A stretch of 64,000 bases of DNA from Thauera propionica (GTDB taxonomy: Bacteria; Pseudomonadota; Gammaproteobacteria; Burkholderiales; Rhodocyclaceae), in assembly GCF_002245655.1 (NCBI RefSeq), contig NZ_NOIH01000014.1, positions 62,001-126,000 of the forward strand, given 5' to 3'. The translations under genes were made by a program, and so were the position numbers. Of the stretch, positions 1 through 64,000 are shown piece after piece. Below the pieces are notes generated by a model, which worked only from the letters and a program-made list of their open reading frames with translations, was not told where the DNA came from and ran no database searches. Every line of letters begins with the position of its first letter. Position 1 is the stretch's first letter.

Positions 1-270
1 GGCCATGTAGGGCGAGACCAGCGTCAGGTGCTCCGCGCCCAACCGTCCCGCAGTACGCGCGACCAGCAGCAGCTCGAGCAGCTTCTCGTTCGGCCGGTGC
101 AGGCTGCGATAGACGACGACCTGGCCGGGCAGGCGCTCGGGCAGGCGCAGGCGCAGTTCGTCATCGGGGAAACGGTGGCGCTCGATCAGCGCACATTCCA
201 GACCGGCAGCCCGGGCCAGGCGCCCGGCCTCGAGCGTCTCGTCCTCGAAATGCAGCAACAGCGCTTTCAT
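1..270 (-). CDS. ribose-phosphate pyrophosphokinase-like protein (3' end outside window)
   Basis: The reverse strand from 270 reads an open frame of 90 codons beginning [16 protein letters not shown] and running off the window edge. It resembles the N-terminal domain of PRPP synthase-like enzymes, including a region like the FPDGE segment (here FPDDEL) that in PRPP synthases precedes the subunit contacts. The start ATG (268-270) shares one base with the stop of the upstream phosphorylase gene (TGATG), so the two are translationally coupled. A canonical prs lies elsewhere in this window at 26832-27782, so this is a divergent paralogue. The coupling suggests a shared role in nucleoside or ribose-phosphate salvage. 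That role is inferred, and only the N-terminus is visible. Confidence 0.75.
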   Translation of the reverse strand, partial: MKALLLHFEDETLEAGRLARAAGLECALIERHRFPDDELRLRLPERLPGQVVVYRSLHRPNEKLLELLLVARTAGRLGAEHLTLVSPYMA

Positions 271-1856
271 CAAAACTCCACGAACAGGTGCGGCAGCTCG
301 TCTGCCGCACCGATGGCATAGCCCGACGAGCGCACCGCGGCCTGGCGGGCGAACTCGAGGTCGGACGGATAGTCGGCATGGACGCGGTAGAGCACATCGC
401 CGCGCGCCACGGTATCGCCCAGCTTGCGCAGCAGGTCGACACCGGCGCCCTGCACCTTGGGCGCGCCAGCGACGCGCGCGATGCGGGCCAGTTGATGGTT
501 GTCGATGCCGATGACGACACCATCGGCATCGGCCATCACCTCGAAGCTCAGACGGGCCAGCTGCGGGGCGTTGTGGTCGAACGGCTTGCCACCCTGCGCG
601 CGGATGATCGCGTCCATTTTGGCCAGCGCGCGGCCCGAGTCGAGGATGTCGCGCGCGATACCGAAGCCGTCGCCGCCACGCACGTCCGGGTCGAACTCAA
701 GCATGCGGCCCGCCAGGCGCAGCGCCTTCTGGCGCAGGTCGTTGGGCGCGCGCGGATCGTTCTCCAGCACCCGCATCACGTCGCGCGCCTCGAGCACCGG
801 ACCGATGCCGCTGCCGATCGGCTGGCGCCCGTCGGTGATGACGACGTCGATCGTCAGGTTCATGCGCCCGGCGACGAACTCGAACAGTTTGCGCAGGCGC
901 TGCGCCTCCGGCATCGAGCGCACCTTGGCGGTGGGGCCGACGGGAATGTCGAGCAGCAGGTGGGTGGAACCGGCGGCCACCTTCTTCGACAGGATGGAGG
1001 CCACCATCTGGCCCGGCGAGTCGATCGACAGCGGACGCTCGACCGAGATCAGCACATCGTCGGCCGGCGACAGCGCCGCCGTGCCGCCCCAGGCCAGGCA
1101 ACCACGGTGCTCGCGGACGATGTCCGACAGGTGCGCCATCGGCAGCTCGACATTGGCGAGCACCTCCATGGTGTCGGCGGTACCCGCAGGCGAGGTGATC
1201 GCGCGCGAAGATGTCTTGGGACACAACATGCCGTGCGCGGCGACGATGGGCACCACCAGCATCGAGGTCCGGTTGCCGGGGATGCCGCCGATGCAGTGCT
1301 TGTCCACCACGGGTCGTTCGTGCCAGTCGAGGCGCTGCCCGACTGCGGCCATCGCCTCGGTCAGGAAGTACACCTCCTCGCGGTCGAGTTCGCCCTGGTT
1401 CGACGCGACGACAAAGGCGGTCAGCTCGATCTTGGAATAACGGTGCTCGGCGATGTCGCGCACGATGGCGCGGAAGTCGTCGCGATCGAGGCGCTCACCG
1501 GCGATCTTGCGGTGCAGGGCGGGGATTGAGGTCGGCGGCTCGGCCTGCGCGACCTTGGCCGGGTGGCCGTTCTCCACACCGAGCTGCGCGAAGGCGTCCA
1601 AACTCAGCCCGATCTCGTTGCAACGGACGATGCGCGGATCGTCGACCACGTTCAGCGTGGCGAGCACGCGCCGACCGTTCGCCTGCACCTCGACCTTGGC
1701 CAGCGCCTGAAAGCCTTCGGCGCGGTAGATGGCGCAGTCGCGGTGCAGGTAGGCGACGTTCTCGCGGTAGGTGTCGATCGCGACGCGGCGCAGCGCGAGC
1801 GGGAAGGTCTGCTCGTTGCGGACAGCTTCGGCGGGCGTCGAGTCGGGGGTATCCAT
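270..1856 (-). CDS. thymidine phosphorylase / AMP phosphorylase family protein
   Basis: 528 residues, longer than E. coli DeoA (about 440) and matching the archaeal-type 'putative thymidine phosphorylase' family, whose archaeal members include AMP phosphorylase. Order: an extra N-terminal domain of about 90 residues, the helical glycosyltransferase-3 N domain, the main phosphorylase domain with [15 protein letters not shown] and [18 protein letters not shown] (phosphate and base binding), then a C-terminal PYNP-like domain. I chose the ATG at 1854-1856; in-frame sequence further upstream is non-conserved and AT-rich. The gene overlaps the PRPP-synthase-like gene by one base. Family reaction: phosphorolysis of a nucleoside or nucleotide to base plus ribose phosphate. 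The true substrate (thymidine or AMP) cannot be told from sequence alone. Confidence 0.85.
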
Positions 1857-2015
1857 GGCTCGAAGGGTACTCTTGCGCCCCCGTGGATTGAAGGCGGAAA
1901 TCGCTGCCGGCGAGAAACATGCCACGCTCCGCGAGCTTCCAAATCCGCTAAAGTCACCCCGAAAGCCGTCGTTATTAAATATATTAATATTGTCGGTAGC
2001 ACCATAAGAAAAACA

Positions 2016-2035
2016 GAGGCGCCGTTCTGCGCCTC
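2016..2035 (-). terminator. GC-rich hairpin with T-run on the minus strand
   Basis: Stem GAGGCGC (2016-2022) pairs with GCGCCTC (2029-2035) around a 6-nt loop. Read on the minus strand it is followed by TGTTTTTCTT, an intrinsic-terminator shape. No minus-strand gene ends here. It may instead be a 5' hairpin in the leader of the chemotaxis gene starting at 2060, or a barrier to antisense transcription into the phosphorylase promoter. Confidence 0.4.
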
Positions 2036-2059
2036 CCCTTGATCCGTGGAGCAGCAATC

Positions 2060-3151
2060 ATGTCGTGGTGGAACAGCAAGAAGGAAACCGACGCACTGCG
2101 TCGCCAACTGAGCGACAGCGAGCGCGAACTCGCCGAGGCCCGGGCGCGGGTCGCGCGCCTCGAGAGCGAGCTCGCGCACCAGCAGGCCGAATGCGCCGAA
2201 GTGCGCCGGCGCGACAGCCTGCACGATGCCCTGTTCGGCAACCTGCGCACCTACGCCGAGACGATGGGCTCGGTGCAGCATTCGTTCGCGCATCTGGCCG
2301 AGCAGCTGGCCACGCAGGAGTCCGCCGCGGCCGACTCGACCCGTGCCGCCGACGAGAGCAGCAAGGCCATCGCCAGCGTGTCGGGCCACCTCGGCACCCT
2401 CGCCACCGAGACCGGCAACACAACCAGTTCCGTGCGCCAGCTCACCGCACGCGCCGCGCAGATCGACGGCATCGTGCAGCTGATCCGCGAGATCGCCGAC
2501 CAGACCAACCTGCTGGCGCTGAATGCGGCGATCGAGGCGGCACGCGCCGGCGAGCAGGGCCGCGGCTTTGCCGTCGTCGCCGACGAAGTGCGCAAGCTCG
2601 CCGAACGCACCGCGGGCGCCACCAACGAAATCTCCGAACTGGTCAGCGCCATCCAGGGCGAGACCGGCCAGGTCGAGAAGGTCATCGGCGAATTGTCCGA
2701 CAAGGCCGCCAGCGCAGCCAGCGAAGGGGGCGCCGCGCGCGGCAGCATGGACGCGCTGTGTGGTCTGGCACGCGGCATGGCCGGCACGATGAAGCAGGCC
2801 GCGCTACGCAGCTTCGCCGAGTTGGCCAAGCTCGACCACCTCGTCTTCAAGCTCGACGTGTATCAGGCGTTGACCGGGCACTCCACGACCGAGGCTGCGA
2901 CGTTGTCGACCCACACCAGCTGCCGGCTGGGTCGCTGGTACCAGAATGCGGGGCGCCAGTTCGCCCACCTGCCGGCCTATCGGCAGCTCGAGGCTCCGCA
3001 CGCGCGCGTGCACCAGAGCGGCAAAGCCGCACTCGAGCGCGTCGTCGCGGGCGACATCGACGCTGCGGTGGCGGCTGTTTCGGACATGGAGTCGGCCAGC
3101 ATCCAGGTGCTCGAGAACCTGCAGCGCATCGCCGACACCGCCGGCGGCTGA
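2060..3151 (+). CDS. soluble methyl-accepting chemotaxis protein with C-terminal CZB domain
   Basis: 363 residues. No transmembrane helix or periplasmic domain is visible, so it should act in the cytoplasm. Residues about 10-55 form a coiled coil. The middle is a short MCP signalling domain with the conserved hairpin tip [20 protein letters not shown]. The last ~110 residues fit a CZB zinc-binding domain: a His in LDHLVFK, then CRLGRWY, then paired histidines (PHARVHQSG). CZB domains bind zinc through a 3His/1Cys set and in studied cases sense zinc or hypochlorous acid. The ATG at 2060 (MSWWNSKK) is preferred over an in-frame start seven codons upstream because the N-terminal MSWW(N) pattern is typical and GGAGC precedes it. 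Confidence 0.88.
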
Positions 3152-3255
3152 GTGCCGTCGCAACGCGATCGAGAATTGCCCCTGCCGCGTTCCGGTTTTT
3201 GGCCTAGAGTGCAGGTAGATGATGCCTGCCACGCAACCTCTGACCGGAGCGCGAC

Positions 3256-3678
3256 ATGACCAACCGCAACATCTCCTTCATCGTCAAGGATCAACAGCCG
3301 CTGATGCTGCGCCCGACCGACTCGGTGCAGATGGCCTGCCGGCGCATGTGCGAGCGCAATGTCGGCGCCGTGCTGGTGACCGACAGCCACCACCACCTGA
3401 AGGGCATCTTCACCGGCCGCGACGCCGTGCAGATGATCGGCGCCGGTGGCCACCCGGCCGAGACCACACTGAGCGAAGTCATGACGCCGGACCCCGACAC
3501 GATCGGCCCCGAGCACAAGGCGATCGAGGCGCTGCACATGATGTGTGACGGCGGCTATCGCCACCTGCCGGTGGTGGCGGACGGCAAGGTCGTCGGCATC
3601 GTGTCGCGCAGCGATTTCAAGGGCCTGGAGCTCGATCAGTTCGAGGACGAACAGAGCCTGTGGGAACGCATCTGCTGA
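3256..3678 (+). CDS. CBS-domain protein (tandem CBS pair)
   Basis: 140 residues made up almost entirely of two CBS motifs (about residues 12-65 and 78-132). The first ends in GIFTGRD and the second in GIVSRSD, the usual ends of CBS units. Such stand-alone Bateman modules bind adenosine nucleotides and regulate partner proteins. It stands alone between the chemotaxis receptor and a convergent membrane protein, so no partner can be named. Confidence 0.85.
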   Translation: MTNRNISFIVKDQQPLMLRPTDSVQMACRRMCERNVGAVLVTDSHHHLKGIFTGRDAVQMIGAGGHPAETTLSEVMTPDPDTIGPEHKAIEALHMMCDGGYRHLPVVADGKVVGIVSRSDFKGLELDQFEDEQSLWERIC

Positions 3679-3706
3679 GGTGGCTGCGCCATCCGGGAGG
3701 TTCGAC

Positions 3707-4735
3707 CTACTGGCCGGCGTCTGCCGGCCGCACGCGGAAGCGCAGCGTCCCGATCATCTGATCGTCCTCGGTCAGCACTCTCACCTGCCAGCGCCCGGCC
3801 GGATCGGACGGGAAGTTCTGCTTGCGCGTCCAGGCGCGGTAGCCCTCTTCGCGTCCGCCACGAATGTCGAGCGCGATGCGGTCGATCTCGCGCCCCTCGT
3901 GGATCCACACGTGCTGCACGCGCTCGCGCAGGCCCAGCGGCGCACGGATCGCGGTGTAGGCGTAAAGGCCCTGCGCGACAAGCTGGGCCGCATCGATCTC
4001 GACCAGATTGTGGGTGGGCGCGCGATTGGCATCGTCGATCGCCGTCGCCAGGGCCATGTCCGTCAGGCGCAGCGTGGCGGGCGGCACCCACAGCCGCGCC
4101 AGCCAGCCGGTGGCCGCCAGCGCCAGCATCAGCACCGCCACCAGCACCCCGCGCCACCAGCGTGGCACCGTGATCGAGCCCAGCAGGCTCGGGAAGGCCA
4201 GCAGCACCGCGATGCCCAGCGCCAGTTCGTAGCTGCGGGCGGTCGGCACGTGCAGGATCAGGGGCATGGCCACCAGCAGCACCGCGAACAGCGTCAGCGT
4301 GTGGTAGGTCAGGAACAGCCAGCGCCGCGGCGCGAGCCGCTTGTAGTAGATCGGATCGATCAGCGCCACCAGCGCGGCCAGGATCAGACCGCTGGTGAAC
4401 ACCGCCTGCCCGCTGTTCCAGGATGTGCTCGCGAAGAAGAAGGGCAGCGCGAAGAACAGGCTCTCCTGATGGATCATCTGCGTCGCGTAGCGCAGCACGG
4501 TCGGCGGCAGCCGCAGGCCGAAGCGCGCCGCCAGCAGATCGCTGAGCACGCGCTCGAGCACCAGCCACACCCAGCCAAGCAGCATCACGACTGCGATGAT
4601 GCGGGCGAAACCCTCGTGCCGCTCCACCAGAAAGAAGCTGGCCACGCCGGAGACGAAGCCGAAGGCCGCGATCACGCCGGGATAACGGCGGGCGAGCACG
4701 ATGAGGCGCAGCAATCGGATCTTGAGTTTGGCCAT
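3707..4735 (-). CDS. multi-pass membrane protein with C-terminal DUF2914-like domain (DUF5924-like)
   Basis: 342 residues. About seven hydrophobic helices fill residues 10-215. The final ~120 residues form a soluble domain with HVWIHEGREIDRIALDIRGG and SDPAGRWQVRVLTEDDQMIG, resembling the DUF2914 domain that follows the membrane part of DUF5924-family proteins. The function of that family is unknown. Start at MAKLKIRLLR; the open frame extends upstream but that part is low-complexity and unlike a protein N-terminus. It converges on the CBS gene with a 28-nt gap. Confidence 0.65.
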   Translation of the reverse strand: MAKLKIRLLRLIVLARRYPGVIAAFGFVSGVASFFLVERHEGFARIIAVVMLLGWVWLVLERVLSDLLAARFGLRLPPTVLRYATQMIHQESLFFALPFFFASTSWNSGQAVFTSGLILAALVALIDPIYYKRLAPRRWLFLTYHTLTLFAVLLVAMPLILHVPTARSYELALGIAVLLAFPSLLGSITVPRWWRGVLVAVLMLALAATGWLARLWVPPATLRLTDMALATAIDDANRAPTHNLVEIDAAQLVAQGLYAYTAIRAPLGLRERVQHVWIHEGREIDRIALDIRGGREEGYRAWTRKQNFPSDPAGRWQVRVLTEDDQMIGTLRFRVRPADAGQ

Positions 4736-4967
4736 CGGATGAACGTGTGGCGATGCAGCCGGCGCAAGCGATGGGTGGGGACCACGCCGTATCGCGCCGC
4801 AGGAGGCGGCAGACCTTACCGCACCGAACGCGCTACGGCACGTCATGACGAAAATTCTTGCCATTGTGCGCCAATGCGCGAGCGCCGGTGTTGACGCCAC
4901 GCGCAGCAGACGCGGCTCATTGAGCGCACAATCAGCGTCATGACACGGCTCGCCAGGGAGGCGAAAG

Positions 4968-6074
4968 ATGGACAAGACTGCGATGAAACTGCGCGGGGTC
5001 AACCTGGGCAGCTGGCTGGTGCTCGAGAAGTGGATGGTACCCAGCCTGTTCGACGGCCTGCAGGCCACCGACGAGACCACCTGGTGCGCGGAGATGGGGC
5101 CGCGCGCGACCGAACGCCTGCGCGCCCACTGGAACAGCTTCATCACGCGCGAGGACTTCCGCTGGATTGCCGGACACGGACTCAACGCGATACGTATCCC
5201 GGTCGGGCACTGGATCTTCGGCCCCGACTACCCCTACCACCCCAAGTACGGCGACAACCGCCACCCCTTCGTCACCGGCGGCATCGAGGTGCTGGACCGG
5301 GCGATGGACTGGGCGCAGGAATTCGACCTGCGCGTGGTGCTCGACCTGCATGCGGCGCCGGGCTGCCAGAACGGCTTCGACAACGGCGGCATCAAGGACG
5401 TGTGCGAATGGCACACCAAGGCCGAGTACCGCGATCATTCGCTATCGGTGCTCGAACGCCTGGCCGAACGCTACCGCAACCATCCGGCGCTGCACGCCAT
5501 CGAGGTGCTCAACGAACCGCGCTGGGACGTGCCGACGGACTACATCAAGGCCTATTACCTCGATGCCTACGAACGGATCCGCCGCCACTGCCCGCCGGAG
5601 CGCGTAGCCGTGGTGTTCCATGACGGCTTCCGCTCCTTCCGCGAGTTCCTCGGCTTCATGCAGCCACCGCAGTACCAGAACGTCATCTTCGACATCCACC
5701 GCTACCAGTGCTTCGAACGCTGCGATATCGACGCAGACATCCACGCCCACCTGCGCAAGTCGGCCGGCGACTGGAAGGACGAGGCCGACGCGATCATCAC
5801 CGAGCTGGGTTTGCCGACGATCTGCGGGGAATGGAGCCTGGGACTGGACCTGAAGGTGGTGTCGCTGTGGGCCGAGGGGCCGTTCAACCACGCGCTGGAG
5901 AACATGGACCAGTTCCAGCAGAACGTCGCCAGCCGCGGCTATGCCGACGCGCAGTTGCTCACCTTCGAGAAATACCAGGGCTGGTTCTTCTGGAGCTACC
6001 GCACCGAGACCACTCCGGCCTGGAGCCTGCGCAGCAGCGTCGAGCGCGACTGGCTGCCGTCAAGCTTCGCCTAG
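4968..6074 (+). CDS. glycoside hydrolase family 5 protein (exo-1,3-glucanase-like)
   Basis: 368 residues forming one GH5 barrel. The opening RGVNLGSWLVLEKWM and NAIRIPVGHW match the exo-beta-1,3-glucanase branch of the family. The catalytic acid/base Glu lies in EVLNEPRWDV (about residue 180) and the nucleophile Glu in TICGEWSLG. No signal peptide is visible, so it should be cytoplasmic, which is uncommon for a beta-glucan hydrolase. The start has a strong GGGAGG six bases upstream. The stop overlaps the convergent ABC gene by 15 bases. The substrate is inferred from the family only. Confidence 0.85.
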   Translation: MDKTAMKLRGVNLGSWLVLEKWMVPSLFDGLQATDETTWCAEMGPRATERLRAHWNSFITREDFRWIAGHGLNAIRIPVGHWIFGPDYPYHPKYGDNRHPFVTGGIEVLDRAMDWAQEFDLRVVLDLHAAPGCQNGFDNGGIKDVCEWHTKAEYRDHSLSVLERLAERYRNHPALHAIEVLNEPRWDVPTDYIKAYYLDAYERIRRHCPPERVAVVFHDGFRSFREFLGFMQPPQYQNVIFDIHRYQCFERCDIDADIHAHLRKSAGDWKDEADAIITELGLPTICGEWSLGLDLKVVSLWAEGPFNHALENMDQFQQNVASRGYADAQLLTFEKYQGWFFWSYRTETTPAWSLRSSVERDWLPSSFA

Positions 6075-7826
6075 GAGCGCGCCCGCCGGCGCCGCCTGCA
6101 CGTACTTCTCCTCGTGCAGGCGGTTGACCGCCAGTTTGTGGGTGAAGTGATGCGACATGCCGTTGTGGAAGCTGATCATCATCAGCGTGGAGTCGGGCAG
6201 CTCGCGGTGCAGGAGCTCGATCATCAACAGCTCGGTTTCCGGATCGAGCGCGTTGGTCGCCTCCTCCAGGAACACCCAGGCCGGGCGCTGCAACAGCACG
6301 CGCGCAATGGCGAGCCGCTGCCGGGCACGCAGCGGCAGGGCGTGATCCCAGCTGTCGCTCTCGTAGAGCCGCGGCGCCAGCCACGCCACGCCCGCACACT
6401 CCAGCACGTGCAGCAGGTCGCCGTGCTCGAACTCCGTCTCCGCATGCGGATAGCACAGCGCCGCCTTGAGCGTGCCATCGGGGAAGTACGGCCGCTGCGG
6501 CAGGAAGACGATGCCGTGATCGGCGGGCAGCACGATTTCGCCCTGCCCCCACGGCCAGAGCCCGGCCACGGCCTTGAACAGGCACACCGCCACCGAGGTG
6601 TCGCCGCCGATCAGCACGCGTTCGCCACGGCGCACGACGGTATCGAGGTGCTCGGCCAGCACGCGGCCGTCGGGGTTGGACAGCGTGAGATTGCGCAGCA
6701 CCAGCTTGCGCTCGGTGCCGACGCGAACCTGGATGCGGTTGTGCGCGCGGGCACGTTCCGGCGCGGACAGCGCCTCGAGATCCTGGTAGAGACTGACGAT
6801 GCGGTCCATCGACGCGCGGCAGCGCGCCAGCTCGCCGAGGTTGTCGACCGGCCACGACAGCGCCGAGGTCAGGCGCTGGAAGGCCTGCGCGGCCTGCATC
6901 AGCACGCCCAGCGTCATCACACCGGCGATGTACTGCGGCGCCGCCACCAGGATGGGAAAGACCGGCAGCAGCGTGCCATAGGCGGTGGAAAAGGACACGA
7001 TGCCGAGATAGCCGATCGTCTGCCGGTTCCAGCCGCGCCCGACGTCGTCGAAGAGGGAATCGGCATGGCGGCGCTCTACTGCCTCGCCGCGCATCAGGGC
7101 GATGGACTCGGCGTGCTCGCGCTCGCGCGCCAGGCCGTAGCGCAGGTTAGCCTCCACCGTCTGCAGGCGGTTGGTGGCCTTGACCAGCGGCCGCCCGAGC
7201 AGCGCGCCCAGCACCGTGCCCAGGCCGGCATAGAGGAAGGCCAGCCACACCAGATAGCCCCCCACCACGATGTCCGTGCCCGGCACCTCGAAGCTGCCCG
7301 ACACGCTGGACAGGATGTCGGCGAAGCTGCCGAGGATCAGCAGCGAAAACAGCAGCGAATGCGCCAGCCCGATCGCCGACTCGGTGGCGATACGGATGTC
7401 CTCGGCGATGCGGCCGTCCGGATTGTCATGGTCGCCGACGGTAAAGCGCAGCTGGTAAAGATGCCGGTCCGACAGCCAGGCATCGAGCAGGCGCCGCGTC
7501 AGCCACTGCCGCCAGTCGAGCTGCAGCCAGCGCTTGATGTGCAGGTGCGCCGCCGTCACCGCCACGGTGAGCGCGAAGATCACGCCGAACACCGCCGCCT
7601 GCACCAGCACCTCGCGCATCGAACGCGCCTCGAGGGCGTCGAACAGCTCGCGGTGCCAGTAGCTGATCCAGATCGCCAGCGCGACCTGTGCCAGCGTCAG
7701 CAGCACCAGCAGCAGGGTCGCGATGCCGGCCTTCCACTTGCGCTCGCTATGCCAATAGGGCATCGACAGGCGCCAGAACTGCCTGATCGAGCTGCCACCG
7801 GCGGGCGGTGAGGAAGAAGGCTGCAA
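6060..7826 (-). CDS. SbmA/YddA-type ABC membrane protein with a degenerate nucleotide-binding domain
   Basis: 588 residues. The N-terminal half is the six-helix SbmA/BacA-like domain (FWRLSMPYWHSERKWKAG, then W-R-Q-W-L-T-R-R-L and the IAEDIRIATES segment). The C-terminal ~190 residues align with an ABC ATPase, but every nucleotide motif is altered. Where GxxGxGKST is expected, at about residue 405, it has GGDTSVAVCLFKA. The LSGGE signature reads LPLRARQRLAIARV, and Walker B ends LEEATNALD with Glu in place of Asp. The frame is intact and the rest of the domain is well kept. TTG at 7824-7826 is chosen because GGAG lies eight bases upstream. SbmA itself has no ATPase domain and runs on the proton gradient; this protein looks intermediate. 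Confidence 0.8.
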   Translation of the reverse strand: MQPSSSPPAGGSSIRQFWRLSMPYWHSERKWKAGIATLLLVLLTLAQVALAIWISYWHRELFDALEARSMREVLVQAAVFGVIFALTVAVTAAHLHIKRWLQLDWRQWLTRRLLDAWLSDRHLYQLRFTVGDHDNPDGRIAEDIRIATESAIGLAHSLLFSLLILGSFADILSSVSGSFEVPGTDIVVGGYLVWLAFLYAGLGTVLGALLGRPLVKATNRLQTVEANLRYGLAREREHAESIALMRGEAVERRHADSLFDDVGRGWNRQTIGYLGIVSFSTAYGTLLPVFPILVAAPQYIAGVMTLGVLMQAAQAFQRLTSALSWPVDNLGELARCRASMDRIVSLYQDLEALSAPERARAHNRIQVRVGTERKLVLRNLTLSNPDGRVLAEHLDTVVRRGERVLIGGDTSVAVCLFKAVAGLWPWGQGEIVLPADHGIVFLPQRPYFPDGTLKAALCYPHAETEFEHGDLLHVLECAGVAWLAPRLYESDSWDHALPLRARQRLAIARVLLQRPAWVFLEEATNALDPETELLMIELLHRELPDSTLMMISFHNGMSHHFTHKLAVNRLHEEKYVQAAPAGALLGEA

Positions 7827-7982
7827 GGACTGAACTCCGGTTCGGAAACGGTAGCGGCCGGAACGGCCTGCTCCGGCGGACGCGTATTTTGCTCGAACAC
7901 GGCGCACTGCACCATGACGGATGTGGCACCGGCGACCCAAGTCCGTAGAATGCCGCTTTGCTCACCGCTCCCGCCACGCACC

Positions 7983-8639
7983 ATGCCCCGCTACCGGCAC
8001 GTCCTGTTCGACCTCGACGGCACCCTGATCGACTCCGCCCCGGCCATCCTCGCCAGCTACCGCGAAGCCTTTGCCAGCGCCGGCTGCGCCCCGGTGCGTA
8101 CCATCGACGAATCCATTGTCGGCCCGCCGCTGACCGAAACACTGCAGATGCTGGCCGGCAGCAACGATGCGGCGCTGATCGCCGGTCTCGCGGAGCACTT
8201 CAAGGCCAGCTATGACACCACCGGCTACCGCCAGACCGCGGCCTACGCCGGCGTGGGCGAGATGCTCGAACGACTCGCCGCGGGCGGCTGCCAGCTGTCG
8301 ATCGCCACCAACAAGCGCCTGCATCCGACACGGCTGATTCTGGCGCACCTGGGCTGGGCCGGGCACTTCGAGGCGGTATACGCGCTTGACATGTTCCAGC
8401 CCCGCCTGCCCGACAAGGCCACGATGATCGCCCGCCTGCTGGCCGACCACGGCATCGCGCGCGAAGATGCGATCTACATCGGCGACCGCGCCGAGGATGG
8501 CGAATCGGCCGACGCCAACCGCCTGCCCTTCATCGCCGCAACCTGGGGCTACGGCAGCCTGGAAGCGGACGACATGGCGCCCCACTGGCGGGCCGCGGAC
8601 ACCCCGGCAGCCCTGACTGACGCGCTGCTCGCGCGGTAA
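7983..8639 (+). CDS. HAD-superfamily phosphatase, phosphoglycolate phosphatase-like
   Basis: 218 residues. HAD motif I is LFDLDGTLIDS near the N-terminus, motif II is the Thr in SIATNKRL, and the motif III/IV Lys and acidic residues fall in KATMIARLL and IYIGDRAEDG. The alpha-helical cap between motifs I and II is the subclass I type seen in Gph. The ATG at 7983 puts motif I at the usual distance; an earlier in-frame start would add 23 non-conserved residues. It is divergent from the degenerate ABC gene (156 bp between starts). The substrate is not certain. Confidence 0.8.
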   Translation: MPRYRHVLFDLDGTLIDSAPAILASYREAFASAGCAPVRTIDESIVGPPLTETLQMLAGSNDAALIAGLAEHFKASYDTTGYRQTAAYAGVGEMLERLAAGGCQLSIATNKRLHPTRLILAHLGWAGHFEAVYALDMFQPRLPDKATMIARLLADHGIAREDAIYIGDRAEDGESADANRLPFIAATWGYGSLEADDMAPHWRAADTPAALTDALLAR

Positions 8640-8652
8640 AGCCGGAGGAGGC

Positions 8653-10539
8653 TCAGGCGTTGGCCGCCTCCACGGCGGCCGGCACCTCGTCGTCCTCGGC
8701 CGCCTCGCCCAGGAAACCGCCGCTCTGGCGCGCCCACAACCGGGCGTAGAGGCCGCCGCGCGCCAACAGGCTGCGGTGGTCGCCCTCCTCGACGATGCGC
8801 CCCTTGTCCATCACCACCAGGCGGTCCATCGCTGCGATCGTCGACAGGCGGTGCGCGATCGCGACCACGGTCTTGCCTTCCATCAGCCGGTACAGGCTGG
8901 CCTGGATCGCGGCCTCCACCTCGGAGTCGAGCGCACTGGTGGCCTCATCGAGCAGCAGGATGGGGGCATCCTTCAGCATCACGCGCGCGATCGCGATGCG
9001 CTGGCGCTGGCCACCGGACAGCTTCACGCCCCGCTCGCCGACATGGGCGTCGTAGCCGTGGCGCCCCTTGGGATCGGTCAGGCCAAGGATGAAGTCGTGC
9101 GCTTCGGCGCGCGTTGCCGCGGAAACCATGTCGGCGTCGTTCGCATCCGGCCGGCCGTAAAGGATGTTGTCGCGCACCGAGCGGTGCAGCAGCGAAGTGT
9201 CCTGCGTCACCATGCCGATCTGGGCGCGCAGGCTGTCCTGCGTCACTGTCGCGATGTCCTGGCCGTCGATCAGGATGCGCCCCTGTTCCAGGTCGTAGAA
9301 GCGCAGCAGCAGGTTCACCAGGGTCGACTTGCCTGCACCCGAACGGCCGACGACGCCGATCTTCTCGCCCGGCCGGATCGTCAGCGAAAAGTCGTCGATG
9401 ACGCGCTTCGCATCGGGTCCGGTGACGCCATAGGCGAATCCCAGGTGCTCGAAGCGGACCTCGCCGCGGCTGACCACCAGGGGCTTCGCATCCGGCCGGT
9501 CGACAACCGTATGCGGCCGCGACAGGGTGTTGATGCCGTCCTGCACCGTGCCGACATTCTCGAACAGCGAAGCCATCTCCCACATCACCCAGTGCGACAT
9601 GCCGTTGAGGCGCAGCGCCATAGCCGTGGCCGCCGCCACCGCGCCGACGCCGATCTCGCCGTGGCTCCACAGCCACAGCGCGACGCCGCCGGTGGACAGG
9701 ATCAGCAGCATCGACAGGCTGTGATTGACGATCTCGATGCTGCTGACAAGCCGCATCTGCGCATGCACGGTGTGCATGAACTCCTGCATCGCGCCGCGCG
9801 CGTAGCCCGCCTCGCGCCCCGCATGGGAGAACAGCTTGACGGTGGCGATGTTGGTGTAGGCGTCGGTAATGCGGCCAGTCATCAGCGAGCGCGCATCGGC
9901 CTGCGCCCGCGACACCTTCGACAGCCGCGGCACGAACCAGCGCAGCGAAGCGGCATACAGCGTGAGCCAGCCGAGGAAGGGGACGAGCATCCAAAGGTCG
10001 AAGCTCGCCACCACCGCAGTCAGCGTGACGAAGTAGATGACGACGAAGACCAGGATGTCGGTCATGATCAGGCAGGTGTCGCGCACCGCCAGCGCGGTCT
10101 GCATGACCTTCGCCGACACCCGGCCGGCGAACTCGTCCTGGTAGAAGCTCATGCTCTGGCCGAGCATCAGGCGGTGGAACTTCCAGCGCAGGCGCATCGG
10201 GAAGTTGCCGGCCAGCGCCTGGTGCTTGAGCATGGTCTGCACCGCCACCAGCGCGATGCTGCCGAGCACGATGGCCGCCAGCAGCAGCAGTTTGCCGCCC
10301 TCGTCGGCCCACAGCCGGGCCGGCTCCACCGCCGCCAGCCAGTCGACGACCTTGCCCAGCATGGCGAACAGCAGCGCCTCGAAGGCGCCGATGGTCGCGG
10401 TCAGCAGCATCATGCCGAGGATGAAGGGGCGCATGCCCTCGGTCCCGGCCCAAAGGAAGGCGAAGAAGCGCTTCGGCGCCGGCAGGGGCGGTGTGTCGGG
10501 ATAGGGGTCGACGCGGCGTTCGAACCAGTTGAACAGCAA
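8653..10539 (-). CDS. ABC exporter half-transporter (permease fused to ATPase)
   Basis: 628 residues. Six membrane helices lie in residues ~30-330, followed by a complete ATPase domain: Walker A GRSGAGKST, Q-loop VTQDTSLL, signature LSGGQRQRIAIARVM, Walker B ILLLDEATSALD and H-loop AHRLST. It should export a lipid, drug or peptide as a homodimer; the substrate is unknown. The start is TTG (10537-10539) with GGAG seven bases upstream. It converges with the HAD phosphatase gene, 13 bases apart. The intact motifs are a useful contrast to the decayed ones in the ABC protein at 6060-7826. Confidence 0.9.
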   Translation of the reverse strand: MLFNWFERRVDPYPDTPPLPAPKRFFAFLWAGTEGMRPFILGMMLLTATIGAFEALLFAMLGKVVDWLAAVEPARLWADEGGKLLLLAAIVLGSIALVAVQTMLKHQALAGNFPMRLRWKFHRLMLGQSMSFYQDEFAGRVSAKVMQTALAVRDTCLIMTDILVFVVIYFVTLTAVVASFDLWMLVPFLGWLTLYAASLRWFVPRLSKVSRAQADARSLMTGRITDAYTNIATVKLFSHAGREAGYARGAMQEFMHTVHAQMRLVSSIEIVNHSLSMLLILSTGGVALWLWSHGEIGVGAVAAATAMALRLNGMSHWVMWEMASLFENVGTVQDGINTLSRPHTVVDRPDAKPLVVSRGEVRFEHLGFAYGVTGPDAKRVIDDFSLTIRPGEKIGVVGRSGAGKSTLVNLLLRFYDLEQGRILIDGQDIATVTQDSLRAQIGMVTQDTSLLHRSVRDNILYGRPDANDADMVSAATRAEAHDFILGLTDPKGRHGYDAHVGERGVKLSGGQRQRIAIARVMLKDAPILLLDEATSALDSEVEAAIQASLYRLMEGKTVVAIAHRLSTIAAMDRLVVMDKGRIVEEGDHRSLLARGGLYARLWARQSGGFLGEAAEDDEVPAAVEAANA

Positions 10540-10623
10540 GGGAAGACTCCGAGTTGAAGCCGGACGACACGCCCGGGCAGGACATTGCGGGCTGTGACAG
10601 CGCGCTGCGAGCGAGAGTGCCCG

Positions 10624-10657
10624 CCCAAAACGAAATGCCCCGCACTTGGCGGGGCAT
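10624..10657 (-). terminator. intrinsic terminator of ahpF
   Basis: Perfect 9-bp stem ATGCCCCGC (10635-10643) / GCGGGGCAT (10649-10657) with a 5-nt loop. On the minus strand it is followed by TTCGTTTT. It lies 27 bases past the ahpF stop. Confidence 0.8.
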
Positions 10658-10683
10658 CCATTCTACGACAGCAAAAGCGCGGA

Positions 10684-12252
10684 TCAGGCCGGCGTGCTGG
10701 TGCGGATCAGGTGGTCGAAAGCCGACAGCGAGGCCTTGGCACCTTCCCCCATGGCGATGATGATCTGCTTGTACGGCACCGTGGTGCAGTCGCCGGCGGC
10801 GAACACGCCCGGCACCGAGGTCTGGCCCTTGGCATCGACGATGATCTCGCCGAAGCGGCTAAGCTCGAGCGTGCCCTTCAGGAAGTCGGTGTTGGGCAGC
10901 AGTCCGATCTGCACGAAGACGCCCTCGAGCTCTATGCGGTGCGTCTCGTCGGTCTTGCGGTCCTTGTACACCAGGCCATTGACCTTGTCGGAGCCCGTGA
11001 CTTCGGTGGTCTGCGCGCTCTTGATGACGGTGACGTTGGGCAGGCTGTAGAGCTTCTTCTGCAGCACCGCGTCCGCACGCAGGTCGTCGGCAAACTCGAG
11101 CAGCGTGACATGGGCCACCACACCGGCGAGGTCGATCGCGGCCTCGACACCGGAGTTGCCGCCGCCGATCACCGCAACGCGCTTGCCCTTGAACAGCGGG
11201 CCGTCGCAGTGGGGGCAGTAGGCCACGCCCTTGCCGCGGAATTCCTGCTCGCCGGGCACGTTCATCTCGCGCCAGCGCGCGCCGGTGGCGACGATGACGG
11301 TGCGCGACTTGAGCGTGGCGCCGTTTTCGAGCTGGACCTCAGCCAGCGTGGTGCCATCTTCGCTGCCCGGCACGACCTTGGCAACGCGCTGCAGGTTCAT
11401 CACGTCGACTTCGTATTCCTTGACGTGCTCTTCCAGGCTGGCGACCAGCTTCGGGCCCTCGGTGTACTTGACCGAGATGAAGTTCTCGATCGCCATCGTG
11501 TCCATGACCTGGCCGCCGAAGCGCTCGGCGACGATGCCGGTGCGAATGCCCTTGCGCGCCGCATAGATGGCCGCGGCCGCGCCGGCCGGTCCGCCACCGA
11601 CGACGAGCACGTCGAAGGCCGCCTGTTCCGACAGCTTCTTCGCATCGCGCGCCGCGGCGCCGGTGTCGACCTTGGCGAGGATCTCGCCCAGCTCCATGCG
11701 GCCCTGGCCGAATTCCTGGCCGTTGAGGTACACCGTCGGCACCGCCATGATCTGGCGCTCTTCCACTTCCTTCTGGAACAGCGCGCCATCGATCATCGTG
11801 TGACGGATGTTGGGGTTGAGGATCGCCATCAGGTTCAGCGCCTGCACCACGTCCGGGCAGTTGTGGCAGGACAGCGAGATGTAGGTCTCGAAGTTGAACT
11901 CGCCTTCGAGGTTCCTGATCTGCTCGATCACGTCCGCCTCGACCTTCGGCGGGTAGCCGGCCGACTGCAGCAGTGCGAGGATCAGCGAGGTGAATTCGTG
12001 GCCCATCGGCAGGCCGGCAAAGCGCACGCGACCATCGCCGCCCTTGGGGCCGACGGAGAACGAGGGCTTGCGCTCGTCGTCGTCACGGCGCTCGATCAGG
12101 GTGATGAGGCTGGACTGCTCGGCGACATCGCGCAGCAGTTCTTGCATCTCGTGCGACTTGGGACCATCGTCCAGCGACGCCACGATCTCGATCGGCTGCG
12201 TCACCCGCTCCAGGTAGGCTTTCAGTTGAGTCTTGATGTTGGCGTCAAGCAT
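10684..12252 (-). CDS. ahpF: alkyl hydroperoxide reductase subunit F
   Basis: 522 residues, the normal AhpF length. The N-terminal domain of two fused thioredoxin folds carries the CHNC redox site ([10 protein letters not shown]), and the thioredoxin-reductase-like part has FAD-binding [15 protein letters not shown], the second disulfide CPHC (AYCPHCDGP) and NADH-binding [10 protein letters not shown]. It passes electrons from NADH through these disulfides to AhpC, which reduces peroxides in the cytoplasm. Start at [10 protein letters not shown]. It lies 130 bases downstream of ahpC on the same strand, the common ahpCF order. Confidence 0.97.
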
Positions 12253-12311
12253 GACGGGGCTTCCTTGGTTGTTTGTGCGACCGTCGAGGTTTCGGCGGTC
12301 CTCATACGACA

Positions 12312-12366
12312 CAGCCGGCGCGTGGCCGGCTGCGGAGCGTGCAGCCCGGGCCGGGTAGGCCCGGGC
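12312..12366 (-). promoter_or_regulatory. two GC-rich hairpins between ahpC and ahpF
   Basis: Two perfect stems lie in the intergenic gap: CAGCCGGC (12312-12319)/GCCGGCTG (12325-12332) and GCCCGGGCC (12344-12352)/GGCCCGGGC (12358-12366). Neither has a U-run. They could stabilise the ahpC transcript or attenuate ahpF expression, matching the usual excess of AhpC over AhpF. That role is inferred. Confidence 0.45.
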
Positions 12367-12382
12367 AATTGCAGCGACCTGC

Positions 12383-12946
12383 TTAGATCTTGCCGACCAG
12401 GTCGATCGACGGGGCCAGGGTCTTCTCGCCTTCCTTCCACTTGGCCGGGCAGACTTCGTTCGGGTGCGAAGCGACGTACTGGGCGGCCTTCAGCTTGCGG
12501 ACGGTCTCGGTGACGTCACGGGCGATGGCGTTGTCGTGCACTTCCATCGTCTTGATGACGCCTTCCGGGTCGATGACGAAGGTGCCGCGCAGGGCCAGGC
12601 CCGCTTCTTCGATATGCACGCCGAAGGCACGGGTCAGCTGGTGAGTCGGGTCGCCAACCAGAGGGAACTGGGCCTTGCCGACGGCCGGCGAGGTCTCGTG
12701 CCACACCTTGTGCGAGAAGTGGGTGTCGGTGGTGACGATGTACACCTCGGCACCGGCCTTCTGGAACTCGCCATAGTGCTCGGCCGCGTCCTCGATCTCG
12801 GTCGGGCAGTTGAAGGTGAAGGCGGCCGGCATGAAGATCAGGACGGACCACTTGCCCTTCAGATCGGCATCGGTCACTTCGATGAACTTGCCGTTCTTGT
12901 AGGCTTGGGCTTTGAACGGTTGAACCTGGGTGTTGATCAGCGACAT
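12383..12946 (-). CDS. ahpC: alkyl hydroperoxide reductase subunit C (peroxiredoxin)
   Basis: 187 residues, typical of AhpC. The peroxidatic Cys lies in [14 protein letters not shown] (about residue 46) and the resolving Cys near the C-terminus in NEVCPAKW. It reduces hydrogen peroxide and organic peroxides and is recharged by AhpF, encoded just downstream. A candidate OxyR site lies 84-120 bp upstream of its start. Confidence 0.98.
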
Positions 12947-13029
12947 CTGAAATCCTCCAGAAGGGTTGTTGGTACGGTGTGTCGAAACTCGATGGAGCGC
13001 AGTCTAGACCCCATCGCCGAATTGCTCTA

Positions 13030-13066
13030 ATTGATTATCGAGATCCGCTTGATTGCTTTAGCCTAT
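13030..13066 (-). promoter_or_regulatory. candidate OxyR binding site upstream of ahpC
   Basis: On the minus strand the four tetramers ATAG, CAAT, ATCT and CAAT are separated by exactly seven bases each, the layout of the OxyR site (ATAG-N7-CTAT-N7-ATAG-N7-CTAT). Twelve of 16 specified bases match. It lies 84-120 bp upstream of the ahpC start. OxyR control of ahpC is well known in proteobacteria; binding here is inferred. Confidence 0.55.
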
Positions 13067-13152
13067 AACCAAGCCGCCCGACGATGGCAAGCGCCTGCCG
13101 CGGAGCACGGCGCACGCCAACTTTAATTAAATGGGGGATGGATGACAGGAAA

Positions 13153-14049
13153 TCAAGTGCTCGCGAGGTGTCGACGCACCGAGATCGCGGCGCCCAGCCA
13201 GCCGAGGAAGGTGGCGAACAGCACGATGGCAAGCGCTGCGCGCCAGTCCGGCCCATTGAGCGTGAACACGGCGCCATAGGTTTCGGCCAGGCGCGCAACC
13301 GGCTGCGCCAGCACACGAACGCCCAGCCACACCGTACCGAGCGCAACCAGACCGCCCAGCGCGCCCTGCAGCCCGCCGAACCAGTAGAAGGGGCGGCGGA
13401 TGAAGGGATCGGTGGCGCCGAGCAGGCGGCTCACCTCGATCTCCTGGCGCTGAGTCAGGATCTGCAGGCGGATGGTGTTGAAGGTGACAATGACGAGCGC
13501 GAAGCCGAGCAGCCCCGCCAGCATCAGCACGGCCGAACGACCGAGCGCCAGCAACGCATGCAGACGCTTCACCCAGGCCGAGTCGAGTTGCACGTGCGCG
13601 ACCTTCGGCCAGGCGCGGATCTCGGTCGCCAGCTGCTCGAACACCTCGGGGTCTTCGCCACGCGGCGTCAGCACGAAGGCGTCCGGCAGCGGATTGTGTC
13701 CCAGGCCACCCAGCACGTCGCCCAGCCCACCCGCAGCGAGCTGCTTCAGCGCCTCGTCGCGCGGCACGTAGCGGTAGCTGGCCAGGGCCGGCAGTGCCTT
13801 CAGCCTTTGCTCGAGCGCCTCGGCATCGGCCTTCTGTGCCCCGGCGTCGAGAAAGACGCTGATCTCGGGCGTGCCCGACACGCCGCGCGCGAGCGAGGCG
13901 ACGTTGTCCAGCACCAGGTAGCCGCCCCCGGGCAGGGACAGCGCGATGCCGACCACCAGCGCCGACAGCACGGTCCCCACCGGCTGTCCGGCCAGGCGAC
14001 GCAGCGCATGCGCAATGGCGCGGAAATGGAGGTAGAACCAGTTGCTCAT
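13153..14049 (-). CDS. ftsX: cell-division ABC transporter permease FtsX
   Basis: 298 residues. A cytoplasmic N-terminus is followed by one membrane helix (about 25-45), a periplasmic domain of ~130 residues, and three more helices, as in FtsX. With FtsE it links divisome assembly to cell-wall hydrolase activation. The start overlaps the ftsE stop by four bases (ATGA), and the operon order ftsY-ftsE-ftsX matches E. coli. Confidence 0.93.
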   Translation of the reverse strand: MSNWFYLHFRAIAHALRRLAGQPVGTVLSALVVGIALSLPGGGYLVLDNVASLARGVSGTPEISVFLDAGAQKADAEALEQRLKALPALASYRYVPRDEALKQLAAGGLGDVLGGLGHNPLPDAFVLTPRGEDPEVFEQLATEIRAWPKVAHVQLDSAWVKRLHALLALGRSAVLMLAGLLGFALVIVTFNTIRLQILTQRQEIEVSRLLGATDPFIRRPFYWFGGLQGALGGLVALGTVWLGVRVLAQPVARLAETYGAVFTLNGPDWRAALAIVLFATFLGWLGAAISVRRHLAST

Positions 14050-14741
14050 GCCGCCTCCTCGTGCGCCAGGCGGCCGGTCGGGCGCGTGTCCTCGGTCAGC
14101 AGACCCTTCGCCAGCACCAGGCGGCGCGGGCGACTGGCGGCGAACAGCGAGGCGTCGTGGGTCGTGACCAGCACCGTCACGCCAGCCTCGTTGAACGAGC
14201 GGAACAGGCTGGCGATATCGGCCGCGTAGGCCGGGTCGAGGTGGGCGGTGGGCTCGTCGGCGATCAGGATCGAGGGCCGGTTGACGATCGCGCGAGCGAT
14301 CGCCACGCGCTGCTGCTCGCCGCCCGACAGGCCGGCGGGCATTTCCTTGCCGCGTCCTTCGAGCCCCACGCGCTCGAGCGCAGCCGCCACGCGGCGGGCG
14401 GCATCACGCGGCGGATGGCCAGTGATCACCAGCGGCAACATCACGTTGTCGAACACGCTGCGGTCGAACAGCAGGCGGCTCTCCTGCAGCACCAGGCCGA
14501 GGTTGCGCCGCAGGTAGGGGATCGCCGCCCTGGGCAGGTGCGAGACGTCCTGGCCATTGATCAGCACGCGCCCGGACGTCGGACGCTCGATGACCGGAAT
14601 CAGCTTCAGCAGCGTGCTCTTGCCCGCACCTGAATGACCGGACAGCACCACCAGTTCGCCGTGGCGGATCTCCAGGCTGACGCCGGCCAGCGCCGTGTAG
14701 CCGCCCGCATAGCGTTTGGCCACCTCGTCGAAGACGATCAT
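14046..14741 (-). CDS. ftsE: cell-division ATP-binding protein FtsE
   Basis: 231 residues. Walker A GHSGAGKST, signature LSGGEQQRVAIARAI and Walker B ILIADEPTAHLD are all intact. It is the ATPase partner of FtsX at the septum. The start MIVFDEVAKRY overlaps the end of ftsY by four bases; upstream in-frame sequence belongs to ftsY in another frame. Confidence 0.96.
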   Translation of the reverse strand: MIVFDEVAKRYAGGYTALAGVSLEIRHGELVVLSGHSGAGKSTLLKLIPVIERPTSGRVLINGQDVSHLPRAAIPYLRRNLGLVLQESRLLFDRSVFDNVMLPLVITGHPPRDAARRVAAALERVGLEGRGKEMPAGLSGGEQQRVAIARAIVNRPSILIADEPTAHLDPAYAADIASLFRSFNEAGVTVLVTTHDASLFAASRPRRLVLAKGLLTEDTRPTGRLAHEEAA

Positions 14742-15994
14742 GCGCGTTCGCCTGCTCCGTTCTTCACCGCTGCCGCACCGGGCTCGAACAGCGCATCGAC
14801 GAACTCGCGCGCCTTGAAGGGCTGCAGGTCGTCGATGCCCTCGCCCACGCCGATGAAGCGCAGCGGCTTGGGACACTGGCGCGCGATCGCCGCCAGCACG
14901 CCACCCTTGGCGGTGCCGTCAAGCTTGGTCACCACCAGGCCGGTCACCCCGATCGCCTTGTCGAAAGCCTTCACCTGCGCCAGTGCGTTCTGCCCGATGT
15001 TGGCGTCGAGCACCAGCAGCACCTCGTGCGGGCCGGAGGGGTCGGCCTTCGCGATCACACGCCGCACCTTGGCGATTTCTTCCATGAGGTGCAGCTGGGT
15101 CGGCAGGCGGCCGGCGGTGTCGGCCAGCACGATGTCGATGTTGCGCGCGCGCGCGGCGCTGATGGCGTCGAAGATCACCGCAGCGGCATCGCCGCCGTCC
15201 TGCGCGACCACGGTGACGTTGTTGCGCTCGCCCCAGGTCATCAGCTGCTCGCGCGCCGCCGCGCGGAAGGTATCACCCGCCGCCAGCAGCACGCTCTTGC
15301 CCTGGGCCTGGAAATACTTGGCGAGCTTGCCGATCGAGGTCGTCTTGCCCGAGCCGTTGACGCCCGCGATCATGATGATGAACGGCTGGTGGCTCGAAAT
15401 GTCCAGCGGCTGCTCCAGCGGCGCGATGATGCCGTTCAGTCCGTCGGCGAGCGCCTGCTGCAGCTGGTCGGCCGTCTCGAGGCGGTCGCGCTTCCAGCGC
15501 AGGCGCAGGTCGTCGATCAGGTGCTGGGTGGCCTCGACGCCGCAGTCGGCCATCAGCAGCGTCGACTCCAGCTCCTCGAGCAGGTCCTCGTCGATCTTGC
15601 GCAAGCCGAACAGGCTGGCGAGGCCGCCACCGAGTTGCTGGCGGGTTCGCGCCAGGCCCGCCTTCAGGCGATCGGTCCAGGAGCGCTTCGCCGGCGCCTC
15701 GGCCGTGGCGGGCGGGTTCGCGACGACGGGGGCCGCAGCCGGTACGGGCTCGCTCGGAGCGAGCGCCGGCAGAAGCTCTTCGACAGGGACGTCCACCGGC
15801 CGCGCCGGTACGGCATCCGCCACGGTCTCGACTGCAGGCTGCTCGACCGCCACCGCGGTCTCGGTGACCACGGTCGCGTCGACAGCCGGCGTGACGGCTT
15901 CGGTCGCCTGCGGCTCGACGATTTCTTCAGCCGATGGCTGGCCCGATTCGGCCTGCTCGTTCTTGCCGAACTTCTTCTTCAGGAAACCAAACAT
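14738..15994 (-). CDS. ftsY: signal recognition particle receptor FtsY
   Basis: 418 residues. The N-terminal ~110 are acidic, Ala/Pro/Val-rich and low-complexity, like the membrane-associating A domain. The NG domain follows, with GTPase motifs GVNGSGKTTSIGKLA, DTAGRLPTQ and TKLDGTAKGG. It docks SRP-ribosome complexes at the membrane. First gene of ftsY-ftsE-ftsX and divergent from the M16 peptidase pair. Confidence 0.97.
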   Translation of the reverse strand: MFGFLKKKFGKNEQAESGQPSAEEIVEPQATEAVTPAVDATVVTETAVAVEQPAVETVADAVPARPVDVPVEELLPALAPSEPVPAAAPVVANPPATAEAPAKRSWTDRLKAGLARTRQQLGGGLASLFGLRKIDEDLLEELESTLLMADCGVEATQHLIDDLRLRWKRDRLETADQLQQALADGLNGIIAPLEQPLDISSHQPFIIMIAGVNGSGKTTSIGKLAKYFQAQGKSVLLAAGDTFRAAAREQLMTWGERNNVTVVAQDGGDAAAVIFDAISAARARNIDIVLADTAGRLPTQLHLMEEIAKVRRVIAKADPSGPHEVLLVLDANIGQNALAQVKAFDKAIGVTGLVVTKLDGTAKGGVLAAIARQCPKPLRFIGVGEGIDDLQPFKAREFVDALFEPGAAAVKNGAGERA

Positions 15995-16156
15995 GAAACG
16001 CTCGAGTCAGAGGGGACGTTTCGCGTCGGCAAGGCCCCACGCCAGCCGTGGGCACCCGTCGCCGATCACGTTAAGATGCGGCTCCCCGTCCGACCGGCGC
16101 AATCGGCACCGACCCCCGCGGAGCGCCGCGAATTCTAACAGATGCAGGACATGTCC

Positions 16157-17527
16157 ATGTTTCTCCAGACGTTTGCCCGCGCCCTCCTTGTCGGCTGCGC
16201 GCTCGCCACCCCGCTGACCGCGCTCGCCAATCCCTACGAAACCACGCTGACCAATGGCATGAAGGTCATCGTCAAGGAAGATCGCCGCGCGCCATCCGTG
16301 GTGCATATGGTGTGGTATCGCAGCGGCGCGATGGACGAGCCCGAAGGGGTGTCGGGCGTCGCCCACGTGCTTGAGCACATGATGTTCAAGGGCACGAAGA
16401 ACGTCGGCCCGGGCGAGTTCAACAAGCGCGTCGCCGCGGTCGGCGGGCGTGACAATGCCTTCACCAGCAAGGATTACACCGCCTACTTCCAGCAGGTGCC
16501 GCCCGACCGCCTGACCGAGATGATGGCGCTCGAGGCCGATCGCATGCAGCACCTCGTGCTCGATGACGACGCTTTCCGGCGCGAGATCGAGGTAGTCAAG
16601 GAGGAGCGCCGCCTGCGCACCGACGATCAGCCACGCGCCCTGGTGTACGAGCAACTGATGGCCACCGCCTTCAAGGCCCATCCCTACCGCCGCCCCGTCA
16701 TTGGCTGGATGCCCGACCTCGAGACCATGCAGCCCGAGGACGCCCGCGAGTGGTACCGGCGCTGGTACACCCCGACCAACGCTTATCTGGTCGTCGTCGG
16801 CGACGTGGATCATCGCCGCGTGTTCCGCGATGCCGAACGCCATTACGGCCCGATTGCAGCCCGCACGCTGCCGGCGCGACGGATCACCGCCGAACCGCCG
16901 CAGCAAGGCCCGCGCCAGACGGTCGTGCGTGCGCCCGCCGAACTGCCCTACCTGACGCTCGCCTGGCACGTCCCGGCCCTGCGCAATCCCGCCACCGATC
17001 GTGACGCCTACGCGCTGCAGGTGCTGGCCGCGATCCTCGACGGCTATGACGGCGCGCGCCTGACCCGGCGCCTGGTCCGCGACAGCGGCATCGCCGTGTC
17101 GGCCGGCGCCGGCTACGACGGCAGCGGCCGCGGCCCCTCGCTGTTCTACCTCGATGGCGTCCCCGCACCGGGCCACACCACCGACGAACTCGAGGCGGCG
17201 CTGCGTGCCGAGCTGCAGCGCGTCCGCGACGAGGGCGTCAGCGAAGCCGAACTCTCCCGCGTCAAGACCCAGGCCGTCGCCAGCCGCGTGTACAAGCGCG
17301 ACTCGCTCATGGGCCAGGCGATGGAGATCGGCTACCTGGAAGCGGCCGGCCTGTCGTGGCGCGACGAGGAGCGCCTGCTCGAAGGCCTGCGCAGCGTGAC
17401 GGCTGATGAGGTGCGGTCCGTCGCCCAGCGCTACTTCGGCGACGACAGCCTCAGCGTCGCCCGCCTCGACCCGCTGCCGCTCGAGACCGCCCGCCCGCGC
17501 TCGCCCTTTGTCGGCGTGCGCCACTGA
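16157..17527 (+). CDS. M16-family zinc metallopeptidase (catalytic subunit), exported
   Basis: About 456 residues. A Sec signal peptide (MFLQTFARALLVGCALATPLTALA) precedes the mature protein. The inverted zinc motif HxxEH is present as HVLEH (about residues 70-74), and the third ligand is a Glu in EIEVVKEERR. Two earlier in-frame ATGs (16142, 16151) exist; 16157 is preferred because AGGA lies seven bases upstream and it gives a clean signal peptide. The following gene encodes a second M16 protein without the zinc motif, so the two probably form a periplasmic heterodimer like other bacterial M16B pairs. The substrate is unknown. Confidence 0.88.
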   Translation: MFLQTFARALLVGCALATPLTALANPYETTLTNGMKVIVKEDRRAPSVVHMVWYRSGAMDEPEGVSGVAHVLEHMMFKGTKNVGPGEFNKRVAAVGGRDNAFTSKDYTAYFQQVPPDRLTEMMALEADRMQHLVLDDDAFRREIEVVKEERRLRTDDQPRALVYEQLMATAFKAHPYRRPVIGWMPDLETMQPEDAREWYRRWYTPTNAYLVVVGDVDHRRVFRDAERHYGPIAARTLPARRITAEPPQQGPRQTVVRAPAELPYLTLAWHVPALRNPATDRDAYALQVLAAILDGYDGARLTRRLVRDSGIAVSAGAGYDGSGRGPSLFYLDGVPAPGHTTDELEAALRAELQRVRDEGVSEAELSRVKTQAVASRVYKRDSLMGQAMEIGYLEAAGLSWRDEERLLEGLRSVTADEVRSVAQRYFGDDSLSVARLDPLPLETARPRSPFVGVRH

Positions 17528-17558
17528 CCTTTCTGCGAACCGATCCGACCACCCCGCC

Positions 17559-20215
<2,657 letters not shown>

Positions 20216-20245
20216 CACCCGCCCGGCACGCCGGGCTGCAACAAG

Positions 20246-20286
20246 CACAAGGCCTTCCGCGGACATGCGCCGCGGAAGGCCTTGTG
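20246..20286. terminator. strong hairpin after fdx
   Basis: A perfect 16-bp stem, CACAAGGCCTTCCGCG (20246-20261) with its complement at 20271-20286, has a 9-nt loop. No T-run follows on either strand. It sits between the convergent fdx and dynamin-like genes, so it may end both transcripts. A smaller GC hairpin lies just before it at 20221-20236. Confidence 0.55.
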
Positions 20287-20329
20287 TCGTTAACTATTGG
20301 TGGCAGGCAGTGGAATCGGCCGCCCCCTT

Positions 20330-22291
20330 TCAGGCGGCCCGCCGGGTTTCGGTCGCCTCACCATCCTCCACGCCGAGCTTCTGGGCCAGTTCCTGCCGCA
20401 AGGCCTCGAGCTCCTCCAGCATGCCCAGCACGCCCGACTCGCTCTGGCGCAGCTCGTCGACACGATCCTCGAGCGTGTCGGTCGCCTGGTGGATGCGCTT
20501 GACGCTCTCGAGGCGACGCTTGAGCTGGATCTGGTATTCGCGCACCTGCGTTTCCAGCGGCGACATCACCGCGCGCAGCCACTGCTCGATGTCGCGGTTG
20601 GCGAGCTCGAACGTGCGCCGGGCCTGAACCGCGACCGTCTCGAAGAACTTCTGCGTCAGCGTGTGCTTCTCGGTGGTAACCAGCGTCAGCGTGGTATTCA
20701 GCTGGCGGTTGAAGGCCGACTCGAGGCGCTCGATCTCCTTCTCGTAACGCAGGGTCGAGAAGGTCTCGGGCGGCGCCAGCTTCAGGCCATGCTCGACGCT
20801 GAAACGCTTGTACATCGCGTCAAGCATCTTGGTGATCTCGGCGATCTCGCTGGTCGAGCGCTGCAGGTTGTTGCGCAGGTGCTGGAAGAAGCCCTCCATC
20901 GCGTCGCGCAAGCCCTTGGTGAAGGTGGATTCCATCATCGCCTCACGGGTGCGGCGTGTCTCGTCGCGCAGCGCATCCATGCCGATGTTGGACAGCAGGC
21001 TGTTGGTGAGACTGGAGAACACCGAGCGCACCGCGTAGTACTTCTGCAGACCCTGCTCGAAATCCTCCTTCTCGGTGCGGATCTTTCGCATCATGTATTC
21101 GATGACGCTCTGATTCTTGCCGCGCAGGTCGGTGAGTTCCTGCAACTGCTCGCGCAGGCTCGCCAGGCGAGCCTCGAGCAGTCCGCGCGTCTGCGCAAAG
21201 ACCTCGCTCGTCTCGGCCTGCGTATCGTCACGCACGATGTCCTGCTTGGCGGGCAGCAGTTCACCGGTCAGCGCCTGCTCCAGCGACGATATGCGACTGC
21301 GCTGAAGCAGTTCGGCATCGCCATTGATGCGCGCAACCAGCCCTTTCTGCGCCGAGACCGGAAAGACAGCGGACGTATCGATATCCAGCGTGGAGGCGAC
21401 CGAGCTGACCTGCTTGTCGATCTCGGCCTCGATCTGCGCCTCTTCGCGCAGCCCGTCCCACAATCCGTCAATCTTGTTCAGCACCACCAGGCGGCCACGC
21501 TGACGCGGACCTGCACCCTGCACGTAGTCGCGCCAAACAGCGAGATCGCTTTGCGTGACGCCGGTATCGGCGGCGAGGATGAACAGCACCGCGTGGGCGC
21601 TCGGCAGCATCGACAGCGTCAGTTCCGGCTCGGCACCGATCGCATTCAGGCCCGGCGTGTCGAGCACGACCAAGCCCTGTTCGAGCAGCGGATGAGGGAA
21701 CTGGATGACGGCGTGACGCCACGACGGCACCTCGATCAGCCCGTCGGCGCCGGGTTTCAGCCCTTGCTCGCCCTTGGGGTCGATGATGAAGCCCAGGCGT
21801 TCGGCCTCTTCCTGGCGAACGCGGGTGGTCTCGCCGACGCGCGCCAGCGCTTCCTGCAGGCCGGAGGCATCCAGCGCCTGCAGGGGCACGACCTGCCACT
21901 CTTCCGGGTAGCGCTTGAGTTCGCTCACAGGCGCCTGGCGCTCGCGCGAGCGGATCGGCAGCAGACGCAGCTCGGGCTTCGCACCCTTGCTCCACTGCAG
22001 TTCGGTCGGGCACATCGTGGTACGGCCTGCGCTCGACGGGAGGATTCGGTCGCCGTAGTCGGCGAAGAAGATCGCGTTGATGAGTTCGGACTTTCCGCGC
22101 GAGAACTCCGCGACAAATGCCACGGTGAGCTTGTCGTCGCGCAGGCGATCGAGCAGGTATTGCAGCCGCAGATCGGACTGGGCATCACCGACCTCGTTGC
22201 GCGACAGCCAGTTGCGCAGGCGCGTCACGGTTTCGGCGGTGGAGGCACGCCAATCGGCGTAGGCGGAAAACTGGTCGATCAGCTGGGTCAT
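20330..22291 (-). CDS. dynamin-family GTPase
   Basis: 653 residues. GTPase motifs: G1 EFSRGKSELINAIF (about residue 60), G2 Thr in AGRTTMCPT, G3 DTPGLNAIG, G4 NKID. The C-terminal ~350 residues are long helices with coiled-coil character and no obvious membrane segment. Bacterial dynamin-like proteins remodel or guard membranes; the role of this one is unknown. Start at MTQLIDQFS. It is convergent with fdx. Confidence 0.85.
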   Translation of the reverse strand: MTQLIDQFSAYADWRASTAETVTRLRNWLSRNEVGDAQSDLRLQYLLDRLRDDKLTVAFVAEFSRGKSELINAIFFADYGDRILPSSAGRTTMCPTELQWSKGAKPELRLLPIRSRERQAPVSELKRYPEEWQVVPLQALDASGLQEALARVGETTRVRQEEAERLGFIIDPKGEQGLKPGADGLIEVPSWRHAVIQFPHPLLEQGLVVLDTPGLNAIGAEPELTLSMLPSAHAVLFILAADTGVTQSDLAVWRDYVQGAGPRQRGRLVVLNKIDGLWDGLREEAQIEAEIDKQVSSVASTLDIDTSAVFPVSAQKGLVARINGDAELLQRSRISSLEQALTGELLPAKQDIVRDDTQAETSEVFAQTRGLLEARLASLREQLQELTDLRGKNQSVIEYMMRKIRTEKEDFEQGLQKYYAVRSVFSSLTNSLLSNIGMDALRDETRRTREAMMESTFTKGLRDAMEGFFQHLRNNLQRSTSEIAEITKMLDAMYKRFSVEHGLKLAPPETFSTLRYEKEIERLESAFNRQLNTTLTLVTTEKHTLTQKFFETVAVQARRTFELANRDIEQWLRAVMSPLETQVREYQIQLKRRLESVKRIHQATDTLEDRVDELRQSESGVLGMLEELEALRQELAQKLGVEDGEATETRRAA

Positions 22292-22429
22292 CGGCTCACT
22301 CGTCGGACTGGAGTCGCGCACCGGGGCGCGGGGGCGATCTTGATAGCGGCAGCATAACGGCGAACACGTTTTGCTTCCATCCCGGCGTTGCGCGGCGGGA
22401 CCGGCGGCTCCCTCGGGGCGACGAACGTC

Positions 22430-23251
22430 TCAGGCCCGCCGCCGCTGGCAGCGCGGGCAGAAATAGGTGGCGCGCTGCCCGCTGACGATGCGCTGCACGG
22501 GTGTACCGCACTGCCGGCACGGCTCGCCCTCCCGGGCATAGACAAAATACTGCTGCTGGAAGTAACCCGGCCGCCCGTCGCTGCCGACGAAGTCACGCAG
22601 GGTACTGCCGCCTGCAGCGATCGCCGCGGAGAGGGTGTCGCGCACCGCAGCCACAAGTCGCGCGCACCGGCGCGGGCCGAGCGCGCCCGCGGGTTCGAGG
22701 GGATGGACCCCGGCGCGGAAAAGGCTCTCCGACGCATAGATGTTGCCCACGCCGACCACCCGGTGGCTGTCCATCAGCACATGTTTGATCGGCGCCCGCA
22801 AGCCGCGCGTGGCGCGATGCAACCACGCGCCATCGAACGCATCGCTCAGGGGCTCGGGGCCGAGCCGCGCAAGCAGCGGATGCGCATCGGCAGCGCCCGC
22901 TTGCCACACGACCATGCCGAACCGGCGCGGATCGCGCAGACGCAGCGCCAGATCCCCGAACACGAGGTCGACATGGTCGTGGGGCGCAGGCGGAAGCTCG
23001 GCATCCACCACGCGCAGACTGCCCGACATTCCCAGATGCAGGATCACCGAACCGGCACCGAAGTCAAACAGCAGGTACTTCGCGCGGCGCCACACCCGCC
23101 TCAGATTGCACCCGACGAGCAGGTCGGCGAGCTCGTCGGGCACCGGCAGGCGCAGACTGGCGTTACGGACGACCACCGCGGTCAGCGCCCGCCCCTCGAC
23201 ATGGGGGCGCACGCCGCGGCAGGTGATCTCGACTTCGGGCAGTTCGGGCAT
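22430..23251 (-). CDS. mutM: formamidopyrimidine-DNA glycosylase (Fpg/MutM)
   Basis: 273 residues. The N-terminal catalytic PELPEVE follows the initiator Met, with the conserved Lys in RRAKYLLF, the H2TH region GVGNIYASESLF, and the C-terminal zinc finger CRQCG...CPRC. It removes 8-oxoguanine and ring-opened purines. The start is fixed because Pro2 must be the N-terminus. Confidence 0.97.
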   Translation of the reverse strand: MPELPEVEITCRGVRPHVEGRALTAVVVRNASLRLPVPDELADLLVGCNLRRVWRRAKYLLFDFGAGSVILHLGMSGSLRVVDAELPPAPHDHVDLVFGDLALRLRDPRRFGMVVWQAGAADAHPLLARLGPEPLSDAFDGAWLHRATRGLRAPIKHVLMDSHRVVGVGNIYASESLFRAGVHPLEPAGALGPRRCARLVAAVRDTLSAAIAAGGSTLRDFVGSDGRPGYFQQQYFVYAREGEPCRQCGTPVQRIVSGQRATYFCPRCQRRRA

Positions 23252-23458
23252 GGCATCCTGCGTGACGGAACAACACGGGCGGTACGCCGCACCCGTCCGT
23301 CTTGCGGGCATGGCGCCGATCTGCATACCATGGCGCGAACCGAATTCTAGAGCAGCGCTCAAACCCGCGTCTGCAACGAAGGATCTGCCATGGCCGCCCC
23401 CTCGGGCACGACCGCGCAGCGTCCTTCGACGCCCCGCCGCATCCGCCGGATCAAGTTC

Positions 23459-25174
23459 ATGAAAACCCAGCCTGCCCGCCTCCTCAGAACCCTCTGCCTC
23501 GCGCTCGGCGTCGGCGCAGCGACCAGCCTCTCCGCCGCCGCGGACAACGACGGCATCGGCGGCCCGCTTCCGGCGCAGGAACTGACGCCGCGCACGGTAT
23601 ACCAGTTCCTGCTCGCCGAGATCGCAGGCGCACGCGGACAGATCGGCCTGTCAGCGCAGTTGTACCTGGACCTTGCCCGGGCCACGCGCGACCCGCGCAT
23701 CGCCCGACGCGCCACCGAGATCGCCATGTATTCGCGCAACCCGCAGATGGCCGCCGAGGCGGCGAGCCTGTGGGTCGAAGTCGCGCCCAACTCGGAGGAA
23801 GCCCGCCGCATCCTCGCCGGCGTGGGCGGCGCCACCGGCGGCGCTGCGAATCTCGACAACGTCCAGACCCAGCTCGCACGCGCGCTGGCCCAGTCGAACG
23901 GGCGGTTGCCGCAGAACCTGCTTGGGCTCAATCGCGCACTCGCCGGCATCCCGGACAAGGACGCCGTGCTGCGCATCGTGCAGCGCCTGACCGAACCCTA
24001 CCTCGACGCACCCGAAGCCTACGTCGCGCGCGCCCAGGCGGCGATGGTTGCGCAGGACCCGATGCTCGCGCTTGGCGCGGTCGATTCGGCGCTGCAGCTA
24101 CGTCCGGGCTGGGAGCCGGCCGTGATGCTCAAGGCGCAGATCCTGCAGCATTCCGGCGCCAGCGCCGAGGCGGCGCGCCAGCTCGAGATCGAAGTCGAGC
24201 GCAACCCCGACAACAACGCTCTGCGCCTGGCCTATGCCCGCTCGCTGGTCAGCGCCCAGCGCTTCGAGGACGCTCGCAGCGAGTTTCGCCGCCTGCTTGC
24301 CGCCAGCCCCAACGACGCCGAGCTCCTGTACGCGGTGGGCCTGCTGTCGATGCAACTCGACGACAAGGCCGAAGCCGAGGCGCACTACCTGCGCGCCCTC
24401 GACAACGGTCATCCGCAACCCGACCTGATCCGCCTGCAGCTCGGCCTGCTTGCCGACGGCCGTGGCGACGGCGTGGCGGCACGCAAATGGTTCGGAGAGA
24501 TCACCGACGAACGTCATGTTCCCGAAGCCATGATCCGTAGCGCTCAGAGCATGGCCCGCGAGGGCCGCATCGACGAGGCACGTGCCTTGCTAAAGGCGCA
24601 GGACGGCAATGACGAACTCCAGCGCCGCTACCTGATCGCCGAGGCGCAACTCCTGCGCGAAGCCGATCGCACCGCCGACGCACTCACCGTGCTCGACGAT
24701 GCACTACGCGACCAGCCGGACGATACCGACCTGCTGTACGAAACCGCCATGCTCGCCGAGCGGCTCGACCGCATCGACCTGATGGAAAGCCGCCTGCGGC
24801 GCGTGATCGAACTCAAGCCCGACCATGCCCATGCGCACAACGCGCTCGGTTATTCGCTGGCAGACCGCAACCTGCGACTGGATGAGGCCGAGGCCTTGAT
24901 CGTGCGCGCCCTCGAGCTGTTGCCGGACGACCCCTTCATCCTCGACAGCATGGGCTGGGTGCGCTTCCGCCGTGGCGACGCGAAGGAAGCCGCAGTTCAC
25001 CTGGAGCGCGCCTATGCCATCCGCGCCGACGCAGAGATCGCGGCCCACCTCGGCGAAGTGCTGTGGACGCTGCAGCGGCAGACCGACGCCAACCGCATCT
25101 TCGACGAAGCACTGAAGGCGCATCCCGACAACAAGCTGCTGGCCGACACCGTGCGTCGCCTGCGCGGCCAGTGA
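23459..25174 (+). CDS. tetratricopeptide-repeat protein, exported
   Basis: 571 residues with a signal peptide ([20 protein letters not shown]...). The rest is helical repeats; clear TPR units include [23 protein letters not shown] and [21 protein letters not shown] in the last 150 residues. It overlaps lolB by four bases (GTGA). The TPR-lolB-ispE order is common in betaproteobacteria. A scaffold role in the envelope is likely; partners are unknown. Confidence 0.85.
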
Positions 25175-25758
25175 CCGTGCAAGCCCGCCTCACCCTCAGC
25201 GCCGCCGCGGCGGCGATCGTGGTCGGACTCGCCGCCTGCGCTCCGCTGCCCGTCACCGCGCCACCTACGATCGCTGCACGCAGCGCCACCGAAGCCTTCG
25301 AGCTGCAGGGCCGCCTGTCGGCCAGCGACGGCCAGCAGGCCGCAAGTGGCCGCGTCGAATGGCAGCACATCCGCAGCACCCACCATTTCACCCTGCTTTC
25401 CCCGCTCGGCCAGGTCGTTGCACAGCTCGATGCCGACGCGCTCGGTGCCCGCCTGCAGACCGCCGACGGACAGGACCTCAGCGCGGACAGCGCCGAAGCC
25501 CTGCTCCCCCGGGTGCTGGGCGTCGATGTCCCGGTCAGCCGCCTTGGCCTTTGGGTTCAGGCCGCACCGGGTCCCGATGCCGAGATCCGCAACCGCGACT
25601 CGACCGGCCGCCCCGCGCTGGTCATCGACCAGGGCTGGCGGATCGAATACCTCGAATATGCCGGCGAGAGCGGCGACGCTCCGCCTGCCCGCCTGGACAT
25701 CTCCCGCGGCGACGCCCGCATCCGCCTCGTCATCGATTCATGGACCACCCTGCCCTGA
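25171..25758 (+). CDS. lolB: outer-membrane lipoprotein receptor LolB
   Basis: 195 residues. The lipobox VGLAAC puts the lipidated Cys at about residue 23. The rest fits Lol[33 protein letters not shown] and ending RLVIDSWT. It receives lipoproteins from LolA and inserts them in the outer membrane. The GTG start at 25171 overlaps the TPR stop. Its end overlaps ispE by 19 bases. Confidence 0.9.
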
Positions 25759-26615
25759 GCGGCCTCGGCACCGCGGACCCGCGCCGCCTGCTCGGCTGTC
25801 CCGCTCCCGCCAAGCTCAACCTCTTCCTGCACGTCGTCGGGCGGCGTGCAGACGGCTACCACCTGCTGCAGACCGCCTTCCGCCTGCTCGACTGGGGCGA
25901 CACGCTCGATTTCACGCTGCGCACGGACGGCGAGATCCGGCGCACCAGCGACGTTGCCGGCGTACCTGCCGAGCACGACCTCGTCGTGAGGGCCGCACGT
26001 CTGCTGCAGGCGCACACCGGCTGCAGACTGGGCGCCGACATCGCGCTGCACAAGGTGCTGCCCATGGGCGGCGGCCTCGGGGGCGGCAGCTCGGACGCCG
26101 CGACGACCCTGATCGCGCTCAACCGCCTGTGGGACACCGGACTGACCCGGACCGAGCTGCAGACCCTGGGCCTGCAGCTCGGTGCCGACGTACCGGTCTT
26201 CATCTTCGGCTGCGATGCCTTTGCCGAAGGCGTGGGCGAGGCCCTTCAGCCACTCGAACTGCCGCCGGCGTGGTACGTGATCCTGTCGCCGGGGGTCTCG
26301 GTCCCGACCGCCGAAATTTTTTGCGCAGAGGACTTGACGAGAAATACGCCGCTGATCAAAATGGCGGACTTCGCAGCAAGCACCACGCGTAACGACCTGC
26401 AGCCAGTGGCTTGCAATCGGTACCCGGAAGTGAAAAGCGCGATCGACTGGCTGGCACAGTTTGCGCCGGCACGGATGACAGGCTCAGGCGCCTGCGTCTT
26501 CGCTGAAGTTGCTTCGGACGATGACGCGGAACGCATCGCAGCCAGCTGCCCGGAGCGATGGGCAGCCTGGAAAGTGCGATCTGCCTCTCGCCATCCGCTG
26601 TACGAGTGGCTATAA
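25740..26615 (+). CDS. ispE: 4-diphosphocytidyl-2-C-methyl-D-erythritol kinase
   Basis: 291 residues. GHMP-kinase motifs: [21 protein letters not shown] at the N-terminus, the ATP loop [15 protein letters not shown], and motif 3 MTGSGACVF. It is the fourth step of the MEP isoprenoid pathway. It starts within the end of lolB. tRNA-Gln and prs follow, a conserved beta/gammaproteobacterial order. Confidence 0.97.
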
Positions 26616-26663
26616 TCGCCGCGCTTCGTCAGTCGATGTGTAACGCTGACGAAACAGGTTTCT

Positions 26664-26740
26664 TGGGGAGTCGCCAAGTCGGTTAAGGCACCGGATTTTG
26701 ATTCCGGCATTCGAGGGTTCGAATCCTTCCTCCCCAGCCA
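26664..26740 (+). tRNA. tRNA-Gln (anticodon UUG)
   Basis: A 77-nt cloverleaf with encoded CCA. The acceptor pairs TGGGGAG with CTCCCCA; the anticodon stem is CCGGA/TCCGG with anticodon TTG at 26698-26700; the T-loop is GGTTCGAATCC. It lies between ispE and prs. Confidence 0.97.
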
Positions 26741-26744
26741 TATA

Positions 26745-26781
26745 ACGACGGGCAGACCACGGGTCTGCCCGAGTCGTTTTT
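26745..26781 (+). terminator. intrinsic terminator after tRNA-Gln
   Basis: A 10-bp stem CGGGCAGACC (26749-26758) / GGTCTGCCCG (26762-26771) with a 3-nt loop, followed by GTCGTTTTT. Confidence 0.85.
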
Positions 26782-26831
26782 ACGCGCAGAATATTCGCGC
26801 GTCGTTTCTTACGGCACTCGGAGTAGCAGAA

Positions 26832-27782
26832 ATGCCCCACGGCAGCCTGATGGTCTTCACCGGCAACGCCAACCCCAAACTTGGCGCCGATGTGACGCGA
26901 CGTCTGGGTATCTCCCTCGGTTCGGCTACGGTCGGCCGGTTCTCGGACGGCGAGGTCAACGTCGAACTGCTCGAGAATGTGCGCGGCAAGGACGTTTTCG
27001 TCCTGCAGCCCACCTGCTCGCCCACCAACGAAAACCTGATGGAACTGCTGGTGCTGGTCGACGCGCTCAAGCGCGCCTCCGCCGGCCGGATCACGGCAGC
27101 CATTCCCTACTTCGGCTATGCCCGCCAGGACCGTCGCCCGCGCTCGGCGCGCGTGCCGATCACGGCCAAGGTCGTCGCCAACATGCTGCAGGCCGTGGGC
27201 GTCCAGCGCCTGCTGACGATGGACCTGCACGCCGACCAGATCCAGGGCTTCTTCGACATCCCGGTCGACAACGTCTACGCCGCCCCGGTGCTGCTCAACG
27301 ACCTCGACAAGCAGAAATACGACGACCTGCTGGTCGTGTCGCCCGACGTCGGCGGCGTGGTGCGTGCGCGTGCCTTCGCCAAGCGCATGGAATGCGACCT
27401 GGCGATCATCGACAAGCGCCGCCCCAAGGCCAACGTCTCCGAAGTCATGAACATCATCGGTGAGGTCGAAGGCCGCACCTGCGTGATCATGGACGACATC
27501 GTCGATACCGCCGGCACGCTGTGCAAGGCCGCCTCCGCACTCAAGCAGCACGGCGCCAAGCGCGTGCTGTCGTACTGTACCCACGCCGTGCTGTCGGGCG
27601 CTGCGGTGTCGCGTATCAACGATTCGGAACTCGACGAGCTCGTCGTCACCGACACCATCCCGCTGCGCGAGGACGCCAAGGCCTGCCCGCGCATCCGCCA
27701 GGTCTCGGTCGCGTCGCTGCTGGCCGACACGATCCTGCGCATCAGCAACGAGGAATCCGTCTCCTCGCTGTTCATGGAATGA
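26832..27782 (+). CDS. prs: ribose-phosphate pyrophosphokinase (PRPP synthase)
   Basis: 316 residues, full length. It has the [10 protein letters not shown] segment, ATP-binding [10 protein letters not shown], the catalytic flexible loop with KRR ([12 protein letters not shown]) and the PRPP loop [13 protein letters not shown]. It makes PRPP from ribose 5-phosphate and ATP. GGAG lies eight bases before the start. This is the canonical enzyme; the partial gene at 1-270 is a divergent relative. Confidence 0.98.
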
Positions 27783-27789
27783 GTTTCTC

Positions 27790-27820
27790 GCCCGCCCCTT
27801 CCGACGAAGGGGCGGGCTTT
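27790..27820 (+). terminator. hairpin between prs and rplY
   Basis: An 11-bp stem GCCCGCCCCTT (27790-27800) / AAGGGGCGGGC (27807-27817) with a 6-nt loop, followed by only TTT. A weak or partial terminator. Confidence 0.6.
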
Positions 27821-27870
27821 CAACGTCTTCGCCTGGTCGCGGACGAAGACATCACCACTAGGAGCAACAC

Positions 27871-28473
27871 ATGCAGATCCAATTCAAGGCCACCAAGCGT
27901 GACGCCCAGGGTACGGGTGCGAGCCGCCGCCTGCGTCGCGCCGGCCAGCTGCCGGGCATCATCTACGGCGGTGTGGGCGAAGCCCTGCCGGTCACGTTCG
28001 ACCACAACGAGCTGTACCACCTGCTGAAGAAGGAAGTGTTCCACTCTTCCGTCCTGACTATCGACGTCGATGGCAAGAAGGAAACGGTCGTGCTGCGCGA
28101 CACCCAGTGGCACGCCTTCAAGCCCCAAGTCCTGCACATCGACTTCCAGCGCGTGGCTGCTGACCAGAAGATGCACCTGAAGGTGCCTCTGCACTTCGTC
28201 GGCGACGACGTCAGCCCCGCAGTCAAGCTGGGCGGCTGCATGATTTCGCACGTCGTCAACGAAATCGACGTCCAGTGCCTGCCGAAGGATCTGCCCGAGT
28301 TCGTCGAAGTCGACCTGTCGGCGCTGGAAGCCGGCCAGTCGGTGCACGTCTCGCAGATCAAGCTGCCGGCCGGCGTCGAGCTGGTCCTGCACGGCGAAGG
28401 CGACCCGGTGGTTGCCAGCGCGCTGAAGGTCAAGGGCGCGGCCGAAGCCGAAGGCGAAGGCGAAGCCGCCTAA
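27871..28473 (+). CDS. rplY: 50S ribosomal protein L25 (Ctc form)
   Basis: 200 residues, the long Ctc-type L25 with an extra C-terminal TL5 domain. The N-terminus [26 protein letters not shown] is the conserved 5S-rRNA-binding part. The C-terminus is a short Ala/Glu repeat ([12 protein letters not shown]). A clear AGGAG precedes the start. Confidence 0.96.
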
Positions 28474-28518
28474 GCTGCCTTCCGGCCTGCCCCAACGGAT
28501 GCTGGAGACCGAACAACG

Positions 28519-29184
28519 ATGAGCACAGCGCCTTCGCGCCCCCTGCGCCTCGTCGTCGGTCTCGGCAATCCGGGGGCTGAATACACCGAGACCCGGCACA
28601 ACGCCGGGTTTTGGTTTTGTGAGCGGCTCGCCGACAAGCTCGGCGTGCGCTTCTCGCACGAGTCGCGTTTTCATGGCCTGGTTGCCAATGCGCGTGAGGC
28701 CGGTGTGTGGCTGCTTATGCCGCAGACCTTCATGAACCGCTCCGGCCAGGCCATCGGCGCGCTCGCGCGCTTCTACCGCATCGAACCGTCCGAGATCCTC
28801 GTCGTGCACGACGAGCTCGACATCCCGCCCGGCCAGCTACGCTTGAAGTTCGGCGGCGGTCTCGGCGGCCACAACGGGCTGAAGGACACCTCCGCCCATC
28901 TCGGCACCCACGATTACTGGCGCCTGCGCATCGGCATCGGCCACCCGGGCGACCGCAACGAAGTGGTCAACTTCGTCCTCAAGCCCGCCCGGCGCGAGGA
29001 GCAGCAGCAGATCGACGAAGCGATCGACAAGGCGCTGGCGACCTGGCCGCAGCTCGCGCGTGGCGAACTCAACGCCACGGCCACGAAGCTCAACGCCCGC
29101 CCCGCGCCCCCCAAGCCTCCCAAAGCACCCAGGCCCCCGAAAGAGACGAAGCCGGGACCGGCGCCCGAAGACGCCGGCGCCTGA
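28519..29184 (+). CDS. pth: peptidyl-tRNA hydrolase with Pro/Lys-rich tail
   Basis: 221 residues. The catalytic His lies in ETRHNAGFW, with conserved FMNRSGQA, HDELDIPPG and GGLGGHNGLK. The usual Pth ends near residue 190. Here about 30 residues follow that are rich in Pro and Lys (PAPPKPPKAPRPPKETKPGP), probably disordered and perhaps ribosome- or RNA-binding. It recycles peptidyl-tRNA. Confidence 0.96.
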   Translation: MSTAPSRPLRLVVGLGNPGAEYTETRHNAGFWFCERLADKLGVRFSHESRFHGLVANAREAGVWLLMPQTFMNRSGQAIGALARFYRIEPSEILVVHDELDIPPGQLRLKFGGGLGGHNGLKDTSAHLGTHDYWRLRIGIGHPGDRNEVVNFVLKPARREEQQQIDEAIDKALATWPQLARGELNATATKLNARPAPPKPPKAPRPPKETKPGPAPEDAGA

Positions 29185-29202
29185 ACGCCGCGGTCTTCCG
29201 TA

Positions 29203-30072
29203 TCAGCAGCCCACCGCCGCCAGCGCACGCAGCGGGCCGACCCGGCGAATCGCGTCGATCTGCTCCGGCTGGCGCGTGTACAGCGTGCCACCGAAGCACA
29301 CCGCACTGATCGAGATGCCCTCGAAGCACTCCTGGCTGCGCGGCAGCATCAGCAGCCAGCCCTCGCCCACCAGCAGATTGCACGGCGGCAGCAGGCCGTC
29401 CTCGCCCGGCGCCAGACCCAGCTCGTCGCACGCATTGCGGTAGCCCGCCAGCAGGCTGTCAGCTGCCACCTCGACCGGCACGCCCCGGCCGCTGAGCACG
29501 CGGACAAACACATGCTTCATCGGTAGCGCCGGGTGTGTTGCGACGCCCTGCTCGGGCAGCCCCAGCGGCAAGCCGCCGGCAAACAGGCGCAGGCTGGCGT
29601 TGCCCTCGGCCTCGGGCATCCACTGCAGGTGCTTGTGGCGCTGGCTGGCGCCTGCCGCCGCGCCGCCGTTGTACAGCCCGATGCCGCCCGCTTCGGCCAT
29701 GATCGTCGCCAGTGCAGCGAAGTCGCTGTGCTCCAGCGGCCGCAACTGCTCCTCGAACGTCCGCCGCGCCAGCACGAGGTGGCGCTCGCACAGCGGAAAC
29801 TTGTTCAGGATGGCGACATGCCCGTCGCCCACCGGCCCCACCGTCAGTTCCGGGTCCGGATTGAGAAAGGGGTTGAAGTTCGGGTCACGCGGCCCGCCCG
29901 GAATCGCCACTTTGGCCGCGTCCTTGACCGCCAGCGACGACACCCAGCGCACGGTGAAGCGCATGCCGTCATCCTCCATCTCGATCTGTTCGGCCTGCAC
30001 CGGTTGCAGCGCACCTGACGCAAGCGCAGTCGCGCTGCGCTCATCGATTGACTCCAGCCATGCCCTACCCAT
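29203..30072 (-). CDS. Ap4A phosphorylase / ATP adenylyltransferase-like protein
   Basis: 289 residues. The HIT-like catalytic segment is QRHKHLQWMP (HxHxQ), preceded by the Gly-rich NGGAAAGAS, as in Ap4A phosphorylases. The N-terminal part has PNFNPFLNPDPEL, and the C-terminal ~70 residues fit the ATP_transf domain. The family cleaves diadenosine tetraphosphate with phosphate to ATP plus ADP. GGAGGA lies six bases before the ATG. It is convergent with pth and divergent from ychF. Confidence 0.85.
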   Translation of the reverse strand: MGRAWLESIDERSATALASGALQPVQAEQIEMEDDGMRFTVRWVSSLAVKDAAKVAIPGGPRDPNFNPFLNPDPELTVGPVGDGHVAILNKFPLCERHLVLARRTFEEQLRPLEHSDFAALATIMAEAGGIGLYNGGAAAGASQRHKHLQWMPEAEGNASLRLFAGGLPLGLPEQGVATHPALPMKHVFVRVLSGRGVPVEVAADSLLAGYRNACDELGLAPGEDGLLPPCNLLVGEGWLLMLPRSQECFEGISISAVCFGGTLYTRQPEQIDAIRRVGPLRALAAVGC

Positions 30073-30268
30073 GTCATCTCCTCCCTTGGTCTACTTTTGG
30101 GCCAATGCAAGCCGGGCATTGTAGGCCGGGAGAACGGGGTTTGCGCACGCCACGAGGACGGCGCTTTGAACGCACCCCCGGCGACACGGTACAATTACGA
30201 GTTTTCCACACCGGATCAAGGCCGTAGCGCGACTTCCACGCAGCCGCCCCGGAACGACAAGGATTCAC

Positions 30269-31360
30269 ATGAGCCTGAAATGCGGAATCGTCGGCCTGCC
30301 CAACGTCGGCAAGTCGACCCTGTTCAATGCGCTGACCAAGGCCGGCATCCAGGCCGAGAACTACCCCTTCTGCACCATCGAGCCCAACGTCGGCATCGTC
30401 GAGGTGCCGGACCCCCGCCTCGATGCGCTGTCCGAGATCGTCAAGCCGCAGAAGATCCAGCCTGCCATCGTCGAATTCGTCGATATCGCCGGGCTCGTCG
30501 CGGGCGCCTCGAAGGGCGAAGGCCTGGGTAACCAGTTCCTCGCCAACATCCGCGAGACCGACGCCATCGTGCACGTCGTGCGCTGCTTCGCCGACGACAA
30601 CGTGATTCACGTCTCGGGCAGCGTCGACCCGATCCGCGACATCGAGGTCATCGACACCGAACTCGCGCTCGCCGACATGGCCACCGTCGAGAAGGCGCTC
30701 AATCGCTACAAGCGCCCTGCCGCCTCCGGCGACAAGGAGGCCAAGATCCTGGTCGCGGTGCTCGAGAAGTGCTTCACCCAGCTCGATCAGGGCAAGGCGG
30801 TGCGTGCGCTGGACCTGTCGAAGGAAGAATGGGCTTCGCTCCGCCCCTTCTGCCTGATCACCGCCAAGCCGGTGCTGTACGCTGCCAACGTCGCCGAGAA
30901 CGGTTTCGACAACAACCCGCACCTGGATGCGGTGCGCGCCCACGCCGCGGCCGAGGGCGCCGAAGTCGTCGCCCTGTGCGCGGCGATCGAAGCCGAGATC
31001 GCCGACCTCGACGATGCCGACAAGAAGGATTTTCTCGAGTCCATGGGTCTCGAGGAGCCGGGCCTCGACCGCCTGATCCGCGCCGGCTACAAGCTGCTCG
31101 GCCTGCAGACCTATTTCACCGCCGGCGTGAAGGAAGTGCGCGCCTGGACCATCCACGTCGGCGACACGGCCCCGCAGGCAGCCGGCGTGATCCATACCGA
31201 CTTCGAGCGCGGCTTCATCCGCGCGCAGACCATCGCCTTCGAGGATTTCATCCAGTACAAGGGCGAGACCGGCGCCAAGGAAGCCGGCAAGATGCGCGCC
31301 GAGGGCAAGGATTATGTGGTGAAGGATGGTGACGTACTGAACTTCCTGTTCAACGTCTGA
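30269..31360 (+). CDS. ychF: redox-responsive ATPase YchF
   Basis: 363 residues, the standard length. It has G1 [15 protein letters not shown]3 [16 protein letters not shown], the ATP-selective NxxE-type G4 region, and the C-terminal TGS domain ending [11 protein letters not shown]. It binds ribosomes and modulates translation and stress responses. pth and ychF are near neighbours as in E. coli. The last 18 bases appear again, imperfectly, 24 kb away at 55329-55346, marking a probable integration site. Confidence 0.97.
31343..31360 (+). repeat. candidate attL in the 3' end of ychF
   Basis: The last six codons of ychF (TTCCTGTTCAACGTCTGA) match 15 of 18 bases of 55329-55346, the final nine (AACGTCTGA) exactly. 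Both copies read in frame to the stop as F-(L/W)-F-N-V-stop. The integrase gene starts 221 bp inside. Confidence 0.6.
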
Positions 31361-31420
31361 CCCAAACAAGCCATTTCTCAGGATTTCACAAGATTACTTT
31401 GAAGCCCTGAAGCAGCGACA

Positions 31421-31453
31421 GAACCCCGGAAAATCCGGGGTTCTTCGTTTCCA
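31421..31453 (+). terminator. intrinsic terminator downstream of ychF, inside the element
   Basis: A perfect 10-bp stem GAACCCCGGA (31421-31430) / TCCGGGGTTC (31434-31443) with an AAA loop, followed by TTCGTTTCC. It probably now ends the ychF transcript and belongs to the element if the attL call is right. Confidence 0.75.
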
Positions 31454-31581
31454 TGGGTTGCATGAGATTGCCCGGCCTTGCCCGCGGAAAGTGACTACGT
31501 AGGTGTATACGAAAATTAGACCTAGCAAAATAAGGTGTATATGATCCATCCATCACCCCTTCTTGCCGACCCCGTGACACC

Positions 31582-32778
31582 ATGCTTACAGATGCTCACT
31601 GCCGTGCTGCCAAACCGAAGGAGCAGCTCTACCGCCTGAATGACCTTCGCGGCCTTTACCTTGAAGTGAAGCCCAATGGGGTGAAGGCTTGGCGCTACCG
31701 CTTCAAGCTGGGCGGCAAGGGGTCGTGGTTCGCGCTGGGCGACTACCCTGCCGTCAGCCTTGCCGAAGCGCGGGACAAGTGCGAGGAAGCGCGGAAGCTG
31801 GTCAAGCAGGGCATCAACCCCGTCCAGCACCGGCAGCTTGAGCGCCTCAAGCGCGAAGAGGATTCCGCCAATACCTTCGAGACCGTCGCCAAAGAGTGGC
31901 TGGCTCTGCGGGACTGGGAGGACATCACCAAGAAACGCCGCCTGGACATGCTGGGGCGGGTGGTCTTCCCCAGCATCGGCAAGCTTCCGGTGCGCGACAT
32001 CACCCCTGCGCACGTTCTCGACATCCTTACCAAGACCGTGAAACGCGGTGCGCCGACTGTCGCTGCGGAAGCCAAGCGCACCATGTCCGGTGTCTTCGAG
32101 CTGGCAGTTGCCACCTTGCGGGCAGACAACGATCCCGTCTGGCCCGTCCGCAAGGCTTTGCCCGCCAACAAGACGCAACACAAGACGGCACTGACCACCG
32201 CGCAGATCGGCAAGCTGCTCAACGACTTCGACAACCACCGTTGCGGCTATCAGGTCAATTTCTGCATCCAGTTGATGTGGTGGACACTGGCGCGTCCCAG
32301 CGAAGCGGCAGAAGCGGAATGGGCTGAATTCGATCTCGATGCCGCGCTTTGGACGATCCCAGCCCGGCGCATGAAAGCCCGCCGTGAACATGTAGTGCCG
32401 TTGCCAACGCAGGCCGTAGAGATGTTGCGCCGCCTGCACGCCATCAGCGGTGATCGGACGCACCTATTTCCCGGCAGGGATGACCGCAACAGGCCGATGT
32501 CGGTGCATTCGATCCGGCAGGCGCTCAAGGTGCTGGGCTGGAGCGGCACCTACAGCCCGCATGGCACCAGAACCACGGGCAGCACCCGGCTGAACGAAAT
32601 GGGCTATCGCCCGGATGCCATTGAAGCGCAGCTTGCCCACGCGGAACCCAACTCGGTGCGTCGCACCTACAACCATGCCACCTACCTTGAAGAACGGCGG
32701 AGCATGATGCAGGCGTGGGCGGACAAGCTCGAAATCTGGAAGCAGGAGAGCACAGGTGAAGTCAGTAGAACACAGTGA
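31582..32778 (+). CDS. P4-type tyrosine recombinase (integrase)
   Basis: 398 residues. The N-terminal DUF4102 arm-binding domain (LTDAHCRAAKPKEQLYRLNDLRGLYL) is followed by the SAM-like core-binding and catalytic domains. Catalytic residues: Arg in ARPSEAAEAEW, His-x-x-Arg in SPHGTRTTG, His in AQLAHAE, and Tyr in VRRTYNHATY. It integrates and excises the element. It reads away from ychF from its usual end position. No tRNA lies at the junction, so the target is probably the end of ychF. Confidence 0.95.
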   Translation: MLTDAHCRAAKPKEQLYRLNDLRGLYLEVKPNGVKAWRYRFKLGGKGSWFALGDYPAVSLAEARDKCEEARKLVKQGINPVQHRQLERLKREEDSANTFETVAKEWLALRDWEDITKKRRLDMLGRVVFPSIGKLPVRDITPAHVLDILTKTVKRGAPTVAAEAKRTMSGVFELAVATLRADNDPVWPVRKALPANKTQHKTALTTAQIGKLLNDFDNHRCGYQVNFCIQLMWWTLARPSEAAEAEWAEFDLDAALWTIPARRMKARREHVVPLPTQAVEMLRRLHAISGDRTHLFPGRDDRNRPMSVHSIRQALKVLGWSGTYSPHGTRTTGSTRLNEMGYRPDAIEAQLAHAEPNSVRRTYNHATYLEERRSMMQAWADKLEIWKQESTGEVSRTQ

Positions 32779-33523
32779 GTACCTGCCCGACACGGAGGCA
32801 GGACGCTCACTATTCAGGGAGCGCCTGATTGCAAAAATTCAGCAACATCGCGATTTCAAGGCGCTGCCACAAGAAACTCAGTCGAGCTTCTTTGAGGAAT
32901 TAGCTGAACTCACCCTCTTCGGCACCAACAACTGTTCGGTGGAGACACATAGCCCTAGGATACGCAAGCTCGAAAAACTGGCCGATAGTTATCGCCGGGT
33001 TGCCAATAGCATTGCACTGCTTTCGGAAATAGATGAACTGCTGCTCGATGATGCCTTTCAACACAGCATGCCTTTGCAACAGCAAAAGAAACTGATGCGG
33101 CAGCTGGCTGCTGATATTAATGGCCTGATAGGCGCTATGCGTCAGACGCCCGCTGGCACATCTGAGCGGTTTTTGCTACGACTGCAGGGCGCGAGCTTTC
33201 TGAAGAAATTGGAAAAGCTGGGAGTCGCCTGCAAGATCAACAATGATTTTCAGAAAATCGACCAAGATGATGTGTCGCACCGCGAGGAAAGCGAGGGCGT
33301 GCAACACTTTCTGCCGGATCTTTCGCAAAGTATGACTCTTGCCATGCTCTGTACCATGCTGACTATCCTCAACAATGGCCAGATCGTTGAATGGAGCTAT
33401 TGCCGAAGGCTGCTAAAGGAAGGCAAAAAAGCGCTTGCTTTTGAACGTCGACTCGCTGAATCACTACCAAGATCAGACGAGTTATTAGTGTTAAAAAACC
33501 AAATTCTCCAACATGGCCAGTGA
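32756..33523 (+). CDS. hypothetical protein co-transcribed with the integrase
   Basis: 255 residues with no family I recognise. It is mostly helical and charged in the first 100 residues. A hydrophobic stretch (SMTLAMLCTMLTILNNG) near residue 200 could be a buried helix or one membrane segment. The start overlaps the integrase end by 23 bases, so it is probably translated with it. Its GC content is lower than the integrase. It converges on qatD with 16 bases between. Confidence 0.6.
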   Translation: MKSVEHSEYLPDTEAGRSLFRERLIAKIQQHRDFKALPQETQSSFFEELAELTLFGTNNCSVETHSPRIRKLEKLADSYRRVANSIALLSEIDELLLDDAFQHSMPLQQQKKLMRQLAADINGLIGAMRQTPAGTSERFLLRLQGASFLKKLEKLGVACKINNDFQKIDQDDVSHREESEGVQHFLPDLSQSMTLAMLCTMLTILNNGQIVEWSYCRRLLKEGKKALAFERRLAESLPRSDELLVLKNQILQHGQ

Positions 33524-33539
33524 TGCTAAAAGCTGGAAA

Positions 33540-34280
33540 TTAGTATTGCCGTATTAGTCTCAAAAGACGATGAGAGTTTTCGCTCAGCAAAATTGCTGCT
33601 TCCTGGGTGGAAATGCCCCATGCTTGTCCTAGGTGCCTAGCTGTGAGGTCTGCGCTCCAGGGTGGAACTGGCTTGTCATCGACCTGTGCAAACGGGCCGT
33701 CACTTTCGGGAACAACAAAGTGCCGCGGTAGCTTCGCCGCCAAAGCCCGGCCACTACTCGATGCAAGTGCCGCCGGCCCGATGCTGAACCAGCAGCCACG
33801 CTCTTCCGCAGCTCGCAGCTCCTTCACCGTCCCTGTGAACCAGTGCATTACTGCGGTTCCAAATCTGGCATGTCGATCCAAAACAGCCAGTACGTCATTT
33901 ACAGCTTGGCGTGAATGAATGCTGAGCACACGACCGCCCAGTGCCGAGCTACGTTCAATGATGGCCTCAAATAGGCCGCGCTGAACATCGTAGCTCTTGC
34001 GGTAGCGAGACGAGCCATCAAGGCCCACTTCGCCAACGGCTGTGACATCGCCCATTTGCGTCAACAGAAGGTCGAGCTCGCCGGCACGCTCGTGCGCAAT
34101 CTCTGGATGAAGTCCTGGGGTGACGAGTACATTCGCTGCGCCGGTAAGCACACGCGCAGTCGCAACAAAGGCCTTTGGGCTGGTAGTCACCAGCCATGTG
34201 AATTCATTCTTTTGCGCAGCTTCCTTGAATACCTCGCGAGCGTTCGGATAGAGGTCAAGGTGGCAGTGGAAATCCATCAC
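33540..34280 (-). CDS. qatD: QatD, TatD-family metal-dependent hydrolase
   Basis: 246 residues. Metal-site motifs of TatD DNases: FHCHLD at the N-terminus, the Glu in VGEVGLDG, histidines in IHSRQA and MHWFTG, and the Asp in ESDGPFA. It is the last gene of qatABCD. The start is GTG at 34280 (overlapping the qatC stop as GTGA) or ATG three bases later. In the Qat anti-phage system all four genes occur together; the exact reaction is not established. Confidence 0.85.
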   Translation of the reverse strand: MMDFHCHLDLYPNAREVFKEAAQKNEFTWLVTTSPKAFVATARVLTGAANVLVTPGLHPEIAHERAGELDLLLTQMGDVTAVGEVGLDGSSRYRKSYDVQRGLFEAIIERSSALGGRVLSIHSRQAVNDVLAVLDRHARFGTAVMHWFTGTVKELRAAEERGCWFSIGPAALASSSGRALAAKLPRHFVVPESDGPFAQVDDKPVPPWSADLTARHLGQAWGISTQEAAILLSENSHRLLRLIRQY

Positions 34281-35539
34281 AGTACGCCATCCCTCTGTAG
34301 CAAGGCTTCAAGCTCATTCAGGCCATTAGCAAGTACGTTCCTGTATGCCAATCTGGCAGCGGGCTCGGCAAATGCCAGAGAGGCCCCCAGGAATCGGTCC
34401 AAGCCCTTCTGCCGGGCCGTGAGTACGGCAAGGGCTGCAGCCATCGCGTCATCAGGTCCGCTAGTCTTGTTCGCGTCGGCCAACGAGCGGTGTACGTACT
34501 CGGTTGTATCGCGGGCAGGGTCCCAGGCGATAAAAGCGGCTTTGCGAATCATGCAAGGAACACACCGGCCGCAGTGCTTTCGGTTGTAGGTGCGAAAACG
34601 GCCGCAACTCGTGGAGTCCGCCGCCAACTGCTGAAGCAGAGGCTGGTTGAGACACTCGTTGAGCATCTGGCCTTTGGTTTTGAACTGATAGGGAAGTTCA
34701 AGCCGAACAGGCACATCCAATCCGTCCAACACGCTCTGCAACATTGCGATGAACTGCGGGTGCGTGGTCCGGGTGCTCAAACTAGAGACGCGTCCTGGCA
34801 CCAAAGGCGGATTGATGCAAATGAATCCATTTTCTGGAACAAACACCTGGACAGGATCGGCGGCAACCCGCGAGGCAGCCAGCACCGCGAACGCGTAAAA
34901 GGCCAGAGACCGAGCGCGCGTTGAAGTCTCACGTTGGCCGCTAAAGCTGATCCCATGGCTCCATTGCCAGTGAGACCCCACACCGCCAAGCTGCGCTGCG
35001 TAATTCCTCTGACGCTGAGAATCCTCATGGGCCAGCTGCGACACAAACATCGGGCGGCGACCTTGTGCAACGAGGTCTATCCCCCCGATGAGGCTATCGA
35101 GGCCGCCTGATAGCAGGGACACGCAGTCGTGCGCAGTCGCGACGGGCCTGCCATCCGGTGGCGCTGCTCCGCCAGCTACGAAATGGAGCTTCCAGTAGTC
35201 GCCAGTGAGAACCTTGAGAAGTGCTTCAAGTTGTTCTTGGAAAGGCAGCCAGCGCAGTGGCTCATGCAGGCCGACAGTGAGCTCAATCACGCGCGTCCAG
35301 CCATCCGCACTCGTGCTTCGAAGACAGGCCAAGTCGGCGGCGCAAACTGCTAGGCAGAACTGAACGAAGTCCCAGACCTGAGCGCTCGGTGCGAACCCGC
35401 GCCGCTTCAACGAACCTCGCCATCCTTTCGCGATGGTGCCAACCCCAGGGCGTCGGGCGCTCTTGAAGTAGGTAAATGCGAGTTCTCCAGCATCGAGGTG
35501 CGCAGGCAAGAAGTCAGGTGTTGTACATAGAACTTTCAT
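34277..35539 (-). CDS. qatC: QatC, QueC-like protein
   Basis: 420 residues. The PP-loop ATP pyrophosphatase motif SGGLDS lies in CVSLLSGGLDSLIGGI (about residue 140). A Cys cluster near residue 325 (HCGRCVPCMIRKAAF) matches the zinc site of QueC, which makes 7-cyano-7-deazaguanine. It is longer than QueC (about 230), with an extra N-terminal domain, as QatC proteins are. It overlaps qatB and qatD by four and three or four bases. A nitrile-forming modification of a target is an inference from QueC chemistry. Confidence 0.85.
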   Translation of the reverse strand: MKVLCTTPDFLPAHLDAGELAFTYFKSARRPGVGTIAKGWRGSLKRRGFAPSAQVWDFVQFCLAVCAADLACLRSTSADGWTRVIELTVGLHEPLRWLPFQEQLEALLKVLTGDYWKLHFVAGGAAPPDGRPVATAHDCVSLLSGGLDSLIGGIDLVAQGRRPMFVSQLAHEDSQRQRNYAAQLGGVGSHWQWSHGISFSGQRETSTRARSLAFYAFAVLAASRVAADPVQVFVPENGFICINPPLVPGRVSSLSTRTTHPQFIAMLQSVLDGLDVPVRLELPYQFKTKGQMLNECLNQPLLQQLAADSTSCGRFRTYNRKHCGRCVPCMIRKAAFIAWDPARDTTEYVHRSLADANKTSGPDDAMAAALAVLTARQKGLDRFLGASLAFAEPAARLAYRNVLANGLNELEALLQRDGVL

Positions 35540-36399
35540 TCGACAAATACCTCAAGGGTTGAGGCCAAGACTTCACTGGCAAGTCGTTGATGGTCAATCC
35601 CGCGTGGTCCTTGTCGGTCAAGAACCACCTTGACTTGCGCGTTGACATATTCCTTGATGTCGTTCCGATACAGCTGGATTTGCCGCGCGTCGAACTTAAG
35701 CTTCTCGTATGTTTGACCCAGTTGCAGGTCAACGCGATTACATAGGTCGTTGGCGACGATGTAGCCGATGAGGTCGCCGATTTGTGCATCTGTCAGATTG
35801 AAGATGTCGACTTCAGGGGCTACCTCATACAGCTGACCAAGCGCTTCTGCCGCAGCGTTCCGAATGGATTCTTCGTCGACACTTCCTGTGTTCGGAAGAA
35901 CTTCTTTGACCACCTCCAGGACGAGGTCGTTTGCTGAAAGGTTCTGGGCGCGAACCCGATGGACCCAGTCGACAACTCGTGGGTCCGTGGCATCCCGTGC
36001 GGACGCAAGAAATTGCCCCAGTTGGCCGGCCCCCTGAGCCGTCGCTCTCATGGTGGCCGCTGCTCGTCGCGGGCCGCCCATTCCCTTGCTGACCATGCTC
36101 TTGGTCGCACTGCGCAAAGCTTCGCGCCCCCCGCCACCAAGGAATGCCGACATGCCAGAACGGGCTGGAGCAAAGCGGCGGTCAGGCGCTAGCGCAGGCC
36201 CGGTCACATCACCGTCTTCACCGCCAGCCGCGTCGCCCTGCCCGTCAGCGTTGGCGTCGTTGGCATCAGCTGTAGGAGGGCCTTCGCCATCACCAGGCGC
36301 AGGACTGTCTCCGCCATTGCCGCCTTCGGGCGGCGACAGCCACTCAGGATCAAATGGGGAGCGGGAGCCACCACCTTTGCTTGATGTTGACGTTCCCAT
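35536..36399 (-). CDS. qatB: QatB protein
   Basis: 287 residues of no known enzyme class. The first ~90 residues are Gly/Ser/Asp-rich and probably disordered. The rest is helical, with RFAPARSGMSAFLGGGGREALRSATKSMVSKGMGG marking the start of the folded part. Named by its place between the KAP ATPase and the QueC-like gene. ATG shares one base with the qatA stop (TGATG) and its own stop overlaps qatC by four bases. Confidence 0.75.
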   Translation of the reverse strand: MGTSTSSKGGGSRSPFDPEWLSPPEGGNGGDSPAPGDGEGPPTADANDANADGQGDAAGGEDGDVTGPALAPDRRFAPARSGMSAFLGGGGREALRSATKSMVSKGMGGPRRAAATMRATAQGAGQLGQFLASARDATDPRVVDWVHRVRAQNLSANDLVLEVVKEVLPNTGSVDEESIRNAAAEALGQLYEVAPEVDIFNLTDAQIGDLIGYIVANDLCNRVDLQLGQTYEKLKFDARQIQLYRNDIKEYVNAQVKVVLDRQGPRGIDHQRLASEVLASTLEVFVE

Positions 36400-38240
36400 C
36401 AGCGCGCTCCTTTCCTGGCTTGTTCAATGGCTTGCTTGACCGGTCTGGAAGCATCACCGGAGGCATGCCACTGATCGAGCACAGGGCGAGCCCACGTCTG
36501 CTCATAAAGGAGAGGGACGAGCCCTGGACCGACCTCCTTGATGGGCGCCTGGGCCAGCAACGCGGCGGCCTTTGCACCAAGGTCAGGAAAGATCTTGGAG
36601 ATTTCCAGCAATGGCACAACATCTTCGGTTTGTCGCCAGTTTCGCTTTGGTGACTTCAGCTGCCACACCTTGGCCATTACCGCGTCAGCCTGACTCATTC
36701 CAGCTGCTCGAATTGCCTGTGTCAGCGGCTCATTTGCGCTGGTCGCAACCATCAGCGCATCCCGCAAAGCACGGCCTTCGGTCGTCAAGCTGTCGTCACC
36801 GAAGTCCCGCATCGCGGAGTCCCTGCTCAGGTGGAGCAATGGGCGCAGGTCCATTTCGCCGAGCGCAGGCGCAAGCCCAAGCCACTCCCTATGGAAGAAC
36901 TCATCCTTGAAGGGCTCAGGCAAGGCTCCACCTTCTCGGGTGGCCTGTTCAGCCAGTCGAATGGCATCAACACGTCCTTCCGTCGCGGAAGTGACCCGGC
37001 CTGCAAGTGCGTTTGCCAAGGCTTCGTCGCAGCGCTCCAACAGGTGCCATTTGGCCAAAGCCTTGAGGTCCAATTCAATCCCCTGAGGCTTGGCCAAGGC
37101 TGACCGGAGAAAGACAGTGTTGAGGAACCGCTTCATCAGGCGCGGATTGGCGTTTACCTTGCTCGAACTCGTGAGCAGCGGTGCCAACCCCTCAGCCAAT
37201 TCCATCAGCTCGACCAAGTGAGCGTTCTGAGGGTTGATGAGGCCCTTCAAAAATTCCAGCGTCACCGCATCACCGCGCCAACTGGTCTTGAGGCGTTCAG
37301 CGACGGCCTGAACCGCGCGAGTGAACTGACCATCGACGAACTGGCCGTCAGCAACGGCCCGCTCCAGCAGCAACAACGCCAGGTAGGCCTTTGCCTCGTT
37401 CACCCCTAGCCTTGGCACATGCAGCGGGACCTGGATAAGCTTGTCGAAGTAGTTCGTCGCAACCTCATCGCTGATGCCCGTCCCCGCAAAGTGCACTCGC
37501 ACAGCACCTCGGATGAACTCGTTGTCGGCAGCGACAACAAACGCACTGCGTTTCAGGAACAGCAGCAGGCGAATGGACTCAAGTGTCGAAATGGCCGTCT
37601 GCGGGAGACAACGATCAAGGTCGTCCACGAACACGACAAGGGTAATCTTCAGCTCCTCCAGAAGCTCCTCAAGTGCGTCTCGAAATGCCTGAATTTCGCC
37701 TGGTAGAGAGACCGGCTCGGCAGGCTTCAGTACCCCCCAATCCTCATCCTTCTCGGCCCGGTCGTCGCCAGCCTCTCCCTGTTCGTCGCTCAAGCCAAAC
37801 TTTGCGAGCGCACGTCCAATCAAGCCAATCGGAATGCCTGTGGCGATCGTTGCCGCCGCTTCGCCCCCGAGTTGAACAACTCGCAACAGATTGATGCGCT
37901 GAAGAAGCCTTTTGGCTTTCTTCACCAGTCCCTCGTCAGCGGCAGCTCGGCGCAACACTTCATCACCGACCATTTGAAGAAGAGCACTACGTGCGCCCTC
38001 AAAGTCCTGATACAGCCAAGGATTGAAGGTGACCACCACGTACGTATTCTTGTCGGGATCTGCGTCGACGTTCAGCCGTGACGCGACCATGCGTACCAAT
38101 GAGGATTTCCCAACGCCCCAGCCGCCGGATACGCCAATAGAAATGGGCTGGCCGTTGGCCTGCTGCAGAAGCTTTGCGCAGGCATCCGCAACGACGCCGA
38201 AGTTCAAGTAGTCCGTGGTTGTTTCGTTGTCATGCCACAT
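36399..38240 (-). CDS. qatA: QatA, KAP-family P-loop NTPase
   Basis: 613 residues. Walker A GVSGGWGVGKSSLVRM lies near residue 45, and the KAP Walker B region is LVVFVDDLDRCLPQ followed by RLLLFLKRSAFVVAADNEFI. KAP NTPases carry a membrane insertion between these motifs in many members; here two weakly hydrophobic stretches near residues 120-150 may be that. First gene of qatABCD. It starts only 25 bases after the hsdR stop with GGGAGGAG ahead of ATG, so it may be read from the restriction operon. Confidence 0.87.
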   Translation of the reverse strand: MWHDNETTTDYLNFGVVADACAKLLQQANGQPISIGVSGGWGVGKSSLVRMVASRLNVDADPDKNTYVVVTFNPWLYQDFEGARSALLQMVGDEVLRRAAADEGLVKKAKRLLQRINLLRVVQLGGEAAATIATGIPIGLIGRALAKFGLSDEQGEAGDDRAEKDEDWGVLKPAEPVSLPGEIQAFRDALEELLEELKITLVVFVDDLDRCLPQTAISTLESIRLLLFLKRSAFVVAADNEFIRGAVRVHFAGTGISDEVATNYFDKLIQVPLHVPRLGVNEAKAYLALLLLERAVADGQFVDGQFTRAVQAVAERLKTSWRGDAVTLEFLKGLINPQNAHLVELMELAEGLAPLLTSSSKVNANPRLMKRFLNTVFLRSALAKPQGIELDLKALAKWHLLERCDEALANALAGRVTSATEGRVDAIRLAEQATREGGALPEPFKDEFFHREWLGLAPALGEMDLRPLLHLSRDSAMRDFGDDSLTTEGRALRDALMVATSANEPLTQAIRAAGMSQADAVMAKVWQLKSPKRNWRQTEDVVPLLEISKIFPDLGAKAAALLAQAPIKEVGPGLVPLLYEQTWARPVLDQWHASGDASRPVKQAIEQARKGAR

Positions 38241-38265
38241 GTTCTCCTCCCTGATAATCGAGTGC

Positions 38266-41200
38266 TTATAGTTGCCCGCCTACACCCTTGAACTTCTCAA
38301 CAAAGGCAGCGATCTTCTGGAAGACAGTCTGCTTCTTGGTCAGGAATTGCGGGTTCAATGGGCTCATCTTAGGCAGAACCGCATTGAGCTCCGTGCCATT
38401 CTCGGTGGCGAACTCGCGCTTCAGTGAGTTGGTGATATAGCGTTTGGCGGCTTCTGCGTTCAGGCCCTCGTCGCTAATCAGCTCTGCAGCCTCTCGCTGC
38501 TGTTCCGCTTGAGCGAAAGTGAAGAAGGCCTCAATTACGCTGGCCTTGTCGCCGATCTGGTCCAAATCGGTCTGGTTGATGAAGTCCACCACCAGACTTT
38601 CTTTCGCGCGGTTGCCCAGGCTGGCGCGAATCACACGCCGCACTTCATCCACCAGCTCAGACTTGCTTTTGGTCTTCTTGTTGTGCTCGAAAATCAGTTC
38701 CAGGATGTAGTCCAGGTTGATTTCCTGAGACTTCAATAGGTCCACCTCAAAGACCACGTCATCCCAGTCGATGGTGGATTTTTCTTTCTCGGCCCCTGCT
38801 TTCTGGCGGCGCAGCCAGTCACGTACGTCGTTGTAGGTCGAGCGATAGTCCTGAATCTTCCGCTCGGACGGAAGCGTGATGGCCTGCAGCGCGGTCAGAT
38901 CTTCATCGCCCAGGTAGTGCTTGGCCTTGAACGCCTCTACTGCGGCAGGGTCCGTCAGATCGACGCCCTGCAACGCCTTCAAACTGGCAAATTCGTCATA
39001 GTTCTGCAGCACGTTTTCGACGCGCAAGTACTCGCCGAACAGTTTGACGAAGGCCTTCTTGTCCGCCTCCTTCTCAATGGCGGCAGGGTCGGGGAAGCGT
39101 GCTTCCAGTTCCCGCACCACATCCATGAAGCCCCGACGCGCCTCACCGGTGGCCGCATCGGTGAAGCCTTCCATGTACTCCTTGTAGCTTTTCTCCAGCA
39201 CCACGTTCCTGGTGTTCTTGTCACCAAACAGGGTGATGGCATCGATGGTGGCCTGCTCCAGGTCTCGGAAGGTGACGATGTTGCCGAAGGTCTTGGTGGC
39301 GTCATAAATGCGGTTGGTGCGCGAATAGGCCTGCATCAGCCCGTGGTAGCGCAGGTTCTTGTCGACAAAAAGCGTGTTGAGCGTGGGGGCATCAAAACCG
39401 GTGAGGAACATGCCGACCACAATCAGCAGATCGACATCCTGTTCTTTGACGCGCTTGGCCAGGTCGCGGTAATAGTTCTGGAAGCCATTGCTGTCCACAC
39501 TGAAGTTGGTCTTGAACAGCGCGTTGTAGTCGGCGATGGCCGCGCTCAGGAACTCCTTGGCGCTGCTGTTCATGGCCGACACATCAAAGCTCTCGTCCTG
39601 GATATCGCCAATCGCATCCTGCTCCTCGTTGGCAGCAAACGAGAAGATGGTGGCCACCTTCAGCGGCTTGTCGCTGCTCTTCTGCAGTTCCCGGAAACAC
39701 TCGTAATACAGCTTGGCCGCATCCACGCTGCTGACGGCGAACATGGCATTGAAGCCCTTGTTGCCCGGTTGCAGGCGGTGGGTCTTCTGCCGGAAGTTGT
39801 TCAGGATGTACCGGGTAATCTCGCGGATGCGATCCGGGTGCAGCAGGGCTTGCCGGTTCTCCGCCGCACTCAGCTTCTTCTCGTCCTGTTCGGTCTCGAT
39901 GGCCTTGAATTGCGGGCGCACATCGTTGTAGTCCACCTTGAACTTGAGCACCTTCTCGTCGCGGATCGCATCAGTGATCACGTACGCGTGCAGCTCACGG
40001 CCAAACACGCTGGCCGTGGTTTCGGCGCCCAGTGCGTTCTGCGGGAAAATGGGCGTGCCGGTGAAACCGAACTGGTAGAACTTCTTGAACTTCTTCTTCA
40101 GGTTCTTCTGGGCCTCGCCAAACTGGCTGCGGTGGCACTCATCAAAGATGAACACCACCTGCTTGCCGTAGATGGGCAAGTCCGGCTCGCTCTTCATCAG
40201 GTTGTTGAGCTTCTGGATGGTGGTGACGACGATCTTGTTGTCGTCCTTTTCCAGGTTGCGCTTCAGGCCCGCCGTGCTGTCCGAGCCGTTGACGCTGTCC
40301 GGCGAGAAGCGCTGGTATTCCTTCATGGTCTGGTAGTCCAGATCCTTGCGGTCCACCACGAAGAACACCTTATCGATGAAGTCCAGCTCCGTGGCCAGGC
40401 GCGCTGCCTTGAAGCTGGTCAAGGTCTTGCCGCTGCCGGTGGTGTGCCAGATATAGCCGCCGCTTTCCGTGTTGCTCCAGTTCCTGGCCTGATAGCTGCT
40501 CTTGATCTTCCACAGAATGCGTTCCGTGGCGGCGATCTGGTAAGGCCGCATCACCAGCAGCGTATTGCTGACATCGAACACCGAGTAATGCAGCAGCACA
40601 TTGAGCAAGGTGTGCTTCTGGAAGAAGGTGGCCGTGAAGTCCTTCAGGTCCTTGATCAGCGTGTTGTCCGCCTTCGCCCAGTTCATGGTGAAGTCGAAAC
40701 TGTTCTTGTTGCGCTGCGTGGTATTGGCAAAGTAACGGGTGTCGGTGCCGTTGGAGATCACGAACAGCTGCAGATACCTGAACAAGGAATGCTCGCTGTT
40801 GAAGCTCTCCTTGCTGTAGCGATGCACCTGGTTGAAGGCTTCCCGGATCGCCACGCCGCGCTTCTTCAGCTCCACCTGCACCAGCGGCAGACCATTGACC
40901 AGAATCGTCACGTCATAGCGGTTGGCATGACTGCCCGTCTGCTCGAACTGCTTGATCACCTGCACCTTGTTGCGGGCGATGTTCTTCTTGTCCAGCAGGT
41001 AGATGTTCTGGATGCGTCCATCGTCAAAGATAAAGTCGTGGATGTAGTCGTCGTGAACCTTGCGGGTCTTTTCAACGATGCCCTCGCTGGGCTTGTCCAG
41101 CCAGGTTTCCACGAAGCGCAGCCATTCGCCCTCGGTGAACTGAACGGCGTTGAGCGCCTGCAGTTGCACACGCACGTTGGCCAGCAAGGCTTCGGGCGTC

Positions 41201-41364
41201 TTGATGGACGAGGCGAACTCGTAGCCCTGATTGACCAGATCCTGGATCAGCTCCCGTTCCAGGTCGCTTTCGCTCTGGTAGTGCTCGGCAACCTTCCACT
41301 CCCGGGTGTACTTGTCCAGAACAATGAAATTATTGGATTCGGCGATGGCCTTGTAATCAAGCAT
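38266..41364 (-). CDS. hsdR: type I restriction enzyme R subunit (EcoR124I/type IC family)
   Basis: 1032 residues. The nuclease core is [22 protein letters not shown] (PD-ExK type), helicase motif I is [13 protein letters not shown], motif [15 protein letters not shown], motif [11 protein letters not shown] and motif [11 protein letters not shown]. The N-terminus [13 protein letters not shown] and the whole length match EcoR124I-type HsdR very closely as I recall it. ATG at 41364 (MLDYKA) is preferred to 41382: it has AGAGG upstream and the expected length. It overlaps the PrrC-like gene by eight bases. It cuts unmodified DNA after ATP-driven translocation. Confidence 0.96.
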
Positions 41365-42673
41365 TCTTGGCCTCTTGCTCATTGAAGCGGTAGGTTTCGC
41401 TCAAAAATGAAACCAGTTCAGCAAGCCTTTCCTTATCAGAGTCTTCGATCTCAGCCACTTCTTCACCTGCGTGCGCAGAATGACTAGAAAAATTCAGGAT
41501 TCTGCTTACGAATGGATCCGGGACACCATCCGCAGTCTTCTCAAGCAAATCTTCCCATCGTGGATAGCCAAGGAATGTCGCAGTCTTTTCGAGTATATTT
41601 CTCAAAAAATTGAAGTGATATTTTTTTATCTGTCCATCTCTAACCGCGCATCGTAGTTCGGCCAGCAGGAACAGGTGGTAAGAAAAGGGGTGGTCATTTG
41701 ATGAGTGCAGATCAAATCCCCCATCCGCCTTCTTTTTTAGAAGATATTTTTCGGATTGACCACGCTTGTAAACCCATGAGGAATTACCTTCCTGATTTAC
41801 CCTCTTCAAATCATTGTTGAACTCGTTGTGCAGAACATTGTAGAAGAGAGGACTGTGTGTCGTTACAACAAACTTCAGCCCCTTGCCATCGGTGAAAGAA
41901 CTGCGCTTTATCAATCCAGCCAAATCGACTGCAAGTGCAATGAGATGACTATCATCCAAGGACGACACCGGGTCATCAATAAAGACATACTCAAGGTTGT
42001 TGAATTTGTCAGTGACTCTGTCACCCACGTTGGGTTCATCCAATGTCGATACAACTTGCTGGAGAAGAGTGAAGAAAACGCTCCAGATAAAATTACTCTC
42101 TTCGCCCCTGGATATCTTTATAGCCTTGTAGTGCCCTTGGGCTGTATGGTGCTCGTCATTTGCAGAATCAGCGGTAGATTCATCTCTCTCAGGAACACTG
42201 GACGCCACCTGAAAAACAATTTCCGTGAAGGCTGGAATGGTAATCTCTACCTCTTTCCCATTAAAGTCCTTGGCTTTCCTCTTGTATTCCTCATTGAAGA
42301 TGGGATTGGCATTGCTACCCGTATATCGCTGGAAGTTAGAAACAATATTTCCATCTTCACCCAGCTCTTTGAGTAAGGTAATGAGCCAGTCCGTGAAAGT
42401 ATTCGGTTGAATTTTCAGCTTTGGCTCGGAGTCAGCCTCCAAGTCGTTATCCCAGTAAAACAAGTCTTCGGTAAAGGCGCTATAGTAAAGTATCTTATTG
42501 CGCGCGGGGGCTGCTTCATCATCGTTCTGCTGCCCATTATTCTTCGGGGCTACAAGCTCTTTGAACGTACGGGACAGCCGTGTTTTTCCCGATCCATTAA
42601 ACGCATAGATCAGTTGCACTTTCTTATTGGCGTCGATTAGCTTCTTGGCGATTTCTTTCAGTGTTTTGCTCAC
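41357..42673 (-). CDS. prrC: PrrC-like anticodon nuclease (ABC-type ATPase, AAA_13)
   Basis: 438 residues. An ABC-type ATPase occupies about residues 1-270: Walker [17 protein letters not shown], signature-like [12 protein letters not shown], Walker [14 protein letters not shown] and H-loop VTTHSPL. The C-terminal domain has R358-x3-E362 in [12 protein letters not shown] and His at 398 and 401 in NFSSHSAH, the R-x3-E...H layout of the PrrC/RloC nuclease site. Gene order hsdM-hsdS-this-hsdR equals prrA-B-C-D of EcoprrI, also a type IC system. PrrC cuts tRNA-Lys when the restriction enzyme is inhibited by phage. The gene is AT-rich. Another AAA_13 role (RloA-like) is possible. Confidence 0.75.
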
Positions 42674-42674
42674 T

Positions 42675-43823
42675 TTATTCCCCCGCAGCCTCTGGTTTCG
42701 AGAAGTTCAGAAGCAGATTGCGGTAATGCTCATATTGCTTCTGACGCAACTCAATTTCGCGGGGTAAGCCGTCGCTGATGGAGCCAGTCAAGGCGTCGAA
42801 TTTATCCAAGATGTCAACGATTCGCTTCTTATCTTCTGGAGGTGGATTCGGGATGCGAATACTTTCAAGACTCTTCTTATTTAGCTTTGGCTGAGCTGCT
42901 CCTGAGATATAAGGCGTCAAGTCGATGCTATTCAAATAGTATTCAACGTACTTTCGCTCGACAGATGTTTTGAATTTCAGTACGTGAGCATGATTATTCA
43001 CCCAGCTCTTTCCGCTAATACTAAATGCGATTGGCGTGTTTCGTGCTAATAGATTCGCTCCATCTTCGGAAACAAGTAGAAGGTCGCAATCAAAGATATA
43101 GTCTTTGACATAGTCAACGATTCCCGAGGCTCCGTAATATGGGATATCACCTGGCTCTCTTAGCCCGCTAGTGATTGGCCTTCGCATTGAGTCGAGGTTC
43201 TCTGCGAGATCCCCCAGCGCCTTCCACTCCACTTCCCCTTCTTCAAAACTCAACAACTTGTCGCGATAGTAGTTGTATTGTTTCTTGCGGGCGGTCAGCT
43301 CGGCGGTCAGCTCGGCGGTCAGCTCGGTGAAGCTGTCCAGTATGCGAACGATTTCGGCCTGGATTTCAAGCGATTTTTTGGGGTTGTCCGGGCAGGGGAT
43401 GGGAATGGGGATTTCTAAAATCTCACTGGGTCGCAATGCGGGTATGCCCGCACCGTGTTGCTTACCGGCCAGACGCACCTGATTGAGTTTTAAGAGATGG
43501 TAAACATATCGGTTCTCAACTGCCTCAGTATTTGGTAGCACTACATAGCAGTGCGCATTGGCATAAAACTTGGATGTGACGAAATTAACAAAACCAGCAG
43601 ACGCGCCACCCTGACTTATTATGGTTTTGTTTTCTGAGTAATTGAATGTGTCGGTAAACCCGGAATGCGTTACCCCTCCGTTATAGGCCGGGTAAGGTCC
43701 GTTTTCACAAAGCAGTTCTTTATTTAGCTGGCGGCCTTTTTCTAATCTGATGACATCCCCCAGCTCTTTCCACTCCACTGCCTCCCCATCCAGCAGCTTT
43801 TCCAGAAAACTCACACCGCTCAT
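42675..43823 (-). CDS. hsdS: type I restriction enzyme specificity subunit
   Basis: 382 residues with two target-recognition domains (about 1-150 and 195-345), each followed by a helical spacer. The central spacer contains the tetrapeptide repeat [18 protein letters not shown], the repeat whose copy number (two or three) differs between EcoR124I and EcoR124II and changes the gap in the recognised sequence. Both TRDs are AT-richer than hsdM. Start overlaps hsdM by four bases; PrrC-like gene follows after one base. The recognition sequence cannot be read from this. Confidence 0.93.
43291..43326 (-). repeat. three exact 12-bp tandem repeats in hsdS (ELTA units)
   Basis: GCGGTCAGCTCG occurs three times head to tail at 43291, 43303 and 43315. 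Read on the minus strand each encodes Glu-Leu-Thr-Ala. The unit is in frame, so slippage or recombination would add or remove four residues without breaking hsdS. Confidence 0.95.
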
Positions 43824-45379
43824 ACCTCCAACTCCCCGCCTTCAATCTCCGCCACAATGGCATCAATGTCCTTGCGCAGTTGGTCGATCCGGGCAACGGT
43901 GGTTTTCAGTTCGGCATTGAGCTGGGCGATGTCCACCACCTCGCGGTTGTCTTTGGCTTCCACGTAGCTGCTGACCGACAGGTTGTAGTTGTTGGCAGCC
44001 ACATCTTCCAACGGCACCGACCTGGCGAAGTGGTCGACGGTTTCCTTGCTGTCGAACACCGCCATGATCTGGTCGATATGCGCATCCAGCAGCAGGTTGT
44101 TATTGGTGCCCTTCTTGAACAAGTCGCTGGCGTCGATGAACTGGATGTCGGTATCGGTCTTGTGCTTGGACAGCACCAGGATGTTCACGGCGATGGTGGT
44201 GCCGTAGAACAGGTTGGGCGCCAGCGATATCACGGTTTCGACGTAGTTGTTATCCACCAGATACTGGCGGATTTTCTGCTCGGCACCGCCCCGGTAAAAG
44301 ATGCCGGGGAAGCAGACGATGGCGGCGCGCCCCTTGCTGGAAAGGTAGCTGAGCGCGTGCAGCACAAAGGCAAAGTCGGCCTTGGACTTGGGCGCAAGCA
44401 CACCGGCCGGGGCGAAGCGTTCGTCGTTGATCAGCGTCGGGTCGTCGCTGCCGATCCATTTCACTGAATACGGCGGGTTGGAGACGATGGCGTCGAAGGG
44501 CTTTTCATCGCCAAAGTGCGGCTCTGTCAGCGTGTTGCCGAGCTGGATGTTGAACTTGTCGTAGTTGATGTTGTGCAGGAACATGTTCATCCGCGCCAGG
44601 TTGTACGTGGTGTGGTTGATTTCCTGCCCAAAGAAGCCGTCTTCGATGATGTGATCGTCAAACTGCTTCTTGGCTTGCAGCAGCAACGAGCCAGAACCGC
44701 AGGCCGGGTCGTAGATCTTGTTGATGCTGGATTGCCCATGCATCGCCAACCGGGCAATCAACTTGGAGACCTGCTGCGGGGTGAAGAACTCGCCGCCTGA
44801 TTTCCCCGCATTGGCCGCGTAGTTGGAAATCAGGAACTCGTAGGCGTCGCCGAACAGGTCGATGTGGCTGGCGTCGAAGCCGCCGAAATCCAGCTCAGCC
44901 ACACGTTTGAGCACCTTGGCCAAGCGCTCGTTCTTGTCTTTGACGGTGTTGCCCAGGCGGTTGCTGGTGGTGTCGAAATCCGCAAACAGGCCTTTGATGT
45001 CGTGCTCGGAGGGGTAGCCGTTGGCCGACGCTTCGATGGCCTTGAAGATGTTGGCCAGGTCCGTGTTCAGGCTTTCGTTGGTGTTGGCATTGGCGGCCAC
45101 GTTGGCGAAGAGCTGGCTGGGGTAGATGAAATAGCCCTTGGTCTTGATGGCGTCATCCTTGGCGGCCGCAATGTTAGGGTCATCGTCTGCCATGGCGGCG
45201 TAATTGACGGACGGGTCGCCGCCGGTGATGTAGTCGGTGAAGTTTTCGCTGATGAAGCGGTAGAACAGGGTGCCGAGCACGTATTGCTTGAAGTCCCAGC
45301 CATCGACGGCACCGCGCACGTCATTGGCGATATCCCAGATCTTGCGCTGTAGCGCGGCGCGTTGTTCGTTGCTTGTCAT
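43820..45379 (-). CDS. hsdM: type I restriction enzyme M subunit (N6-adenine methyltransferase)
   Basis: 519 residues. SAM-binding [12 protein letters not shown] and catalytic NPPYSVKW are intact, and the N-terminal HsdM helical domain is present ([35 protein letters not shown]). With HsdS it methylates adenines at the target. It begins the hsdM-hsdS-prrC-hsdR run. Confidence 0.97.
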
Positions 45380-45413
45380 CTTGAAAATCCAGTTTTGATT
45401 CGTTGTGTGCTGC

Positions 45414-45599
45414 TCAGGCTTGACGCTTGAACTGCAGGAAATGGGAAGTTATGCCAAGAGGGCCGCTGCCTATCTCCCGGTTTTCTTCGTCTTGCGTCGA
45501 TAGAACCCCTTGATTCCTCGGGCGGTTGCCGGTGTATCGCCCAGTCTCTATCGCCCATCTATCGACAATAGAATGCAGGTTGTCCGATAGGCTGCTCAT
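45414..45599 (-). CDS. possible small protein between the AlbA-like gene and hsdM
   Basis: 61 codons starting [20 protein letters not shown]. Its ATG overlaps the stop of the upstream gene (ATGA) and its end lies 34 bases before hsdM, so it would fill an otherwise empty 216-bp gap in a tight operon. No family is recognised and no good independent ribosome-binding site is seen. It could be chance or a remnant. Confidence 0.35.
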
Positions 45600-47233
45600 A
45601 CCACCGCCCAGTACCGCCGCCAGCGGTTGTTGCCTTCAAAGCGGACTTCCCCGCGCTTGATCAATTCTTCCAGCGCACGCTTGACCTGCTTGGGATGGAT
45701 TTCGCCGCCAACGCGCTGGTGAATGTCGCTGATGGCCGACCTGGGGTAGCGTTGCAGGTCTTCCAACACCAGTGCGGCCAGGCGATGCGGCTCGATGCGC
45801 TTGAGAGTGGTCCCGCCGGTGAACTGGAGACTGCGCAGCAGGCCTGGATCAACAAAGTAACGCGTGGCCTGGGTACGCCCAGCGCTTTGCACCAACTGCC
45901 AGTCCAGCAGGCGCTTGAGCCAGGCTTGCAATGCTTCTACCGATGGCAGTTCAAGCAACGTTGCCAGCTCGCGTGCCGTCAGCGCATCGTGCTGCGCCAA
46001 CAGACCCAATGCGATCCGCTCACGCTGCGTTAGCTGATAGGTCTGGTCCGCTTTCGCAATGAGGTCGATGACCTCGGGCTTGAGGATGCGGCGGCGCACC
46101 GTCACCTGCACGCGGTCGTGGGTCTCGATCAATTCGGGAGCCGGGCGACCTTGCGAGAGCAGAACCTCGTAGATCTTGTCGAAGCCGCTGCCTTCCCGCT
46201 CCATCAGCTTCAAGTCATGGAACAGCCGTGCCAGGTGTTCATTACGGCGTACCGTGGTGTGGAGGATGTTCCGCGGCGAGACGCCCAGCGGCAAAGGTCC
46301 GGGGTTGACCACTTCCAGCCGGTCCGAATGTAGGTTCAGGAAGATGTCGCCGCGCTGGGTGTAGGGGCGGTGTACCAACGCGTTGACCAATAGTTCGCGC
46401 ACCACGATCTCATCGAAAGCGGGCACATTCTGACGGTACAGGCCATCAGGAAGCTCGTAGCGCTCGCGGAAGTCAGGCACCTCCTGCCAGACCGCTTCGA
46501 TCAATTCCATCGGGCTTTGCGTGTGGTCGTCCCAGACCAGCTTGTTGACCTTCTGTCCGTGCTCGTCGTACTTGATGAACTGGATGACCGGAGCGGTGGT
46601 CAGTTGAGCGCGATGATGCTGACGCCCCAGACAGAGCACGCCCAGGTTGGTGAGGTTCGGTCCTTGTGCGAGCTGATAGTGATCGAGCAGTTCGTCGTCG
46701 GACTTCTCCTTCACGGAAGGCTTGACGCGATCCGATGCACGCAAGGCTGCGAGCAGCTTGTGGCGTTTGGCGGCATCACTCTCGGTACGGGGAACATGCA
46801 GGGTGGATTGCGTTTCCCACGGCAAGGCGGAACGCTCGTTGGCCAGACGCATCACGTCATCGCCCGTCACCGGCTTGCTTTGATCGGCTACGCGCAGGAA
46901 GTAGCGGCCATCCGTGGTGGATGCGACTGCCATGGATCGCGGAATGCGCAACTCGATGTATTGGCCGCCATTAGGGGCGGTGACGATATCCGGCAACACC
47001 GTCACGTTGACTGTGCGCTCTGCCAGTTTGCGACGTAGTGTGTCAGGCAGGTCTGGGGGAATGCGCTGATCGGCTGGAGGCTCGCTCTGACCATCCTCGA
47101 TCCCCAGCAGAAGACGACCACCAGTTGCATTGGCAAAGGCAATGCAATCCTTGGCGATTTCGTTCCAGTCTGCCGTCTTGCCGGTCACGGCCCGCAAGGA
47201 CTTCTGGTCGAGGAGTTGCCCTTCCAAGCTCAC
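45596..47233 (-). CDS. AlbA_2/Schlafen-type DNA-binding domain with HATPase_c_4 domain
   Basis: 545 residues. The N-terminal part has DCIAFANATGGRLLLGIEDG, the AlbA_2 (Schlafen AAA_4) signature. A GHKL ATPase region follows, with VVRELLVNALVHRPY as its N-box and EGSGFDKIYE as a later glycine motif. The last ~150 residues hold winged-helix segments (ALTARELATLLELPSVEALQAWLKRLLDWQLV). Such proteins are often found beside type I systems and are thought to be ATP-linked transcription regulators. It is 22 bases downstream of the HTH gene. Confidence 0.75.
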   Translation of the reverse strand: MSLEGQLLDQKSLRAVTGKTADWNEIAKDCIAFANATGGRLLLGIEDGQSEPPADQRIPPDLPDTLRRKLAERTVNVTVLPDIVTAPNGGQYIELRIPRSMAVASTTDGRYFLRVADQSKPVTGDDVMRLANERSALPWETQSTLHVPRTESDAAKRHKLLAALRASDRVKPSVKEKSDDELLDHYQLAQGPNLTNLGVLCLGRQHHRAQLTTAPVIQFIKYDEHGQKVNKLVWDDHTQSPMELIEAVWQEVPDFRERYELPDGLYRQNVPAFDEIVVRELLVNALVHRPYTQRGDIFLNLHSDRLEVVNPGPLPLGVSPRNILHTTVRRNEHLARLFHDLKLMEREGSGFDKIYEVLLSQGRPAPELIETHDRVQVTVRRRILKPEVIDLIAKADQTYQLTQRERIALGLLAQHDALTARELATLLELPSVEALQAWLKRLLDWQLVQSAGRTQATRYFVDPGLLRSLQFTGGTTLKRIEPHRLAALVLEDLQRYPRSAISDIHQRVGGEIHPKQVKRALEELIKRGEVRFEGNNRWRRYWAVV

Positions 47234-47255
47234 GCGTCACCTTCCCCTGCTGGAT

Positions 47256-47462
47256 TCATTTTTGTTCGCTCCCATCGCCCGATGCTTCATCGGCACCTCC
47301 AGCTCGTACCCACTCATCCACTTCCGAGAGCTGGAACTTCCACAGCCGCCCTACGCGGTGCGCGGGCAGACCCTTGCGCTCGCGCCAGCGGTACACGGTG
47401 TCCTTGGCCACGCCCAAGTGCTGGGCGACGTGCTCGGCGGTAACCCACGGTTCTGTACTCAT
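47256..47462 (-). CDS. excisionase-like helix-turn-helix protein
   Basis: 68 residues with a MerR/Xis-type winged helix: WVTAEHVAQHLGVAKDTVYRWRERKGLPAHRVGRLWKF. It heads the leftward defence block and lies directly next to the repeat-rich non-coding stretch at 47590-48022, which may hold its binding sites. It could be the recombination directionality factor of the element or a regulator of the restriction operon. Confidence 0.75.
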   Translation of the reverse strand: MSTEPWVTAEHVAQHLGVAKDTVYRWRERKGLPAHRVGRLWKFQLSEVDEWVRAGGADEASGDGSEQK

Positions 47463-47598
47463 GTCGATGGCGCTCGGAGGTTGCGATTGAAAGTCGTCTT
47501 AAATCGTCTGAAGTCTACCATTTAGGTGCTGTGGAAGCATCCCGATTGCCTTTGACTGCGTTCGCTGTAAGTTGAATGTGGTAACAAAGGGCGCAGCA

Positions 47599-47734
47599 CC
47601 ACACTGTCACCACCATGGCTACACACTGTCGCCATAGGGTGACCACATTGTCGCCACCATCCTTGCCACCCATTCAACACATTGTTCGCACAAGGTTGCC
47701 ACGTTGTTGCCAGCATGCCGCCACACTGTTTACA
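47599..47734. repeat. six degenerate 14-bp repeats phased at 22 bp (iteron-like)
   Basis: Copies start at 47599, 47621, 47643, 47677, 47699 and 47721. Each contains CAC(A/G)(C/T)TGT and most read CCACAYTGTYGCCA. Start-to-start distances are 22, 22, 34, 22 and 22 bp, i.e. two helical turns with one 12-bp interruption. The array lies in a 608-bp gene-free stretch (47463-48070). This geometry fits a protein binding cooperatively along one face of DNA. Confidence 0.75.
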
Positions 47735-47754
47735 CAGTTAGCCGGCAGCCCGAC

Positions 47755-48022
47755 CTGATCGCACAGATAATTTTTGCTGGTCACAAAGCGCCATGCCACG
47801 TTACTCCCTCGCCTGGGCACAAGATAAGCAATAACAGTCAAGGGATTTGGAATGCACGCCCGCCGATGTTGGTATGTACGCAATCGGAAATAGGACTTCT
47901 GGTGCCTGACCATGTGCCCGAACAGCAGAGCGTTGGAAAGAACGCAATGCACAATCAGTATGTACGCAAGCCTAAATAGGGAGTAACGGGGCATGTGACC
48001 AGCTAAAAGTCATTGCGATCAG
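47755..48022. repeat. large imperfect inverted repeat enclosing two 23-bp direct repeats
   Basis: The left arm (47755-47808) and right arm (47979-48022) pair in three blocks: CTGATCGCA; TTTTTGCTGGTCAC (one mismatch); CATGCCACGTTACTCCC (one mismatch), separated by short unpaired inserts. Between the arms, two 23-bp direct repeats start with GTATGTACGCAA and end in AAATAGG at 47872-47894 and 47958-47980 (20 of 23 identical); the second abuts the right arm. No convincing gene lies inside. Confidence 0.75.
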
Positions 48023-48070
48023 CGCCGTAGGATTTGGAAACCCGATGGCTGGAAACAGCGCATTTTTTGT

Positions 48071-48808
48071 CTACTCAGTTGGCGGCATGTCCGCATTGCC
48101 GCCGCTGCGGAAATGGGCGTCAACTACGCGGGCGATGTCAGCAGGTTGTGCTCCTGCGTTGAATGCAAAGCGCAGCGCCTGCTCCAATCGTTGCCAACCT
48201 TGCGGGGAAGCAATATTGCTATCAACAGTTTCGCTCAGACGGAACATCAGCCCTTCCAGCAGCTCTTCGTCCCCCACGTCCGCAGCAGCCTGCTCCGCCA
48301 GTGCCAAAAGTGCGCTACGTGCTGACTCAAGTGATTCACTTGGCACCCCGGCCAATGCCGTAGGTGTGGTGATGACACGATCCACCCTGACGACTGTCAC
48401 CAGATCAAGGGCCTGATCGACGCCTGGCTCGATCTCCATGCGGATCAGCACATCGCCAGCCAACAGAAAGCGCGTCTTGATCAGCCCCGGCTGTTCATCC
48501 TGAAACAACCACACTGGCTGCGTGTTGGCCAGCAGCGTGCCTAGTACAAGCTTGCTGTCATCCAGCGCCCCGCGATCATGCCAAGGGTGCAACACGTCGG
48601 TACGCAGGCGGCCGCCTTCCACACCGAGGTGGTGCAACAGGCCGACCAGTCGTTTGGCGGAGATCACCTGCTCCTTGCCACGCAGCCAGACCGAGAGGTT
48701 GGCAGTGCGGATACCGGTGGCCTCGGCGATCCGCCCCAGCGTTTCCCCGCGCAGTCGTATCAAGGCAGCGGCAAGGGCTGGCAATTGTTCGTTGGTAAGG
48801 CTTGGCAT
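48071..48808 (-). CDS. HTH regulator of the AAA+ gene (hypothetical)
   Basis: 245 residues. An N-terminal helix-turn-helix, LGRIAEATGIRTANLSVWLRG, is followed by a ~180-residue domain I do not recognise. Start chosen at MPSLTNEQLP because it places the HTH at the usual distance. It is divergent from the AAA+ gene at 48938, and matching operator-like boxes lie in front of both genes, so it probably represses both. Confidence 0.65.
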   Translation of the reverse strand: MPSLTNEQLPALAAALIRLRGETLGRIAEATGIRTANLSVWLRGKEQVISAKRLVGLLHHLGVEGGRLRTDVLHPWHDRGALDDSKLVLGTLLANTQPVWLFQDEQPGLIKTRFLLAGDVLIRMEIEPGVDQALDLVTVVRVDRVITTPTALAGVPSESLESARSALLALAEQAAADVGDEELLEGLMFRLSETVDSNIASPQGWQRLEQALRFAFNAGAQPADIARVVDAHFRSGGNADMPPTE

Positions 48809-48826
48809 ATCGGGCTCTGCGAATTC

Positions 48827-48916
48827 ACTGTAAATCACTATAAGACTTATTGGCCGACAAGACGAGCGCGCGGAGTTTGGCGATTCGTGTAAATTGGCGT
48901 TATAGTAAATTATAGT
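48827..48916. promoter_or_regulatory. mirror-image pairs of TTAYAGT operator boxes
   Basis: On the plus strand TTATAGT occurs at 48900-48906 and 48910-48916. On the minus strand TTATAGT (48843-48837) and TTACAGT (48833-48827) occur with the same 10-bp spacing. Each divergent gene thus has TTATAGT-N3-TTAYAGT in front of it, the layout expected for a shared autoregulator. Confidence 0.65.
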
Positions 48917-48937
48917 TAGATGTTTTGAGAGGCCATC

Positions 48938-50512
48938 ATGCGCAAGCCGAAGCAAATCCGTCCGTTGCGCCTGCGGGAATACGAAGCTGCCATTACTGCG
49001 CTCAAGGAGCAGCATCCCTGGCTTGCCCGGCAGATCGTCGAACCCGCGCCGGGGCATCTGGCTTTGGTAGCACATCTGTTTGCCCAGGTGGAATGCCTGC
49101 TGCCGCCCACAGTGCTCGCACTCAAGGGCTCACTGTCGGTGAGTTGCAACCGGGATCGCCTGGTCATTCATTACCAGCCGCCGCGACGCCACAGCGAACG
49201 TGCAGCGGCAGTGTTCGATCTGATTGCCCAGACCAAGCACCTTTCGCTGCAACAATGCCCCGTCTGCGGCGCACAGGTTATCGGGGACGGCATCCGTCCC
49301 CAGCGCTGCCCGCAACATGACGGCATCCAAGGGTTGTTTGCCGAAGAAGTGCGCCGCAGCCGCCAGCTCATCGTCGAACAGGGGGTACAGCAGGTGGTGC
49401 ACGATCTGGGCAAGGTGACGACCGAAGATGTACGTGCCGCCGTGGCGGCTGAAAATGAGCCGGTCTTGAGTGAAGCCGAACCGGAGCAGGTTCAGGAGCA
49501 GCCGACAGAAGCCGCTAAATCAGCGCCCTTGCCGAGCATCGTCTTTCTCGATGAAGCCGGGCTGGAGGCGTTCGTGGATCGCCACCGACCAAAAGGCGAC
49601 GACAAGTTCAAGCGCGCACAGGCGATGGCAGAGCGGATCAAGCGGGCGGGCCATGGCAGCCGCCAACTGGGCCTGCTACCCCCGGACTGGAAAGCCCTGC
49701 TGGATGAGTTCGCGCAGGCTTTCCCAAACTTCCATGAACTGGCCGAGCTGCTGCGTGATCACTTCGCCTTGTCCAGTCTGGGCGATGGCCGCGTGTCCTG
49801 GCCTGCCGTGTTGCTGGTCGGCCCGGCGGGCATTGGTAAAACCGAGGCGGCACGCTGGCTGGCCGATCAGCTCGTGCTGCCGTTTCGGGTCTTCGATATG
49901 GCGAGCACGCAATCGAGTTCGCCGCTCGCAGGTTCCGAATCGTTCTGGAGCAATTCCGAGCCAGGCCAGCTTTTCGAGCTGCTGGCCTACCAGCCGCTGG
50001 CCAACCCGGTGGTGGTGCTCGATGAGCTGGATAAGGCCAGCAACGGGCGACCGCAATACGATCCGCTGGCGGCGCTCTATACCTTGCTGGAACCGCGCAG
50101 TGCGCGGAATTTCATCGACCTGTCGATCCGTGATTTCTCCATCGACGCCAGTCATGTCAATTGGATGGCGACCGCGAATGAGCTGGAAGCGATTCCAGGG
50201 CCGCTGCGCTCACGGCTGACAGTGCTGCACATTCAACCGCCCAAGCCGGAGCAGGTCAGAAGCATTGCGCAGTCGATCTACAACCGGCTCCGCGACGAGT
50301 CGAGCTGGGGCACTGCCTTTGCCGAGCGACTGAATGATGATGTCCTGTCCCGTCTGCAAGCCTTGCCGCCGCGCAGTGTGCGTCTGGTTCTGCAGCGGGC
50401 CTTGGGCTCGGCAGCTCGTGATGACCGAGGAGTCGTCCAGGTGCAAGACATCAGGCCGCTGGTGGAGATCAGCCGCCGTGGCGTTGGCTTTGTCAGCGAG
50501 GGATGGAATTGA
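48938..50512 (+). CDS. AAA+ ATPase with N-terminal zinc-ribbon-like motif
   Basis: 524 residues. The N-terminal ~130 include CPVCGAQVIGDGIRPQRCPQH, a possible zinc site. The AAA+ core has Walker A GPAGIGKTEAARWLA (about 300), Walker B VVVLDELDKAS, sensor 1 MATANELEAIPGPLRSR with the arginine finger, and a C-terminal lid domain. The core resembles Lon-type AAA modules, but no protease domain follows. It may remodel a protein or DNA complex. It converges with the five-gene operon at 50519-52979. Confidence 0.7.
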   Translation: MRKPKQIRPLRLREYEAAITALKEQHPWLARQIVEPAPGHLALVAHLFAQVECLLPPTVLALKGSLSVSCNRDRLVIHYQPPRRHSERAAAVFDLIAQTKHLSLQQCPVCGAQVIGDGIRPQRCPQHDGIQGLFAEEVRRSRQLIVEQGVQQVVHDLGKVTTEDVRAAVAAENEPVLSEAEPEQVQEQPTEAAKSAPLPSIVFLDEAGLEAFVDRHRPKGDDKFKRAQAMAERIKRAGHGSRQLGLLPPDWKALLDEFAQAFPNFHELAELLRDHFALSSLGDGRVSWPAVLLVGPAGIGKTEAARWLADQLVLPFRVFDMASTQSSSPLAGSESFWSNSEPGQLFELLAYQPLANPVVVLDELDKASNGRPQYDPLAALYTLLEPRSARNFIDLSIRDFSIDASHVNWMATANELEAIPGPLRSRLTVLHIQPPKPEQVRSIAQSIYNRLRDESSWGTAFAERLNDDVLSRLQALPPRSVRLVLQRALGSAARDDRGVVQVQDIRPLVEISRRGVGFVSEGWN

Positions 50513-50518
50513 GGTTGC

Positions 50519-50788
50519 TCAGCGTTGTCCGGATAGCCAGGCCGCACCGGCGGCCAGTGCATCGGCCTCGCTGGGGTAAGTGGTCGATGGGCCGCTGATG
50601 ATGCAGGGCTTGGTTTCGCCGTCGCCTTCCACCGTCCACAGCTCCCAGGTTCCGTCATTTTTCCAGCTAGGGATGGCGGTGTAGGGTTTGTCTTTCAGCG
50701 CAGCCAGCGCGGCATCCACTTCGGGACGGATCTGCAACTCACCCGAGTAGATATAGGGTGTCGCGCAGCGGGCATCAGATCGGCTCAT
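50519..50788 (-). CDS. small hypothetical protein, last gene of a five-gene operon
   Basis: 89 residues starting MSRSDARCATPYIYSG. No family recognised. It has a compact alpha/beta look with GTWELWTVEGDGETKPCIISGPS and no signal peptide. The start lies inside the end of the SLOG-type gene (14-base overlap). It ends six bases from the convergent AAA+ gene. Confidence 0.6.
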   Translation of the reverse strand: MSRSDARCATPYIYSGELQIRPEVDAALAALKDKPYTAIPSWKNDGTWELWTVEGDGETKPCIISGPSTTYPSEADALAAGAAWLSGQR

Positions 50789-51251
50789 GTTCCTTGCTCC
50801 AAAAAAGCTCCAGTAGTGCGCTCGCCTGCAGGTAGATACCGGGGTTGCGTGCTTCACTCGGGCCAGCAATGTTGAGAATACCGACGGGATGGCTAAGCAA
50901 CCAGTCTTGCCATGCCGCCAACAGCTCTTCTGCAGGGTCATGCAAATCGCACAGCAGTAGCGGCTTGCCGTGTCCCGTCGCCAGATCGCGAGTGAGCAGG
51001 CTGCCACCTTCGATCCTGTCCCGGTAAATGATCAGTGTGGCATCAGCGTCCAGCACATTGCGTTTGGTGCGCTGGCGATAACCGCTGGATTCGGTCTCCA
51101 TCAACTGGTAGCGAGCATCCAGTACGCCATCAGCGGCCCGTCGGCCTGCCGGGCACCAGCCGCCGTGCGGAATCTGCCGGGCAATGGCGAAATCCAGCGC
51201 CGCCCGGTCTACGCCGGTCTGGCCGCCGGAGAGGATGCGCTGAATGCTCAC
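50775..51251 (-). CDS. SLOG-type protein (putative molybdenum-carrier family)
   Basis: 158 residues from a GTG start that overlaps the upstream stop (GTGA). The opening IQRILSGGQTGVDRAALDFA and GGWCPAGRRAADGVLDARYQ are the signature of the 'putative molybdenum carrier' branch of the Rossmann-like SLOG superfamily, with the LDADATLIIYRD strand. SLOG proteins bind nucleotides or small ligands and appear in several conflict systems. The molybdenum name is weakly founded. Confidence 0.75.
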   Translation of the reverse strand: MSIQRILSGGQTGVDRAALDFAIARQIPHGGWCPAGRRAADGVLDARYQLMETESSGYRQRTKRNVLDADATLIIYRDRIEGGSLLTRDLATGHGKPLLLCDLHDPAEELLAAWQDWLLSHPVGILNIAGPSEARNPGIYLQASALLELFWSKEHEPI

Positions 51252-51664
51252 CCTTGCCCCGTTGCGGCGACCGTGCAAGTCACTTGAACCTCTGCGCTGG
51301 GCTGATCTGCCGAGAGCTGGCCGATGCGCCCGCGCTGGCTGGCAAGCTTCAGTTGCTTGCGCACCTGTTCCAGGCTGCGCTTTTCGATCACTGCGGTATA
51401 GCTCGCACCCAATTCACCATCCGGGTCGATGAACAGCTCGATACGCGTCACCGGCAACCCGAACACTGTGAAGCTGCGTGCCGGTGTCAGCGACCAACTG
51501 CCGGGAGCATTGGGCGCAATGCCGTCCAGTACGTGCAACGGCAAGGCTTGACGGCATTCCACGGCGGCGACGATGGCTGGCTCGATCCGCAACCAGTGGT
51601 TGAGGTCTGGGGCAGTGCCATCCATCAGCATCACTGGCATGGCCGCCAGCAGCAACGCTTTCAT
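51248..51664 (-). CDS. exported hypothetical protein
   Basis: 138 residues. A short hydrophobic start (MKALLLAAMPVMLMDG) suggests a signal peptide or anchor. The rest is beta-rich, with SWSLTPARSFTVFGLPVTRIELFIDPDGELGASYTAVI. No family recognised. It overlaps both neighbours by four bases, so it is part of one translationally coupled set. Confidence 0.6.
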   Translation of the reverse strand: MKALLLAAMPVMLMDGTAPDLNHWLRIEPAIVAAVECRQALPLHVLDGIAPNAPGSWSLTPARSFTVFGLPVTRIELFIDPDGELGASYTAVIEKRSLEQVRKQLKLASQRGRIGQLSADQPSAEVQVTCTVAATGQG

Positions 51665-52305
51665 CCCTTGATGTTCCTGATCCAGAAGCGGCGGTCATCG
51701 ACCGTGAAGTTGGGGTCATAGCCGACCAGCGTCAACAGTGAACTGACATAGTAAAGGCCGAACTGATTCATCAGCCAGCGTTCCATCGCTGGGTCGCCGG
51801 GCAACTTACTGTACGGTGGGATTGGGCCGTCGCTGCGAACCTGACCACTGGTTTTTCCGGAGATGGAAAAGCTCTTCCAGGTCAGCACGAAATTGTTCGA
51901 CTGTTTCGGCAACTCCGGTGCGCAAAGCGACAGATTGCTGAAGCGCTCGGAGCGCTTGGCGTCGTGCCAGAGCACTGCGTCAAAGTGAATGCAATCGCTG
52001 GCTTTGAGCGTGAGGCTGCGGGTCAGCGTCATCTGATCAGCCGGAATTTGCAGATTGCTGATCACCACCTTGGGCCACTCCGGGGCGCGACCGTCGGTAG
52101 ACAGATTGTGGCGCAAGGCGTTATGCAGTGGAGTGCCCAGCAAGCTGTTGCGACTTGCCGCGCTTGCGGGCGTAGCCGCTTGCGACAGACTGGTTCCAAT
52201 GGAGTGTCCTAGTCCGTTCAGGGAATCCAACGCCCCCTGCATGTCGGTTGTGGCGCAGCCCGTCAATACAAAAGGCAGAAGCAGCAAGCTCCGGTAGTGT
52301 TTCAT
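51661..52305 (-). CDS. hypothetical lipoprotein
   Basis: 214 residues. The lipobox VLTGC gives a lipidated Cys at about residue 17. A Ser/Gly/Ala linker follows, then a ~150-residue domain with VVISNLQIPADQMTLTRSLTLKASDCIHFDAVLWHD. No family recognised. It probably sits in the envelope with the exported protein encoded next (four-base overlap). Confidence 0.65.
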   Translation of the reverse strand: MKHYRSLLLLPFVLTGCATTDMQGALDSLNGLGHSIGTSLSQAATPASAASRNSLLGTPLHNALRHNLSTDGRAPEWPKVVISNLQIPADQMTLTRSLTLKASDCIHFDAVLWHDAKRSERFSNLSLCAPELPKQSNNFVLTWKSFSISGKTSGQVRSDGPIPPYSKLPGDPAMERWLMNQFGLYYVSSLLTLVGYDPNFTVDDRRFWIRNIKG

Positions 52306-52322
52306 CGCAGTTCCTCGCGAGG

Positions 52323-52979
52323 TTATCCGTTGAAGAGGGTATTGAGCCGGGCGCACCAGGTTTCCGCCGCCCGACGGCTCATGGGAAAACTGAGCACTGG
52401 TCGTTGCGGATCGGCGGTTTGCAGCTCGATGGCGAAGTTTTTGGCGCGTACCGTGCGCTCGAAGGTCGGCACGCTCATGCCGCTGGCGTTGACCTGACGG
52501 CTGCCGCCGTTCATCTCCATGCTCTCGACCTCGCGCCAGGTCATCCGCCAACCAAGCAGCCAGGAGAAGTCGTGGATTCGCCAGGTTTCATCCACGATTG
52601 AACAGACAGCCAGTTTGCGATGCTGCCGGTCAAACACCAGAAAGGCCGGCGCGGGGTAGCCCAAGAGTTGTCCAGCATCGAATGACAGGCCCTGCTGGGC
52701 GTTGATTTTGGCGACAAGGGCCTGACAGCGAGCCTGCAAACGTGCCAGAAAGCGGAAGGACAGCGTGAAGATCGCCAGCGAAATCAGCAGATAGAGCATC
52801 AGCTCACTGGTCAGCAGCCCCCACAGCGACGTCTGTGACAGGCGCGCAGGCCCTATGCCGAACATCGCCAGTACAAGAATCAGCGCAAAACCAGCGGCAG
52901 CCAGTCCTGAAAGCCCAGCCACCGGAACAGCAAGCCCCGCAGCCGCCCCCATCCCTGCAGTCTTCCAGACGCTTGCCAT
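52323..52979 (-). CDS. membrane protein, first gene of the five-gene operon
   Basis: 218 residues. Two hydrophobic segments (about 13-42 and 55-75) are followed by a cytoplasmic domain of ~140 residues with FLVFDRQHRKLAVCSIVDETWRIHDFSWLLGW and VNASGMSVPTFERTVRAKNFAIELQTAD, which looks like a folded beta-rich domain. No function is known. Seventeen bases separate it from the lipoprotein gene. Confidence 0.65.
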   Translation of the reverse strand: MASVWKTAGMGAAAGLAVPVAGLSGLAAAGFALILVLAMFGIGPARLSQTSLWGLLTSELMLYLLISLAIFTLSFRFLARLQARCQALVAKINAQQGLSFDAGQLLGYPAPAFLVFDRQHRKLAVCSIVDETWRIHDFSWLLGWRMTWREVESMEMNGGSRQVNASGMSVPTFERTVRAKNFAIELQTADPQRPVLSFPMSRRAAETWCARLNTLFNG

Positions 52980-53045
52980 ACGTCACCGCCTCCCCATTGT
53001 TACTCATAGAGGTCATTTTAGTGATTAAGAGCCTAGTTGTCACTT

Positions 53046-53070
53046 ATAGAGCGTGCTCATATAGAGCGTG
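53046..53070. promoter_or_regulatory. direct repeats upstream of the XRE regulator
   Basis: ATAGAGCGTG occurs at 53046-53055 and 53061-53070 (15-bp spacing), with related CTTATA and CTCATAGA boxes on either side. They lie between the divergent five-gene operon and the XRE gene and are candidate operators. Confidence 0.5.
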
Positions 53071-53121
53071 GCCTTATATGGCGGGCACTCATAGATTCTT
53101 TCTTTTTGAAAAGAGAGAGAT

Positions 53122-53361
53122 ATGGCCCTTGATCCGCGAGTGCGCTTTGGCCTGAAGCTGATTGAAATACGGAAGACCAAAGGGTGGTCACAAGAGCGCC
53201 TGGCGTTGGAGAGCGGCTTGGCCCGTAGCTATTTGGGTGGGGTTGAGCGCGGCCAGCGCAACATCGCGCTGCTCAACATCTTCAAGCTGGCCGAAGCGCT
53301 GGAAGTGGAGCCTTCGGTACTGCTGGAGGCGCCTGCAGCTGGACAGGAGGCAGCACCGTAA
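53122..53361 (+). CDS. XRE-family transcriptional regulator
   Basis: 79 residues, all one Cro/C1-type HTH: LKLIEIRKTKGWSQERLALESGLARSYLGGVERGQRNIALLNIFKLAEALEVEP. A purine-rich AGAGAGAGAT precedes the ATG. It may control the five-gene operon and itself through the repeats upstream. Confidence 0.88.
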   Translation: MALDPRVRFGLKLIEIRKTKGWSQERLALESGLARSYLGGVERGQRNIALLNIFKLAEALEVEPSVLLEAPAAGQEAAP

Positions 53362-53364
53362 TAT

Positions 53365-53394
53365 CGTAGCGCTACGTTATCGTAACGTTACGAT
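53365..53394. repeat. two adjacent perfect palindromes
   Basis: CGTAGCGCTACG (53365-53376) and ATCGTAACGTTACGAT (53379-53394), both perfect, share CGTARCG half-sites and have centres 16 bp apart. They start four bases after the XRE stop and lack a T-run, so a protein site is more likely than a terminator. Confidence 0.7.
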
Positions 53395-53516
53395 GTCATC
53401 TGACAGGGGCGAGTTGCCCCGGCAGGCCTGTCGATAGCATGTTGAGAAAACCGACGCCAAGTAGTCCTGTTTTTTGAGTAACGAGTAGCCGCGCAGCGAC
53501 CGGAGGGAGCGAAGGA

Positions 53517-53561
53517 TTTTCCACAGCCGCAGGGCGGTAGCTACTAGGTATTTATAAATAC
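53517..53561. other. DnaA-box-like site and AT-rich palindrome of a putative oriV
   Basis: TTTTCCACA (53517-53525) differs by one base from the DnaA box TTATCCACA. GTATTTATAAATAC (53548-53561) is a perfect AT-rich palindrome flanked by CTAG. They lie about 100 bp from the iterons, the expected position for a melting region. Confidence 0.55.
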
Positions 53562-53661
53562 TAGGAAAAACCTAAAAGCAGAACTACTAGAGGCGACCTC
53601 TCCTCCTGGCTGAATCGCCATCCCAGCGGGGCTTACAGGCGACCTCACACGTTGATCTTGA

Positions 53662-53790
53662 CTAGCGATGTCACGTAAAACGGCTAGTGATGTCACGTAC
53701 CGATGACTAGCGATGTCACGTGGACAATTTACAGAAGTGGCACCAAAGCCAGCTCTGGCAAGGGTTTCCGTCTTGCTAGTGATGTCACGT
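53662..53790. repeat. four iterons CTAGYGATGTCACGT next to repA
   Basis: Copies at 53662-53676, 53684-53698, 53707-53721 and 53776-53790 are identical except C/T at position 5. Start spacings are 22, 23 and 69 bp (3 x 23). The array ends 25 bp from the repA stop. Together with the DnaA-like box and AT palindrome it forms a plausible replication origin. Confidence 0.85.
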
Positions 53791-53814
53791 GGACAGCCCG
53801 AAAAGCCCACAGGC

Positions 53815-54837
53815 TTATCCCCTCCTCTTGGTCGCTGCGATATGCAGGCGTGCAGGGGTGAGGATCAGGCAATCTTTCGTTTCCTCGATGTGGTTCCGAG
53901 CCTCGGGATAGAACAGCAGCGCTTCGTTTAGCCGGAGGCGGAAATTGGTCTTGAAGTTGGCCAGCCCCTTGGGAGTATTCGCATAGCCAGAGCCGAACTG
54001 CATCATCAGGCCAGTCCATGGCACGTGAACAAGCCGTTTGCCTCCTTTGCTTGCCCCAACGTTCAAAGTGAACATGCGGTAGACCAGCCATGTGTAGATG
54101 TCCATCGCCAGAGGCGACTTTATGAGCGCACGTAGTGCCTCCATCTTGAGTGGCACGGGGGCGCTGATCAGACGTTTAAAAAAGTCTGTGCTCAAGGTGA
54201 TCGAGCTTTCCCATGCCCCTCGTCGCACCGTATCGCGAGAGCTCCAGAAGACGAACGCCTCCTCCGCGATGAGGATGTTTCTGACGTGCAGCGCATCGCC
54301 ATCTGCACCACCGACGGTAATCATCGAATGCACCAGCCGCAAGCTCTGGTCACGCACTCGCGCGATGTACCGGCCATCATTGTGCAGATCAAGACTTTGC
54401 AAGAATGCCGCCTGGGAACGCCCAAGCGATAGATCGGGACTACCGGTGCGAACGGCTTCAGTACACATCCACGCCAGCAGCAGGCGCGGCAGCCCGCCAT
54501 ACGGTACGCCATAGTCGGGGTTGGCTACGATGGAAAGGCTCAGCTTGCCCGTGCCGCGTTTGAAATGGTTGGTCTTGGGGTCTGTATGAGGAAGTGTGGC
54601 CTGCGCCAGAAAGTGTGCGATGTAGCCTGTAGCGCCTGCGTTGCGGGCCTGCTCGATCTCCAGCTCCACAGCTTCGTCGATCAAGTGGCGTACCCGTGGA
54701 GTCAATGCATGGGCGGCGTCGTGCTGCTCCGCCTGTTTCGTCACTTCGGCAGCTTTCTGCTTGATCCACGGCAGCGGATCGCGCTTGGGCGTGGCTTCTG
54801 CCAAGCCAGTGTCCAGCAAACTGCCCATGCTGCGCAT
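53815..54837 (-). CDS. repA: plasmid replication initiator RepA
   Basis: 340 residues. It fits the plasmid RepA_C family: NPDYGVPYGGLPRLLLAWMCTEAVRTGSP, LGRSQAAFLQSLDL, then the winged-helix region MDIYTWLVYRMF and FKTNFRLRLNEALLFYPEA. It should bind the four iterons found just past its end and start replication there. Its presence suggests that the element replicates outside the chromosome, at least for a time. Confidence 0.88.
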   Translation of the reverse strand: MRSMGSLLDTGLAEATPKRDPLPWIKQKAAEVTKQAEQHDAAHALTPRVRHLIDEAVELEIEQARNAGATGYIAHFLAQATLPHTDPKTNHFKRGTGKLSLSIVANPDYGVPYGGLPRLLLAWMCTEAVRTGSPDLSLGRSQAAFLQSLDLHNDGRYIARVRDQSLRLVHSMITVGGADGDALHVRNILIAEEAFVFWSSRDTVRRGAWESSITLSTDFFKRLISAPVPLKMEALRALIKSPLAMDIYTWLVYRMFTLNVGASKGGKRLVHVPWTGLMMQFGSGYANTPKGLANFKTNFRLRLNEALLFYPEARNHIEETKDCLILTPARLHIAATKRRG

Positions 54838-54875
54838 CGTCGAATCCTGACCTTTGACCTGCGAGATCGCGGCGA

Positions 54876-55088
54876 TCAGGGATGGACAGCGTTGTTGCTG
54901 GCGGTACGGGCGGCTGCGGCCTTCTGTCCGAGCCAGGTATCAATTTCGTGTTCCAGCCATCCGACAACCCGCTTGTTGATCTGGATGCATACTGGGAATG
55001 TCGGATCATCGCGTGTGATCCGCCAGAGCGTTACGTCATTGATGCCGCCAAGCTTTTCGCAGACGGCCTTGCGGCGTAGAATTTTCAT
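54876..55088 (-). CDS. AlpA-like phage/element regulator
   Basis: 70 residues from ATG at 55086-55088, which has AGGAGG eight bases upstream. The HTH is RRKAVCEKLGGINDVTLWRITRDDPTFPVCIQINKRVVGWLEHEIDTWL, the AlpA/Xis-type winged helix. It is upstream of repA on the same strand and may control repA or excision. Confidence 0.8.
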   Translation of the reverse strand: MKILRRKAVCEKLGGINDVTLWRITRDDPTFPVCIQINKRVVGWLEHEIDTWLGQKAAAARTASNNAVHP

Positions 55089-55277
55089 CGTCCCCACCTC
55101 CTGCACATTGAAAGTCGATGCAGGAAGTTTCAGGCGACGACCCGGCAGCGGTCACGGATTCCCAGAAGGGAATTTTTGCAGCAAAAAATCCGACGGCAGC
55201 GATGCGGGACAGGCAAGCGATGCGCGGACCTCGCTCCGGGTAGCAGCGGCTAAAGTGTATATGGAAGTGACTACAAG

Positions 55278-55346
55278 ATGAGTGATAGCAGAGGCAATTC
55301 CGCTCCTACACGAGCTTTCCGGCCAGATTTCTGGTTTAACGTCTGA
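55278..55346 (+). other. 22-codon open frame ending in the candidate attR
   Basis: ATG at 55278 opens MSDSRGNSAPTRAFRPDFWFNV, ending at the TGA of the att repeat. The last residues F-W-F-N-V mirror the YchF C-terminus F-L-F-N-V. It is most simply the displaced ychF tail fused by chance to an upstream ATG, but GGAAG lies upstream and a small peptide cannot be excluded. Between 55107 and 55277 I see only the AAGTGACTAC and GTGTATAT boxes. Confidence 0.3.
55329..55346 (+). repeat. candidate attR (partial copy of the ychF 3' end)
   Basis: TTCTGGTTTAACGTCTGA matches the last 18 bases of ychF at 15 positions, with AACGTCTGA exact. A strong rightward terminator begins 30 bases later, as expected if this was the original end of the ychF transcription unit. 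Confidence 0.6.
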
Positions 55347-55375
55347 GCGCTGCCTGACCGAGGGCTGCAATGCAC

Positions 55376-55414
55376 GCCCCGCAGATCCGGAAGGACTGCG
55401 GGGCGTTCTGTTTT
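55376..55414 (+). terminator. rightward intrinsic terminator after attR
   Basis: A perfect 9-bp stem GCCCCGCAG (55376-55384) / CTGCGGGGC (55396-55404), then GTTCTGTTTT. No complete rightward gene precedes it now. It is probably the native ychF terminator left behind by the insertion. Confidence 0.75.
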
Positions 55415-55426
55415 ACGGGCACTTCA

Positions 55427-55458
55427 CGAAAAAAGGCCTCCCTCTTGCGAGGAAGGCC
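55427..55458 (-). terminator. terminator of the PEP-CTERM gene
   Basis: The stem pairs GGCCT/AGGCC and CCTC/GAGG around TTGC with one mismatch (55435-55458). On the minus strand six T's follow (55434-55429). It lies 33 bases past the stop codon. Confidence 0.8.
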
Positions 55459-55490
55459 CCAAGTACCTCACACCAAATCAGGATGGCGTA

Positions 55491-56501
55491 TCAGCTACGC
55501 AGCTTGCGACGCCCCGCGCCCAGGCCCAGCAGACCGATACCGAGCAGGGCAAGCACACCGGGCTCGGGCACCTGCGTGGGCGGGATGTTGATGATGTTGA
55601 CCAGCGCGAGTTCTTCACCACCCGAATCCAGACCCGTCATGCGCAGCTGGAAGTACAACTCGTAGCCGTTGTCGTAATTGCGCAGATCGAGCTCAGGTGC
55701 GTAGGCGAAGAAGTCAGGCTTGCCGCTACCGACGTTGTTGTCGACGTTCATCGTGCACAGACCGCTCAAATCGCAGCTCGGGTTGCCCGGATCAAACCAG
55801 TTGACCACGACCGTCGGGTACGCCGTAACGAAAGAGTCCTCGTCGTAGGTTTTCACGTTGAAGACGTTGTCGAAGGCGAAGGTGTCGATAACGGTCTTGC
55901 CGATGATCTTGCCGTCTTCGTCACGCACGACATCGGTCACGATCTCGAATACGCCGTTCAGGGACAGCAGGTTCCTGGCCGTGTTGTTGAGGTCGAACGA
56001 GAACACCGGCGAGTAGTTGCCTTCGCCCAGGAAGCTCTTCAGATCGCCCACGGTCACGACCGCGTCGAACGGCCACTCGCCCAGGTAGAGCGTGTCGTTC
56101 TTCGGCGTCTGGTCGCCGTCCGGCGAGGGGTTCTGGTTGTCGCCCGTACCGCCGGTGGCGGGCGGCAGCGCGCCGTTGTTCGATTCATTGAACGAGAACA
56201 GCTTGACGATCTGGCCGGAACCGAAGGACGGCAGGCTGCTCCATTCCGAGAACTCGGAATAGCCGTAGCTCGAGAGCTGGGTCAGGGCGTTCACCGAGTA
56301 GGAGATGTAGTCGTCGTGCTGGCTGGCGACGTAAACCTTGGCGCCGGTCGAAGTCGTGACGCACAGCAGGTTGGCAAGATTCGGGTCGGGGAAACCACAG
56401 CTCGACACCGGCGGCAGCGACAACGCGTGGGCGGCACCCGCACTCATGAACGTACCCGCAAGCAGGGCTGTCGCACAAAGCGTTTTTGTCATTTTTTTCA
56501 T
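55491..56501 (-). CDS. PEP-CTERM-anchored exported protein
   Basis: 336 residues. A Sec signal peptide (ending AGAAHA) is followed by an acidic beta-rich body with two possible disulfides, and a C-terminal sorting signal: VPEP, hydrophobic GVLALLGIGLLGLGA, then RRKLRS. An exosortase cuts at such signals and moves the protein to the cell surface or biofilm matrix. The exosortase genes are outside this window. A sigma-54-type promoter lies upstream (56536-56551). Ligand and role are unknown. Confidence 0.9.
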   Translation of the reverse strand: MKKMTKTLCATALLAGTFMSAGAAHALSLPPVSSCGFPDPNLANLLCVTTSTGAKVYVASQHDDYISYSVNALTQLSSYGYSEFSEWSSLPSFGSGQIVKLFSFNESNNGALPPATGGTGDNQNPSPDGDQTPKNDTLYLGEWPFDAVVTVGDLKSFLGEGNYSPVFSFDLNNTARNLLSLNGVFEIVTDVVRDEDGKIIGKTVIDTFAFDNVFNVKTYDEDSFVTAYPTVVVNWFDPGNPSCDLSGLCTMNVDNNVGSGKPDFFAYAPELDLRNYDNGYELYFQLRMTGLDSGGEELALVNIINIPPTQVPEPGVLALLGIGLLGLGAGRRKLRS

Positions 56502-56535
56502 TTCAATCCCCTGGGACAGTGAGTAACTCAGCTAA

Positions 56536-56551
56536 TGCAATCCCCGCGCCA
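56536..56551 (-). promoter_or_regulatory. sigma-54 (-24/-12) promoter of the PEP-CTERM gene
   Basis: On the minus strand TGGCGCGGGGATTGCA matches the sigma-54 consensus TGGCAC-N5-TTGC(A/T) at all but one base, with GG and GC ten bases apart. It predicts a start near 56525 and a 24-base leader with AGGGG before ATG. Confidence 0.8.
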
Positions 56552-56634
56552 GATTTAGCATGAATATTTTTCTCCTTGCTCAACGAGCACTTAGTCTAAA
56601 ACGCCGCAAATCACCCAAAATGGGCAATCCGGAA

Positions 56635-56653
56635 GTGTAAAGAAATCCGACAC
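56635..56653. promoter_or_regulatory. candidate enhancer site for the sigma-54 promoter
   Basis: GTGTAAAGAAATCCGACAC has GTGT/ACAC dyad ends (GTGT-N11-ACAC) and lies about 85-100 bp upstream of the -24 element, where bacterial enhancer-binding proteins act. It is a candidate site for a PrsR-type activator. Confidence 0.4.
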
Positions 56654-56746
56654 GGCGCAGCGTGAGTGTGAGGGCGGGCCCAGCATTCAACCGGCCGTTC
56701 CAGCTCGCGTCGGACGGGCTGTACCTCATGGCAGCCGGCGCGGCGC

Positions 56747-57637
56747 CTACTTCAGCGCAGTCCGCAGCAGCGCACGAATCCAGGGCCAGCGGCTCAGCAC
56801 CAGCGCGGCGAAGATGAGGCCACAGCCGACGAACTGAAGGGTGGTCATGCGCTCGCCAAACCACCACGCCGCGACGATGGCGGTCCACATCGGCTCCAGC
56901 ATCAGGATCACCGCGGCGTGGCTGGGCGTGGTCAGGCTCTGGCCGTAGAGCTGGACGAAGAAGCGCAAGGTCGTCGCGATCAGGGCGCTCGCCAGCAGCC
57001 AGCCGAGCACTGGTGTGCTGACGGCGTCGGGCCAGCTCTCGGTGAGGGCGGAGAGCGGCAGCATCAGCCCCCCGACCATCGAGACCTGTATCGCGCTCAG
57101 CGCCAGCGGCGACACGTTGCGCACCACACGGCTGTTGAGATTGAGCAGGATCGCAAACACCACGGCCGCGGCGATGAAGAACCACTGCCCCGGCTCGAAG
57201 CGGAAGCCATGCTCGAGCGACAGGCAGGCGAAGCCGCCGAGCGCGACCGGCATCGCGACCCAGGTCAGGCGCGGCGGACGGTCGCCGAAGAACAGCCGGC
57301 CAATGAGCGGCACCAGCACGATGCCAAGGCTGGAGATGAAGGCACCCTCCCCGAGGTGGCGTGCATGTTCGAGGCCCTTGATCCAGAACGCCATCGCCAC
57401 CGCGAACAAGGTGCCAACCAGCAGCGAACCACGCAGCCCCGCACGGTCGAGCGCACGCAACTGGTTCCAGCCCAAAGCCGCGAGCACCACGCCGGCCAGC
57501 AGGAAGCGCACGCCCACGAACTGCAACGGCGGCATGCCCGCCAGCGCTTCCTTGGAAAAGATCCACCCCGCGGCGGCAACCAGCGTGGCGAGGACGAGCA
57601 GCAGGTCCGCCTTCAGCGGATGGTCGCCGGACGACAC
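56747..57637 (-). CDS. EamA/DMT-family transporter
   Basis: 296 residues with ten hydrophobic helices in two EamA repeats; the second repeat includes LEPMWTAIVAAWWFGERMTTLQFVGCGLI, the usual EamA ending. The GTG start at 57635-57637 lies five bases after the regA stop, with GGAG upstream. Export of a metabolite is likely; the substrate is unknown. Upstream in-frame codons overlap regA and are rejected. The 245-bp gap to the PEP-CTERM gene holds its promoter. Confidence 0.8.
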   Translation of the reverse strand: MSSGDHPLKADLLLVLATLVAAAGWIFSKEALAGMPPLQFVGVRFLLAGVVLAALGWNQLRALDRAGLRGSLLVGTLFAVAMAFWIKGLEHARHLGEGAFISSLGIVLVPLIGRLFFGDRPPRLTWVAMPVALGGFACLSLEHGFRFEPGQWFFIAAAVVFAILLNLNSRVVRNVSPLALSAIQVSMVGGLMLPLSALTESWPDAVSTPVLGWLLASALIATTLRFFVQLYGQSLTTPSHAAVILMLEPMWTAIVAAWWFGERMTTLQFVGCGLIFAALVLSRWPWIRALLRTALK

Positions 57638-57642
57638 CCGGC

Positions 57643-58185
57643 TCAGGCTCCGGACGGCGGACGGGCGAGCTTTCGCTGAAGGGTGCGGCGATGCATCTGC
57701 AGCGCGCGCGCAGTGGCGGAAATGTTGCCTTCGTGTTCGGCCAGCACGCGCTGGATGTGCTCCCACTCCAGGCGGTCGACCGATAGCGGCGCATCGGGCG
57801 CACGGTCGTCGATGACCACGTCCTCGGCGCGCAGGGCCTTGATGATGGCGTCCACTTCAGCCGGCTTGGCCAGGTACTGGATGGCCCCCAGCTTCACCGC
57901 GTCGACCGCGGTGGCGATGCTGGCGTAACCGGTCAGCACCAGGATGCGCGCCCCAGGGCTTGCCTCGAGCAACGGACGGATGAGCTTGAGCCCGGACTCG
58001 CCGCCGATGTTCAGGTCGAGCACGATGAACTCGGGCGAATGATCCTGAGCCAGTTCCAGCGCGCCCTCGCTGTCGGTCGCGCCATAGGTGTCGAAGCCGC
58101 GCTGCGCCAGCGCCCGGACCAGCACGCGATTGAAAGCGGAGTCGTCATCGACGACAAGCAGGGTCGGAGCGTGTTCAACGGTCAT
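57643..58185 (-). CDS. regA: redox response regulator RegA/PrrA
   Basis: 180 residues. The receiver domain has the acidic pair VVDDD, the phospho-Asp in FIVLDLNIGG, Thr in LTGYAS and Lys in YLAKPAE. A short linker leads to a Fis-type HTH (GNISATARALQMHRRTLQRKL), the RegA/PrrA/ActR layout. It overlaps regB by four bases. The pair controls redox-linked genes in many proteobacteria, including denitrification genes in some. Confidence 0.92.
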   Translation of the reverse strand: MTVEHAPTLLVVDDDSAFNRVLVRALAQRGFDTYGATDSEGALELAQDHSPEFIVLDLNIGGESGLKLIRPLLEASPGARILVLTGYASIATAVDAVKLGAIQYLAKPAEVDAIIKALRAEDVVIDDRAPDAPLSVDRLEWEHIQRVLAEHEGNISATARALQMHRRTLQRKLARPPSGA

Positions 58186-59519
58186 TCGTCACTCATGCGC
58201 AGCGGTAGGACAAGGCGTGCAATGGTGCCACCGCCCGGGCGTGAATGGAACGACAGTTGTCCGCCATGATGTTCGACAGCCGCATGCGCCAGCATCAGCC
58301 CCACGCCCATGCCCGAGGAATGACTGCCCGATGGCGCGTGCCGGGCAGCCACCACACGCTCGGGCGACAGCCCCGGACCGCGGTCCGCGACCTCGACACG
58401 CAGCGCCCCCTCCGCCAGCCGGCCACGCACCTCCACCGCCTCGGTCGCCTGTCCGGCAGCGGCATTGGCGTTGGCAGCGTTGTCGATGAGGTTCTGCAGC
58501 GCCTCCCCCAGGCTGGCATCGGCGACGACGCCCTGCAGGGCGAGTTCCGGCGCGAGATCCAGGCGCAGCACGGCGGCAGGTCGCAAGCGCTGCCAGCGCG
58601 CCACGCATTCACGGACCCAGGCCGCCGCCGGCGCCTGCCCGCCGCCCTCGGCACGCTGCTGTCCCGTTTCCTGCGTCAGGCTGTTGAGAATGTCGCGGCA
58701 GTGATCGACCTGCTCGCGCATCAGTGCCACGTCCTCCTGGACCTCGGCCGGCAGGTCCCGCCGACGCGCCATCTCGTCCGCCAGGATGCGCAGGGTGCCC
58801 AGCGGCGTTCCCAATCGATGGGCCGCCCCTGCCGCCAGGTTGCCGAGACCGACCACGTAGGCGTCGCGCGCGCGCGCCGCCTGCGCCTCTGCCAGCGCAG
58901 CCTCTCCCCTGGCGATGGCCGCGTTCAGGCGGACGATGAACCACACGACGGTGACGGCAGCCAGCGCAAAGCTCACCCACATGCCGGCCAGGTGCCAGAA
59001 CATGGCGGACGCAGCGTCAGCCAGATGGACCGGATGGTGGAACTCCCACAGCACGGCATAGACCCCGACAGCCACCACGGCCAGCGCCCAGGCCTGGCGC
59101 GATGGCAGGATGGACGCGCCGACGGCGACGACGGGCAACAGCAGCGAAATGGCGGGGTTGGTCACACCTCCGCCGAAATACAGGAAGGCCCCCCAGGCGA
59201 CGAGGTCAAGCACGAGCTGCACGAAAGCGCCCCCCCGACCATCGAGCCAGCGCGCCAGGCCCGCCTGCAGCGCCAGATTCACCGCGGCCAGCACCAGCGC
59301 GACGCCAAGGAGGGGCTGCGCGGGATGCCCCGGTGCCAGCAGCGGAAACGCAATCACCGCCATCGCCACCATGGCGCCAACCGAGAACCAGCGCAGCTGG
59401 AGCAGGCGGGAACGATCCAGGCGCACCGCTGCGATCGCCGCAGACGCCGCACGCGGCTCGCCGGCCGCGTCGGCCGACGGGGCGTCCAAGCCAACCGGCT
59501 CGGCCGAAGGATGGGTCAT
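58182..59519 (-). CDS. regB: redox sensor histidine kinase RegB/PrrB
   Basis: 445 residues. Six membrane helices (about 50-205) contain GGGVTNPAISLLLP, the RegB quinone-binding motif. The H-box is AAGAAHRLGTPLGTLR, and a Cys sits in DHCRDIL, the place of the RegB redox cysteine. The N-box (LIDNAANANAAAG) and Gly-rich boxes follow. Start at MTHPSAEP. It is divergent from nosZ, which puts a redox regulator beside the N2O reductase genes. Confidence 0.93.
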   Translation of the reverse strand: MTHPSAEPVGLDAPSADAAGEPRAASAAIAAVRLDRSRLLQLRWFSVGAMVAMAVIAFPLLAPGHPAQPLLGVALVLAAVNLALQAGLARWLDGRGGAFVQLVLDLVAWGAFLYFGGGVTNPAISLLLPVVAVGASILPSRQAWALAVVAVGVYAVLWEFHHPVHLADAASAMFWHLAGMWVSFALAAVTVVWFIVRLNAAIARGEAALAEAQAARARDAYVVGLGNLAAGAAHRLGTPLGTLRILADEMARRRDLPAEVQEDVALMREQVDHCRDILNSLTQETGQQRAEGGGQAPAAAWVRECVARWQRLRPAAVLRLDLAPELALQGVVADASLGEALQNLIDNAANANAAAGQATEAVEVRGRLAEGALRVEVADRGPGLSPERVVAARHAPSGSHSSGMGVGLMLAHAAVEHHGGQLSFHSRPGGGTIARLVLPLRMSDE

Positions 59520-59577
59520 GCCGTTGAAATCCTCAGAAGAATTGCCCGGATCACATGCCGGGCAAATGCATGCGTCT

Positions 59578-59619
59578 TTAACCCAGATCAAGGTTTGCCC
59601 ACGTGGCCAGACCTAGAGT
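59578..59619 (+). promoter_or_regulatory. FNR/DNR-type class II promoter of nosZ
   Basis: TTAACCCAGATCAA (59578-59591) fits TTGAT-N4-ATCAA with a perfect right half. A -10 hexamer TAGAGT lies at 59614-59619. The box centre is 29.5 bp before the -10, which puts it at -41.5 if transcription starts near 59626. Confidence 0.65.
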
Positions 59620-59627
59620 GCACCTGC

Positions 59628-59653
59628 GACAAAACGCCACAGGACATTTTGTC
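59628..59653 (+). repeat. inverted repeat in the nosZ leader
   Basis: GACAAAA (59628-59634) and TTTTGTC (59647-59653) are perfect inverted copies with a 12-bp spacer, just after the predicted transcript start. It could be a 5' mRNA hairpin or a regulator site. Confidence 0.45.
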
Positions 59654-59741
59654 ACAGGCATCCGCCCACCCTGCGCCATGGCGCACGAACCCCGGATGAC
59701 TGGACGAACACCGATCACGTCAGTAACGGGAGCGAAAGATC

Positions 59742-61697
59742 ATGAACGAAGACGCCAAGATGAACCAGGTCGACGCGATGCCCGACCCGAGCCGCCGCAA
59801 GTTCCTCAATTCCGCCGCGCTTGCCGGCCTCGCCGGCGCCGGCCTGTCGGTCGGCCTGTCGGCCTGCAACAAGGAATCGGCGCCCGCGCCGTCCGCGGCA
59901 CCTGCAGCCGCGCCCGCTGCCGCGCCGAAGGCTGCAGCCAGCGACCTGCACCTGCACATGAAGCCGGGCGAACTCGACACCTATTATGGCGTCTGGTCCG
60001 GCGGCCACTCCGGCGAATGCCGCATCCTCGGCCTGCCCTCGGGCCGCGAGATCAAGCGCATCCCGACCTTCAACGTCGACTGCATGAGTGGCTGGGGCAT
60101 CACCAACGAGTCGAAGAAGATCATCGGCACCCGTCCGGACGGCCGCCTGAAGTACATGACCGGCGACACGCACCACATCCACGGCTCGTACACCGACGGC
60201 ACCTTCAACGGCAAGTACTTCTGGGTCAACGACAAGATCCACGGCCGGCTCGGCCGCATCCGCGGCGACATCTTCGAGTGCGACGCCATCACCGAGCTGC
60301 CCAACATCCAGGGCTTCCACGGCATCTTCCCGGACAAGCGCGACCCGGTCGACCCGGCGATCAACTACACCACCCGCGTGTTCTGCGGCAACGAGTTCCA
60401 CATCCCGCAGCCGAACGACGGCCGCGACCTGGACGATCCGACCAAGTATTTCTGCCTCTTCACCTGCGTCGATGCCGAAACCATGGAAGTGCGCTGGCAG
60501 GCGAAGATCGACGGCAACATGGACCTCGTCGCCACCTCGTACGACGGCCGCTTCGCCGCATCGAACCAGTACAACACCGAAGGCGGCGCGCGCTACGAAG
60601 ACATGATGTCGGCCGAGATGGACGCCTGCGTGTTCTTCGACGTCGCCCGTGTCGAGCAGGCGATCAAGGACGGCAAGTTCATGACCATCGGCAGCTCGAA
60701 GGTGCCGGTCGTCGATGGCACCAAGGCCGCGAACACCGATCCGAAGACCGCACTGACCGGCTACGTGCCGGTGCCGAAGAACCCGCACGGCGTCAATGCC
60801 AGCCCGGACGGCAAGTACTTCATCTGCTCGGGCAAGCTGTCGCCCACCTGCACCGTGATCGAGCTGGCGAAGGTTGCCGACTGGTTCGACGGCAAGCTCG
60901 ACGACATCCGCAAGGCTGTGGTCGCCGAAGTCGAAGTCGGCCTCGGCCCCCTGCACACCACCTTCGATGGTCGCGGCAACGCCTTCACCACGCTGTTCCT
61001 GGACAGCCAGATCGTGAAGTGGAATGTTGACAAGGCGATCCAGTTCTTCGGCGGCGACAAGAACGCGCAGTACGTGGTCGACCGTATCGACGTGCATTAC
61101 CAGCCGGGCCACATCAACGCCTCGATGGGCGAGACGAAGGAAGCCGACGGCCAGTTCCTCGCGGTAGGCTGCAAGTTCTCCAAGGACCGCTTCCTGCCGG
61201 TCGGCCCGATGCACCCGGAGAACGAACAGCTGATCGACATCCGTGGCGAGAAGATGGTTCTGCTGGCGGACCACCCGGTGCATCCGGAACCGCACGACTT
61301 CATCATCGTCAAGCGCGACATCATCAAGACCAAGCAGGTCGGCACCCTCGACGACCACCCGCTGGCGGTGAAGGATGCGAAGGACTCGGGCGTGTTCCGC
61401 GATGGCAACAAGGTCACGGTCAAGATCGCCTCGCTGGCGCCGGCCTACACCCTGCGCGAGTTCGAGCTGAAGGTGGGCGACGAAGTCACCCTGATCCTGA
61501 CCAACCTCGACAAGGTGGAAGACCTGTCGCACGGCTTCGCGATTCCGAAGTACGACATCAACTTCGTGGTGAACCCGCAGGAAACCAAGTCCGTCACCTT
61601 CAAGGCCGACAAGCCGGGTGTGTTCTGGGCCTACTGCACCCACTTCTGCCACGCGCTGCACCTGGAAATGCGTTCGCGCATGATCGTGCGTCCGTAA
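59742..61697 (+). CDS. nosZ: nitrous-oxide reductase, clade I
   Basis: 651 residues. A twin-arginine signal (SRRKFLNSAALAGLAGAG) shows Tat export, the clade I trait. CuZ histidine motifs include DTHHIHGSY, GNEFHIP, LGPLHTTFDGRG and HYQPGHINAS. The CuA site near the C-terminus is YCTHFCHALHLEM, with both Cys, the His and the Met. It reduces N2O to N2 in the periplasm. GGAG lies nine bases before the ATG. nosR follows after 213 bases. Confidence 0.98.
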   Translation: MNEDAKMNQVDAMPDPSRRKFLNSAALAGLAGAGLSVGLSACNKESAPAPSAAPAAAPAAAPKAAASDLHLHMKPGELDTYYGVWSGGHSGECRILGLPSGREIKRIPTFNVDCMSGWGITNESKKIIGTRPDGRLKYMTGDTHHIHGSYTDGTFNGKYFWVNDKIHGRLGRIRGDIFECDAITELPNIQGFHGIFPDKRDPVDPAINYTTRVFCGNEFHIPQPNDGRDLDDPTKYFCLFTCVDAETMEVRWQAKIDGNMDLVATSYDGRFAASNQYNTEGGARYEDMMSAEMDACVFFDVARVEQAIKDGKFMTIGSSKVPVVDGTKAANTDPKTALTGYVPVPKNPHGVNASPDGKYFICSGKLSPTCTVIELAKVADWFDGKLDDIRKAVVAEVEVGLGPLHTTFDGRGNAFTTLFLDSQIVKWNVDKAIQFFGGDKNAQYVVDRIDVHYQPGHINASMGETKEADGQFLAVGCKFSKDRFLPVGPMHPENEQLIDIRGEKMVLLADHPVHPEPHDFIIVKRDIIKTKQVGTLDDHPLAVKDAKDSGVFRDGNKVTVKIASLAPAYTLREFELKVGDEVTLILTNLDKVEDLSHGFAIPKYDINFVVNPQETKSVTFKADKPGVFWAYCTHFCHALHLEMRSRMIVRP

Positions 61698-61751
61698 GCC
61701 TGCAAGGCACCCGTGCCGGGCGAAAGCCCGGCCGGCGGCAGAGTGTGTCGA

Positions 61752-61780
61752 CGAGGGGCTTCGCGCCCCTCGTTCCGTTT
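61752..61780 (+). terminator. intrinsic terminator after nosZ
   Basis: A perfect 8-bp stem CGAGGGGC (61752-61759) / GCCCCTCG (61765-61772) is followed by TTCCGTTT. A second GC-rich hairpin sits just before it (around 61722-61739). It separates the nosZ and nosR transcripts. Confidence 0.75.
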
Positions 61781-61840
61781 CCGGGAGTCGTCCGGCATGC
61801 AGGTCTTCCGTGATGCCGCACGACAACGTACTGCGGCAAT

Positions 61841-61882
61841 TTGACGCGGAACAAATACACGCCGCGCTTCGGCGCCTAGACT
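61841..61882 (+). promoter_or_regulatory. FNR/DNR-type class II promoter of nosR
   Basis: TTGACGCGGAACAA (61841-61854) matches TTGAT-N4-ATCAA at 8 of 10 bases. The -10 hexamer TAGACT lies at 61877-61882, again 29.5 bp from the box centre, exactly as for nosZ. Confidence 0.65.
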
Positions 61883-61910
61883 CCATCGCAATTCTCTAAT
61901 GGAGCGCATC

Positions 61911-64000
61911 ATGAAGCCCCTGTCCGCCCTGCGGGGCATCGCGATGGCGGCGATCCTCGCCACCGTTTCCCTGTTGTCCCCGCCCGCCGCAGCCCAGACC
62001 GCCTACGAGGCCAAGCTGCCGCCCGAGGTCAATACCGCCCCCGCGCTGTGCGATTACGTGCCCTGTACGGATGTACTGCCCGGTGCCACCAGCTTCTCCG
62101 AGCGCAAAGGCCAGCCACCCTACGTCGAGGGCTATGCCGAGGAGAACGGCCAACGCAAGCTCATTGGCTACGTCGTGCTGTCCACCGACGTCACCGACAC
62201 CCCCGCGTACTCCGGCAAGCCGGTCGTTACCCTGATCGGTCTCACGCCGCAGGGCCACTTCGCCGGCATCAAGATCCTCAAGCATTCCGAGCCCATCCTG
62301 CTGCTCGGCATCCCCGAGTCCGCGCTGACCAAGTTCAACGATCAGTACCTGGGCCAGTTCGTCGGCGCCAATATCGAGATCGGCCGCTCGCGTCCCGAGG
62401 AAGACATGATCGGCCTCGACGCGATCTCGGGCGCCACGGTGACGGTGATCGCGCAGAACCAGGTCATGATGATGTCCGGTGCGGCAGTTGGCCGTCAGGT
62501 CGGCATCCTGGAAGCCACCGTGCGCCCCCAGGCGAACTTCGCCGATCGCGGCCGCAAGCTCGACTGGGCGACGCTGGTCAAGGAAGGCGCGGTGCAGCGC
62601 TTGACGGTGATGCCCGAGCAGGTCGGCCTGCCGCGGAGCAGTGAACCCTTCATCGACCTGTGGTACGGCTACCTGAACCACCCCGAGGTGGGCCGCGCCA
62701 TCATGGGCGAGACCGGCTGGCGCGACCTGATGGCACGCATCAAGGAGGGCGAGCACGCCCTGTTCGTGATCCGCACCGGCGGCAACGAGTCGTTCAAGGG
62801 CTCGGGTTTCGTGCGCGGCGGCATCTACGATCGCGTGCAGTTGCGCCAGGGCCAGGACGTGTTCACCTTCCGCGATCTCGACTACTACAACCTGTATGGA
62901 GTCTCCGCCCCGGGCGCGCCCTCCTTCAACGAGTCCGCGATCTTCATCGTGCGCTCGCCCGCCTTCTCCGGCGCATTCCCATGGAAGTTCATCTTCCTCG
63001 GCAACCGGATCGACCGGGAGACCGGCGCGCGTACCTTCGTTAACTTCGACAGGGAGTACTGGCTGCCCAGCGCCTATCTGGAAGGCGGCCGCCCGGTGGT
63101 GAAGAAGCCGGACGCGCCCTGGGTGCGCGTGTGGAAGACCCGCGCCGTGGAGATCGGGCTGTTCGCCGCCCTGCTCATCGCCGTGGCCGCAGTCTATGCG
63201 AACCGCGACGCACTCACCCGGCGCTCGACGCGCAAGAACAAGTGGCCGGTCAACGCCTTCAAGTACAGCGCATGGATCATCAGCATCGGCTTCGTCGGCT
63301 TCGGCCTGCTCGCCCAGCCGTCCATCACGCAGGTGCTGACCTGGTTCCACTCGCTGCTGTTCCAGTGGCAGTGGGAGCTGTTCCTCACCGACCCCTTCAT
63401 CTTCCTGTTCTGGATCTTCATCATCCTCACGGTGTTCGTGTGGGGCCGCGGTCTGTTCTGCGGCTGGCTGTGCCCCTTCGGCTCGCTGTCGGAGCTGCTG
63501 TACAAGGTGGGCCGTGCGATTGGCCTCAAGCGTTTCCAGTTCGCACTGCCGATGAAGTGGCACAACCGTTTGAAGTGGGTGAAGTACGCGGTGTTCTTTG
63601 GTCTGCTGGCGGTGTCGATGTTCTCGATGGGCCTGGCCGAGAAGCTGGCCGAAGTCGAGCCCTTCAAGACCACCTTCCTGGTCGGCCTGTTCAACCGCAG
63701 TTGGCCCTACACGCTGTTCGCCGCTGGGCTGCTCGGCCTGTCGATCTTCATGGAACGGCCGTTCTGCAAGTATCTGTGCCCGCTGGGGGCCGCGTTGGCC
63801 ATGCCCTCGACCTTCCGCTGGTTCGGCCTGCGCCGCAAGCAGGAGTGCGACAGCTGCAAGGCCTGCGCAGTCGGCTGCGGCTCGCTGGCGATCGACGAAA
63901 AGGGCCGCATCGACCACCGCGAATGCATGCTGTGCCTGGACTGCATGGTGCTCTACACCGACGAGCACGCCTGCCCGCCGCTGGCGCAGGAACGCAAGCG
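61911..64000 (+). CDS. nosR: NosR, flavoprotein/iron-sulfur protein for N2O reduction (3' end outside window)
   Basis: At least 696 residues. A signal peptide (ending AAAQT) leads to a periplasmic FMN-binding domain with SGATVT at about 173-178, the covalent flavin-attachment motif. Membrane helices follow from about residue 415. Two CxxxCP motifs (CGWLCPFGS and CKYLCPLGA) and a polyferredoxin-like part (CDSCKACAVGCG, CMLCLDC) lie near the C-terminus. It supplies electrons to or helps mature NosZ. ATG at 61911 has GGAG upstream; an ATG four codons earlier is possible. Confidence 0.95.
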   Translation, partial: MKPLSALRGIAMAAILATVSLLSPPAAAQTAYEAKLPPEVNTAPALCDYVPCTDVLPGATSFSERKGQPPYVEGYAEENGQRKLIGYVVLSTDVTDTPAYSGKPVVTLIGLTPQGHFAGIKILKHSEPILLLGIPESALTKFNDQYLGQFVGANIEIGRSRPEEDMIGLDAISGATVTVIAQNQVMMMSGAAVGRQVGILEATVRPQANFADRGRKLDWATLVKEGAVQRLTVMPEQVGLPRSSEPFIDLWYGYLNHPEVGRAIMGETGWRDLMARIKEGEHALFVIRTGGNESFKGSGFVRGGIYDRVQLRQGQDVFTFRDLDYYNLYGVSAPGAPSFNESAIFIVRSPAFSGAFPWKFIFLGNRIDRETGARTFVNFDREYWLPSAYLEGGRPVVKKPDAPWVRVWKTRAVEIGLFAALLIAVAAVYANRDALTRRSTRKNKWPVNAFKYSAWIISIGFVGFGLLAQPSITQVLTWFHSLLFQWQWELFLTDPFIFLFWIFIILTVFVWGRGLFCGWLCPFGSLSELLYKVGRAIGLKRFQFALPMKWHNRLKWVKYAVFFGLLAVSMFSMGLAEKLAEVEPFKTTFLVGLFNRSWPYTLFAAGLLGLSIFMERPFCKYLCPLGAALAMPSTFRWFGLRRKQECDSCKACAVGCGSLAIDEKGRIDHRECMLCLDCMVLYTDEHACPPLAQERK

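What the first reader, a model, noticed from the sequence alone, without database searches (positions are those of the whole stretch)
47755..48022. Large imperfect inverted repeat with two 23-bp direct repeats in a gene-free stretch of the element
The arms 47755-47808 and 47979-48022 match in three collinear blocks, and the enclosed 170 bp hold two 23-bp direct repeats (20/23 identical), the second abutting the right arm. No ORF inside is convincing and no known class (IS, retron, CRISPR) fits. It could be a small non-autonomous element, a transfer or partition site, or a structured RNA.
Basis: seen in the sequence. Interest (0 to 1): 0.72.

Follow-up and report, generated by a model that had tools for sequence, protein, structure and literature searches.

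The report
Transfer-start site borrowed from conjugative plasmids
A gene-free stretch of a chromosomal defence island looks like a copy of the start-of-transfer site of a family of conjugative plasmids that carry a recombinase-like gene beside that site instead of a standard relaxase, so the island can probably hitch a ride between bacteria.

Summary
The inverted repeat is real and exceeds chance. It is part of a larger cis-acting site, about 47600-48022: an 11-bp-phased array (47600-47743), then two arms of three boxes each around a 170-bp loop with four (not two) copies of a 13-bp motif. The layout recurs in 10 other island-type loci from several genera with different cargo, and in Dot/Icm-type (MPF_I) plasmids, in the gap between a divergent DotD/TraH operon and a tyrosine-recombinase-like gene. 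A GTTAC-centred inverted repeat lies in that gap in 13 of 14 such records (about eight lineages). The two arms change concordantly. Four standard relaxase families are absent from 10 of 11 of these plasmids, and one of the ten, pND6-2, is reported conjugative. Best reading: an oriT cut by a plasmid-encoded tyrosine-recombinase-like relaxase. The window's integrative element (integrase, Qat, type I RM-PrrC, RepA, AlpA) would carry a mimic and be moved in trans (an oriT-only mobilizable element). Nicking and transfer are inferred, not shown. Main rival: a recombination or resolution site for the same enzyme. RNA, IS, retron and CRISPR readings gain no support.

The parts
47600..47743 (.). array of about thirteen 11-bp units (CACANTGTNGC-like, one 1-bp slip), one per helical turn; likely protein-binding repeats
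   Evidence: lag 11, 0 of 200 shuffles reach it; units read out; three copies at 22-bp spacing
47755..47763 (+). left arm, box A CTGATCGCA
47777..47785 (+). left arm, box B CTGGTCACA
47795..47809 (+). left arm, core box C GCCACGTTACTCCCT (GTTAC core; one mismatch to the right arm)
47813..47821 (+). inner repeat, left half CTGGGCACA
   Evidence: GGGCRC/GYGCCC pair in other loops, read by eye
47846..47858 (+). loop motif copy 1 TTTGGAATGCACG
47913..47920 (-). inner repeat, right half TGTGCCCG
47932..47944 (+). loop motif copy 3 GTTGGAAAGAACG
47978..47992 (-). right arm, core box C AGGGAGTAACGGGGC
47994..48002 (-). right arm, box B TGTGACCAG
48014..48022 (-). right arm, box A TGCGATCAG
31582..32778 (+). 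tyrosine integrase of the carrier element (Phage_integrase 2e-23, Arm-DNA-bind_3, Phage_int_M), next to the ychF 3' end at 31360
33540..38240 (-). Qat defence genes QatD, QatC, QatB, QatA (cargo)
38266..45379 (-). type I restriction-modification genes HsdR, PrrC-like (41357-42673), HsdS, HsdM (cargo)
45596..47462 (-). Schlafen/AlbA-domain ATPase and small HTH_17 protein left of the site
48071..50512 (.). 246-aa protein without a known family (-) and AAA ATPase (+), right of the site; lost in some relatives that keep the site
53662..54837 (.). RepA_C plasmid-type replication protein (53815-54837, -) with four 20-nt repeats of its own (53662-53795)
54876..55088 (-). AlpA-like regulator near the right end of the carrier element

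Best explanation
The stretch 47600-48022 is an origin of conjugative transfer (oriT) of a kind used by Dot/Icm-type (MPF_I) conjugative plasmids. In those plasmids it lies between two divergent transfer operons, directly upstream of a gene for a divergent tyrosine-recombinase-like protein. That protein most likely acts as the relaxase: it would bind the two inverted GTTAC-core arms, nick one strand there through its conserved tyrosine and pilot the strand into the Dot/Icm-type channel. The 11-bp array and the paired loop motifs would bind accessory (relaxosome or partition-type) proteins. The window's integrative element carries the site but none of four standard relaxase families, and no relative of the recombinase-like protein or of DotI was found in its genome, so it would be a relaxase-less, oriT-only mobilizable element moved in trans after excision by its own integrase. 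Shown: the site, its architecture, its conservation, concordant arm changes, and linkage to the recombinase-like gene and transfer operons. Inferred: nicking, the identity of the relaxase, transfer, and the role of the array.
For: (1) Whole site conserved in 10 other island-type loci as cargo and neighbours change: HTH gene absent or replaced in L012/L014; 246-aa and AAA genes missing right of the site in L012 and L015. (2) Same layout in MPF_I plasmids: 16 records with a hit to the recombinase-like protein were opened; in 12 an annotated DotD/TraH gene lies upstream and divergent, in one (L044) the same order with DotC annotated, in one (L026) that side is cut by the record start; 2 (L045, L046) have another context. 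GTTAC-centred inverted repeat in the gap in 13 of those 14. (3) 11-bp array: 15 of 18 loci beat all 200 shuffles, a 16th all but 2. (4) Arms change together: 16 concordant double changes at 8 positions, shuffle mean 4.1; 0 of 2000 reach the cells, 4 of 2000 the positions. (5) PF03432, PF08751, PF07514, PF03389 absent from 10 of 11 such plasmids and from the window's genome; control R64 rings for PF03432 at 1.6e-33. (6) pND6-2, one of these, is stated to be experimentally conjugative (passage in PMC11826091). (7) Catalytic R, K, Y, R, H and nucleophile Y invariant in 8 aligned proteins, matching the RK(H/Y)RH pentad plus Y described for such relaxases (passages of PMC8152469).
Against: No nicking or transfer data exist here. 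A full catalytic set fits an active recombinase equally well. The Acinetobacter plasmid L025 has the gene order but no GTTAC inverted repeat, and it also carries a broken MobA/MobL match. The repeat is weak in the pND6-2 group (one mismatch, 14-bp loop; three near-identical records), and L022 and L024 show no significant 11-bp array. Of 254 plasmid records with a homologue of the L017 protein at E<=1e-5, PLSDB types 67 as conjugative and 64 as mobilizable, so many homologues sit beside some other typed relaxase; only 16 records were opened. Only four relaxase families were sought by six-frame search, and only 20 proteins of pSP13-1 were scanned against Pfam, so an unrecognised relaxase elsewhere on these plasmids is possible. 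The window's left core has an uncompensated mismatch, and L011/L016 have another.
Confidence: 0.68

Rival explanations
1. It is a site-specific recombination site (dimer resolution or integration/cointegration) for the same tyrosine-recombinase-like enzyme. Plasmids would use it to resolve multimers; islands carrying it could form cointegrates with the plasmid and be carried along (conduction).
For: The enzyme keeps the full catalytic set. Two inverted core arms are the normal substrate shape of tyrosine recombinases (established knowledge). Loops swap as a cassette between the arms: L004 vs L011 left 0.97, loop 0.46, right 0.86; window vs L014 0.81, 0.27, 0.95.
Against: Arms are 100-211 bp apart in most loci, far from the 6-8 bp of ordinary crossover sites (recalled). 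The gene sits inside the transfer operons of plasmids in which the four relaxase families sought were not found. Loop swaps can equally come from homologous recombination in the arms.
Confidence: 0.17
2. The site, or at least its 11-bp array, is a centromere (parC-like) bound by a ParR- or StbA-type protein and used to partition plasmids; islands carry it to be partitioned while excised and replicating from RepA.
For: 11-bp-phased array in 16 of 18 loci. ParM/StbA-family genes are annotated downstream of DotB/IcmT in the adjacent operon in several of these plasmids. R388 stbDRs are 9-bp repeats spaced by 2 nt next to oriT (passages of PMC3098194); in R1 a 22-bp fragment holds two ParR iterons (passages of PMC4949242).
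Against: Does not explain the conserved, concordantly changing GTTAC arms, nor their linkage to the recombinase-like gene; the array is absent in L022 and L024, where arms and gene are kept.
Confidence: 0.08
3. A structured small RNA or an RNA element of the flanking genes.
For: Strong predicted fold, z -4.10 on the minus strand and -3.37 on the plus strand; an essential sRNA lies next to the oriT of SGI1, another element with a tyrosine-recombinase-type relaxase (passages of PMC9299015).
Against: No Rfam match, no promoter- or terminator-like site in 47450-48120, both strands fold alike, and an 11-bp array points to double-stranded DNA binding. Neighbouring genes on both sides change while the site stays.
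Confidence: 0.04
4. A vegetative replication origin (oriV) of the element or of the plasmids.
For: Iteron-like array plus inverted repeats; the element encodes a RepA_C protein.
Against: RepA has its own four 20-nt repeats right beside it at 53662-53795, 6 kb from this site, and the plasmids keep the site in the transfer region rather than beside an annotated rep gene in the stretches opened.
Confidence: 0.03

Closest known systems
oriT and MpsA/MpsB of Salmonella genomic island 1 (PMC6414798, passages)
   Same: oriT with several inverted repeats beside a gene of the tyrosine-recombinase superfamily proposed as atypical relaxase; on a mobilizable island
   Different: SGI1 encodes its own MpsA and MpsB and is moved by IncA/IncC plasmids; here the island lacks the gene, which sits in the transfer region of MPF_I plasmids. 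No sequence comparison with MpsA was made.
MobK / oriT of pIGRK (PMC8152469, passages)
   Same: tyrosine-recombinase-like relaxase with the RK(H/Y)RH pentad and a nucleophilic tyrosine shown to be needed for nicking and transfer; oriT with direct and inverted repeats
   Different: small mobilizable plasmid; the paper says known members lack the core-binding domain, whereas 4 of 8 proteins here match a SAM-like N-terminal integrase domain. pIGRK was not in the collection, so no alignment.
MOBM family, TcpM of pCW3 (passages of PMC12857230)
   Same: tyrosine-recombinase-derived relaxase of a large conjugative plasmid
   Different: Gram-positive plasmid with another transfer system; homology beyond the superfamily was not tested here.
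iOriT class of integrative mobilizable elements and oriT mimicry (passages of PMC11389934)
   Same: integrated element that carries an oriT but no relaxase and uses helper MOB and MPF
   Different: the helper family proposed here (Dot/Icm plasmids with a tyrosine-recombinase-like enzyme) was not found described in my searches.
R388 stbDRs next to oriT (passages of PMC3098194)
   Same: 9-bp repeats spaced by 2 nt (11-bp period) next to an oriT, bound by StbA and affecting both transfer and stability
   Different: different sequence; no StbA gene was sought here.

Membership tests
oriT (origin of conjugative transfer) | cis-acting site nicked by a relaxase and sufficient for mobilization | not testable with these tools
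   needs nicking and mating assays
oriT (origin of conjugative transfer) | position beside the relaxase gene and transfer operons in the conjugative parent | tested here: met
   13 of 14 records with the gene order have the GTTAC repeat in the gap
oriT (origin of conjugative transfer) | inverted repeats with conserved core and repeats for accessory proteins | tested here: met
tyrosine-recombinase-like relaxases (MOBM/TcpM, MpsA, MobK) | tyrosine-recombinase catalytic residues including the nucleophilic Tyr | tested here: met
   invariant R181, K213, Y293, R296, H319, Y329 (L017 numbering) in 8 proteins
tyrosine-recombinase-like relaxases (MOBM/TcpM, MpsA, MobK) | relaxase activity on the cognate oriT, needed for transfer | not testable with these tools
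   no bench data
tyrosine-recombinase-like relaxases (MOBM/TcpM, MpsA, MobK) | sequence homology to TcpM, MpsA or MobK beyond the superfamily | not tested
   pIGRK record absent; TcpM and MpsA not fetched
oriT-only integrative mobilizable element (iOriT) | integrated element with its own integrase | tested here: met
   integrase at 31582; 3 of 11 relatives have ychF 235-683 bp from the EamA gene that lies at 56747 here
oriT-only integrative mobilizable element (iOriT) | no relaxase of its own | tested here: met
   four relaxase families absent from the whole genome at E<=0.01; no relative of the L017 recombinase-like protein at E<=1e-15. Other relaxase families not sought
oriT-only integrative mobilizable element (iOriT) | oriT similar to that of a helper | tested here: met
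   right-arm match of 82% over 73 bp to the Aeromonas plasmid L008; shared boxes and array
parC-type centromere | array of about 11-bp repeats bound by ParR next to parMR | tested here: inconclusive
   11-bp array present in 16 of 18 loci and ParM/StbA genes in the neighbouring operon of several plasmids; binding untested and no ParR gene sought
known structured RNA family | match to an Rfam covariance model | tested here: not met
   no match up to E 5 in 46800-49200

The most novel reading that the evidence does not exclude
A widespread but unrecognised class of conjugation start system: Dot/Icm-type (MPF_I) plasmids of Proteobacteria use a new family of tyrosine-recombinase-like relaxases on a two-armed, symmetric oriT with an 11-bp-phased array, and the loop between the arms behaves as an exchangeable cassette, perhaps setting which helper recognises the site. 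Defence islands in many genera have copied this oriT to travel without any transfer gene of their own.
Probability: 0.45. Interest if true: 0.85.

Novelty: new variant of a known kind. Interest (0 to 1): 0.7.

Why it matters
Ten of the eleven Dot/Icm plasmids searched show none of four standard relaxase families, and PLSDB types those ten as non-mobilizable. A candidate relaxase and oriT would correct mobility typing and make their transfer directly testable. The finding also names the likely vehicle for chromosomal and plasmid-borne defence islands (Qat, type I RM) that have no visible transfer genes, and gives a sequence signature, GTTAC arms plus an 11-bp array, with which to find further hitchhikers.

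Tried and rejected
IS, retron, CRISPR: nothing in the 47470-48070 stretch supports them; no Rfam match, and the only copy in the genome is this one. oriV: RepA has its own repeats beside it. Promoter/terminator element: none found, and neighbours change while the site stays. Phage origin: no match in 50,697 phage records; 0 viral contigs match the right-arm pattern, and the search for related loci found no relative of the recombinase-like protein there. Relatives of the host: no second copy in 149 others. Exact att repeats of the element: no shared 11-mer between 31301-31600 and 54801-56600, no tRNA, so the ends are bracketed only. Solved structures: no PDB relative at E<=0.01, so no fold argument; the plasmid proteins were not eligible for structure prediction and were not submitted. 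NCBIfam: 2 of 8 proteins weakly match XerA. Literature: no description of this site or of a relaxase for this plasmid type was found; the library holds open PMC papers only. PMC10432156 (passages) treats the X. euvesicatoria Icm/Dot system without the terms integrase or recombinase.

Rows dropped: L010 (same as L004), L005 (site cut by a transposon remnant in the left-arm/loop region) and L028 (same as L021) were left out (20 rows). One search used 18 rows (also without L013, L027). One search used 15 rows (also without L004, L016, L024); for L022 the right box B nearest the core was taken, and the shuffle does not correct for relatedness.

Full report
OBSERVATION. The inverted repeat is present at the stated place and exceeds dinucleotide shuffles. 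It resolves into three boxes per arm: A (CTGATCGCA), B (CTGGTCACA) and C (core GTTACTCCC), at 47755, 47777 and 47795 on the left and 47978, 47994 and 48014 on the right. The loop holds four copies of a 13-bp motif, and an array of 11-bp units precedes the left arm. The full feature is therefore about 47600-48022, not 47755-48022.

CARRIER. It lies in an integrative element downstream of ychF: tyrosine integrase 31582, Qat genes 33540-38240 and a PrrC-like protein at 41357, type I RM genes, Schlafen/AlbA ATPase, HTH_17, AAA, RepA_C and AlpA. In 3 of 11 relatives opened, ychF lies 235-683 bp from the EamA gene that sits at 56747 here, so most of 31.4-56.7 kb is an insertion; two more relatives (L032, L041) have an integrase-like sequence after ychF. 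Exact ends were not found.

ISLAND RELATIVES. Plasmid records: 13 with a match, 2 covering at least 80% in one place. Species-representative genomes: 7 loci with the right-arm pattern (Enterobacter, Azospira, Bordetella, Stutzerimonas, a Burkholderiaceae bacterium, Parazoarcus, Pseudomonas). E. coli: 3 of 5426 genomes, two on plasmids and one on a chromosome beside P1-like phage genes. In 10 of these loci besides the window (L003, L004, L006, L009, L011-L016) both arms and the loop are complete. Cargo to the left differs, for example HsdR/HsdM at 34-36% identity in L004 against 92%/85% in L006. In L015 the site is followed directly by the XRE gene and in L012 by the 50519 gene, the genes in between being absent; in L012 no relative of the HTH_17 gene precedes it and in L014 only a 59% one. 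The site is thus kept while its neighbours change.

CONJUGATIVE PARENTS. Right-arm matches led to Dot/Icm-type plasmids of Pseudomonas syringae and Aeromonas and from there to Bordetella flabilis. Protein search with the neighbouring recombinase-like gene found 254 plasmid records at E<=1e-5 and 238 with the second query. I opened 16 records with such a hit. In 12 an annotated DotD/TraH gene lies upstream and divergent; L044 has the same order with DotC annotated; L026 is cut by the record start; L045 and L046 have other contexts. A GTTAC-centred inverted repeat lies in the gap in 13 of those 14 records; these are about eight lineages, because L007/L026, L021/L028, L023/L027 and L024/L043/L047 are near-copies. 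Acinetobacter L025 has none. In the pND6-2 group the repeat is short and has one mismatch, and in Burkholderia L044 it is CCCGTTACAAACAG with a 33-bp loop. A P. oryzihabitans plasmid (L018) carries arms and core without a recombinase-like gene annotated within 12 kb on either side.

CONSERVATION OF STRUCTURE. Over 15 rows, left and right arm agree at 91% of 360 cells, with 16 concordant double changes at 8 positions against a shuffle mean of 4.1 cells (0 of 2000 shuffles reach the cells, 4 of 2000 the positions; relatedness not controlled). Examples are GTTCACA/TGTGAAC in P. syringae, TGGTCCC/GGGACCA in Xanthomonas, GGGCG/CGCCC in Yersinia, and an extra T/A in the Bordetella core. The window itself has one uncompensated mismatch in the left core. 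The 11-bp period beats all 200 shuffles in 15 of 18 loci, 198 of 200 in L023, and is not significant in L022 (43 of 200) and L024 (52 of 200). Loops come in at least two types that swap between otherwise similar flanks, and the four-copy motif keeps the same positions in the 170-bp loops, with one copy below the pattern in L012 and L013.

RELAXASE. PF03432, PF08751 and PF07514 match 0 of 11 plasmids; PF03389 matches 1 of 11 (Acinetobacter, two pieces, one with a stop); the window's genome has none. R64, an MPF_I plasmid with a standard relaxase, rings for PF03432 at 1.6e-33. Twenty larger proteins of pSP13-1 show no relaxase family in Pfam. pND6-2 and a relative are stated to be experimentally conjugative (passage of PMC11826091). 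The recombinase-like proteins keep R, K, Y, R, H and the nucleophilic Y in all 8 aligned but are divergent: Pfam integrase models match 4 of 8 weakly, and no PDB chain matches the profile at E<=0.01. No relative of the L017 protein was found in the window's genome or 120 relatives at E<=1e-15, and no DotI relative in the window's genome; both searches lack a positive control. Against the reading, 131 of the 254 records with a homologue are typed mobilizable or conjugative by PLSDB, so the enzyme does not always stand alone.

MECHANISM. Most likely the site is an oriT; the plasmid's recombinase-like protein nicks it at a GTTAC arm, with accessory proteins on the 11-bp array, and the island borrows the site. 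Precedents from passages read: MpsA and oriT of SGI1, MobK, TcpM/MOBM, 11-bp-phased repeats beside oriT in R388 and ParR iterons of R1, and oriT-only integrative elements. The same data allow a recombination or resolution site, which is the main rival.

NOVELTY. Tyrosine-recombinase-like relaxases and oriT-only elements are known kinds. This combination, in Dot/Icm-type plasmids and in Qat/RM islands, was not found in the searches named in Tried and rejected. I therefore call it a new variant of a known kind.

Noticed in passing
33540-38240: Complete-looking Qat defence gene set (QatA-D, PADLOC E 4e-26 to 1.2e-109) in the same element.
   Followed up: partly
41357-42673: PrrC-like anticodon-nuclease relative (PADLOC E 3.9e-132) inside the type I RM operon, between HsdR and HsdS.
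   Followed up: partly
53662-53795: Four 20-nt repeats beside RepA (22, 23 and 69 bp apart), probably its own replication iterons.
   Followed up: partly
L006:9869-10124: The array next to the site has expanded to 11.6 copies of a 22-bp unit at 98% match.
   Followed up: no
L018:11850-12300: P. oryzihabitans copper-resistance plasmid, typed non-mobilizable, carries arms, core and an 11-bp-spaced array without an annotated recombinase-like gene nearby: a possible oriT-only plasmid.
   Followed up: partly
L008:6297-7820: The recombinase-like ORF of the Aeromonas veronii FC951 plasmid appears frame-disrupted in the middle, like several of its transfer genes, which are annotated in pieces.
   Followed up: no
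L007, L026, L008, L018, between boxes A and B of the left arm: An extra hairpin with TTTAGGCTATT in its loop, present in these plasmid sites and absent from the island copies as read by eye.
   Followed up: no
48071-50512: A 246-aa protein with no known family and a divergent AAA ATPase travel with the site in many islands; no PADLOC match for either.
   Followed up: partly
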